IMG/VR virus record: IMGVR_UViG_3300037961_004868
Location: 1-33,054 of that record
Length of the DNA: 33,054 nt
DNA from: a virus
Reading direction: 5' to 3' (one strand)
Below are positions 1 through 33,054 of the stretch, in pieces; within the stretch, counting starts at the first letter, position 1; every line of letters starts with the position of its first letter. The notes under the pieces are model-generated. The model saw only the letters and a program-made list of their open reading frames with translations. It made no database searches and was not told the origin of the DNA. The translations under genes and the position numbers were made by a program.

Positions 1-773
1 CCATTTTAAAAGTCACATCTAGGTTGACACCACCAACACCTTTAGATGTTGTAATCGGAGATCTTGTTGGTCCAGTTGGAGTTTCTGTGAATTCGATTGG
101 AATGAATATTATTTCTCCGTACATTAATATATTGGGGATAATCAATGCAACCGGCATTAAAATTATGACCGGTGCTGAAATGATTGCTGCAATCAAAGCT
201 CAAGTAGGAGTAGAAGCAAGAGTTGGTAAAAAGGCTGTTGCTGGAACACAAGCATTTGCTGGTAATGTAACTGTTGCAGGCGTTCATGCTGTTGGTGGAA
301 ATGCTACGGTAGCCGGAGTTCATTACGCTTCAAAGTATATTGGTGATATTTCTGCTTGTGTTGGTAAAAAGAATTTTGATATTCCTCACCCAACAAAAGA
401 TGGTTGGAGATTGAGACATGTTTGTGTTGAAGGTCCTTCAGCTGATGTTTATGTGAGAGGAAAATTAGAAAATAAAACAGAGATTGAACTACCAGAATAT
501 TGGAGAGGTCTTGTTGACCCAGAAAGCATTACAGTAAATCTTACTCCTATTGGGGTTTATCAAGAATTATTTGTTGAAAAGATTGTTTGGGGAAGAAAAA
601 TTATTGTAAAAAATAATTCTGGTGGACCAATCAAGTGCAATTACACAATCCATGGGGAAAGAGTTGATTGTGAAAAGAATATCCCAGAATATGAAGGAAC
701 ATATGAAGATTATCCAGGTGATAACAGTCAATATACGAATTCTGCTATTGTTTTGAAAAGAGGTGAATCATAA
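1..773 (+). CDS. Tail-fibre/appendage protein, C-terminal part (5' truncated by window)
   Basis: The reading frame is open from the first base of the window. The first in-frame start-like codon is a TTG at 24 that sits inside continuous coding sequence, so the gene very probably begins upstream. The N-terminal part seen here is rich in Val, Gly, Ala and Ile, with a short repeat (TVAGVHAVGGN / TVAGVHYASK), as in beta-structured phage fibres. From about codon 125 comes a distinct domain beginning IPHPTKDGWRLRH and including ELPEYWRGLVDPESITVNLT and ending near GERVD. I recognise this domain from C-termini of cyanophage structural proteins; its role (trimerisation, tip or chaperone) is not known to me. 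The same domain recurs as a stand-alone gene at 2200-2523. The stop overlaps the next start (TAATG), which suggests translational coupling. A virion location is inference. Confidence 0.75.
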   Translation, partial: ILKVTSRLTPPTPLDVVIGDLVGPVGVSVNSIGMNIISPYINILGIINATGIKIMTGAEMIAAIKAQVGVEARVGKKAVAGTQAFAGNVTVAGVHAVGGNATVAGVHYASKYIGDISACVGKKNFDIPHPTKDGWRLRHVCVEGPSADVYVRGKLENKTEIELPEYWRGLVDPESITVNLTPIGVYQELFVEKIVWGRKIIVKNNSGGPIKCNYTIHGERVDCEKNIPEYEGTYEDYPGDNSQYTNSAIVLKRGES

Positions 774-2203
774 TGTCAATTTCAACAACTATTCTTATTG
801 ATCTTCAGAATAAGATCGAAGAACTTGAAACTTCTGCACTTGCATTTCGGGATGAAATTATTAAGACAGATGCGGATAAAGAAAAGTATGATGATGCCAT
901 TAATAAGTTAGACAGATATTGTTTAACTCAGATTGGAGACTTAAATGACTCAATCAATGATGTAAGAGATGCATATCAAGAGAGAATTAATGTTGGTTGC
1001 AGAACCGACATGTTTTGGCGAATTGTTGGTATTGACACCACTCAGTCACCCACCGAGTACACGTTAATGTGTACAAAGATGAAAATTGTTGGATTTAACA
1101 CCGGAGACAATAGTGGATTTTCAACGTTTAATCCAGCTGGACTTGGAACTCTAGGTATTGATGGATTGCCTGTTGTGACTGGTTCTGGAGTAACATTCAC
1201 TCCAGTTGCATACGGAACTCCATATGGATTTGAATCAGATAATTACTGGGGAATCAAATATTATGATGAACCAGGAGAAAAAGATATTGGAGATACCACT
1301 GTAACAAGTTTTATTGGAACTGTCGGCCTTGCAAAAACAGTTTTGACAGTAATGTTACCAGGAACAGAGTCCGTTGGACTGTTGACTACGGGCGATTTAA
1401 TTGTTCCATCTGAAGAAGGAATTTTTTCTGGAGACCAAAATACAATTGTTGGTTTTGGTACAACCACCGCTAATCTATCTTCAGTTGGTTTTGGAACAAC
1501 TACAGTTTCCACTATCATCATGAGTGGTAATGCTATTGGTATTGCATCAGCTCCGCAAGATGACGGAACATTTGTACACTTTACGATTGTTCGTGATCCT
1601 GTTGGAATTACAACATTAACAGAATATTCTATACCGTTTGGAAGTAATCCTTTTTCTCCGCAAACAATTGGTATCATGTATCCAACTAATGTTGGAGTTG
1701 GTAAATCTGTCTATGTTGTTAATAATGGATTTCCACCAGGTCCACAATCATGGAAACCAGAATTTGAAATTTCTGGAGTAGATGGGATTGATGATTATGT
1801 AGAACCTATTGTTGGAGCAGGAAAAGTATATTATCCAATTGGATTCACTAGTGCTCCTGTTCTCATTGGGTCTCTTCGAGCATCAGAAGGTCAAACAAGA
1901 ATTGTTACTGGAGCACAATTTGTTACTTTAACAACACCATTGAGTTCTTGTCCTACAGAAGAAGCTGCATTGACTGCATCAATTGATATAAGAGATACAA
2001 AAGAATCAAACTTTAACGCTGGTATTACAACATTTAATTCGATTTTGTCTACCGACACACTTCTTCGGTCAGAAAGAACTGAGAAGAATCAAAAAATTCA
2101 TGGACTCCGAACAATGATTGGACATTGTAATGAGCAAATAAATATTCATCAGCAGTCGATTAATTCCATAGGATCGACTTCAATTACAGAAATATTATCA
2201 TGA
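773..2203 (+). CDS. Virion structural protein with terminal coiled coils
   Basis: 476 residues. The first ~70 residues have a heptad-like pattern (LIDLQNKIEELETSALAF) consistent with a coiled coil, and the last ~80 residues are again helical and polar. The middle (about 75-390) is rich in Gly, Thr, Val and Ile with VGFGTT-type motifs typical of beta-rich phage fibre proteins. No signal peptide, membrane segment or catalytic motif is visible. The start overlaps the previous stop by one base and the stop overlaps the next start (ATGA at 2200), so the three genes form one translational unit. I infer an elongated appendage or baseplate-associated protein; its exact position in the virion cannot be told. 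Confidence 0.7.
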   Translation: MSISTTILIDLQNKIEELETSALAFRDEIIKTDADKEKYDDAINKLDRYCLTQIGDLNDSINDVRDAYQERINVGCRTDMFWRIVGIDTTQSPTEYTLMCTKMKIVGFNTGDNSGFSTFNPAGLGTLGIDGLPVVTGSGVTFTPVAYGTPYGFESDNYWGIKYYDEPGEKDIGDTTVTSFIGTVGLAKTVLTVMLPGTESVGLLTTGDLIVPSEEGIFSGDQNTIVGFGTTTANLSSVGFGTTTVSTIIMSGNAIGIASAPQDDGTFVHFTIVRDPVGITTLTEYSIPFGSNPFSPQTIGIMYPTNVGVGKSVYVVNNGFPPGPQSWKPEFEISGVDGIDDYVEPIVGAGKVYYPIGFTSAPVLIGSLRASEGQTRIVTGAQFVTLTTPLSSCPTEEAALTASIDIRDTKESNFNAGITTFNSILSTDTLLRSERTEKNQKIHGLRTMIGHCNEQINIHQQSINSIGSTSITEILS

Positions 2204-2523
2204 GAATTCCACATCCCATTAAAAGAGATCATGAACTTGTTCATTCAAGTTTGTTTGGTCCGGAAAATTGTATTTTTTATAGAGGACAACTTAAGAATTC
2301 TTCTACCGCAGTTCTTCCTGATTATTGGGAAGAACTAGTAGACGAAAGAACAATTACCGTTCATTTTACTTCAATTGGTGCTCATCAAAACGTTGTCGTA
2401 AAACGGATTGGTCAAAATAGAATTTGGTTTCAAAATATGAATGGTCTTCCTATCAATGGATATTTCCTGGCCATCGGGGAGAGACGCGATGTGCCGAAAC
2501 TTCAAGTGGATCAACCCTCTTGA
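2200..2523 (+). CDS. Stand-alone copy of the cyanophage fibre C-terminal domain
   Basis: 107 residues. The protein aligns along its length with the C-terminal domain of the gene at 1-773: IPHPIKRD against IPHPTKDG, FYRGQLKN against YVRGKLEN, LPDYWEELVDERTITV against LPEYWRGLVDPESITV, and GERRDV against GERVDC. It lacks any N-terminal shaft, so it is only the domain. The ATG overlaps the upstream stop (ATGA). The TGA stop at 2521-2523 lies inside the -35 box of the next promoter. Possible roles are a fibre-tip subunit or an assembly partner of the longer protein. The homology is seen directly; the function is inference. Confidence 0.7.
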   Translation: MRIPHPIKRDHELVHSSLFGPENCIFYRGQLKNSSTAVLPDYWEELVDERTITVHFTSIGAHQNVVVKRIGQNRIWFQNMNGLPINGYFLAIGERRDVPKLQVDQPS

Positions 2524-2548
2524 CAACCTGTCGGTCATGTCTTATACT
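2520..2548 (+). promoter_or_regulatory. Consensus sigma-70 (early-type) promoter
   Basis: TTGACA at 2520-2525, a 17-base spacer, and TATACT at 2543-2548. The predicted transcript start near 2555 is just upstream of the ATG at 2571. The -35 is followed by a partial inverted repeat (TGACA ACC TGTC) like the one at the 28007 promoter. T4-like phages use host-sigma promoters of this type for early genes, so this cassette is probably transcribed early although it lies among late structural genes. Confidence 0.8.
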
Positions 2549-2570
2549 AAGAAGACAATCAAAAACATCT

Positions 2571-2807
2571 ATGGACGACCAAAAACTCAACCGCGATAAT
2601 TATATTTTGCCAGAAGACTCTGACGATGACTATCTTGATTACTGTGTTGTTGATGTAAGTAAAAGGTCATTTTATATGGTTTCGAGTTCTGGAGATGAAA
2701 AGTATCTTCAGGTTGAAGAAGGTGAGAGTTTCATTGAACTACTAAATTTTGTTCGTGCTATTCTAGATGATAGCGAAATTCGTTACGCAGAACCTCTAAC
2801 TAAATGA
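2571..2807 (+). CDS. Small acidic protein of unknown function
   Basis: 78 residues beginning MDDQKLNRDNY. The frame is open further upstream (to an ATG at 2424), but that part overlaps the previous gene and the promoter. The ATG at 2571 lies about 16 bases after the predicted transcript start and is preferred. The protein is strongly acidic near the N-terminus (EDSDDDYLDY), followed by a predicted beta/alpha segment (FYMVSSSGDEKYLQVEEGESFIEL is split here only to show its character). No recognised domain. The TGA stop overlaps an ATG at 2804 (ATGA), so the next gene is probably coupled. I do not recognise the family; it is likely an early accessory protein. Confidence 0.65.
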   Translation: MDDQKLNRDNYILPEDSDDDYLDYCVVDVSKRSFYMVSSSGDEKYLQVEEGESFIELLNFVRAILDDSEIRYAEPLTK

Positions 2808-2965
2808 TTCATCACGATGCCTCCCTATACAAAGAAATCCTCAAGTACTACGAATCCGGATTCTGTGCTGGAATCGAATTTAGCTCTTTACAACGCCAAG
2901 TGGAATCTACCAAAAGCCGCAGATCATTGCGGAATGACAAAAAGAGAAATGAAAATGACTTTTAG
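2804..2965 (+). other. Upstream frame of the apparently frameshifted small gene
   Basis: A 53-codon frame from ATG 2804, whose ATG overlaps the preceding stop as ATGA. Residues 1-29 look like natural protein (HHDASLYKEILKYY...GIEFSSL). Residues 30-53 (QRQVESTKSRRSLRNDKK...) look out of frame. See the entry at 2817-3026 for the combined reading. Its arrangement supports 2804 as the original start codon of the gene. Confidence 0.5.
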
Positions 2966-3026
2966 GGAATTTATCAAATATAATCCTCCACAAGAATGGA
3001 ATGAAAATGAGATCAGTAACAGTTGA
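2817..3026 (+). CDS. Small hypothetical protein, probably the 3' part of a frameshifted gene
   Basis: This frame encodes 69 residues from ATG 2817. The second half looks like genuine protein (WNLPKAADHCGMTKREMKMT, then FREF and an acidic/Asn tail). The first ~24 residues are Ser/Thr-rich and look like an out-of-frame reading. The other forward frame, starting at ATG 2804 and coupled to the previous stop, reads MIHHDASLYKEILKYYESG and GIEFSSL up to about 2887 and then turns into Lys/Arg/Asn-rich text. Joining the two near 2885-2890 gives one plausible gene of about 73 residues. I therefore read this as a gene broken by an indel, a sequencing error, or less likely +1 recoding. The joined product would be a small, probably helical protein; function unknown. 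Confidence 0.55.
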   Translation: MPPYTKKSSSTTNPDSVLESNLALYNAKWNLPKAADHCGMTKREMKMTFREFIKYNPPQEWNENEISNS

Positions 3027-3204
3027 AGAATTTCAAGAAAATTGGGATGAATATATTAACTTGGTAGAAAATGGAGAATCGATACAAATTTGTGGTGAAC
3101 ATGGAACTGCAATGATGGTTCCATATAATGAATATGAGTCTGCCGTAAATACCATCAACAACCCTTTAGGGGATTTATATACCAATCACGACGAAGCATC
3201 GTGA
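3001..3204 (+). CDS. Phd/YefM antitoxin-like small protein
   Basis: 67 residues from ATG 3001; a second ATG at 3007 is also possible (MRSVTVEEFQENW). The pattern of an N-terminal SVTVEEFQENWDEYINLVEN helix pair, then a strand with ENGESIQICGEHG and MMVPYNEYE, matches the Phd/YefM antitoxin fold, which binds DNA through its N-terminal part. The C-terminal toxin-binding tail is short and no toxin gene is adjacent, so this is more likely a solitary phage regulator or an orphan antitoxin than a toxin-antitoxin pair. The start overlaps the end of the previous gene by 26 bases, and the stop lies within the downstream terminator stem. Confidence 0.6.
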   Translation: MKMRSVTVEEFQENWDEYINLVENGESIQICGEHGTAMMVPYNEYESAVNTINNPLGDLYTNHDEAS

Positions 3205-3211
3205 TTTTTTT
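3184..3211 (+). terminator. Rho-independent terminator
   Basis: AATCACGA (3184-3191) and TCGTGATT (3199-3206) form a perfect 8-bp stem with a 7-base loop, followed by a T run to 3211. The hairpin contains the TGA stop of the Phd-like gene. It ends the small early-type cassette just before the tRNA. Confidence 0.8.
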
Positions 3212-3285
3212 CGGAACGTAGCTCAGTTTGGTAGAGCACCCGCTTTGGGAGCGGGCGGCCGTAGGTTCAAATCCTATCGTTCCGA
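3212..3285 (+). tRNA. tRNA-Pro (anticodon UGG)
   Basis: A complete 74-base cloverleaf: acceptor CGGAACG pairs with CGTTCCG, D arm GCTC/GAGC, anticodon stem CCCGC/GCGGG around loop TTTGGGA (anticodon TGG), 5-base variable loop, T arm GTAGG/CCTAT with loop TTCAAAT, discriminator A. The C1-G72 pair is usual for tRNA-Pro. No 3' CCA is encoded. UGG reads CCA and wobble Pro codons, which are frequent in the AT-rich genes here, so a codon-supply role is likely. It could also mark an old recombination site, but no repeat of it is seen in the window. Confidence 0.95.
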
Positions 3286-3311
3286 TTTAAAATCTTTGCG
3301 TAAGAAGGTGT

Positions 3312-3319
3312 CTAAATAA
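3312..3319 (+). promoter_or_regulatory. T4-type late promoter box (CTAAATAA)
   Basis: CTAAATAA lies 30 bases upstream of the giant fibre gene start at 3349. It resembles the TATAAATA late -10 box of T4-like phages in the variant form seen in cyanophages. It follows the terminator and tRNA, so it would restart late transcription here. No -35 element is expected for this promoter class. Confidence 0.55.
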
Positions 3320-3348
3320 AACTAGCACAGGTTTATATCGATAATAAG

Positions 3349-6300
3349 ATGCCTCTCAGTCGCCTAGAGAATTTTCTCAAGAGTATTAAAGGCAACATAC
3401 TCTATGTCAATCCAAATGATATTGATGCCACTGATAGTATTGAAAATCAAGGTAACTCTTTAACTCGTCCCTTTAAAACGATTCAAAGGGCACTTATTGA
3501 AGCAGCAAGATTTTCGTATCAAGTTGGTTTAGATAACGATAGATTTGGTAAAACTACCATCATGATCTATCCTGGAGATCATGTTATTGATAATAGACCA
3601 GGATATATTCCAGACGGGGAAAATAATTATAGAAAAAGAGACGGAACATTTGTTTCGGACTTAACACCATTTAGTCTGACATCTAATTTTGATCTTAGCA
3701 CAGCGGATAACGAACTTTATAAGTATAACTCCGTATATGGTGGTGTAATCATACCAAGAGGTACTTCACTGGTTGGTATGGATCTCCGTAAAACGGTGAT
3801 TCGCCCTAAGTATGTCCCAAATCCAACTAACAATAATATTGAAAGATCCGCAATCTTTCGTCTTACTGGTGCTTGTTATTTGTGGCAATTTACCATTTTA
3901 GATGGAAATCCAAACGGTACTGTATACAAAGATTACACAAGTAGTATCTTTGTCCCTAATTTCTCACACCATAAATTAACAACATTTGAATATGCTGATG
4001 GTGTTAATGGAGTAAGAATCAATGATGATTTCATCACTGATTTCTCAACAACGAGAACCGACCTTGACATGTACTATGAAAAGGTTGGTATTGCATATGG
4101 ATCTTCTTCTGGTAGAGAAATTCAACCAGATTATCCATCATCTTCTCTTGATATTCAAGCAAAAATCGATGAATATCGTATTGTTGGTCCTAAGAGTGGA
4201 TCTGTTGGAATCTCTAGTATCAAGGCTGGAGATGGTGTAACTCCAAGTACAACTGTTGAAGTTACATTAACAACACCAATTCTTGGATTGGATGTTGATA
4301 CTGCTTTCCAAGTAGAAGGTGTCAGTGCAACTGGATATGACGGTCAATTTGTTGTAAGTGATGTTCTAGAATCGATTAATGGGGAGACATCTAAGTTTAC
4401 ATATACTGTACAGAACTCACCAAATAACGCTCTTCCATCAGTATCTGGATCTAATGTACAATTAAACTCAGATACTGTTACATCTGCTTCTCCATATATT
4501 TTCAATATATCTCAGAGATCCGTATTTGGTATGTGTGGTATGCACGCCGATGGATCTAAGGCGACTGGATTCAAGTCCATGGTTGTTGCACAGTTCACTG
4601 GTATTGGTCTTCAAAAGGATGACAATGCCTTTGTTAAGTATGACACTGCAACTGGTACATATCTTGATAACACAACTCAAGGTAATGAAAATATTCATAC
4701 CGATAGTTTAGCAGTCTATAAACCAGAGTACGAAAGTTTCCATATTAAATCATCGAATGATTCAATCATTCAGTGTGTATCTATTTTTGCTATTGGTCAT
4801 GCACAACACTTTGTTACTGAAACTGGTGGTGACCAATCAATTACAAACTCCAACTCAAACTTCGGTGCAAAAGCACTGATTGCTTCTGGATTTAGAAAAG
4901 ATGCTTTCCCTAGGGATGATGTTGGATATGTCACTCATATCATTCCTCCTAGAGAAATTGAAACCATTGAAGGATCTTTTGAATTTGATGCTATTGATAT
5001 TGGACAGACTGTTGGAATTGCTTCAACAAGTCGTTTATATCTTTATAATCAAACAAACGTTGATGCTCCACCCGACGAAACAATCGAAGGTTTCCGAATC
5101 GGTGCAAAAGATAATGATGAATTGTTTGTTCTGATTACACAAGGAGGTTCTACTACGGAGTATTCGGCAAGAATTGTCATGCCGAATACTAATGGATCCA
5201 CAGAAGAAATTTCAAGGAGAAAAACAAAGACTGTTGGTAGATCTGTTGGAATTAATAGTATCAGTGCAACGGGTACAATTACGTTCACTGAAAATCATAA
5301 CTTTATTAATGCTGAAAGTATTCGCGTTTTAAGTGATAATACAAGACTCCCCGATGGATTAGAAAATAACTCTATCTATTATGCAATTACGGATGGACTA
5401 GATTCTGATAAGATTCAGATTGCAAAGACTCCAAGTGATGCTGTCAACGGAACTAACCTTGTTATTAACTCTCAGGGTGGTATTCTTTCGGTCGAATCTC
5501 GCGTCTCTGACAAAATTTCTGGAGAAATTGGGCATCCTTTACAATTTGATAGTTCACCATCCGTTCAGCAGTGGTATCTGACTGTATCTGGATTTAGTAC
5601 CGAGAATAGTATTTTCACAAATATTGTTGGTCTTGGAACAACCGCTCTTGGCGATGCAACTCCAAGGACATTTATAAAGAGAAGAACAGACAATAGAGTT
5701 CTTCCAGACACGACATATCGTCTGCGTTACGTCGTTCCATCAGGGACAGGAATTACTTCTTCTCGTCCACCTCTTGATGGGTATGTAATTCAAGAATCTA
5801 GTAGCACTGTTGGAATTAGTAGCAATGAAGTTGATATTCTTTATAACCCATCAACACAAACACTTTCTAATGTAAACGAACTTCGTAATCCTAGATACAT
5901 TTCTAATGCAATCTACGATACGGCTACAAACACTGGACATTTTGATACAGAAATACCTCACGAATTGTCTGTAGGATCTTTAGTTCAAACAATTAACATC
6001 AAATCTGTACAAAATCCTGTTGGAACTGCCGCTTCTGGATTTAACGGATTCTTTACTGTCACTGGAGTTTCTAGTGCAAGACAGTTCTCTGTTGGTCTGA
6101 ACACAGATCCTGGTTTATTCTCTAGTAATATTAATGATAGAAGTGCTGATATTCCACACTTCACGCGAAAGAGAACTAATGATACCTATTTTGTTTACAG
6201 AACGGAAGAAGTTCGTAAATATGTTACTGGACAACAAGATGGTGTATATTATCTGACAGTTTTAAATGCTTCTAACAGTCCGACTGTAGCACCATTTACA

Positions 6301-9258
6301 AACGAAAAATTCTCCCAACCCGTTGAGAATCTCTACCCACAACAAAACAGAGATAATCCAAATTCTGATCCCGATCCTTCAATTTCTCTTGCTTTACCAG
6401 AAACTATTGGTCGTGTTGTTATTGATGAACCACAGAGATCTGTAACAAAAGAAACTCTAAACAAACAGATCTTAGATACTTCTGTCGGTTTTGGTATTAC
6501 TGATGTAATTTCTACAAGTGGTATTTCTCATACCATTTACACCACAATTGATCATAGATTAAATTCTATTACTGCAGTTACAATTACTGATCCTGGATCT
6601 GGTTATGGTAATGGAACATTAAACACAGAAAATCTTTATAATGCACGACTTGTTGGATTTGCTGGATCCACAACTGGCGACTATGCAACTGCACGTATCA
6701 CAACCAACGCATCGGGTGAAATTACCAATATTGGCATCATTGATGGTGGTTCTGCATTTGGTATTGGTAACACTCTTGCAGTTGTTGGTGTTGCAACTAC
6801 CTCTTCTCCCGCTTTCTCACAGGCAGTGGTTACAGTTTCTGCAATCAATGATAACACGGGATCTGTCTTATCAATTGATGGAGTCCGCAGAACTTCTAGA
6901 AAAGTCTACAATACTCTTTATAGAATTACAGACGTTCCAGTTGGATCTACTAAGGAAATTAGAGTAGAATCATCTACATCACTTTCTGGATTCACAACAA
7001 CTGGCATTGGTGTTACAGATTTACAAAATACGTATGCACATATTACAGGCATTGCTTTAAGTGTCACGTCTTTTGATTATAATGCACAAGTAGGTTTAGT
7101 GACAGTTACTACTTCACAAAATCATGGACTTGATGTTAATAACAAAGTTCGTGTTGGTGGTGCAGTATCTGAATTTTATAACGGCAACTTTGTTGTAAAA
7201 CAAATTGTAGGATTGACGACTTTTGTTGCCAATATTGGAATTGGAACAGATGTACCTGCAACTACAGGATCTCTGAGAATCTATCCAAATGGATTTACTT
7301 CCCAAGGTGGAACAATTGATCTTACAGATGAAAATCTTTCTGGCCGTCAGGTTACAGAATATGCTGGAATTACCACGACTTTAAGTTCTGTTGTTCCAAA
7401 TGCAACAACTGATGAAATCAACATTCTTAATGTTGAGGATCTTTCGATTGATATTGGTGATTACTTACAAATTGATAGAGAGATCGTTCGTGTTAAAGAA
7501 ACAGTATCAACAAATCCAGTCAAAGTTTTCAGGGGTGTATTTGCTACAAGAGGTGCATCTCATGTAGATACGAGTGTTATTAGAAAAATTCATGTAAGAC
7601 CTATTGAATTCCATAGAAATTCTATTCAACGTGCTTCTGGTCATACATTTGAATATGTTGGTTTTGGTCCTGGTAATTATTCGACTGCATTGCCAGAAAA
7701 ACAAACAAGAGAAGTATCTGACATTGCTACTCTGATTGCTCAATCTACCAAGAAAGACGGCGGTATCAACGTCTTTACTGGAATGAATGATAAGGGTGAC
7801 TTCTTCGTTGGTAACAGAAAAGTGTCCTCTGCAACTGGACAAGAAACTGTATTTGACACACCTGTTCCTACAGTAACTGGTGAAGATAGAAAATCACTCG
7901 GATCTGAATCTGGATTTGATGTTATTACTCCATCAGAAATAACAGTTAGCAGAACACTGAAAGTTGAAGGTGGCACAAATGACAATCTGATTTCGGAGTT
8001 CAATGGTCCTGTTCTGTTTAAGAACAAAATCACTTCTACATCACTCAAAGGTATTGAATCAAATTCACTGTTCCTGCAGGGTGACACAACAGTTTCCAGA
8101 AAATATACTGTCGGCGTAACTGCTCCAGTTCTTTCTGGTAATCCAGGTGACATTGTATTCAAAGCAAGTCCATCGGCTGGTCAACCAATTGGATATGTAT
8201 TTACTACTGATAATGCATGGCATCAATTTGGTCTTATCAGTCTCGATGTTAACGAAAACATCGCTATTTTTGATAGGGTTGGAATTGCAACAACAACTCC
8301 AGGACAATCGGAATTAAGAATTGGATCTGGAACAAGTACATTCGATGTTAATACCGTTGGATCTGCATCTAGTGTTGGTGTTGGTATTGGTACAACCGCG
8401 AATGGATTTAATCTGTTTGTTCAAGGAAGTATTTTTGGTAATTTCTATGGTGATGGATCAAATCTGACAAATATTGACTCTATTTGGTCATTTGATCCAG
8501 GTAGCACATTTGTTTATGTCCGTCAAGATGCTGGCGTTAAGGTTGGTATTGGTACAAGTGTTGGTGTTACGGCACAGGTTGATATTGTTGGAACTGCACA
8601 GACCGGTCTGAAAGTTACCAATAGATCTAGATTTATTAGTACTTCGGACTTCCAGGGCGATGTTAATGTAAATGGAAGATTTATTGCAACAGATGTTGGA
8701 ATTGCAGATACTGTTGGTGGATTTATCAATATCGGTGTTGCAACTGCTGGATTGTTCCATGTTGGTGCTGGTGCAACAACAATTACAATTTCACAAGAAA
8801 CTGGAAGAGTTGGTATCGGAACAACAATCCCAAGAACAACTCTTGATATTGAAGGAACTGTAAGATTTAAGGCTTATTCTGAGGGTGTTGGAACACTTGC
8901 AATCTTGAGTAACACTGCACAAATTGATCTTGATCTTGCTAGAACGTTCCATCTTGATGTAACTGATACGGTTACTGAGTTTACTCTTACAGATCCGCCA
9001 AGTGGATCAACCGCATTTACACTTAGACTCAGACAAAATTCTGATGGTGGTCATAGTGTAGGCATAGATACATTTAAGAATGCCTCTGGTGTTGCCTTAA
9101 CTGTTTATTGGCCAGGTGGTGGAGTATTACCAATTGCTTCCACTACTCCAAATTCTACAGACGTTTATTCGTTCATGATTTTTGATGGAGATGCAATTCA
9201 AGGTGCAACACCAACAGACGGAATCTACGGTGTAGTTGGAGGACAGAACTTCGGATGA
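3349..9258 (+). CDS. Giant tail-fibre-like virion protein (1969 residues)
   Basis: One continuous frame of 1969 residues, the largest gene in the window. The N-terminal ~220 residues (LYVNPNDIDATDS, RPFKTIQRALIEAARF, IMIYPGDHVI, VYGGVIIPRG) have the look of the start of a right-handed beta-helix of the pectate-lyase kind, as in many phage fibres and tailspikes. The centre is a long series of beta-rich, Gly/Thr/Ser/Val modules. The C-terminal third has VGIGTT repeats, a YGDGSNLTNI motif near residue 1702, and ends in a compact beta-rich tip (VGGQNFG). No hydrolase active site is evident. It belongs to the large structural proteins of marine T4-like phages. I infer a long side fibre. The stop overlaps the next ATG (ATGA at 9255). 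Confidence 0.85.
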   Translation: MPLSRLENFLKSIKGNILYVNPNDIDATDSIENQGNSLTRPFKTIQRALIEAARFSYQVGLDNDRFGKTTIMIYPGDHVIDNRPGYIPDGENNYRKRDGTFVSDLTPFSLTSNFDLSTADNELYKYNSVYGGVIIPRGTSLVGMDLRKTVIRPKYVPNPTNNNIERSAIFRLTGACYLWQFTILDGNPNGTVYKDYTSSIFVPNFSHHKLTTFEYADGVNGVRINDDFITDFSTTRTDLDMYYEKVGIAYGSSSGREIQPDYPSSSLDIQAKIDEYRIVGPKSGSVGISSIKAGDGVTPSTTVEVTLTTPILGLDVDTAFQVEGVSATGYDGQFVVSDVLESINGETSKFTYTVQNSPNNALPSVSGSNVQLNSDTVTSASPYIFNISQRSVFGMCGMHADGSKATGFKSMVVAQFTGIGLQKDDNAFVKYDTATGTYLDNTTQGNENIHTDSLAVYKPEYESFHIKSSNDSIIQCVSIFAIGHAQHFVTETGGDQSITNSNSNFGAKALIASGFRKDAFPRDDVGYVTHIIPPREIETIEGSFEFDAIDIGQTVGIASTSRLYLYNQTNVDAPPDETIEGFRIGAKDNDELFVLITQGGSTTEYSARIVMPNTNGSTEEISRRKTKTVGRSVGINSISATGTITFTENHNFINAESIRVLSDNTRLPDGLENNSIYYAITDGLDSDKIQIAKTPSDAVNGTNLVINSQGGILSVESRVSDKISGEIGHPLQFDSSPSVQQWYLTVSGFSTENSIFTNIVGLGTTALGDATPRTFIKRRTDNRVLPDTTYRLRYVVPSGTGITSSRPPLDGYVIQESSSTVGISSNEVDILYNPSTQTLSNVNELRNPRYISNAIYDTATNTGHFDTEIPHELSVGSLVQTINIKSVQNPVGTAASGFNGFFTVTGVSSARQFSVGLNTDPGLFSSNINDRSADIPHFTRKRTNDTYFVYRTEEVRKYVTGQQDGVYYLTVLNASNSPTVAPFTNEKFSQPVENLYPQQNRDNPNSDPDPSISLALPETIGRVVIDEPQRSVTKETLNKQILDTSVGFGITDVISTSGISHTIYTTIDHRLNSITAVTITDPGSGYGNGTLNTENLYNARLVGFAGSTTGDYATARITTNASGEITNIGIIDGGSAFGIGNTLAVVGVATTSSPAFSQAVVTVSAINDNTGSVLSIDGVRRTSRKVYNTLYRITDVPVGSTKEIRVESSTSLSGFTTTGIGVTDLQNTYAHITGIALSVTSFDYNAQVGLVTVTTSQNHGLDVNNKVRVGGAVSEFYNGNFVVKQIVGLTTFVANIGIGTDVPATTGSLRIYPNGFTSQGGTIDLTDENLSGRQVTEYAGITTTLSSVVPNATTDEINILNVEDLSIDIGDYLQIDREIVRVKETVSTNPVKVFRGVFATRGASHVDTSVIRKIHVRPIEFHRNSIQRASGHTFEYVGFGPGNYSTALPEKQTREVSDIATLIAQSTKKDGGINVFTGMNDKGDFFVGNRKVSSATGQETVFDTPVPTVTGEDRKSLGSESGFDVITPSEITVSRTLKVEGGTNDNLISEFNGPVLFKNKITSTSLKGIESNSLFLQGDTTVSRKYTVGVTAPVLSGNPGDIVFKASPSAGQPIGYVFTTDNAWHQFGLISLDVNENIAIFDRVGIATTTPGQSELRIGSGTSTFDVNTVGSASSVGVGIGTTANGFNLFVQGSIFGNFYGDGSNLTNIDSIWSFDPGSTFVYVRQDAGVKVGIGTSVGVTAQVDIVGTAQTGLKVTNRSRFISTSDFQGDVNVNGRFIATDVGIADTVGGFINIGVATAGLFHVGAGATTITISQETGRVGIGTTIPRTTLDIEGTVRFKAYSEGVGTLAILSNTAQIDLDLARTFHLDVTDTVTEFTLTDPPSGSTAFTLRLRQNSDGGHSVGIDTFKNASGVALTVYWPGGGVLPIASTTPNSTDVYSFMIFDGDAIQGATPTDGIYGVVGGQNFG

Positions 9259-11468
9259 GCCCAATCTCAATAAATCAGGTATTCAGACACATTCCAACAA
9301 ATATGGACCTTAATGGTCCATTGTTGGGTTTTTTGGAAGAACCAGAATCACTTGTAGTATCACCAGGGACTGCTGTAACTTTTGTTGGAGTTGGAACAGT
9401 ATTTTTTAAACCAACATCTGACAATGTTTCAACTGATGGTAGTAATATCATCTATCAATGGTATGAAAATACCAGTGGTATCATCAAAAAATTGAATGAT
9501 AATTCGGAGTTTACTGGAACTGGCACAACCACACTTACTATCAGTGGATCGACCATTACTTCTCCTCAGGATAGTGGAAGATCTTTCTATCTAGAACTTA
9601 AACACCAAGATAGTGGCATTGGAACACCAATGTCTAGACCGTATCAATATGATAGAGAAACTGGACTGCCAAAAGCACAAAATGAACCTTTAATTTCAAG
9701 AGTTGGTATTTTAACCGTCACTCCAACAATTTCTATTACATCTCAACCACAAAATACTATTGCAGGTGTCAGTCAAGACGCATTCTTTAGTGTTAGTGCA
9801 TCACTTTCTGACACAACTCAAGGTGATATTAGTTATCAATGGACAGCCAATGGAGAACCAATTCCAGATAGCAATAGTCCAAATCTCACATATTCCACTG
9901 CAACATCTGGAATTACAACAGTTCGTGTCATTATTACACATCCAACATCTGCACAAAGTCCAGTCTATTCTAATGTTGCAGAATTAGTAGTCACTCCTTC
10001 CAGAAAGATTATTCGATTTGAAGGATACTCTGTTGGCAGTCCTGGTTCTGTTAAAGAACTCAATCTCGCAGAAGAAGAAACAATTACTGTTAAAGGACCT
10101 ACAGTTCAGGGAACATCTATTAGTAGTAATCTTGTTGGATTCCTTTCTCCAGAAAGAGATCTCGTTGTTGAACTTGAAATGAGAGCTGGAACTGGATCTG
10201 CATCTGGATCAAATCGTGCTGGTGAAGGTGGTAGATCTGTTGTAAGATTTACCATGAAACAAAATGAAGAATATATTGTTGCTGGTCTATCTGCCAGAGG
10301 TGCTATTTTCATGTATAGAAAAGCATCTATTCTTTTTGTAATTGGTAGAGGTGGTTCAGCATCATCAAACGGTAGAGGTGGTGATGGTGGTGGAGTAAAT
10401 GTTGCTGGTGAGAGAGCTCCTGGTTCAGGTGGTGGAGATGGTGGAGAATTAATTCCAGAAGGACAAATGTCTTCCAGTAGTGGACAATTTGGTTCAGCTA
10501 CAGCAATGTCAAGTTCTTTTGTTGGACAATATGGTGATAGTGTTGCATCAAGTCCAAGGGGTGGTATATTGATTGCATGTCCAAGGGGAAATAGACAAAA
10601 TCCACCTTGTTACAACTATCCTGAGTTAACTCAATTTGTTTATGGAAATAATACTGTTGCAACAAACAGTGCTTTTGCTGAACGTGGATTCAAACAAGGA
10701 TATGGTATTCGTCAAAACGCTGGTGGTGGCGGAGGCGGCGGCCAAGGCGGCGAAGGAGGTGCCGGCGGTGATGGAGGAACAAGTGGATACGGCGGAGGCG
10801 GTGGAAGTGGATATTTCCATGGCGCAGAAGATGTTACTATTTTAGAAACTCAACAGGGAGGTGGAGACGAAGTTGATTCTTACATGATTTTCAGAGATGT
10901 TAATCCATTGGATGAGTATGATTTCCCATCCAGTGAATACTTTATTGATACAGATGGAAGAGTTTTAATTGGATCGCATTCAGATACATCTATCAATCCA
11001 GCGAATCTTACCAAAACGACTGGAAGAGTTGTTCCAGGTGATAACGCATGGATTGATGATGAGAGATGGCAATATATTCTAACTGTATCGCAGGTTGATT
11101 CTTTCAGATTAGCAATTACATTGGATGGTGAAACTTCTAAAATTAATAATGATTTTAATCCAACTAGATTTAATCTTAAGAAGATGAGAAGTTTCAATAC
11201 AGTTTTCCTTCCAAGAAGTTTGACTGACTGGAATGATAGTCTTACAACTGCTGGGTCAGTTCTTTGTTGGGCATCTCCAAATGATTCATTTGCAACAAGG
11301 GATGCATCGGGAATATTTTGGAACAATAATACATTCTTTGCTAACTTTGGATATCGCATTTATAGTAATAATTCGGATTCTGATTATCAGATTTATGATT
11401 CTAGTGTAGAGACTACAATAACCAGTGCAAACTTCTGGTTATTGCCTCCTGCAGCTCCTGGTTTTTAA
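9255..11468 (+). CDS. Virion protein with Ig-like domains and glycine-rich adhesin-like segment
   Basis: 737 residues, start overlapping the previous stop (ATGA). Residues ~30-150 and ~155-250 look like two immunoglobulin-like beta-sandwiches (IIYQWYENTSG; ISYQWTANGEPIPDSNSPNL followed by a VRVIITHP strand). Next come two glycine-rich stretches, about residues 365-398 and 488-520, the second with runs of six and more Gly interrupted by Ala, Glu, Asp and Gln. The C-terminal ~200 residues form another domain ending LPPAAPGF. Ig-like domains are common on phage virions, and the glycine-rich loops recall T-even gp38-type adhesins, where they contact the receptor. I infer an appendage adhesin. The Gly tract is markedly GC-rich compared with the rest of the gene. 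Confidence 0.75.
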   Translation: MSPISINQVFRHIPTNMDLNGPLLGFLEEPESLVVSPGTAVTFVGVGTVFFKPTSDNVSTDGSNIIYQWYENTSGIIKKLNDNSEFTGTGTTTLTISGSTITSPQDSGRSFYLELKHQDSGIGTPMSRPYQYDRETGLPKAQNEPLISRVGILTVTPTISITSQPQNTIAGVSQDAFFSVSASLSDTTQGDISYQWTANGEPIPDSNSPNLTYSTATSGITTVRVIITHPTSAQSPVYSNVAELVVTPSRKIIRFEGYSVGSPGSVKELNLAEEETITVKGPTVQGTSISSNLVGFLSPERDLVVELEMRAGTGSASGSNRAGEGGRSVVRFTMKQNEEYIVAGLSARGAIFMYRKASILFVIGRGGSASSNGRGGDGGGVNVAGERAPGSGGGDGGELIPEGQMSSSSGQFGSATAMSSSFVGQYGDSVASSPRGGILIACPRGNRQNPPCYNYPELTQFVYGNNTVATNSAFAERGFKQGYGIRQNAGGGGGGGQGGEGGAGGDGGTSGYGGGGGSGYFHGAEDVTILETQQGGGDEVDSYMIFRDVNPLDEYDFPSSEYFIDTDGRVLIGSHSDTSINPANLTKTTGRVVPGDNAWIDDERWQYILTVSQVDSFRLAITLDGETSKINNDFNPTRFNLKKMRSFNTVFLPRSLTDWNDSLTTAGSVLCWASPNDSFATRDASGIFWNNNTFFANFGYRIYSNNSDSDYQIYDSSVETTITSANFWLLPPAAPGF

Positions 11469-11472
11469 TCAT

Positions 11473-11480
11473 TATAAATA
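11473..11480 (+). promoter_or_regulatory. T4-type late promoter box (TATAAATA)
   Basis: An exact TATAAATA lies between the stop at 11468 and the TTG start at 11512. This is the canonical late -10 box of T4-like phages, used by the gp55-type late sigma factor with the sliding clamp. Transcription would begin near 11487, leaving a short leader that contains AGGGGA as ribosome binding site. Confidence 0.8.
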
Positions 11481-11511
11481 ACTTCAGTAGAAGTCTAGGG
11501 GACAGTGAACC

Positions 11512-13056
11512 TTGGCTGTAAATAAAAACTTTGTAGTCAAAAATGGTCTGGAGGTCAATGCCGACCTCATATATGCAGACCACGACAATCGAAAAGTTGG
11601 TATTGCGTCAACCGGTCCCCGAGTCGAACTCGATGTAAGAGGCGGTATCGCGGCTACAGATGCTAGTATTAGTGGTATTTTAACTGCTGGTACTAGGTTT
11701 GAAGTCGGAACCAGTGGAACTTCTCTTACCGTTCTAGAAACGGGGCGTGTAGGCATCGGAACGACCAATCCGATTTTTCTAGTAGATATTAGAAATGTAG
11801 ATCCTACCGTTAGCACGGGAGTCACTGCTTTATATGTTCAGGGCGATGCTCGATTTACGGGTGTTGTCACTGCTTCTACTCTTAGCGGCGCAGGAGTTGC
11901 GGTAACAAGTGGTGTTTTTGACACCATAAATGTTGGAACTGCAGCAACAATTGAAAACTTCCATTTTTATTCTGGTATTGTTACTGCTGTCACTGGTATC
12001 GTCACATATTATGGTGATGGTTCCAGATTAACTGGCGTTGCTGGTGCTGTTACTCCATTGGGTCCTGGCGGATCAATTCAATATAATGATGACGGCGCTT
12101 TTAATGGTAACATTGAATTCTTCTTTGTAGAAGGAACAGATAGTGTTGGTATTGGAACCACAATTCCAGTCGATAAACTGCAAGTTAGAGGTGGAACCAC
12201 CCTTGATAATGTAACTGTCACTGGTATTGCAACCTTAAATCAAGTTACTGCTTCTGGTGTTAGTGTTTCTGGAGTTACAACTCTCAGTTCAGATGTAACT
12301 GTAACTGGATATCTTGATGCGAACAATTATGTTGATGTAGCACAGGGCATTAATGCTGCTGGTATTTCAACATTTGAGTCTGGATTAAAAGTTTCTGGTA
12401 TTGTTACCTCAAATGATACGTCCAGTCCTGGATTAGCACTCACCTTCTACGGTGATGATCTTGGTATATACAAGAGATTCATCGTCACTAATAATGCTTC
12501 AGGTGCATATGAGTTTTCTGCAACTGGTATTGGATTTACTACTAATGCAGATAATCCAACAATTGTTCTGAACAGGGGCAATAAGTACATCTTTGATGTA
12601 AATGCAAGCGGACATCCGTTCTATATCAAGACACAACAAGGAACTGGTACTGATAATCAGTATACTAAGGGTGTTACCAACAACGGTGCTGAAGTAGGTC
12701 AAGTTATCTTTGAAGTACCATTTGGTGAGGGTGAACCATCAACACTGTATTATCAGTGTTCCAATCATTCTGCAATGGTTGGTCAGATCTCCATTGGTGG
12801 AGGTGGTGGTGGAGGAGGATCCATTGGTATTCAATCAACCTTTGGTATACCTGCTTCTTCAGAAAGAATTGGTTATGGTATTACAGATTTTAATTTTGTT
12901 GGTGCTGGAGTATCATTAGTTGGTGTTAGTACCGCTGTTGTTACTATCAATAAAACTCTTATTATTGGAACAAGATCTGGAGCGCAGACAATCAATGTTT
13001 CCAGTGGTATTGCGACAATCCAGTTAAGATCTGGTGTAGGCACAGTTCGCTTCTAA
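11512..13056 (+). CDS. Tail-fibre protein with cupredoxin-like domain (TTG start)
   Basis: 514 residues. The start is TTG at 11512 (MAVNKNFVVKNGLEV), an N-terminus I know from many cyanophage fibre proteins; AGGGGA lies about 10 bases upstream and no in-frame ATG fits. Residues 1-300 are VGIGTTNP / LDVRGG / YGDGSRLTGV-type fibre repeats. Residues ~310-430 form a cupredoxin-like domain (IVLNRGNKYIFDVNASGHPF ... LYYQCSNHSAMVGQI). Positions H368, C416, H419 and M422 match the type-1 copper ligand set of plastocyanin, with shorter C/H/M spacing. A Gly linker (~431-440) and a final beta domain follow. Copper binding is inference; these domains may serve only as beta-sandwich adhesion modules. Confidence 0.8.
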   Translation: MAVNKNFVVKNGLEVNADLIYADHDNRKVGIASTGPRVELDVRGGIAATDASISGILTAGTRFEVGTSGTSLTVLETGRVGIGTTNPIFLVDIRNVDPTVSTGVTALYVQGDARFTGVVTASTLSGAGVAVTSGVFDTINVGTAATIENFHFYSGIVTAVTGIVTYYGDGSRLTGVAGAVTPLGPGGSIQYNDDGAFNGNIEFFFVEGTDSVGIGTTIPVDKLQVRGGTTLDNVTVTGIATLNQVTASGVSVSGVTTLSSDVTVTGYLDANNYVDVAQGINAAGISTFESGLKVSGIVTSNDTSSPGLALTFYGDDLGIYKRFIVTNNASGAYEFSATGIGFTTNADNPTIVLNRGNKYIFDVNASGHPFYIKTQQGTGTDNQYTKGVTNNGAEVGQVIFEVPFGEGEPSTLYYQCSNHSAMVGQISIGGGGGGGGSIGIQSTFGIPASSERIGYGITDFNFVGAGVSLVGVSTAVVTINKTLIIGTRSGAQTINVSSGIATIQLRSGVGTVRF

Positions 13057-13060
13057 ATAA
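13053..13060 (+). promoter_or_regulatory. Possible T4-type late promoter box (CTAAATAA)
   Basis: CTAAATAA overlaps the TAA stop of the cupredoxin-domain fibre gene and lies 20 bases before the next ATG at 13081. It is identical to the box at 3312-3319. Its overlap with a stop codon makes chance occurrence possible. Confidence 0.45.
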
Positions 13061-13080
13061 AATATACAGGTAAACAAAAA

Positions 13081-13344
13081 ATGGCTGATAGGATTCCACT
13101 AATTTTTAATACCAGTGTAGATCAGATTCAGGAAATCCCTAGTAATGATGCATTAGTTATACCTGATGTTGATTGTAGAGTCGGTCTCGTCACTGCAGAA
13201 ATTTATTCGTCAAAAGTTGTTTTTGATGGCGGAACAAGATCGTTATCAAATGACAATTTCTCATATTTCCAAGTCGGAGATATTCAGGTTGCTGCTGGAT
13301 CAACAATTCTTGTTGGTGCAGGCGTAAGTTATTTCGTTATCTAA
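13081..13344 (+). CDS. Small fibre-associated structural protein
   Basis: 87 residues, MADRIPLIFNTSVDQIQEIP at the start, then Val/Gly-rich beta-prone sequence ending LVGAGVSYFVI. The MADRIPLI(F/V)N opening and placement between two fibre genes are familiar from cyanophage structural clusters. AGGT lies a few bases upstream of the ATG. The protein is too short for a full fibre shaft; it may be a head-binding or connector module, or a small tip. No enzyme motif. Confidence 0.65.
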   Translation: MADRIPLIFNTSVDQIQEIPSNDALVIPDVDCRVGLVTAEIYSSKVVFDGGTRSLSNDNFSYFQVGDIQVAAGSTILVGAGVSYFVI

Positions 13345-13382
13345 TTTTTCACTTTCACCATTAAGTATTAAATTAACTAGCC

Positions 13383-14396
13383 ATGTCACAGTTAAGAGTT
13401 AATAACATTGCGGATACAGACGGCACTGGCCAGGTGTCACTTACATATGGTGCTGATGTTCCCACCCCAGGTCGAATTACTGTAGGTCTCTCTACAATTG
13501 GTCAAGAGGGTATTAACGCTGGTGTAAGTACCTTTACACAATTAAGTGTCCTTAATGACTTAGACCTCACAGGTAACATTTCACTGGGAGCTGGTGGTAC
13601 AATCAGAGGTGGCGGACAAAACCCCGCACTAGATCTCTCCGGTGATGCTTTTATCACTGGTGTTATCACTGCAACCACTTTCTTCGGTAGTGCTGCTGGT
13701 CTGACTGATCTCTCTCTTGAAGCTTCTGGAGAGTTCAACGCTGGTATTTCTTCAATGGTAGGAGTTGGAGTCACTTCAGGCATTGTTACCGCTTATAGTT
13801 GTGCCGTAAGTGGAGCTGGTGTTCAAATTGTTCACTCCATTCATGTGACAAACATTGGTAAAACTGATGCAAACGTCTACTGTTCTTGGGGACCTTCTGG
13901 AACCAATTACAACTATGGTTATGGAATCCCTGTTGTCGGTGGTGGTGCTTTAGAACTGATTCGTAGTCCAAAGATTCTTTCTCCTGGTGAACATATCAAC
14001 ATCTACTCAAATGTTGGTAATGTTGGAGGAGAATACTTACAAGCATTAGTTACGCTTGAAGATATTAATGCTGGATCTGCATATTTTAGTGGTGGAGTTG
14101 GATTAACTACCACCTTCACTGATTTGCACGTAACAACTGCAGATTCAATGATTCAAAGTATCTTACTTGCAAATGATTCTGAAGATGCTTTTGATGCTCG
14201 AGCAACTGTAGTATGGGCTAATGAATCTGATGTAACTCAGTATTATCTCTGCAGAGACCTGTTTATTCCTGGTGGTGCTTCTGTAGAAATTCTTGAGATG
14301 CCGAAGATGATTCCTAATGGTCATAAAATTAGAGTGTTATCAAGTGTCAGTGGTAGAGTAGACGCAACTGTGGCTGGAAGAACTGTAGCTTCTTGA
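13383..14396 (+). CDS. Tail-fibre protein with internally duplicated C-terminal domain
   Basis: 337 residues. The N-terminus MSQLRVNNIADTDGTGQVSL is a typical cyanophage fibre start, followed by a short VGLSTIG / TATTFFGSAAGLTDL shaft to about residue 115. The C-terminal part contains two related domains, about residues 145-229 and 254-337: IVHSIHVTN pairs with MIQSILLAN, VVGGGALELIRSPKILSPGEHI with FIPGGASVEILEMPKMIPNGHKI, and INIYSNVG with RVLSSVSG. This is a tandem duplication of one ~85-residue beta domain. It may form a paired or trimeric receptor-contact tip (inference). The stop is followed after 11 bases by the first RCC1-like gene. Confidence 0.75.
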   Translation: MSQLRVNNIADTDGTGQVSLTYGADVPTPGRITVGLSTIGQEGINAGVSTFTQLSVLNDLDLTGNISLGAGGTIRGGGQNPALDLSGDAFITGVITATTFFGSAAGLTDLSLEASGEFNAGISSMVGVGVTSGIVTAYSCAVSGAGVQIVHSIHVTNIGKTDANVYCSWGPSGTNYNYGYGIPVVGGGALELIRSPKILSPGEHINIYSNVGNVGGEYLQALVTLEDINAGSAYFSGGVGLTTTFTDLHVTTADSMIQSILLANDSEDAFDARATVVWANESDVTQYYLCRDLFIPGGASVEILEMPKMIPNGHKIRVLSSVSGRVDATVAGRTVAS

Positions 14397-14407
14397 GGTA
14401 AATAAAA

Positions 14408-16054
14408 ATGGGAATTAGTACAGAAAGAACCACACAAATCCATCAAACCAAAAGATGGAATAGAATAAGAGCTAGATCTTATCTGGCTACAAATGCACAG
14501 AAAGGAACATATAATACTAGTGAACTCAACTGGGTTGAGCACCAAGGTGAAATGGGCACTCCCCAACAACAAAATACTAGATTTAAATTTTGGGGTAATC
14601 TTAACTCTTCGATAAGATATGGTGGTGCGGGGATGAAACATAGCCACACCAGGTCGTCACCAGTTGTATTTGGAGGAGGAGGAGCATTCAGGGCCTTCGC
14701 TAGAATGGATCAATCATATAATGGTGCTGGTAATCAATACTGTGTTTATGTTTATGATTATGATGATAATCTTTGGGGATGGGGAGGAAATAATTATGGT
14801 CACTTTGGACACGGTGATACAATTATGAGATCATCTCCAGTTATATTAAATGGCTGGAATAGTCTTGGTCCCTTGAAAATGTTCAAGCATAGTCATTGGG
14901 GAGCAGTTGGTGTAACAACAGGCAGTGATCTTTATGTTTGTGGATATAATTATTATGGAAGATGGGGATTTACTGGGACTGAAGTATTTACGAACTGGGA
15001 CAATGATGGAAATTATATTGAGGGTTATAACACGGTTGGTGTTACGACACTAACCGAAGCCACTCATCTTAGTAAACCAGTTAGAATTGCTGGAAAGTGG
15101 AGAGACGCAAATCTTGGTGATAACACTCATACTAGAATCACTGATGAAGGTCAGTTTTTCATAGCTGGATATAATCATTATGGAATATTTGGTAACAATC
15201 AATCTGATGCCATTGGATACTCAAGTCCAGTAACAATTCCTGGTAAATTTAGAAGAATTGTTGAAAATACACATTATAATGTCTTCTTAGAAAATGATAA
15301 AGGACAAACCATGGTTACTGGAAATGAAACCAGTTCATGGTTTGGTAAAGGCGGTCCAAGTATACCTAGATCATCACCAGTTGCATTCCCTGGTACTTGG
15401 GCTAGGATTGTTCAATCTATTGGCGCTCATATCATGACCGACTATAGCGGTAACATTTGGGGAGTTGGACTGAATAATTATGGACAACTTGGTTTGGGAG
15501 ACAATAAAAACAGATCAAGACCTGTACTTATGTGGGCAGGACATCCAGATGGAACTGGAAAACCTGTAGAATTTAACTTCGCTGGTTCGGCATATGGTCA
15601 TTATTTCCTCCAAGATGATGATACATTATGGGGAGTTGGAATGAATTATAGTACTGGTACTATTTGGACATCTTCCGGCATGTCAGGTGCAGCTGCTGGA
15701 TGGTATCTGAACAGTTATTGGAGTTGTCAACCTGCATTCCTGTGGACTTCTCGTTCATTCATCAGATCATTTCCATGTTTTGTAAATGGTGGATGGAATG
15801 CAAAAATGGAAGATCCTGGAATTACTGAATGTAATGATCCATGGAAGTATAGTAGGCTCATTAGAGCCGGTTCTGCCGGTCTTATGGGATTCCATGTTCC
15901 TGGGGAAAGTGAGGGCACTGTTTGGTCTCAACATTATAGTGGAAGATCGGGAGAGTCTGATGTTCCATATTGGAATTTAAAAAATCGTGATATGTATACA
16001 TGGCATGATGATGATGTTGAACATCAAGGTGATTTCGGATATACGCCATCATGA
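14408..16054 (+). CDS. RCC1-type beta-propeller protein, copy 1
   Basis: 548 residues. After a basic N-terminus (MGISTERTTQIHQTKRWNRI) come at least five clear RCC1-type repeats with the core 'W-G-x-N-x-Y-G-x-x-G-x-G-D...RSSPV' (for example LWGWGGNNYGHFGHGD, IWGVGLNNYGQLGLGD, and FIAGYNHYGIFGNN), plus one or two degenerate ones toward the C-terminus. RCC1 repeats make a closed seven-bladed beta-propeller that binds partner proteins or glycans. GAGG 7-10 bases upstream is a ribosome binding site. Placement right after fibre genes suggests a virion or host-recognition role. The C-terminal ~100 residues are outside the regular repeat. There are two paralogues downstream. Confidence 0.85.
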   Translation: MGISTERTTQIHQTKRWNRIRARSYLATNAQKGTYNTSELNWVEHQGEMGTPQQQNTRFKFWGNLNSSIRYGGAGMKHSHTRSSPVVFGGGGAFRAFARMDQSYNGAGNQYCVYVYDYDDNLWGWGGNNYGHFGHGDTIMRSSPVILNGWNSLGPLKMFKHSHWGAVGVTTGSDLYVCGYNYYGRWGFTGTEVFTNWDNDGNYIEGYNTVGVTTLTEATHLSKPVRIAGKWRDANLGDNTHTRITDEGQFFIAGYNHYGIFGNNQSDAIGYSSPVTIPGKFRRIVENTHYNVFLENDKGQTMVTGNETSSWFGKGGPSIPRSSPVAFPGTWARIVQSIGAHIMTDYSGNIWGVGLNNYGQLGLGDNKNRSRPVLMWAGHPDGTGKPVEFNFAGSAYGHYFLQDDDTLWGVGMNYSTGTIWTSSGMSGAAAGWYLNSYWSCQPAFLWTSRSFIRSFPCFVNGGWNAKMEDPGITECNDPWKYSRLIRAGSAGLMGFHVPGESEGTVWSQHYSGRSGESDVPYWNLKNRDMYTWHDDDVEHQGDFGYTPS

Positions 16055-16088
16055 TGACTGAATATATAACAATAACACTCTATTATAG

Positions 16089-16112
16089 TTCTAAGATTTT
16101 TTAAACCAATGA
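16089..16112 (+). repeat. Repeated 5' leader, copy A
   Basis: TTCTAAGATTTTTTAAACCA leads into the ATG at 16109. An almost identical leader (one base gap and one mismatch) lies at 16876-16898 before the ATG at 16895. Neither contains a clear Shine-Dalgarno sequence. Confidence 0.6.
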
Positions 16113-16864
16113 AATATTTTAAATTTACACAAGTTTATAGTGAAACTCAACAATCAGTTCTCCTTTCCTCTGATGCGGAAACCTATGATAATAGAGTATT
16201 TCCATCATGTATTGATAATTTAAATTTGCTTTGGAATGCTAACCCATATTATTTTGGAACTGGTGATGATTCATCAACGGCAGATCCATCTAATTTAGTA
16301 GACGAGTTAACATTATCTGATTTTATTTCAGAATTGACAACTACTATTGGTAATTACAAAGATACCCAGAGAAATGTAAATCTCTCTTCTTACAATATTA
16401 GACATGATCAACTGTTAACACAGTTTGAATATTCAAATCCAGCTGGAGTTGTTTATAAGTACAATGAAGCAAATGCCTTTCTAAATGATGGTACTTTAAG
16501 CGGTTGGTTGCAAGCCGAATCAGAAGTTGCTGGAATTACAACAGCATCATTAGCTCAAGATTATGTTGATGATTATGATGATTTCAGAGTACAAGAGGCC
16601 AAACTCGCTGGATTAAAAACAAAGTGCAATAATAGAATTGAATTAATGGTTGTTGAATCTGATGGTAGTAATTTATCTGGAATTGCAACATATCAATCTG
16701 CTACAGAAGAATTAGGTTTATTTGATTTTGGTAGTGAAATTACTGAGGAAGTAAGAGCAAGTTTCCCAGAATTTGTTAATAAAGAGAATGATCAAATTTT
16801 TGATAATTATTTTAGTCCAGATCTTGGATTGAGATGGGACTATAGAGCAATGATTACTTTGTAA
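16109..16864 (+). CDS. Protein of unknown function between two propeller genes
   Basis: 251 residues, acidic, mostly helical by composition, with no recognised domain, signal peptide or membrane segment. The N-terminus (MKYFKFTQVYSETQQSVLLS) is followed by a mixed region and a likely helical stretch around residues 160-185 (DDFRVQEAKLAGLKTKCNNR). It sits between RCC1-type copies 1 and 2 and shares almost the same 5' leader sequence as copy 2. Possible roles are a fibre-assembly chaperone or a structural partner of the propellers. These are guesses from context only. Confidence 0.6.
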   Translation: MKYFKFTQVYSETQQSVLLSSDAETYDNRVFPSCIDNLNLLWNANPYYFGTGDDSSTADPSNLVDELTLSDFISELTTTIGNYKDTQRNVNLSSYNIRHDQLLTQFEYSNPAGVVYKYNEANAFLNDGTLSGWLQAESEVAGITTASLAQDYVDDYDDFRVQEAKLAGLKTKCNNRIELMVVESDGSNLSGIATYQSATEELGLFDFGSEITEEVRASFPEFVNKENDQIFDNYFSPDLGLRWDYRAMITL

Positions 16865-16875
16865 TATTAAGAACT

Positions 16876-16898
16876 TTCTAAATTTTTTAAAACAATGA
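16876..16898 (+). repeat. Repeated 5' leader, copy B
   Basis: TTCTAAATTTTTTAAAACA runs into the ATG at 16895 and is the counterpart of 16089-16112. The A/T-rich leader without Shine-Dalgarno is shared by two neighbouring genes, suggesting either a common duplication boundary or a shared expression signal. Confidence 0.6.
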
Positions 16899-18244
16899 GA
16901 GTAGGAATTTCCACCAGAACAACCACCGGTGTTCATAAATTGAATCAACATTATCGCAATCATCGTGATAAAAAGTTTCAAGTTGCAGAACTTGCTGGTC
17001 AAGGATTGGTAGCTGGTTACAACGGCACCGGCGCGTTTGGACTTGGAGTGAGTGGCGGTTACAGATCTTCTCCAGTTATTTGGGGTGGAAAAGGTCAGCC
17101 AATGATGGATATTACTTTGGCAAATCATCAACAGCACATGATGCAAGCTGTTGATAATGACGGCGATTTATGGATGACTGGATATTCATATTATGGTCAA
17201 TTTGGTGCTAACCAAGGGAATACCTATTATTCATCACCAGTACAAGTTCCAGGAACATGGACAAAGAACAGAGGTGGATTTCAATATTACACTACAACTT
17301 TTTGGAAAGATGATGAAGTATATCTTGCTGGATATAATGGTGTTGGTCAATTAGGGAATGGTGATACAGTTCCTCGATCATCACCAGTTAAACTAGAAGG
17401 AAAATGGTTCGCTAGAATTACAAATGTATATTATGATAATCACGCTTTTGAAAATGGTGGCCGAGTATGGGTTTGGGGATCTAATTACTATGGAGTTCTT
17501 GGATTAAACAACACAACCACCTATAGTTCTCCAATCATACAATATGGTAGTCATCAATGGGCTTGTTATAGACCCGGTAATTATTTTATTCACGCTATTG
17601 ATGGTGGTACAGGTAAACTTTGGGCCTGGGGACGCAATGATACTGCTCAGTTAGGGCAAGCAAACGTTCAACCATACTCATATCCTGTTGTACTGCCTGG
17701 ATCGTGGAGTTACTTCCCACCGAAGACTCCAGCAGGAGTAGGATGGCATGCTGGAATTAGAGATGGAAATTGTTATGTGTGGGGATCCAATTCTCATGGA
17801 CAACTTGGTATTGGACATAGAACAATCGCAAGTTCTATGATTTTATTACCCGGTACATGGGCTAAAACACAACCTGGGTCCTATTTCACGCAGTATCTTA
17901 CTGCTAAAGGAGACTATTACATTTCCGGTTATGTTTGGGTAAGTGGTATCGGTCAATATAGATCATCGCCAACCAGACTTCCAGGCAATTATAAGTATGA
18001 TCCAACGATGCCTTTTAATTGCGTGGGAGGTCCTAGCCGAGGAGGTTATGTATATTCACAAGAAACTGGAAAAGAATATATGTATGGATCTAACTATTAT
18101 AGCGGTGTAACTTTTGATCCAGTAAAAGGTAATAATTATCAATCAAGTCCAACACTTGTTCGTGGTGATTGGGCAACTCATGGTATGACAGCTGAAGGTA
18201 TCGGTGGTGGTTATAACGCATTTGGCATTGGTTCAACTTGTTAA
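16895..18244 (+). CDS. RCC1-type beta-propeller protein, copy 2
   Basis: 449 residues, with an N-terminus (MRVGISTRTTTGVHKLNQHY) like that of copy 1. About eight repeat units follow, for example LVAGYNGTGAFGLG..RSSPV, LWMTGYSYYGQFG..YSSPVQVPG, YLAGYNGVGQLGNGD..RSSPV, VWVWGSNYYGVLG..YSSP, LWAWGRNDTAQLG, and CYVWGSNSHGQLGIG. This is enough for a closed seven-bladed propeller with an extra strand or blade. The protein is leaner than copy 1, being almost all repeat. It contains no signal peptide. Host-recognition or virion decoration is inferred from position; the RCC1 fold itself is well supported. Confidence 0.85.
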   Translation: MRVGISTRTTTGVHKLNQHYRNHRDKKFQVAELAGQGLVAGYNGTGAFGLGVSGGYRSSPVIWGGKGQPMMDITLANHQQHMMQAVDNDGDLWMTGYSYYGQFGANQGNTYYSSPVQVPGTWTKNRGGFQYYTTTFWKDDEVYLAGYNGVGQLGNGDTVPRSSPVKLEGKWFARITNVYYDNHAFENGGRVWVWGSNYYGVLGLNNTTTYSSPIIQYGSHQWACYRPGNYFIHAIDGGTGKLWAWGRNDTAQLGQANVQPYSYPVVLPGSWSYFPPKTPAGVGWHAGIRDGNCYVWGSNSHGQLGIGHRTIASSMILLPGTWAKTQPGSYFTQYLTAKGDYYISGYVWVSGIGQYRSSPTRLPGNYKYDPTMPFNCVGGPSRGGYVYSQETGKEYMYGSNYYSGVTFDPVKGNNYQSSPTLVRGDWATHGMTAEGIGGGYNAFGIGSTC

Positions 18245-18268
18245 ATAGTTAAAAAATTTGATTTTGAT

Positions 18269-18895
18269 ATGCCCATTGATTTTTTCAATCCATATGATTG
18301 GATTGCATTCTATCCAAATGCAATCCCAGAACAACAATTAGTTGAATTAAATAAAGTACCAGAAACAGATATAAATGGCCCATCAAGAGCTAACTATGGG
18401 CATAAGTATGATGAAACAGAAAAGCAAGAGGATAGTGTTAGGCTAACAAACTGGTATACAATGAATTATTCATTGTACGATCAAACAAAAAAATCTTTTG
18501 AAGGATTTGTCAATAATGTTATTTTACCCAGATATGGATTAAAAACTTTTAAATCCTTTGAAGACATACAATTTTTATCTTATCCTGTAGGAGGTCATTA
18601 TGTTGTTCATAATGATTCAGAGTATTTTAATGATGATCTAAATAAATGGGAAAGGGTTGCTCCAAGGGATATAAGTGTAATAATGTATCTCAATGATAAT
18701 TTTGAGGGTGGAGAACTAGAATTTCCAGAATTAGGATTAACAATTAAACCACAAAGAGGATTAATAATCACTTTTCCATCATATTGCGAATTTGCACATG
18801 GGGTTAAACCTGTTATAAAAGGAGAAAGAAATGCTTTAGTGACATGGATAGAAACTCATGATAAAATGTATGACATAGAACCAACTCCCAAATAA
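18269..18895 (+). CDS. 2-oxoglutarate/Fe(II)-dependent dioxygenase (prolyl-4-hydroxylase type)
   Basis: 208 residues. The double-stranded beta-helix signature of the 2OG-Fe(II) oxygenase family is complete: iron ligands H114 and D116 in VVHNDSEYF, distal H177 in FAHGV, and R187 in KGERNALVTW as the 2-oxoglutarate anchor. ISVIMYLNDNFEGGELEFPE between them matches the prolyl-4-hydroxylase-like subgroup. The substrate is unknown. Candidates are protein side chains of the neighbouring virion proteins or a sugar/glycan. It lies between a propeller gene and the TPR-glycosyltransferase gene. Such oxygenases are frequent in marine T4-like phages. A second, more divergent member is at 24089. Confidence 0.85.
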   Translation: MPIDFFNPYDWIAFYPNAIPEQQLVELNKVPETDINGPSRANYGHKYDETEKQEDSVRLTNWYTMNYSLYDQTKKSFEGFVNNVILPRYGLKTFKSFEDIQFLSYPVGGHYVVHNDSEYFNDDLNKWERVAPRDISVIMYLNDNFEGGELEFPELGLTIKPQRGLIITFPSYCEFAHGVKPVIKGERNALVTWIETHDKMYDIEPTPK

Positions 18896-18929
18896 TTTTC
18901 ATTTATTCTTTTTAATAATAAGGCGAATC

Positions 18930-20405
18930 ATGACAAAAAGACTCAGAGAAGATCCTATTGAAAATCACATGTATCGAATTCCCGAATCTTCTGTCGGGCC
19001 ACTGTACGATGACCAAGAAGAATTTGGTAAAAATTTAATTCACAAACTAAAAGATATTTCATTTGATTTAGATAGAATTGGAGAATTTGAAGCAGCTGCA
19101 GCTATTGGTGATCTTGTTCTTAGAAGAATGCCAGATATGCAAATGTCTCTTGGTTGTGCAAGATGGTATTATGAATTAAGAAAGTATAAAAAATCACTCA
19201 AATATCTGGAATTTGCACTAAATAATGATCCGCAAAATCCAGAGATTCGATTAAATTACGCTAGAGTTTTATATTTTGATAAGCAGGCGGACAAATCTCT
19301 CGAAATCATGAACGAGTTAGTGGAAGAACATCCACAACTTTTGGATGATGATCAGATTTGTGTCGATTATTCAATGTTTAAAAGTGCCGTTGGTGATGTC
19401 AAAGGATCAATGGAATGTTTAGATAAACTTCCATCTGGATCCGAAGAAGGAGCTCAATTCGATTTTAATAGAGGATGGCACTATTTTTCTTTCGATCAAT
19501 TTAAGAAAGGATTTCAACATATTGATCGTGGAAGACCTTTAAATGTTTGGGGTAATTTCGATGTCCTAGAAGTTGAGGCAAAAATATCTCCTAACGATAT
19601 CTGGAAAAGAGGCGAAAAAGTTGATACAATTGCATATTACCTTGAAGGTGGTGTTGGTGATGAGTTTATCTTCTTGCGATATGTAAATTATTGGAAACAA
19701 TATTGCAATACTTTAAAAATCTTCTGCAATAAAAATATCCGAGATTTTTTGATCGAATGTGGTTACGAGAATGTATATACAAGAGATGAAATTCCATTTC
19801 ATTATGTTGACAAAGTTGTTCCTGCTATGTCGGCACCTCTTTATGGAGATTTTGATACCCCAAAAGATCATACAACTTTCCCATATCTTGTAAGAACTCC
19901 AGATAAAAATTCTCCCGCAGTTAAAAAAATGAGAGAAATTGCTGGAGATAAGAAAAAAGTAATAATTAAATGGGCAGGAAATCCAGATTTTGAACATGAA
20001 CAATTCAGAGTATTTCCTTTAGAATATCTTCTTGAACTAGAAAAATTAAATGATAAGATTCAAATCTTCCATGTTCAATTAGAACATAATGAAGGTCTTC
20101 CGAAAAATAGCAGTGTTTATGATCTTACAGAATACATTGATGATTGGAGAGATACATATGATATTTTCGACGAAGCAGACATAGTTATAAGTTCTTGCAC
20201 ATCTACCGCTCATTTGGCAGCTGCCATGGGTAAAAGATCATGTGTAATTTTGCCAATCGTTCCATATTTCTGTTGGGCTTCAGACAAAGATGTTTGGTAT
20301 GAAGATAATCTAACTCTATGCAAACAGACCAAATATGGCGATGAAGGATGGAAAGAAGCTATTGATAAAGCGATTAACATTGTTGAGGAGGAGTTATGTC
20401 AATAA
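18930..20405 (+). CDS. TPR protein fused to heptosyltransferase-like (GT9-type) domain
   Basis: 491 residues. The N-terminal ~200 residues contain tetratricopeptide-like helix pairs (for example YYELRKYKKSLKYLEFALNN with DPQNPEIRLNYARVLY), a protein-binding scaffold. From about residue 235 a GT-B-like domain begins (YYLEGGVGDEFIFLRY), continuing with IIKWAGNPDFEHEQFRVFPL and ending with DIVISSCTSTAHLAAAMGK and LPIVPYFCWASDKDVWY. The last block matches the nucleotide-sugar site of the ADP-heptose:LPS heptosyltransferase (GT9) fold. TPR-GT fusions of this kind are common in bacteria and often glycosylate protein. With HldE- and HldD-like genes nearby, an ADP-heptose donor is a plausible inference. 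Its end overlaps the next gene by 10 bases. Confidence 0.75.
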   Translation: MTKRLREDPIENHMYRIPESSVGPLYDDQEEFGKNLIHKLKDISFDLDRIGEFEAAAAIGDLVLRRMPDMQMSLGCARWYYELRKYKKSLKYLEFALNNDPQNPEIRLNYARVLYFDKQADKSLEIMNELVEEHPQLLDDDQICVDYSMFKSAVGDVKGSMECLDKLPSGSEEGAQFDFNRGWHYFSFDQFKKGFQHIDRGRPLNVWGNFDVLEVEAKISPNDIWKRGEKVDTIAYYLEGGVGDEFIFLRYVNYWKQYCNTLKIFCNKNIRDFLIECGYENVYTRDEIPFHYVDKVVPAMSAPLYGDFDTPKDHTTFPYLVRTPDKNSPAVKKMREIAGDKKKVIIKWAGNPDFEHEQFRVFPLEYLLELEKLNDKIQIFHVQLEHNEGLPKNSSVYDLTEYIDDWRDTYDIFDEADIVISSCTSTAHLAAAMGKRSCVILPIVPYFCWASDKDVWYEDNLTLCKQTKYGDEGWKEAIDKAINIVEEELCQ

Positions 20406-21154
20406 CAGATGTTTCTGGTAGAAAAGCAATATTTACTTTTTACAATGATCAAATTGATGACAAAATGATTTTTCTTCATCATGAAATTGTTGGAAGAATG
20501 TGTGAAGAAATTGAAGGTCTGGATTTCAGACCTTATAATTACCGAAAACCAGATGGAGAAATGTATCCAGATCAAGCAATGGATATTGGATTTAAAACTC
20601 TATTTTTGGAACATGACTATGAAATGGTAATGTCTTTAGAAATTGATTGTATACCTCTCAATAAAGAATCATTATTGTATGCATTCTCTAAAGCCAAAGA
20701 TGGTATTTTTATTGGCAACTCTCAAAGATCATGTCATATTGACAATAATGAACATATGTTCATTCCTCCATCTATGTTTGTGATGAATAGAGATCTATAT
20801 GAAAAACTAGAACGTCCCGATTTTAGACCAACAACCAGAGGAGATATTGGTGAAGAGTGTACTTATCAATGTGAAGAACTAGGTCTTCCTATGGAATTTT
20901 TAATGCCAAAAACTTATGAAAGAGAACCTATTGGGTTTCCTTGGGATCTTGGAAATGGTAGAAGTAAGTATGGTATTGGAACAACATATGCAAATGAAAA
21001 TGGGGATGAATTATTTTATCACTTATTTGAAAGTCGATTAGCTTGTTGGAACAGTTATTTTTATGATAAATGTGAAGAAGTAAAACCAGGAATTTTGAAT
21101 CATTTAACAGAAGAAATTATTAGACAATCAAACATAGAGTTTAAAGAAGAATAA
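20396..21154 (+). CDS. GT-A-like glycosyltransferase family protein, member 1
   Basis: 252 residues; ATG 20396 has GAGGAGGAG just upstream, inside the previous gene. The core MSLEIDCIPL (E82-x-D84) resembles the DxD-type metal/nucleotide site of GT-A transferases. Other landmarks are FIGNSQRS, PPSMFVMNRDLYEKLERPDF and the C-terminal YGIGTTYANENG..FYHLFESRL. The protein is clearly related to the gene at 30675: SLEIDCIPL/FLDIDCYIT, MFVMNRDLYEKL/CFMIHKQAWIAL, EPIGF, and a terminal G-T-x-Y...H block. Substrate unknown. It is cotranscribed with the TPR-GT gene and probably acts in the same glycan pathway. The glycosyltransferase call is moderate, since only the short acidic motif and layout support it. 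Confidence 0.6.
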   Translation: MSITDVSGRKAIFTFYNDQIDDKMIFLHHEIVGRMCEEIEGLDFRPYNYRKPDGEMYPDQAMDIGFKTLFLEHDYEMVMSLEIDCIPLNKESLLYAFSKAKDGIFIGNSQRSCHIDNNEHMFIPPSMFVMNRDLYEKLERPDFRPTTRGDIGEECTYQCEELGLPMEFLMPKTYEREPIGFPWDLGNGRSKYGIGTTYANENGDELFYHLFESRLACWNSYFYDKCEEVKPGILNHLTEEIIRQSNIEFKEE

Positions 21155-21160
21155 TCATTC

Positions 21161-21168
21161 TATAAATA
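21161..21168 (+). promoter_or_regulatory. T4-type late promoter box (TATAAATA)
   Basis: An exact TATAAATA lies 33 bases before the start of the third RCC1-type gene at 21202 and after the stop at 21154. This implies that this propeller gene is expressed late, with virion genes. Confidence 0.8.
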
Positions 21169-21201
21169 ACTTTATCTAGATCTCATAGATTCAGTATAAA
21201 A

Positions 21202-22533
21202 ATGATTAGTACCTCAGGACCTAGTGCTCAGAGACCAAAAAGAAACGAGGGTGTATATAACTTAGATGAAGTCGTAAGACTTAATCATGCCAACCCTAAA
21301 GGACCGAGGGGAGAAGCAACTCATTGGTGGTGGGCCGGATATATACCCTACTGGGGAAATCCTTGCCATGCAGGAGGATCGACTGGTGCGGTATATTGGA
21401 GTTCTCCTGTTCTAGCAAGAGGCAGGTGGAAACAAGTTTGTAGTACAGCATATATACACTGGGCAATTAGAGATGATGGAACAATGTGGTCCTCTGGAGG
21501 ACCCAATACTTATGGCATCCGCGGCGACGGAACTGCTGGTAGTCCAAATAACTATGCATCATCTCCTACTCAAGTTGCAGGAACAAATTGGTTCTCATTA
21601 AGGGACAATGGTATTGATTCCATAATCACTACTAACGCACAACATACTAGTAGTATGATGGCCATGAAAGAAGATAAAAGTCTTTTTGCATGGGGAAGAA
21701 ATAATAGTGCAAACTTAGGATTGAACGATACAGTTGATCGATCAGCGCCAGTACAAATTCCAGGTAGCAACTGGACCGATTATGGATTCAATAACTATAG
21801 TGGTTTCGCATTTAAAGATAATGGAGAACTATGGGAATGGGGAACAAATGGATACATTCATGGAACAGATCATGATTTAGTTGCTGGGTATTATGCAAGA
21901 TCTTCACCGTACCTTATTCCTGGATCCTGGGCAGAAGCTTCAAAGGGGCACGATCATACTGTTGCTATTAAACAGGATGGTACTGGATGGTGCTGGGGCC
22001 AAAACAGTTATGGTCAATTAGGAAATAATGATAATATCCCACGTTCTTCACCGGTTCAATTCACTGCTGGATCGGGTCTTTACCAAAGATGTTTTGCTGG
22101 AGGATCCTGTACAGTATTCATTGATACTGATGGACATTCTTGGTATAGTGGGGACAACAGAACTGGAGGGGCATTTAGATTTAATAGTAACGTTATAAGT
22201 TCTCCAGTATTAATGCCAGGACACTGGGATGGTTTTAGATTGGGCAACCAGGGCAATCTGGGTAATTTTGGTAGAAGTCGTGAAGATGGCAACTGGTGGT
22301 TTGTTGGTTATGATTATGCTGGAAGAGCTGGTCTTTGCAGAACTAGACAGGACAGTTTTAATTCAGCGGCCGCATACAGATCTGCTCCGTGTAGAATTGG
22401 ATACAGATGGACAGACATTGCAAATGATTATTATTCCACATGGTTCACCAAAGATAACTCATATAATTATCCAATGATGCATGGTCCAACAGGTGGTGGA
22501 CAAGGAGCTTCAGATAGACACGGTAGACTTTAA
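21202..22533 (+). CDS. RCC1-type beta-propeller protein, copy 3
   Basis: 443 residues. After ~45 residues of basic N-terminus there are seven repeat units, fitting a single seven-bladed propeller: WWWAGYIPYWG..YWSSPV, MWSSGGPNTYGIRGDG..YASSPTQV, LFAWGRNNSANLGLND..RSAPVQIPG, LWEWGTNGYIHG..ARSSP, GWCWGQNSYGQLGNND..RSSPVQF, SWYSGDNRTGGAF..ISSPVLMPG, and WWFVGYDYAGRAGL..YRSAP. It is preceded by an exact late promoter box, so a virion or late role is likely. It is separated from copies 1 and 2 by the oxygenase and two glycosyltransferase-type genes, as if the propeller and modification genes move or evolve together. Confidence 0.85.
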   Translation: MISTSGPSAQRPKRNEGVYNLDEVVRLNHANPKGPRGEATHWWWAGYIPYWGNPCHAGGSTGAVYWSSPVLARGRWKQVCSTAYIHWAIRDDGTMWSSGGPNTYGIRGDGTAGSPNNYASSPTQVAGTNWFSLRDNGIDSIITTNAQHTSSMMAMKEDKSLFAWGRNNSANLGLNDTVDRSAPVQIPGSNWTDYGFNNYSGFAFKDNGELWEWGTNGYIHGTDHDLVAGYYARSSPYLIPGSWAEASKGHDHTVAIKQDGTGWCWGQNSYGQLGNNDNIPRSSPVQFTAGSGLYQRCFAGGSCTVFIDTDGHSWYSGDNRTGGAFRFNSNVISSPVLMPGHWDGFRLGNQGNLGNFGRSREDGNWWFVGYDYAGRAGLCRTRQDSFNSAAAYRSAPCRIGYRWTDIANDYYSTWFTKDNSYNYPMMHGPTGGGQGASDRHGRL

Positions 22534-22551
22534 TTTCATTATATTTTTATT

Positions 22552-23238
22552 ATGCACTTACTACGATCAAATTCAAGAGAATGCAACAAAGCATTCATCA
22601 TTTCACTTAGAGATAACGAAGAATCAGAAAAACTTACTAACCGATGTTCGGAATCATGTAAAAACGTTGGTCAAAACTATGAAGTATTTTATGGTTTTGA
22701 CGGAAATAGTGGTAAAATAATCATACCTCCAGAACTAGAAAACCAACAGTGGTTAAATTGGTTCAAGGTTACAACAGATCTCATTAGTCCCACTCAAATT
22801 TCTTGTTTTTTGAGTCATATGGCTTTGTGGTCTAAATGTCTGGAATTGGATGAACCTATTGTAATTCTGGAACATGATGCACTTATGGTTAAAAAGTATG
22901 ATTTTCATACTCACTATAATGCAATTTGTTATCTTGGTGGACTAGAACAATTTGAAAATAGTATGCCAAAACCAGATACATATGATGGTCCTCCTCCAAT
23001 GGGGTCTGAGTGTAATAAAAGAGGGTTTTTTATCTGTAGGGCTCATGCATATGCCATTGATCCAGCAGTTGCAAAGAATTTATTGTCATATGTTCTTCAA
23101 AATGGACTATATACTTCATTGGATGTTGCAATAAAATCAGATATTTTTAACATATATCAAGATGATTTTTATGCGTATGACAAACCAGGAATCTCCACAA
23201 TTCATAAAGATTGGAGATATTTAAAATCTGAAATTTAA
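22552..23238 (+). CDS. Glycosyltransferase family 25 protein
   Basis: 228 residues. The GT25 (LPS/LOS glycosyltransferase, LgtB/Lex1-like) layout is visible: an N-terminal strand AFIISLRDNEESE, then SPTQISCFLSHMALWSKC (~79-96) and PIVILEHDA (~102-110), where the usual ED.D motif reads E-H-D. GFFICRAHAYAIDPAVAKNL follows as in family members. The known family transfers galactose or glucose to lipooligosaccharide or to collagen hydroxylysine. It starts 18 bases after propeller copy 3. The His in the acidic motif is unusual and may change metal use. A role in glycosylating a virion protein or cell-surface glycan is inferred. Confidence 0.75.
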   Translation: MHLLRSNSRECNKAFIISLRDNEESEKLTNRCSESCKNVGQNYEVFYGFDGNSGKIIIPPELENQQWLNWFKVTTDLISPTQISCFLSHMALWSKCLELDEPIVILEHDALMVKKYDFHTHYNAICYLGGLEQFENSMPKPDTYDGPPPMGSECNKRGFFICRAHAYAIDPAVAKNLLSYVLQNGLYTSLDVAIKSDIFNIYQDDFYAYDKPGISTIHKDWRYLKSEI

Positions 23239-23250
23239 TTTGTATTTTTT

Positions 23251-24087
23251 ATGAATAACCAACTTACTAATGTCAAGGGAGATGAATATCCCAATTCTTT
23301 AGATCATGCTATGGATATGATCTATGAACCTAAGAAAATTATTCATATTCTAAACATCGATAATTTTTTCCCAGAACTTTTTGAGTTATGTTTTCCTACA
23401 GTAGAAAGATATGCCAAAAAACATGGTTATGAGATCAATTTAATTACGGAAAGAAAATTTCCAGAATGGCATATTAACTATGAAAAGATGCAAGTCTGGG
23501 AAGATGGAAAGGATGCCGATGTTAATGTTCTGATGGATGCGGATGTTCTTATCCATCCAATGATGAAAGACTTTGCATTTATTGTTCCACCAACACACAT
23601 TGGATTTAACGACAACTATTTTATGCGTACAAAGTTTAGAGTCGTTAATAGATCACATGAAATGGATTTCATAAGAGATCAAAGAAACATTGGTGTTGCT
23701 TCAAACTTAGTTGTTGCACATAAATCAACTCATTGTGTATTTGAACCACTAGATATTACTCCAGAAGAAGGAAGAAAAATTTGTACTGTTCGTGAAGGAG
23801 ATATTGATGAATATACCATTTCACATAACGTAGCAAAATACGGATTAAAATATTGTGGAATTACATGGGAAGATTGGATGCGTAATTTCTTAGTTCATAC
23901 TGGAACTGGTGATAAAGATCTTGCTCTCCGTATGGCAACATCAACTCTAGAGAAATGGAAAAAACGTAATTGGAAATCTTTTTATCCACAAGGATACGAT
24001 ATATCCCAAGTTTATACGCAAGAAGAACTGAATAGTGAATACAACGACACCAATTTTGTAATACCACAAGAAAGAATTATCGTTTGA
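23251..24087 (+). CDS. Putative glycosyltransferase with DxD motif
   Basis: 278 residues. A likely GT-A transferase: an early strand IIHILNIDNFFPELF, HGYEINLITERKFPEWHINY and a D96-A-D98 motif in VNVLMDADVLIHP, followed by FIVPPTHIGFNDNY. The 'YEKMQVWED...D-A-D' arrangement resembles galactosyl/xylosyltransferase-like (GT34 or related) enzymes. Conserved catalytic residues beyond the DxD cannot be assigned. It follows the GT25 gene by 12 bases and precedes the next start by one base, so it is part of one operon. The family assignment is tentative. Confidence 0.6.
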   Translation: MNNQLTNVKGDEYPNSLDHAMDMIYEPKKIIHILNIDNFFPELFELCFPTVERYAKKHGYEINLITERKFPEWHINYEKMQVWEDGKDADVNVLMDADVLIHPMMKDFAFIVPPTHIGFNDNYFMRTKFRVVNRSHEMDFIRDQRNIGVASNLVVAHKSTHCVFEPLDITPEEGRKICTVREGDIDEYTISHNVAKYGLKYCGITWEDWMRNFLVHTGTGDKDLALRMATSTLEKWKKRNWKSFYPQGYDISQVYTQEELNSEYNDTNFVIPQERIIV

Positions 24088-24088
24088 G

Positions 24089-24733
24089 ATGTTAAAAAAC
24101 ATAATAGTTGTCGATGATTTTCATCCAGATCCCGACAGTTACCGGAAATATGTTCTAGAAAATTTTACATGGCAAGATAAAAATACAAATACAACTTGGC
24201 CTGGATCTGATTCTGAAGAAACAATGAGTGATTCAGAAATCACTTCTATAATATCTTCAATTCTTGGTGAAGGTGTATGGTCAAATGGCAGTAATAAAAA
24301 TTGCTATTTTAGAATAGGACTTGATGGAGATGTTGGATCTCAAAATGTACACTTCGATCCCAGTAAACCAGAGGGAGATCCATTAATATGGGCAGGAGTT
24401 TTATATTTGACTCCTGGAGAAGAGAGGCCAGAATCTGGAACTAAATTTTATAAACATAAAAAAACTGGATGGACTGAATCGCCATCAAGAAAACAAGCGT
24501 TTGAATATGGAATAAAAGACGATGAAGACATGCTTCGTTTTTTTGAATCCGATGGAAAAGACATGAACATGTGGGAAGAAACTATGAAAGTTTCTTTCAA
24601 ATACAACAGACTTATTTTATTCCGACCTTGGTTATTTCATGCAAATGGAAAACTATTTGGAAATACCATGGAAACTGGTAGACTAGTACAATTATTCTTT
24701 TTAACTGGAGAAAAACTCAATGAAATTGAATGA
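24089..24733 (+). CDS. 2OG-Fe(II) oxygenase-like protein (DUF6445-like)
   Basis: 214 residues. H88-F-D90 in NVHFDP, H184 in WLFHANGK and R198 in ETGRLVQLFFL have the order and spacing of a cupin-fold 2OG-Fe(II) oxygenase. Between them WAGVLYLTPGEERPESGTKF fits the conserved strands and turn. The N-terminus IIVVDDFHPDPDSYRKYVLEN is typical of these small phage/bacterial proteins. It is more divergent than the enzyme at 18269 and likely has another substrate, possibly a sugar or amino acid in the neighbouring pathway. The end overlaps the methyltransferase gene by 14 bases. Confidence 0.65.
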   Translation: MLKNIIVVDDFHPDPDSYRKYVLENFTWQDKNTNTTWPGSDSEETMSDSEITSIISSILGEGVWSNGSNKNCYFRIGLDGDVGSQNVHFDPSKPEGDPLIWAGVLYLTPGEERPESGTKFYKHKKTGWTESPSRKQAFEYGIKDDEDMLRFFESDGKDMNMWEETMKVSFKYNRLILFRPWLFHANGKLFGNTMETGRLVQLFFLTGEKLNEIE

Positions 24734-25412
24734 ATTATTTGAACACCACGACGGCCGAGAGTGTGGCAAGTGGAAACATTACTTCGATGTTTATGAAAGA
24801 TACTTCCAATCTTATGTTGGGAAAGAAGTATACATTCTAGAACTTGGCGTATGTCAAGGTGGAAGTCTTCAACTATGGAAAAAATACTTTGGAGATAAGG
24901 CTAAAGTTGTAGGTGTTGACATTGATCCAAGAGCAAAATATGAAGAAGATCAAATTGAGGTAGAAATTGGTGATCTTCGAGATTCAAAATTTTTAAAGTA
25001 TTTGATTGAAAAACATGGTAGACCAGATATTATCATCGATGATGCTAGCCATGAAACACAACAAACTCTTTGGACTTTCGGATTTTTCATGCCAACATTA
25101 GATGATAATGGAATATATGTAATTGAAGACACACATACGCACTATCGTCCAGAGTATAATGGAGGAACCAAAAATCCATTTAATATCATTAATGCATTAT
25201 CTGCAATGACTCATGATGTAAATGTTAATCATATTGAGGAAGCATTCACTCCTGGATTAGGATCTGTTAAATCAATTTCATATTACGATAGTCTTGTAAT
25301 TCTTGAAAAAGGCAATACAGAAACTGAACCCGTCTTTAGAGGAATAAGTCAATATAATGATAAAGTAACCGCAGAAGAAGAGGCAGTTCAAATGCAAACT
25401 AGACCACGATGA
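24720..25412 (+). CDS. Class I SAM-dependent methyltransferase (MycE/CmcI-like)
   Basis: 230 residues. Motif I ILELGVCQGGSLQLW (~39-53), acidic loop VVGVDIDP (~63-70), IIIDDASHE (~104-112) and IYVIEDTHT (~132-140) correspond to the SAM-binding Rossmann core and the metal-binding acidic residues of the mycinamicin 2''-O-methyltransferase / cephalosporin hydroxylase-like group. That group commonly O-methylates sugars. Its place just before the nucleotide-heptose genes makes sugar O-methylation plausible. It overlaps the gene before by 14 bases and the gene after by 4 (ATGA). A second SAM methyltransferase-like gene is at 28092. Confidence 0.75.
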   Translation: MKLNELFEHHDGRECGKWKHYFDVYERYFQSYVGKEVYILELGVCQGGSLQLWKKYFGDKAKVVGVDIDPRAKYEEDQIEVEIGDLRDSKFLKYLIEKHGRPDIIIDDASHETQQTLWTFGFFMPTLDDNGIYVIEDTHTHYRPEYNGGTKNPFNIINALSAMTHDVNVNHIEEAFTPGLGSVKSISYYDSLVILEKGNTETEPVFRGISQYNDKVTAEEEAVQMQTRPR

Positions 25413-25810
25413 GTAAAACTATTTTCATTAATGGATGTTTTGATGTGATTCATCGTGGTCACATCGAACTTTTCAAATTTGCTAGTTACCTTGGAGACAG
25501 ACTCATTGTAGCAATCGATGAAGATGATCGGATTCGTAAGTCAAAAGGACCAAAAAGACCGATAAACATATTAGAAGATAGAATGTATGTTTTACGATCA
25601 ATTAAGTATGTTGATGAAGTAGAACATTTTGGTTCTGATGAGGAATTGGAAAACCTTGTCAAGAAATATAATCCTGATATAATGATAGTAGGTTCCGATT
25701 GGATTGGAAAAAAAGTTATAGGATCACAATATGCAAAAACCATTCGATTCTTCAACAGAATTGGACACTATTCCACCACAAACATCGTTGAAGGTTCTTC
25801 TTATCGGTGA
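25409..25810 (+). CDS. rfaE2: HldE C-terminal-like nucleotidyltransferase (heptose-1-phosphate adenylyltransferase type)
   Basis: 133 residues, about the length of the C-terminal domain of bifunctional HldE. The nucleotidyltransferase signature is NGCFDVIHRGH (H15-R-G-H18), followed by LGDRLIVAIDEDDR, a GPKRPIN block, EDRMYVL, a PDIMIVGSDW segment and the STTNI motif (122-126) characteristic of the HldE/RfaE2 group. The known reaction is ATP plus D-glycero-beta-D-manno-heptose 1-phosphate to ADP-heptose. Related cytidylyltransferases share HxGH, so the exact substrate is inferred from the STTNI motif and the adjacent kinase. The 3' end overlaps the kinase gene by 80 bases in another frame. 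Confidence 0.8.
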   Translation: MSKTIFINGCFDVIHRGHIELFKFASYLGDRLIVAIDEDDRIRKSKGPKRPINILEDRMYVLRSIKYVDEVEHFGSDEELENLVKKYNPDIMIVGSDWIGKKVIGSQYAKTIRFFNRIGHYSTTNIVEGSSYR

Positions 25811-26528
25811 ATCTTGCCAAGATGTATATCGTTATGGAATTTGTAATAGAGTAAGTCCAGAAGCTCCCGTTCCTGTACTAGATTTTGTAAAAGAAAAAAT
25901 TAGTTATGGAATGGCAGCTAATGTTAAAAGTAATCTCGAATCCTTTGGTATTGCTGTTGACTTTTTGTCAAACAAATCTGAAGATATCATTCGGAGAAGA
26001 TTTGTTGATCTTAAATGTTATCAACAATTAATGAGAGAAGATGTTAACAATCATATAAAACCATTGATTCCTCAATTTTTTGGTGAATATGATGCTGTTG
26101 TTTTTTCTGATTATGATAAAGGATTGATTGATAATGAATTTATTTCATTTGTAATTGATTCTGTAAAATGTCCTATCTTTGTTGACACAAAGAAAAAAGA
26201 TCTATCTGCCTATAGTGGTTGTATCTTAAAAATCAATAAAAAAGAATATGATGAGTCAGTATCTATTCCATCCAATAGTGAACTCATTGTCACTCTTGGA
26301 TCTGAAGGTGCTTTTTATCGAGAAAAAACATTTTCAACACCAAAAGTAGATGTCTATGATGTCACTGGTGCTGGAGATGTTTTTTTAGCTACATTAGTTT
26401 ATACTTATCTAAAAACTAGAGATTTCAATCTATCAATTCCAGAATCAATTAAGATGGCAACACGTTCTGTTCAACATACAGGAACATATACACTTACACA
26501 AGAGGATGTAAATGAAGTACGTTATTGA
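25731..26528 (+). CDS. rfaE1: HldE N-terminal-like PfkB sugar kinase (heptose-7-phosphate kinase type)
   Basis: 265 residues. RVSPEAPVPV (~37-46) is diagnostic of the RfaE1/HldE kinase domain. A modified GGAANV site (GMAANV) follows, then VVFSDYDKGLI and the PfkB signature DVTGAGD with the catalytic base D216. The tail RSVQHTGTYTLTQEDV also fits. The known reaction phosphorylates D-glycero-D-manno-heptose 7-phosphate at C1. From memory of E. coli HldE, the region between the GxxANV site and NQQL (here YQQL) is about 20-25 residues shorter, so the lid/sugar region is reduced. ATG 25731 has AGGA seven bases upstream; a TTG at 25788 would avoid most of the overlap. A 17-base overlap joins it to the next gene. 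Confidence 0.8.
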   Translation: MQKPFDSSTELDTIPPQTSLKVLLIGESCQDVYRYGICNRVSPEAPVPVLDFVKEKISYGMAANVKSNLESFGIAVDFLSNKSEDIIRRRFVDLKCYQQLMREDVNNHIKPLIPQFFGEYDAVVFSDYDKGLIDNEFISFVIDSVKCPIFVDTKKKDLSAYSGCILKINKKEYDESVSIPSNSELIVTLGSEGAFYREKTFSTPKVDVYDVTGAGDVFLATLVYTYLKTRDFNLSIPESIKMATRSVQHTGTYTLTQEDVNEVRY

Positions 26529-26847
26529 CATTGATGGTACAATTTGTGATAAATCAGAAGATATGTGGCATGATGGAGATTATTCACATTCCGTTCCAAA
26601 AAAAGATAGAATTATTGAAATAAATAAACTCTATGATGATGGTCATGAAATTACTTATCTGACCGCTAGAGGAATGGGTAGACACAAGAATTCTTCTACA
26701 CTTGCACACAAAGAATTTTATAATCTAACATTCAATCAATTAATTCAGTGGGGATGTAAGTTTCATGCTCTACATCTAGGAAAACCTGCTGGTGATCTTT
26801 ATATTGATGACAAAGGTATTAATGCAAATGACTTCTTCACAAAATGA
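26512..26847 (+). CDS. HAD-superfamily phosphatase (capsule/sugar-phosphate type)
   Basis: 111 residues. All four HAD motifs are present: D6-I-D8-G-T, T51 in TYLTARG, K91 in LGKPAGD and D99-D100 in YIDDKGIN. There is no large cap, so small or extended substrates are likely. Similar short HAD proteins occur in bacterial capsule loci. In the heptose pathway a HAD phosphatase (GmhB) removes the 7-phosphate from heptose-1,7-bisphosphate between the HldE kinase and adenylyltransferase steps. Position directly after the kinase gene suggests such a role, but this protein is much shorter than GmhB (~190 residues) and belongs to another HAD subgroup. The function assignment is inference. Confidence 0.7.
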   Translation: MKYVIDIDGTICDKSEDMWHDGDYSHSVPKKDRIIEINKLYDDGHEITYLTARGMGRHKNSSTLAHKEFYNLTFNQLIQWGCKFHALHLGKPAGDLYIDDKGINANDFFTK

Positions 26848-27199
26848 CCCAATAAAATTCGTTCCTAAAGGATGGGGATATGAAAAGTGGATCACAAATG
26901 GTTCGCTTTACTGTGGCAAAATTTTATGGATGTGTAAAGACAAACAATGTTCTTGGCATTATCATCATAAAAAAGATGAAGTTTTCTACGTACAAAGTGG
27001 AAAAATTAGGATATACTGGAGCAACTTTGACGATTTTGAAATGGCTTATGTCAAAGAATTAAATCCAGGTGAAAAGTTTCATGTCCCTCCTGGTATGAGA
27101 CATAGGATGAAAGCACTAGAAGATACTGAATTATTTGAATTCAGTACAGAACATTTTGAAGATGATAGTTATAGAATTATAATTGGAGATACTCTTTAA
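26828..27199 (+). CDS. Cupin-fold metal-binding protein (sugar-isomerase-like)
   Basis: 123 residues from ATG 26828 (MTSSQNDPIKFVPKGWGYEK); the frame is open further upstream but only inside the HAD gene, and the WGYEKW start is characteristic. H44-Y-H46 with E51 (WHYHHKKDEVF) and H92 (PPGMRHRM) form the standard cupin metal site. The small size and the W-G-Y-E-x-W opening resemble the C-terminal cupin of mannose-6-phosphate isomerase type II and single-domain sugar cupins. It could isomerise or epimerise a sugar phosphate. It overlaps the HAD gene by 20 bases and runs tail-to-tail into the opposing epimerase gene, overlapping it by 23 bases. Confidence 0.7.
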   Translation: MTSSQNDPIKFVPKGWGYEKWITNGSLYCGKILWMCKDKQCSWHYHHKKDEVFYVQSGKIRIYWSNFDDFEMAYVKELNPGEKFHVPPGMRHRMKALEDTELFEFSTEHFEDDSYRIIIGDTL

Positions 27200-27962
27200 T
27201 TGTAGTAAAGTCATATCCATCTATCCATTGCATATTTGCAATCGTATATTCTTGATACTTTCCAATAAGATGCTGAGGGAACGGAATTGTTACAATTTCC
27301 GCTCCCTCTTTTTTAGCAATAATTTTTGCCACATCGAGAAAACTAATTGGTGTTCCAGTTCCGAGATCGTAAATTCCAGACGATGCTTCATTGTTCAGGA
27401 CAATATCAACCACGTCAGAAACACACACAAAATCCCTCCAGAATCGATCAGAACCTTCAAAAACTTTGATTACACCAGTATCCCTAGCCTGGTTAGTAAA
27501 CGTCGTTACAGGACTACTCTGACTCCCCTTATTCTCTTTTGATCCATATACATTGAAGTATCTAAATCCCTGGATAAATTTAAACTTATCAAAATTATCC
27601 TGAACAAACATGTCCACGATATATTTGGAAGTAGCATAGTAATTAAGTGGATTAATTTCATCAATGAATCTTCCGTAAACCGATGCAGACGATGCGTATT
27701 TTACTGGAATTTGATATTGAATCGCTTTTTTAAAAAGTTGAATCGAAAATTCAATATTGTACTTATTAATTTTATTCCAATCAGTCTCAACTGTAGAAGA
27801 AATTGCTCCCTGATGAATAATTATTTCGACTTCATTCCAATTATCAAAGTCATTAATGAAATCAAAACAATCGCCAATTTCTACACAGTAAATATGTTTA
27901 TATGAAAAATTATTCAACATATGATTTCCAATAAATCCCTTTGCGCCTGTAAGGATAATCAT
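27177..27962 (-). CDS. hldD: HldD-type ADP-glyceromanno-heptose 6-epimerase
   Basis: 261 residues on the minus strand, the only clear minus-strand gene in the window. Extended SDR features: G6-AK-G9-FI-G12 nucleotide-binding loop at the N-terminus, KYASSASVYG (~88-97), Y109-xxx-K113 in NYYATSKYIV, RYFNVYGSKENKGSQSSPV (~134-152), KVFEGSDRFWRDFV (~166-179), YDLGTGTPISFLDVA, and PFPQHLIGKYQEYT. The FNVYG...KGS and FEGS-x-x-F-x-RDFV blocks are specific to HldD/RfaD, which converts ADP-D,D-heptose to ADP-L,D-heptose. E. coli HldD is about 310 residues, so this is a short version. It has its own upstream promoter at 27984-28013. Confidence 0.85.
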   Translation of the reverse strand: MIILTGAKGFIGNHMLNNFSYKHIYCVEIGDCFDFINDFDNWNEVEIIIHQGAISSTVETDWNKINKYNIEFSIQLFKKAIQYQIPVKYASSASVYGRFIDEINPLNYYATSKYIVDMFVQDNFDKFKFIQGFRYFNVYGSKENKGSQSSPVTTFTNQARDTGVIKVFEGSDRFWRDFVCVSDVVDIVLNNEASSGIYDLGTGTPISFLDVAKIIAKKEGAEIVTIPFPQHLIGKYQEYTIANMQWIDGYDFTTIKEYLQL

Positions 27963-27983
27963 AACTAGAATATAACTATTTTA

Positions 27984-28013
27984 ATTGTACCACTATCTAT
28001 TAACGCTTGACAA
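27984..28013 (-). promoter_or_regulatory. Minus-strand sigma-70-like promoter for hldD
   Basis: On the minus strand TTGTCA (28013-28008), an 18-base spacer and TACAAT (27989-27984) lie 22 bases before the hldD start at 27962. Its -35 overlaps the -35 of the divergent plus-strand promoter, so the two cannot easily be occupied together. Confidence 0.55.
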
Positions 28014-28035
28014 GGTGTCAGAATGTGTGTATAAT
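28007..28035 (+). promoter_or_regulatory. Perfect consensus sigma-70 promoter (early type)
   Basis: TTGACA (28007-28012), a 17-base spacer and TATAAT (28030-28035). It would drive the methyltransferase at 28092 and following genes from about 28042. The -35 lies in the palindrome TGACA AGG TGTCA (28008-28020), a possible operator. Confidence 0.85.
28008..28020. promoter_or_regulatory. Palindrome over divergent -35 boxes (candidate operator)
   Basis: TGACA-AGG-TGTCA is a perfect 5-base inverted repeat covering the -35 elements of both divergent promoters. A shorter form (TGACA-ACC-TGTC) occurs at 2521-2532 in the other early promoter. Either a DNA-binding regulator site or part of an extended early promoter. 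Confidence 0.45.
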
Positions 28036-28061
28036 GTCTTTGCTAAAGATGAAAAGCTTTC

Positions 28062-28069
28062 TATAAATA
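28062..28069 (+). promoter_or_regulatory. T4-type late promoter box (TATAAATA)
   Basis: An exact TATAAATA is located 22 bases before the ATG at 28092, downstream of the consensus early promoter. The gene therefore seems able to be transcribed both early and late. Confidence 0.75.
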
Positions 28070-28091
28070 TATTTACTTAATATTAGTTGCT

Positions 28092-28709
28092 ATGTTAAAA
28101 CTTTCTAAAAAAGTCAAGAGAAGCAATTTAGAGGATTTATTTGATAAGGCAGTAAAAACTCATCCAGATATGAGTGGTCACATGCACTATCTTCGTGATC
28201 TTGCAAGTGAGTGTGAGAAAGTTGTAGAGTTTGGAGTTTATAAAGGTACAGGATCAACGATTGCTTTTATTTCTTCAGATTGTTCGGAATATGTTGGATA
28301 TGATAAGAACATGTATGCTATCTTGCCAGAAGTCAGAAGTGCGGTAGCAGAATTAAATTTAAACAACAATAAAAAATATACATTTTCTTGGGCTGAAATC
28401 GATAGACATTTCAGATTAAAAGGAGATTGTGACTTATTGTTTATTGACACAGAACATACTTATGAAAAGTTGAAGTCAGAATTAAAGAACAATCATAGTA
28501 AAGTAAAAAAATATATTGCAATGCACGATACGCATTATTATGCAGATTGTATGAATAAAGATGGGGCAAAAGATAAACTTATATTTGGTGTTGCGGATAA
28601 AGGATTAGGTCATGCTATCAATGAATTTCTTGATACACATCCCGAGTGGAAAGTAAAGTATCATACTGATGAATGTCATGGTTTGACTGTATTGGAGAGA
28701 GTTGAATGA
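28092..28709 (+). CDS. SAM-dependent methyltransferase-like protein
   Basis: 205 residues. A Rossmann-like core is visible: VVEFGVYKGTGSTIAFI (~44-60) as motif I, YVGYDKNM (~67-74) with the acidic ribose-binding position, LLFIDTEHTYEKLKSEL (~119-136) and YIAMHDTHYY (~146-155) near the metal/active site. This pattern is that of the cephalosporin-hydroxylase / class I O-methyltransferase-like group, as at 24720, although the two are only distantly similar. It is preceded by both early and late promoter boxes. Its end overlaps the next start (ATGA). The substrate is probably a sugar or small molecule; this is inferred. Confidence 0.7.
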   Translation: MLKLSKKVKRSNLEDLFDKAVKTHPDMSGHMHYLRDLASECEKVVEFGVYKGTGSTIAFISSDCSEYVGYDKNMYAILPEVRSAVAELNLNNNKKYTFSWAEIDRHFRLKGDCDLLFIDTEHTYEKLKSELKNNHSKVKKYIAMHDTHYYADCMNKDGAKDKLIFGVADKGLGHAINEFLDTHPEWKVKYHTDECHGLTVLERVE

Positions 28710-28954
28710 TTTACTATAGTGTATATGATTCTGAGGGCAAAAAAGTTGCTGATTGTGGTGCTGAACGTGATGCTAAATTTTTAGCAGAGTCAAGAAAAGG
28801 AACATATAGAACAAATCGACTTGAATATAAGGAAACTGTTACTATTGAACCTTTAGATAATAAAAAACTAACGACGATTAAAATCGGTGGTCAAGAAATA
28901 CAAATTCAACAACATCTTCCTGAATCTAATCTATCAGAAATATCCATTGAGTAG
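28706..28954 (+). CDS. Small hypothetical protein
   Basis: 82 residues (MIYYSVYDSEGKKVADCGAE...), mixed charge, no recognised motif. The first half (DSEGKKVADCGAERDAKFLAES) looks like a small alpha/beta domain; the C-terminus is acidic/Gln-rich. The ATGA overlap with the methyltransferase gene supports it as a real, coupled gene. Function unknown. Confidence 0.65.
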   Translation: MIYYSVYDSEGKKVADCGAERDAKFLAESRKGTYRTNRLEYKETVTIEPLDNKKLTTIKIGGQEIQIQQHLPESNLSEISIE

Positions 28955-28971
28955 ACAGTTGATGAACTGTC
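28954..28971 (+). terminator. Hairpin downstream of the methyltransferase operon
   Basis: GACAGTT (28954-28960) and AACTGTC (28965-28971) form a perfect 7-bp stem with a GATG loop directly after the stop codon. There is no immediate T run (a T-rich stretch begins 15 bases later), so it may be a weak terminator, an mRNA stabiliser, or an operator for the following promoter. Confidence 0.4.
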
Positions 28972-28981
28972 ACATGCCATC

Positions 28982-29010
28982 TTGATTTTTCTTTTGTTTT
29001 CGTATATTAT
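28982..29010 (+). promoter_or_regulatory. Possible sigma-70 promoter for the helicase
   Basis: TTGATT (28982-28987), 17 bases, TATTAT (29005-29010), leaving a short leader to the ATG at 29033. Four of six -35 and five of six -10 bases match consensus. The A/T-rich context makes false positives possible. Confidence 0.45.
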
Positions 29011-29032
29011 TCTTATATCAATCGGGTTCTGA

Positions 29033-30238
29033 ATGACCGTCATTCTTCGTCCACATCAAGATCGCATCCTTGATCGTATGCTTGCATACAACAAAGGTCA
29101 GATGATTGTTCCCACTGGTGGTGGCAAGACTTTGACGATGATTGTTGATACTCAGCGTCGTCATGATGTTATCAAGAATGGAACCACCACAGTTGTTGTT
29201 GCTCCTCGTATTCTGTTGGCGGAACAACTGTGCAGCGAATTTATGGAGGTGATTGATCCTAACAACAGTGACCCATATCTGCATGTGATGCACGTTCACA
29301 GTGGTGAAACGCATTACGTCAGCACAACTAAAGCAGACAAAATTCATTTGTATGCAAACTGTGCTCGCACAATGGGTGAGAATGTTATCATCTTCACCAC
29401 ATATAATTCGCTCCATCGTGTTATGGAGGCAGACATTGAGGTCAACACGATCTACTTTGACGAAGCACACAACAGTGTAAAGAAGAATTTCTTTCCTGCT
29501 ACCGAGTTCTTCGCAGAGAACGCAGATCGTTGTTATTTCTATACTGCAACTCCAAAACATTCTCTCACCGTTAAGAAACCTGGCATGAACTGGGGTTATG
29601 TTTATGGTCAAGTTCTTGTCAATGTTCCTGCACCTGAATTGGTTGAAGGTGGTTACATTCTTCCTCCCAAAGTTGTTGTCAAACAACTACCTTTGATCAA
29701 AGGTCGTAAGGTCATGTATGCAGAAGATGCTGACAATCTTTTGGAAACGATTGATGACAACAACATCAACAAAACTCTGATTTGTGCTCGCACTACGAAA
29801 CAGATTGTTGGTCTTCTGTCTCAGTCTGATTTCTGTGTTGAACTTGCACAACGTGGTTATTCTTGGATGACAATCACATCGAAGACTGGTGCAATCATTG
29901 ATGGTAAGAAAGTCAACCGTGAGGAGTTTTTCAACACTCTGAATACTTGGGGTAAAGATCCTGAGAAGAAGTTTGTTGTGATTCACCACTCTATTCTGTC
30001 CGAAGGTATCAACGTCAGTGGACTGGAAGCAGTCATCTTCATGCGTAACATGGATTACATTGGTATCAGTCAGTCGATTGGTCGTGTGATCCGACTGGGT
30101 GGATCTGAGAAGACTTTTGGTCTTGTTTGTATTCCTACTTATGATACAGTTGGTATCAGCACTGCTCGTAAAGTTCAGTCGGTTGTTGATGTTGTGTTCA
30201 ACCAAGGAATGCCTGCTATCTCAGAGATCCGTCGATGA
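29033..30238 (+). CDS. Superfamily 2 DNA/RNA helicase
   Basis: 401 residues. Walker A PTGGGKT (27-33), Walker B DEAH (143-146), motif III TATP (171-174) and motif VI Q347-SIG-R351-VI-R354 define an SF2 helicase/translocase of the compact phage type. An N-terminal RPHQD Q-motif-like segment precedes Walker A. Members in T4-like cyanophages are annotated as helicases distinct from UvsW. It probably acts in recombination, replication restart or transcription-coupled processes. All 19 Arg codons are CGN (none AGA/AGG), in sharp contrast to the surrounding AGA-rich genes. The end overlaps the next start (ATGA at 30235). Confidence 0.85.
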   Translation: MTVILRPHQDRILDRMLAYNKGQMIVPTGGGKTLTMIVDTQRRHDVIKNGTTTVVVAPRILLAEQLCSEFMEVIDPNNSDPYLHVMHVHSGETHYVSTTKADKIHLYANCARTMGENVIIFTTYNSLHRVMEADIEVNTIYFDEAHNSVKKNFFPATEFFAENADRCYFYTATPKHSLTVKKPGMNWGYVYGQVLVNVPAPELVEGGYILPPKVVVKQLPLIKGRKVMYAEDADNLLETIDDNNINKTLICARTTKQIVGLLSQSDFCVELAQRGYSWMTITSKTGAIIDGKKVNREEFFNTLNTWGKDPEKKFVVIHHSILSEGINVSGLEAVIFMRNMDYIGISQSIGRVIRLGGSEKTFGLVCIPTYDTVGISTARKVQSVVDVVFNQGMPAISEIRR

Positions 30239-30465
30239 AACTAACACAAACTAAGAGTAGTATATTAGAATCCAAACCAGTTGAGGAGGGATTTATAGTT
30301 GGTAAATATGAAGATCCATTGATGTATGCTGCTGTACCTCTGATGGGGAGTGATACACAACTCTCAATCATTCATCAGGGAAAGAGTATAAAAATCTGTC
30401 GCAATCGACTGTCTGCAATCAACTTCATCAAAAAACACCAAAAACAAAACAAAAAGAAAAAATGA
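30235..30465 (+). CDS. Small basic hypothetical protein
   Basis: 76 residues, coupled to the helicase by ATGA. The sequence contains EGFIVGKYEDPLMYAAVPLM and ends in a strongly basic tail (KKHQKQNKKKK), which suggests nucleic-acid contact. No family recognised. It overlaps the next gene by four bases (ATGA). A helper of the helicase is possible from position alone. Confidence 0.65.
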   Translation: MKLTQTKSSILESKPVEEGFIVGKYEDPLMYAAVPLMGSDTQLSIIHQGKSIKICRNRLSAINFIKKHQKQNKKKK

Positions 30466-30656
30466 AAACTGAATTTGTTTGTGTTAATCCCAAGTCTCGT
30501 AAAGCAAAGAATCGATTTGCTAATGAAATGAGCAATCTTCATTCTTGCCGAGTCGAACAACGTAAAGATGATAAAATCTTCCTCTCTTCCATCACGGGAA
30601 AATACTTTTTTTGGACTACTTTAAAAGGAGATGACAACTGGGAAGTGATGAAATAA
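30462..30656 (+). CDS. Small conserved cyanophage-type hypothetical protein
   Basis: 64 residues starting MKTEFVCVNPKSRKAKNRFA, then SCRVEQRKDDKIFLSSITGKYFFW. I recognise this opening from small conserved proteins of T4-like cyanophages, with no known function. The fold looks like a small beta sheet with a helix. Coupled to the previous gene by ATGA. Confidence 0.65.
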   Translation: MKTEFVCVNPKSRKAKNRFANEMSNLHSCRVEQRKDDKIFLSSITGKYFFWTTLKGDDNWEVMK

Positions 30657-30659
30657 ATA
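30652..30659 (+). promoter_or_regulatory. Possible late promoter box (AATAAATA)
   Basis: AATAAATA overlaps the stop of the preceding small gene and lies 16-25 bases upstream of the candidate starts at 30675-30684. It is a one-mismatch variant of TATAAATA. Medium-low confidence because A/T-rich octamers are frequent here. Confidence 0.4.
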
Positions 30660-30674
30660 ATCACAACAGTTATC

Positions 30675-31418
30675 ATGTTGATGATGAAGTTTCATACTTT
30701 TTATACGTCTGATCTACCAGAATATGTTTATGAATATCATGAAAAAATACATAAAGATCATAAAATAGAAGTAGAATATCACTGCGTTAATTTACAAGAA
30801 GACGAAAGATATAAAAACCATGAGTTGCCTGGATATGCAGCTCATGGTGACATGATGGATGAAATTATGGAAAAAGCAGATGATGATGAAGTCGTTTGTT
30901 TTTTAGATATTGATTGTTATATTACAAGACCTTTTGTAGCAAGATCAGCATATAATATTGTTAAAGAGAGAAGAATATTCTGCGGAAATGCACAAAATAT
31001 TGCACATAACTTTTTATGTAATAACATATATGCTGCAGCATCTTGTTTTATGATTCATAAACAAGCATGGATTGCCCTTGAATCTCCTTCTTTCAAGTAT
31101 AGAGAAGTTGAAAAAGATGTTTTTATTGATACTTGTATGGAAGTTTCTATGAGAGCAAACCATTTTGGTTTTGAATATATGTTATTAGAACCAATAGGAT
31201 TTGATATGTTTCCAACAATTTCTTTAGGTCCACTTGGATTTTATGGAAAAGGAACTCATTATCCTTTCTCATGGCATCTTGGTCGTGTGAGTGATATTGA
31301 AAAAAATGAAGAAGCAAAAGTTTTGCTGGTGAAAACATATATGAATTTGTATGGTGGCGAATTAATTGCACCAGTTTACTCTTCCAACAAACTACTAACA
31401 AATAACACATCATTGTAA
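30675..31418 (+). CDS. GT-A-like glycosyltransferase family protein, member 2
   Basis: 247 residues as drawn from ATG 30675; in-frame ATGs at 30681 and 30684 (MKFHTFYTSDLPEY) are equally likely starts. D78-I-D80 in VVCFLDIDCYIT is the probable metal/nucleotide motif. FCGNAQN, AASCFMIHKQAWIALESPSF, EPIGF and YGKGTHYPFSWHLGRV align in order with the gene at 20396, so the two are paralogues with low overall identity. It is followed six bases later by the carbamoyltransferase, suggesting that the two act on the same glycan. Substrate unknown. Confidence 0.6.
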   Translation: MLMMKFHTFYTSDLPEYVYEYHEKIHKDHKIEVEYHCVNLQEDERYKNHELPGYAAHGDMMDEIMEKADDDEVVCFLDIDCYITRPFVARSAYNIVKERRIFCGNAQNIAHNFLCNNIYAAASCFMIHKQAWIALESPSFKYREVEKDVFIDTCMEVSMRANHFGFEYMLLEPIGFDMFPTISLGPLGFYGKGTHYPFSWHLGRVSDIEKNEEAKVLLVKTYMNLYGGELIAPVYSSNKLLTNNTSL

Positions 31419-31423
31419 ACATT

Positions 31424-32977
31424 ATGATTATATTGGGATATAATTCTGGTTCTCCTCATGATGGTTCAGTTGCCATTATTAAAGATGGAAAGATAATCTT
31501 TTCGATTGCAAGTGAAAGATTGACAGGAAAAAAACATCAATCAGGTATTGACAAAAAAATAATCAATTATGCACTAAGAAAAACTAATCTTGATTCAAGT
31601 GAAATTGATTATGTTGCTATTGCTGGTGATGGACATAATATGAAAATTGATTCTTTACTTGAAGCGGAAGATGGTATCTATCATCTTACTGATTTTAATA
31701 GACCAAATGAATACTTTTCTTGGAAAGGAGAAACTTTTTTAATCCCACACCATATCTGTCATACGGCAGCAGCATATTATACAAGTGGTTTTGATACTGC
31801 GATTTGTTATTCTCTTGATACATCTGACTTTGACTATCATATTCTTGGACCAAAGTTAAATAACATGATATGTAAATATCAAAATCATGAAATAAAAGAC
31901 GCATATATTCCAGGACACATGTATGGCGTTGATTATGCAAGAGTTTGTCAACATATTGGATTGATTCCTTGTTTATCTAAAGCAGGAACAATGATGGGAC
32001 TATCATCTTTTGGAACACCAGAGATGCTAATTCCTAAAGAAGAAATGGTTTCGGATAATCCAGATGATTATCCTAAAATTGATGATGATTTTACTGCTGC
32101 TATAAAATACGCTTACAGTTCTCAGAAACATCTTGAGAATAATGTAATTGACTATCTCATACAGTTAAAAGAAGAAAACCCAGACCAAGAAAATCTTTGC
32201 CTGTCTGGTGGTACATTTTTAAATTGTAATTTGAATGGGAAAATTGTAGAAAAGAATATATTTAAAAATGTTCATCATTTTCCTGCTTGTGGTGATGATG
32301 GTCTTGCAGTTGGTGCTGCACTTTATGCTTATCATACGGTATTAGGACAACCTCTTGTTAAACATGAAGATAGTCAACTTGTTTATCTTGGTGGATCAAA
32401 TTTTCTTGTTGATGAAATACCTTTTGAAAAAACTATTGACGCTCTGATCGATGGTAAAATTGTTGCTTGGGCAAACGGAAGATCTGAATTTGGTCCAAGA
32501 GCATTAGGAAATAGATCGATTCTTGCAGATCCTCGTAACTCTTGGAGTAGAGATAAAATTAATCAAATGATTAAAAATAGGGAGTGGTTTAGACCATTTG
32601 CTCCTATTTGTCTTGAAGAACATTATCAAGAGTATTTTGATTTCCCCAAACCAAGTCCATATATGTTATATACGGCAAAAGTAAAAAAACCTGGAGATAT
32701 TCCTGCATGTGTCCATGTTGATGGGACTGCAAGATTCCAAACGGTGAATAAAGAGCAAAATCCAGACATGCACAAGTTAATATCAATGTTCTATGAAAGA
32801 ACGGGAGTTCCGATTCTCCTTAATACAAGTTTGAATAATAGAGGTAAACCAATTTGTGAAATATCAGATCACGTTTTCTGGTTCTTACAAGACTCGGAAC
32901 TTGATTGTGCTAACATCTTTGGACAATGGTACGATAAGAGAGTGGACACTTGGATTACTGACACAAGACAGTCCTAG
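31424..32977 (+). CDS. Carbamoyltransferase, NodU/CmcH family
   Basis: 517 residues, slightly shorter than the usual 550-600. The N-terminal Kae1/TobZ-like part starts ILGYNSGSPHDGSVAII and includes the metal-binding PHHICHTAAAYY (H109, H113), SLDTSDFD, AGTMMGLSSFG and NLCLSGGTFLNCNLNGK with ACGDDGLAVGAA. The C-terminal part has WANGRSEFGPRALGNRSIL, WFRPFAPI, ARFQTV and GVPILLNTSLNNRGKPI. These are the family's signatures for transfer of a carbamoyl group from carbamoyl phosphate via carbamoyl-adenylate to a hydroxyl, usually on a sugar. Family members are known in cyanophages. With the glycosyltransferases nearby, it may carbamoylate a surface or virion glycan (inference). Confidence 0.9.
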   Translation: MIILGYNSGSPHDGSVAIIKDGKIIFSIASERLTGKKHQSGIDKKIINYALRKTNLDSSEIDYVAIAGDGHNMKIDSLLEAEDGIYHLTDFNRPNEYFSWKGETFLIPHHICHTAAAYYTSGFDTAICYSLDTSDFDYHILGPKLNNMICKYQNHEIKDAYIPGHMYGVDYARVCQHIGLIPCLSKAGTMMGLSSFGTPEMLIPKEEMVSDNPDDYPKIDDDFTAAIKYAYSSQKHLENNVIDYLIQLKEENPDQENLCLSGGTFLNCNLNGKIVEKNIFKNVHHFPACGDDGLAVGAALYAYHTVLGQPLVKHEDSQLVYLGGSNFLVDEIPFEKTIDALIDGKIVAWANGRSEFGPRALGNRSILADPRNSWSRDKINQMIKNREWFRPFAPICLEEHYQEYFDFPKPSPYMLYTAKVKKPGDIPACVHVDGTARFQTVNKEQNPDMHKLISMFYERTGVPILLNTSLNNRGKPICEISDHVFWFLQDSELDCANIFGQWYDKRVDTWITDTRQS

Positions 32978-33028
32978 TAAGCGTGAGAGTGATGTATATT
33001 AAGAGGGTCAAAGGAACACACCACTCAC

Positions 33029-33054
33029 ATGGCAACCCGCTCACGCATTGGTAT
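33029..33054 (+). CDS. Start of a gene cut by the window end
   Basis: The ATG at 33029 opens MATRSRIGI, which resembles the opening of a small conserved protein of T4-like cyanophages (M-A/S-TRSRI...). Only nine codons are visible, so identity rests on this opening and the gap after the previous stop. Confidence 0.45.

Follow-up and report, generated by a model that had tools for sequence, protein, structure and literature searches.

A marine phage encoding three RCC1-type propeller proteins in a tail-fibre region

A propeller cassette with late-type features

The record IMGVR_UViG_3300037961_004868 (33,054 nt; the whole stretch analysed is called the window here) is a marine virus of bacteria with three propeller proteins of the RCC1 type, probably ring-shaped. 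As a sequence-only reading of this DNA had proposed, open reading frames starting at 14408, 16895 and 21202 encode RCC1 proteins of 443-548 residues: propeller A at position 1 (14408..16054, 548 aa), propeller B at position 2 (16895..18244, 449 aa, four Pfam RCC1 stretches) and propeller C at position 3 (21202..22533, 443 aa), all on the plus strand. Each exceeded the Pfam RCC1 cut-off of 21.7 bits (40.6, 84.5 and 44.8 bits for A, B and C) and matched PHROG 4219, ‘regulator of chromosome condensation’. The three genes have no DNA word longer than 14 nt in common, and a single-protein scan with propeller B returned no matches.

The same reading had described an alternation with other genes, all of which are present on the plus strand. 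Directly 5′ of propeller 1 lies FIB, a fibre-like gene (13383..14396) whose C-terminal two-part domain is conserved in an alignment with loci L001-L005. An orphan gene (16109..16864; 20-29% identity to relatives) separates propellers 1 and 2, and is followed after propeller B by a 2OG-Fe(II) oxygenase gene (18269..18895; PF13640, E 5e-16), in which the HxD...H metal triad and the arginine are intact by alignment (H114, D116, H177, R187). Next come a gene joining TPR and glycosyltransferase domains (TPR-GT; 18930..20405) and a gene (20396..21154) that is a probable GT-A enzyme by motif: it had no Pfam match, and carries the invariant Asp of a DxD-like motif in alignments, ExD in the window version. 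Downstream of propeller C lie a GT25 family glycosyltransferase gene (22552..23238; PF01755, E 2.5e-15; PDB GT25 match, E 2e-4) and GTy, a conserved glycosyltransferase-like gene (23251..24087). The order FIB-RCC1-orphan-RCC1-2OG-TPR-GT-RCC1 was found in 19 of 36 non-redundant loci and partially in 6 more; a hand-made list served to remove near-duplicate loci from this count and from the position-identity comparisons of tags and bodies below. The orphan matched nothing in Pfam or PHROG. By eye it had been suspected to be a tail-fibre assembly protein, a candidate left unsupported by an hhalign probability of 0.2% to the lambda, Mu and P2 assembly proteins (only 3 template sequences) and by PHROG matches in that check that were weak or to unnamed families.

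Structure prediction, suggested earlier as a check for closed seven-blade rings, was run with AF2 on propeller A, the most degenerate of the three. Mean pLDDT was 66; residues 110-420 mostly reached 76-96, with dips to about 50-60 near 190-220, 310-320 and 380-390, whilst the last blade and C-terminus were poorly modelled and both terminal parts fell below 50. The best PDB matches were RCC1-like domains (HERC2, E 3e-20; UVR8, target-normalised TM 0.77 over 420 columns), and TM-scores against complete RCC1-like domains were 0.73-0.77 by target, so that propeller A is likely to form a complete RCC1 ring.

An exact copy of the late-type promoter motif TATAAATA (21161..21168, plus strand) lies 41 nt upstream of gene C, and none was found upstream of A or B; the earlier statement that at least one propeller gene has an exact late promoter is thus borne out for gene C only. 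ATAAATA was not enriched over the whole window (6 found against 14.3 expected). In relatives it clusters upstream of FIB (11/22), the orphan (14/26) and the third propeller (12/20), where 0.015 would be expected per 70 nt. Scans for sigma-70 promoters and terminators gave counts not above those of shuffles. Judged by sequence, the three propeller genes are late-type.

Fixed tags and variable bodies

Comparison of the propellers among related phages, also proposed beforehand, revealed that the three positions are conserved, as in the 19 loci above, and that the bodies diverge strongly. An N-terminal tag of about 30 residues keeps its position identity across phages: identity between propellers at the same position exceeded that between different positions by 11.6 points (0 of 1000 permutations). 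Position identity was nearly absent from the bodies (+0.25 points, 82 of 1000); with tag lengths of 25, 30 and 35 residues, the body label signal was equalled in 45, 82 and 52 of 1000 permutations. Doubled or cut genes, with propellers outside 355-560 aa, were left out of the permutations and pairwise comparisons, and one further tag comparison left out those outside 355-470 aa, the window's A among them.

The near-identical phages L042 and L054 have fibre and enzyme sequences of 77-97% identity and propeller bodies of 43-47%, no higher than between unlike positions. Similarly, the rest of L033 and L036 is 78-97% identical, compared with 38, 57 and 55% for their propeller bodies. Not every pair shows this loss: the bodies of L044 and L045 do hold position (62-69% versus 39%). 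Variable blade positions are rich in Tyr, Ser, Asn and Gly. A conserved N-terminal anchor with a variable distal domain is therefore a feature of close relatives, of which the window itself has none; its tags are only 12-39% identical to those of L005, L033 and L042 and, given this divergence and the lack of longer common DNA words, the tag and body result comes mainly from relatives. The pattern looks like that of receptor-binding heads on fixed sockets.

RCC1-type proteins of about 40 kDa are known from phages W70 (phrog_4219), GAP32, phAPEC6 and 121Q, and MS has detected such proteins in virions (PMC5259590; PMC11370258). In GAP32 the protein detected was GAP_001 (PMC5259590). Escherichia coli phage W70 has three tandem RCC1 genes, and all three proteins were detected in virions (PMC11370258). 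We found that these three have an N-terminal MLEMxNL segment in common. They differ from the cassette propellers in being remote in sequence and encoded outside a fibre operon, and no TPR-GT or GT25 is annotated near their genes; modification thus appears dispensable for some RCC1 virion proteins.

The W70 authors read their proteins as agents of DNA condensation (PMC11370258), and a role in condensing or ordering DNA within the capsid, proposed for phAPEC6 and W70, has the family name and the eukaryotic RCC1 precedent behind it (PMC7247149; PMC11370258). For the propellers of the window we regard this role as very improbable: bodies that are hypervariable between near-identical phages are ill-suited to a conserved function on DNA, the genes sit in a fibre operon, and some bacterial relatives carry export signals.

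RCC1 propellers are general platforms for protein binding, and BLIP-II is an RCC1-like binder that inhibits beta-lactamases. By these precedents, the propellers might be intracellular inhibitors of host proteins that are absent from the virion. The location of the genes in a late fibre operon and the virion location of the W70 proteins (PMC11370258) render this improbable.

We consider it likely that the propellers are recognition heads, given the fixed tags and hypervariable bodies, the late fibre operon and the published virion location of the three W70 proteins. The first reading had suggested a set of alternative recognition proteins. The recognition part agrees with our inference, but we doubt the word ‘alternative’: all three positions are retained jointly in 19 loci, each with its own tag, and look more like components that act in concert.

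The TPR-glycosyltransferase and its association with RCC1 genes

The TPR-GT comprises a TPR superhelix (residues about 30-215, by Pfam) and a GT-B domain (226-491, by fold), and was modelled as TPR plus a GT-B fold of the GT9/heptosyltransferase type. Structural matches to the latter were the GT9 enzyme 3tov (Z 16.8), heptosyltransferase II (Z 16.2), TibC (Z 16.2; 242 aligned, 3.0 Å) and WaaC (Z 15.8). Foldseek ranked SPINDLY/OGT first, with low TM-scores, and a PDB sequence search returned almost exclusively TPR proteins. No glycosyltransferase Pfam family matched the window protein, nor was one among the families listed for 4 members.

Two known systems resemble this architecture. Like the autotransporter heptosyltransferases TibC and AAH (BAHT; PMC4358343), the TPR-GT has a GT9-type GT-B core of the heptosyltransferase type, with a repeat-bearing adhesin as putative acceptor and possibly ADP-heptose as donor. 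It is nevertheless not a BAHT: the four conserved Cys of the iron finger are missing from its aligned GT half, a TPR domain replaces the N-terminal beta-barrel, and the putative acceptor is a propeller instead of a beta-helix (PMC4358343). With the protein-acting O-GlcNAc transferase and SPINDLY (GT41) it has in common a TPR superhelix joined to a GT-B domain, although no GT41 sequence match was seen and its GT half fits GT9 enzymes better.

RCC1 genes were present at 40 of 42 loci of the TPR-GT scan. Loci shorter than 8 kb, or identical in their central 300 nt, were omitted from the control sets, and two locus scans took the best 80 of 581 and the best 80 of 418 loci. Among the matches listed, 62 GTy loci comprised 18 with both RCC1 and TPR-GT, 43 with neither, 1 with TPR-GT only and none with RCC1 only; 65 loci with the 2OG oxygenase comprised 3 with both and 62 with neither. 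The Fisher p of 4e-23 for this coupling is illustrative only, because the two sets have some phages in common. TPR-GT and GT25 each co-occurred with RCC1 genes far more than the control enzymes did, and GT25 also occurs alongside TPR-GT. Accordingly, the earlier suggestion that the propellers are modified by the enzymes encoded between them is supported for the TPR-GT, as is modification by GT25 just downstream. It is not supported for the 2OG oxygenase or for GTy, relatives of which lie mostly at loci without RCC1, and a propeller-dedicated role of the oxygenase was rejected. The TPR-GT also adjoins genes of Tat-signal RCC1 proteins in Bdellovibrionales contigs.

So tight a coupling could in principle reflect a folding or assembly chaperone whose transferase activity has been lost. 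This would be hard to reconcile with the full conservation of GT core residues, D244 (the Asp of GxGD) among them, across 27 of 27 sequences, and we give it very little weight.

Hypervariable islands that combine glycosyltransferases and rfaE-type genes with fibre genes are known as the host recognition clusters of pelagimyophages and cyanomyophages (PMC7029224). A term search of the text of that paper yielded no RCC1, and its glycosyltransferases are read as acting on host LPS; an RCC1 mention in PMC12906663 proved to be strain codes and not the protein. On that published reading, the glycosyltransferases of the window would alter host surface glycans against superinfection, with the propellers as separate receptor-binding proteins merely in the same island, and GT25 and ADP-heptose genes are indeed typical of LPS. 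We think this unlikely, as TPR-GT is coupled to RCC1 in a way that other island enzymes are not, also next to Tat-signal RCC1 genes of bacterial contigs, and protein O-glycosyltransferases are likewise built from TPR and GT-B parts.

Candidate glycosylation and the ADP-heptose genes

Our data are consistent with a model, which we favour with some reserve as a whole, in which all three propellers are made late and carried on the virion as recognition heads of the tail-fibre region, docked by their tags and glycosylated by TPR-GT and GT25. Each of the three positions would have a short tag of its own that holds the propeller at its site on the particle, and the seven-blade bodies would be interchangeable, fast-changing binding surfaces. 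Glycosylation by the TPR-GT, which on balance we think probable, would precede assembly, when the propellers are folded in the host cytoplasm: the TPR part would recognize the propeller, the GT-B domain would transfer the sugar and GT25 would then extend it.

A wider picture, plausible but less probable, is a glycoprotein adhesin system of three fixed addresses, exchangeable heads and a dedicated cytoplasmic TPR-GT and GT25 machine. Propeller cassettes might be exchanged or homogenized within this trio of genes, with multiplication in sevens to lengths of about 375, 730 and 1050-1180 aa, and bacteria might use the TPR-GT for Tat-exported RCC1 surface proteins.

If the model holds, one group of myoviruses from marine and fresh waters attaches to its hosts by propeller heads, not by fibre tips alone, and sugar-coats those heads with its own enzymes. 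This would account for some phage glycosyltransferases presently assigned to host LPS, point to a function of phage RCC1 proteins different from DNA condensation, and offer a natural example of exchangeable heads on constant sockets.

The phage appears to encode most of an ADP-heptose pathway. Candidate genes are an HldE-type heptose-1-phosphate adenylyltransferase (25409..25810, plus strand; TIGR02199, E 6.5e-32, under the NCBI cut-off), an HldE-type heptose-7-phosphate kinase (25731..26528, plus; TIGR02198, E 1.2e-34, under cut-off), a HAD phosphatase for a possible GmhB-like step (26512..26847, plus; TIGR01689, E 1.4e-5) and an HldD-type ADP-heptose 6-epimerase (27177..27962, minus; TIGR02197, E 6.9e-55, under cut-off). 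We tentatively suggest that the first sugar in the window phage may be heptose, donated from ADP-heptose. The HldE-type adenylyltransferase was not found in the complete S-SRM01; among 30 records, most of them fragments, it was present in 13, one of these weakly (E 1.6e-4).

Three RCC1 propellers in a recurrent cassette

The window, which covers 33,054 of the 36,163 bases of an IMG/VR virus record, appears to come from a T4-like myovirus and to hold its tail-fibre region. A tail fibre gene at 3349 matched PHROG family phrog_529, a gene at 11512 is of the baseplate/fibre-connector type, and Synechococcus and Prochlorococcus phages encode relatives of the protein at 9255. No near DNA match to the window was found among 50,697 phage records. 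The sequence-only reading had proposed three RCC1-type propellers, and propellers A, B and C (genes at 14408, 16895 and 21202) all passed the Pfam RCC1 cut-off. The model of propeller A, the most degenerate, resembles an RCC1-type ring, with weak N- and C-terminal parts.

Scanning IMG/VR with the orphan gene (16109) and with the TPR-glycosyltransferase (TPR-GT, 18930), and annotating with profiles built for the analysis, yielded a set of 36 non-redundant loci, one of them being the window. The order fibre-like gene (FIB, 13383), RCC1, orphan, RCC1, 2OG oxygenase (18269), TPR-GT, RCC1 was present in 19/36, with GT-A (20396) and extra 2OG genes optional. The cassette was partial or without a recognised FIB in six loci, and 11 were arranged otherwise, RCC1 still being present in nine of those. 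The sole phage record with an orphan match, Marine virus AG-345-E08, is an unannotated contig with the gene order of the window. The isolated freshwater cyanophage S-SRM01 carries three RCC1 genes, TPR-GT and a GT-A gene within one stretch, and in BUCT-ZZ01 TPR-GT adjoins a double RCC1 gene.

Propeller genes fall into three size classes: about 375 aa, mostly with 6-8 repeat matches; about 730 aa, mostly with 12-15; and about 1050-1180 aa, mostly with 19-20. We read these as one, two or three predicted rings. All three propeller genes of L043 are of double size. In L305 (477), a protein of 2,570 aa in which 34 RCC1 repeats were matched is encoded close to TPR-GT and GT25. Several cassettes have, after the glycosyltransferase-like gene GTy, another TPR-GT-like gene that is shorter (about 296-357 aa): L028 (18236), L033 (15267), L036 (18177), L042 (18127) and L054 (18192).

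The motif ATAAATA, which we take to be the T4-type late promoter, occurred at most 70 nt upstream of 11/22 FIB, 14/26 orphan, 12/20 third-propeller and 7/31 2OG genes, and was rare before first-propeller (1/26), second-propeller (1/25) and TPR-GT (1/28) genes; 117 copies lay on the plus strand versus 7 on the minus strand. This placement before FIB, orphan and third propeller suggests three late units: FIB with the first propeller, the orphan with the second, and the third alone. The exact late-promoter motif claimed for at least one window propeller is present before C, and not before A or B; over the whole window, the motif count was below the shuffle mean.

Position-typical tags and divergent bodies

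The short start segment of each propeller (the tag, about 30 residues) is typical of its position, approximating KGVWxLQxVRD at the first, GVWxLDxVYxK at the second and RxNTWxLxxxYD at the third. When each of 59 single-size propellers was paired with its nearest neighbour, the tag paired with one from the same position in 56 cases; the body (the remainder) paired with one from the same position in 28, from another position in another phage in 22 and from the same phage in nine. When position labels were permuted across 16 phages, the observed signal was reached in 0/1000 trials for tags and 82/1000 for bodies. Body identity across 16 phages was higher within a phage (48.7%) than between phages at the same position (43.2%), the RCC1 framework setting a floor near 43%. 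The comparison of propeller number and sequence among related phages, suggested earlier as a check, revealed three recurring positions; the tags keep their position identity and the bodies mostly lose it.

The pair L042/L054 illustrates this pattern: identity is 93% for fibre, 87% for orphan, 77% for 2OG, 92% for TPR-GT, 97% for GT-A, 95% for GT25 and 96% for GTy; the tags are 62, 87 and 83% identical and the bodies 47, 46 and 43%, equalling unlike-position (46%) and within-phage (46-48%) values. L033/L036 are similar (bodies 38, 57 and 55% versus 78-97% for other genes), although the mean between unlike positions is 38% there, and two bodies remain above it. L044/L045 show the opposite pattern, with bodies at 62-69% and unlike positions at 39%. 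The framework hardly changes over 344 blades from relatives; variation falls at positions 12-13, 18-19, 35, 37-38 and 46-48, where Tyr, Ser, Asn, Gly and Asp are frequent. Sequence exchange among propeller genes is plausible in relatives, where genes of one phage have identical DNA stretches as long as 43 nt in common, but is not visible in the window, where such stretches reach only 11-14 nt.

RCC1 virion proteins have been described: PMC11370258 places three among the 28 virion proteins of phage W70, and PMC5259590 names GAP_001 of GAP32. PMC7247149 counts eleven RCC1-like proteins. The authors of these papers suspect a role in DNA condensation; the variability pattern of the propellers argues otherwise. 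The W70 genes (L130, 7543-11041) are in tandem, with no TPR-GT annotated nearby, and match our repeat profile weakly: two had E-values of 0.02 and 1.5, and no match was listed for the remaining one. All three products start MLEMxNL, perhaps a common docking tag. Host-recognition clusters are likewise described in PMC7029224. Within the open-access literature, including passages of PMC12906663, PMC7029224 and PMC4358343, no account of the cassette, position tags or RCC1/TPR-GT link was found; the outline and passages of PMC8557907 yielded no proteomics.

Coupling of putative modifying enzymes to RCC1

Among loci picked by TPR-GT motifs alone, 40/42 contained RCC1 genes, many loci being near-duplicates; after redundancy was removed, and with loci from the orphan scan included, the figure was 31/33. 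Of 62 control loci centred on GTy (23251 in the window), 18 had both RCC1 and TPR-GT, 43 neither, one TPR-GT only and none RCC1 only. For 2OG (n=65), among the matches listed, three had both and 62 neither; for GT25 (22552; n=68, from the best 80 of 418 loci), 56 had both, seven TPR-GT only, three RCC1 only and two neither. The core is therefore RCC1, TPR-GT and the GT25 clade, and 2OG and GTy are general. The proposal that interleaved enzymes modify the propellers accordingly keeps its footing for TPR-GT, which is coupled to RCC1, and loses it for 2OG.

RCC1 and TPR-GT co-occurred in 18/56 bacterial contigs, 17 of them among the first 21, the closest relatives; some look like phage DNA, and L072 has the cassette order. 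In Bdellovibrionales, three RCC1 proteins whose starts are complete (L076, L081 and L088) open with twin-arginine motifs, identified by eye, suggesting export after cytoplasmic folding. Two Planctomycetota contigs of 2-2.8 Mb (L092 and L104) have RCC1 then TPR-GT, with a similar ~526-aa gene downstream in both, and this region may be prophage. Rhizobium/Agrobacterium contigs (L101, L107, L110, L112, L113, L115, L116 and others) carry a TPR-GT-like pair of ~1,670 and ~500 aa without RCC1.

Fold and possible donor of TPR-GT

The AF2 model of TPR-GT is good (pLDDT 90.4). The first Foldseek rows were SPINDLY and OGT. In the comparison scored by Z, the C-terminal half aligned with GT9 3tov (Z 16.8, 249 aligned, 3.3 Å), ADP-heptose LPS heptosyltransferase II (Z 16.2), TibC (Z 16.2) and WaaC (Z 15.8), all within 1 Z unit of each other; OGT rows reached Z near 15, yet with an rmsd near 16-17 Å. 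G241, G243 and D244 are invariant in 27/27 sequences, and we infer that D244 is the WaaC/TibC-type base. GT9 enzymes have a donor-loop Asp; an SCT motif stands in its place in TPR-GT, which disfavours simple heptose use. The window does encode ADP-heptose-type genes (HldE-type kinase and adenylyltransferase, HAD phosphatase and HldD-type epimerase), all below NCBI cut-offs. Because the adenylyltransferase and epimerase occur in 13/30 and 14/30 records (most being fragments, and some matches weak), and the adenylyltransferase was not found in complete S-SRM01, heptose as donor is a guess for the window phage and no general rule.

The epimerase gene (27177-27962) lies on the minus strand, opposite to its neighbours, and in several relatives it also lies opposite to the adenylyltransferase. 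A second match to our GT-A-like profile lies at 30675-31418. A NodU/NolO-type carbamoyltransferase (31424-32977; phrog_1601, E 2e-112; NF041651, E 6e-50) perhaps decorates the same or another glycan.

Follow-up and report, generated by a model that had tools for sequence, protein, structure and literature searches.

We propose that a small cupin protein of cyanophages is a second sedoheptulose-7-phosphate isomerase, non-homologous to GmhA and shared with heptose-making cells that lack GmhA (a Binatia-like class, some Planctomycetota, Patescibacteria and DPANN archaea), and that cyanophages bring a complete heptose pathway to hosts mostly without one. We put the probability of this reading at roughly 60%. 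The cupin gene lies in a five-gene cassette within the window, by which we mean the whole 33,054-nucleotide stretch analysed, which comes from a marine cyanophage. This cassette probably turns host sedoheptulose 7-phosphate into ADP-heptose, using the cupin as a non-orthologous isomerase. What we observe directly is to which families the proteins belong, which motifs they conserve, how the genes are linked and fused, and that the cupin and GmhA exclude one another phylogenetically; from this we infer the catalytic activities. As such the cassette is already known, with about 15 cyanophages from P-SSM2 onwards carrying it, and cyanophage heptose genes were already published in 2020. The novelty is the 'missing' first step, a cupin for GmhA. 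The cassette and the gene that adjoins it are as follows.

24720..25412, + strand: SAM-dependent methyltransferase, adjoining the cassette and outside the heptose core (Methyltransf_24, 2.5e-6; phrog_21658).
25409..25810, + strand: HldC-like D,D-heptose-1-phosphate adenylyltransferase (TIGR02199, 6.5e-32; phrog_7878; HxGH and STTNI).
~25788..26528, + strand: HldA-like D,D-heptose-7-phosphate kinase, ~246 aa (TIGR02198, 1.2e-34; PDB 4E84; AlphaFold/Foldseek).
26512..26847, + strand: HAD-family phosphatase, candidate for the GmhB step (TIGR01689, 1.4e-5; profile matches 9iqw and 1xpj).
26828..27199, + strand: single-domain cupin, putative sedoheptulose-7-phosphate isomerase (Cupin_2, 1.6e-8; motifs; genomic context).
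27177..27962, − strand: HldD-like ADP-D-glycero-D-manno-heptose 6-epimerase (TIGR02197, 6.9e-55; PDB; motifs).

All five cassette genes (25409–27962) overlap their neighbours, and their order is repeated in P-SSM2, S-CAM1 and S-CAM3 and, with insertions, in S-SSM7 and Sf-FS3, which excludes a chance arrangement. The original prediction placed a phage ADP-heptose set at 24720–27962; its 25409–27962 part stands, and the gene at 24720–25412 is the Methyltransf_24 protein, the like of which is absent at the other cassette loci compared. A TPR-GT9-type transferase predicted at 18930 was not borne out: Pfam, NCBIfam and PDB sequence searches of 18930–20405 returned TPR matches only and no detectable GT9 domain (PF01075), a null result that is not proof of absence.

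The three proteins assigned to heptose-enzyme families are short and divergent, and all score below the NCBI equivalog cut-offs. The adenylyltransferase, predicted to be HldE C-terminal-like from HxGH and STTNI, matches TIGR02199 at 110 bits (cut-off 181.5) and retains both the HxGH and the C-terminal STTNI of the Salmonella HldE C-domain. The kinase, predicted to be HldE N-terminal-like from RVSPEAPVPV and DVTGAGD, is likewise upheld by its profile match (120 bits in TIGR02198 against 345) and carries every motif looked for in HldA or the HldE N-domain (RxSPEAPVPV, QQLxRxD, SDYxKG, NxxE and GAGD). Its closest solved structure in a PDB search is HldA (4E84, 95 bits; the next scores 44), and its AlphaFold model (pLDDT 96.3) retrieves HldA in all of the top seven Foldseek rows. 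Relative to HldE, 26 residues are deleted after the GMAAN motif; an alternative start is possible at 25731. In HldD, GxxGxxG belongs to the Rossmann fold, YxxxK is catalytic and the HKGS-loop lysine acts as second base; an alignment to Salmonella HldD shows all three kept in each of 10 phage sequences. The epimerase in the window, also foreseen as HldD, is an HldD homologue and not an equivalog by the TIGR02197 rule (186 bits against 274.6), its four best PDB matches are all HldD, and the closest, 1EQ2, scores 198 bits against 71 for the next non-HldD structure. The ADP-heptose reading of the cassette is well supported, no solved structures being closer than HldD (1EQ2) and HldA (4E84); for these enzymes the profile and structure comparison suggested with the original prediction came out in its favour through conserved motifs and best PDB matches, at scores below the equivalog cut-offs.

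Two members of the set call for narrower statements. HldD is not a constant part of the cassette: 21 of 38 viral loci have it, and none turned up in S-T4 or Sf-CH8. An L,D final product is therefore not obligatory; of the earlier expectation of ADP-L,D-heptose, the ADP-heptose part stands and the L,D part does not. The phosphatase is a HAD protein, as anticipated, with D6, D8, T51, K91 and D100 invariant and with matches to TIGR01689, 9iqw and 1xpj, but the GmhB profile TIGR00213 gives no match to it and its HAD-IIIA (14.6 bits) and TIGR01689 (25 bits) scores are weak. These profiles indicate a HAD phosphatase, and we reject the 'phosphoheptose isomerase' label that it bears in RefSeq and PHROGs. 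Since members of the family are present in hundreds of phages infecting other hosts as well, its tie to heptose is by position only, and from that position we infer a substrate and a role like those of GmhB.

The cupin retains conserved putative metal ligands (H40, H42, E47 and H88) and the YCGK and EFST motifs, within a family signature of YCGK, CS.H.H..K.E and EFST.H.D.DS.R. Its model (pLDDT 95.6) contains the cupin barrel, a fold common to many enzyme types. In a Foldseek comparison a D-lyxose isomerase fills the first four rows, among them complexes with D-fructose and D-mannose, and phosphomannose isomerases lie nearby; CapF heads the VIA-align list, with Z values tied across sugar epimerases and binding domains. 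The window cupin falls below Pfam thresholds (PF07385, 17.5 bits; PF01050, 14.4 bits); an archaeal cupin domain of the family exceeds them (Lyx_isomer, 25.4 versus 20.8; MannoseP_isomer, 25.4 versus 23.6).

Gene neighbourhoods link the cupin to heptose synthesis. Across the 38 IMG/VR loci that extend 4 kb or more to either side of the cupin, HldC was found at 35, HldA at 35, HAD at 36, HldD at 21 and GmhA at none. One Woesearchaeota (DPANN) genome encodes an HldA–cupin fusion with GT9 before and GmhB after it, and another a GmhB–cupin–HldC fusion following HldA and GT9; neither has GmhA at E ≤ 1e-5. In two archaea the cupin is partnered by a full-length HldA, which scores 342 bits against TIGR02198 in one and 378 bits in the other. 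The cupin of phages Bellamy and SynMITS9220M01 is flanked by HddA (NF049969, 279 and 287 bits) on one side and by an HddC-like protein (~60 bits) on the other, which suggests that it serves both ADP- and GDP-heptose routes; a search of the remaining fetched loci found no HddA/HddC. The cupin also occurs in other settings, beside NeuB-like genes at one locus (L145) and alone at another (L155), and an HldA-like kinase (E ≤ 1e-10) is missing from 5 of 50 genomes with the cupin. A Prochlorococcus SAG contig with the cupin, considered as host DNA, looks like a phage contig.

Among HldE-bearing cellular genomes the cupin also excludes GmhA. Among HldE-positive genomes in the class of genome G006, GmhA (counted at ≥160 bits) occurs in 0 of 34 with the cupin (>130 bits, a threshold set at the gap seen in the data) versus 64 of 86 without it, and among HldE-positive Planctomycetota in 0 of 11 versus 105 of 115; the genomes are related and many are MAGs, such that Fisher p values overstate independence. 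Every cupin-positive genome in both samples has HldE. Four cupin-positive genomes in the class of G006 have a SIS protein of 147–152 bits, and the 65–92-bit cupins read there form a separate subfamily that is without the signature motifs and co-occurs with GmhA. Elsewhere, one Cytophagaceae cupin genome has a true GmhA, and a SIS protein weakly resembling GmhA (47 bits) is encoded next to another kinase in SynMITS9220M01. The GmhA domain SIS_2 (PF13580) had no match in the window, as first noted, or in nine complete cassette-bearing phage genomes searched. That the cupin might replace GmhA, an aside in the original prediction, is now its best-supported part through fusions, neighbours and GmhA exclusion, although these speak to activity indirectly. 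A search of the literature available to us found nothing relevant tying a cupin to GmhA, sedoheptulose-7-phosphate isomerase or ADP-heptose.

ADP-heptose might be made while the cupin acts elsewhere, as an anomerase, nucleotide-sugar epimerase or binding protein, the isomerase step being supplied by the host or by a promiscuous enzyme. Many sugar epimerases and binding domains are indeed cupins, and the VIA-align Z is tied across them; some hosts have GmhA-like genes. Yet of the 121 picocyanobacterial genomes sampled, just 27 contain a GmhA-like match (E ≤ 1e-20), leaving 94 without one, and 20 contain an HldE-like kinase; host supply, which the original prediction had offered as an option, is thus unlikely as a general answer. 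Nor would this explanation account for the absence of GmhA from cupin-bearing cells or for the cupin's presence in both ADP- and GDP-type sets, and we regard it as unlikely.

We give still less weight to the idea that the HldE and HldD homologues have a different sugar phosphate as substrate, for which the cupin is the ketol-isomerase (a hexose or deoxy-heptose, for example). Scores below every equivalog cut-off, quite divergent cupin-linked kinases at two loci (L059 and L074) and transketolase-like genes near the cassette in P-TIM68 and S-SM2 are compatible with it; HldD and HldA structures are nevertheless by far the best PDB matches, the HldD motif residues are kept, and HddA/HddC and GmhB, as partners of the cupin, are heptose-specific families. 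Decaying or non-functional cargo, to which the shortness of kinase and epimerase relative to bacterial relatives might point, is highly improbable given intact reading frames, catalytic motifs conserved across diverse viral relatives and AlphaFold models that are confident despite the deletions.

Under the isomerase reading, sedoheptulose 7-phosphate from the host Calvin and pentose-phosphate cycles would feed the pathway, and the metal-bound cupin would convert it to D-glycero-D-manno-heptose 7-phosphate, doing the job of GmhA with an unrelated fold. The short HldA would then phosphorylate C1, the HAD protein would remove the 7-phosphate in place of GmhB, HldC would transfer AMP to give ADP-D,D-heptose, and HldD, where present, would epimerise C6 to yield ADP-L,D-heptose. 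Phage glycosyltransferases may attach the heptose to a surface glycan, either of the phage or of the host.

If correct, this accounts for a missing step of heptose biosynthesis in a number of little-studied phyla as well as a widespread marine virus group, and GmhA-based searches for heptose producers would overlook these organisms. Cyanophages may tap host sedoheptulose 7-phosphate for a sugar destined for a virion or cell-surface glycan and, as the original prediction stated, reportedly missing from marine Synechococcus LPS: the LPS of strains WH8102 and CC9311 is without heptose (PMC4515613). Two database labels are also corrected, phrog_1238 'phosphoheptose isomerase' and phrog_7851 'cysteine dioxygenase'.

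The same five genes, mostly in the same order, are found in P-SSM2 (PSSM2_309-313), S-CAM1, S-CAM3, S-SSM7, Sf-FS3 and P-TIM68, all but the last with a NodU-like carbamoyltransferase gene nearby; S-SM2, taken for a cupin-less case, has its cupin a few kb further on. Public annotation of these cassettes has 'phosphoheptose isomerase' as the name of the HAD protein and either 'cysteine dioxygenase' or 'nucleotidyltransferase' as that of the cupin; our results support neither naming. Compared with known ADP-heptose enzymes, the window shares homologues of HldA, HldC and HldD in which the active-site motifs are conserved, but its kinase is short and separate from the transferase, an EcbF/BcbF-like HAD stands in place of GmhB, SIS-fold GmhA is absent with the cupin as its argued replacement, and the set is carried by a phage whose presumed hosts are mostly without the pathway. 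The GDP-D-glycero-D-manno-heptose pathway (GmhA, HddA, GmhB, HddC), in two phage versions of which the same cupin appears, uses GHMP-type HddA and HddC where the window has PfkB-type HldA and HldC; the common early intermediate of the ADP and GDP routes is the GmhA product. Cupin ketol-isomerases acting on D-lyxose and D-mannose (7NZO-7NZQ, 2Y0O) and archaeal phosphomannose isomerases (7ZVM, 7ZVY) have the same fold as the window cupin at only ~20–26% identity, and 2Y0O shares with it the YC.K motif, second Cys, H.H and K.E.F; the expected chemistry, ketose to manno-type aldose, is the same, with a C7 phosphate as the proposed substrate here.

The window is a fragment of a T4-like cyanophage contig (source IMG/VR record, 36,163 bases) that carries tail-fibre-type genes and numerous sugar-modification genes, including a heptose cassette:

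25409-27962: five overlapping genes; four encode an HldC-like adenylyltransferase, an HldA-like PfkB kinase, a HAD phosphatase and a cupin, and the fifth, on the opposite strand, an HldD-like epimerase
26512-26847 (+): the HAD phosphatase
26828-27199 (+): the single-domain cupin

The original prediction began this set at 24720, where the gene encodes a SAM methyltransferase, and proposed a GT9 transferase at 18930-20405, which is unconfirmed as the scoring domains there are TPRs only. Its HldE-type adenylyltransferase, HldE-type kinase and HldD epimerase hold up. Best NCBIfam matches were TIGR02199 (HldC-like, 110 bits), TIGR02198 (HldA-like, 120 bits) and TIGR02197 (HldD-like, 186 bits), each under the equivalog cut-off. 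Against solved structures, the phage-family epimerase profile scored 198 to 119 bits with HldD (1EQ2, 2X6T, 4EJ0 and 3SXP) and 71 with the next family, WbgU, and the kinase profile scored 95 bits with HldA 4E84 and 44 with the next match. Alignment with Salmonella HldE and HldD demonstrated that HxGH and STTNI are kept in phage adenylyltransferases, RxSPEAPVPV, QQLxRxD, SDYxKG, NxxE and GAGD in the kinases, and GxxGxxG, YxxxK and the HKGS-loop lysine in the epimerases. About 26 residues are missing from the phage kinase after the GMAAN motif; despite this deletion its AlphaFold model is confident (pLDDT 96.3), and the top seven Foldseek rows are all Burkholderia HldA. The three proteins are likely heptose enzymes, with good if incomplete certainty.

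Tail-fibre-type genes and a GT25-family glycosyltransferase (22552-23238) accompany the cassette in the window. Three RCC1-like repeat proteins lie in the tail-fibre region (14408-16054, 16895-18244 and 21202-22533); the outer two match RCC1 profiles, and the middle one was called by eye only. 2OG-Fe(II) oxygenase-like and DUF6445 proteins (18269-18895, 24089-24733) flank the glycan genes. The window also encodes a NodU-like carbamoyltransferase (31424-32977), and a carbamoyltransferase gene neighbours the heptose cassette in P-SSM2, S-CAM1, S-CAM3, S-SSM7 and Sf-FS3.

By tblastn, 33 phage records contain the kinase, and almost all of these are cyanophages. P-SSM2, S-CAM1 and S-CAM3 carry the same five-gene block; in S-SSM7, Sf-FS3, P-TIM68, S-SM2, S-T4 and Sf-CH8 it is altered by insertions, rearrangements or losses. 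Transketolase-like and zinc alcohol dehydrogenase genes adjoin the heptose genes of S-SM2 and P-TIM68, joined in S-SM2 by a class II aldolase gene; these might feed or modify the sugar. The cassette is already known, and its public annotation is incorrect. Heptose genes in cyanophage SynMITS9220M01 were described in 2020 (PMC7378029). RefSeq labels the HAD protein 'phosphoheptose isomerase', so the pathway would appear closed on paper. That identity is ruled out: the protein belongs to a HAD family (TIGR01689; 9iqw, 1xpj) spanning 385 phage records, many of them enterobacterial, and we propose it, by position only, as a candidate GmhB replacement. The PHROG labels phrog_1238 'phosphoheptose isomerase' (a HAD) and phrog_7851 'cysteine dioxygenase' (the cupin) likewise look wrong, and the same two labels recur in RefSeq phage records.

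A search for the GmhA domain PF13580, which matched the E. coli positive control, gave no match in the window contig, in nine complete phage genomes that carry the cassette or in two partial records. The host, suggested earlier as a GmhA source, fits poorly: among 121 sampled genomes of the picocyanobacterial family, just 27 have a GmhA-like protein (about ten above 160 bits) and 20 an HldE-like kinase. As noted earlier for marine Synechococcus, the LPS of strains WH8102 and CC9311 lacks heptose (PMC4515613). The phage must therefore usually supply the whole pathway. The source of the substrate would be the host Calvin cycle. We consider the cupin a candidate non-orthologous sedoheptulose-7-phosphate isomerase, the best explanation of the data at a probability of roughly 0.62, and an assignment that is new as far as the literature searched shows.

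Every isolated cyanophage checked that has the cassette also has the cupin; in S-SM2 a few kb separate it from the other cassette genes. In 38 viral loci fetched by the cupin and having at least 4 kb on either side of it, so that counts describe its companions and not its frequency among cassettes, we found HldC in 35, HldA in 35, HAD in 36, HldD in 21 and GmhA in none, defining a core of cupin, HAD, HldA and HldC with HldD optional. In Bellamy and SynMITS9220M01 the cupin has HddA (279 and 287 bits) on one side and an HddC-like transferase on the other. These two form the set of GHMP kinase and guanylyltransferase that belongs to GDP-heptose synthesis. D-glycero-D-manno-heptose 7-phosphate, which GmhA makes, is common to the ADP and GDP pathways; beyond it they diverge except for a phosphatase step that both have. 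The simplest role for a protein found with both sets, and distinct from the phosphatase, is therefore that of the isomerase. Separately from the HddA-cupin-HddC set, SynMITS9220M01 has a second GHMP kinase grouped with an HldC-like protein and a SIS protein that weakly resembles GmhA (47 bits), at 13077-15273 of the fetched locus; this is perhaps another heptose-type pathway. The same cupin sits next to NeuB-like genes in locus L145 (near 7091-8677) and alone amid nuclease-like genes in L155 (4664-5032), possibly reflecting other uses of the family.

Cupin and GmhA tend to exclude one another. Among 50 cupin-bearing genomes, 45 match HldA/HldE at E <= 1e-10, and a single one holds a GmhA that exceeds the curated cut-off. 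In a Binatia-like class (145 genomes), 34 have the cupin at over 130 bits, a threshold chosen after the data were seen, within a score gap from 137 to 92 bits; in the lower-scoring cupins inspected, the YCGK and FSTxH motifs are missing. HldE is present in all 34, and GmhA at 160 bits or more occurs in 0/34 versus 64/86 HldE-positive, cupin-negative genomes (4/34 versus 67/86 for any match at E <= 1e-20). Across 149 Planctomycetota genomes, the cupin (E <= 1e-20) occurs in 11, all with HldE, and GmhA at E <= 1e-20 in 0/11 versus 105/115. Fisher p values, about 2e-15 and 2e-10 respectively, are too small because the genomes are related and partly incomplete.

Scanning 84,980 species genomes identified 62 loci with cupin relatives, among them phage contigs that had ended up in MAG bins. 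The most informative loci are on two Woesearchaeota contigs. One encodes HldA (TIGR02198, 342 bits) and the cupin as one protein, preceded by GT9 and followed by GmhB (TIGR00213, above cut-off); the other fuses GmhB, cupin and HldC (TIGR02199, 168 bits) downstream of HldA and GT9. Neither genome has GmhA at E <= 1e-5. In a deltaproteobacterial MAG (locus L059), an ORF at 13286-14809 contains a more distant cupin domain of the same superfamily (32 bits); a few kb separate this ORF from the heptose-linked cupin.

The earlier suggestion that the cupin might substitute for GmhA is supported indirectly by the fusions, the ADP and GDP neighbours and the exclusion of GmhA. The cupin's AlphaFold model (pLDDT 95.6) retrieves a D-lyxose isomerase first in Foldseek, including complexes with D-fructose and D-mannose, with phosphomannose isomerases near; CapF heads the VIA-align list and the isomerases follow at a distance of no more than about one Z unit, so fold alone is not decisive. 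Converting sedoheptulose 7-phosphate into D,D-manno-heptose 7-phosphate corresponds, for a C7 sugar, to converting fructose 6-phosphate into mannose 6-phosphate, which cupin phosphomannose isomerases catalyse. In profile alignments, the phage cupin family has YC.K, a second Cys, H.H and K.E.F in common with D-lyxose isomerase 2Y0O, and most of these motifs with L-ribose isomerase 5AVP.
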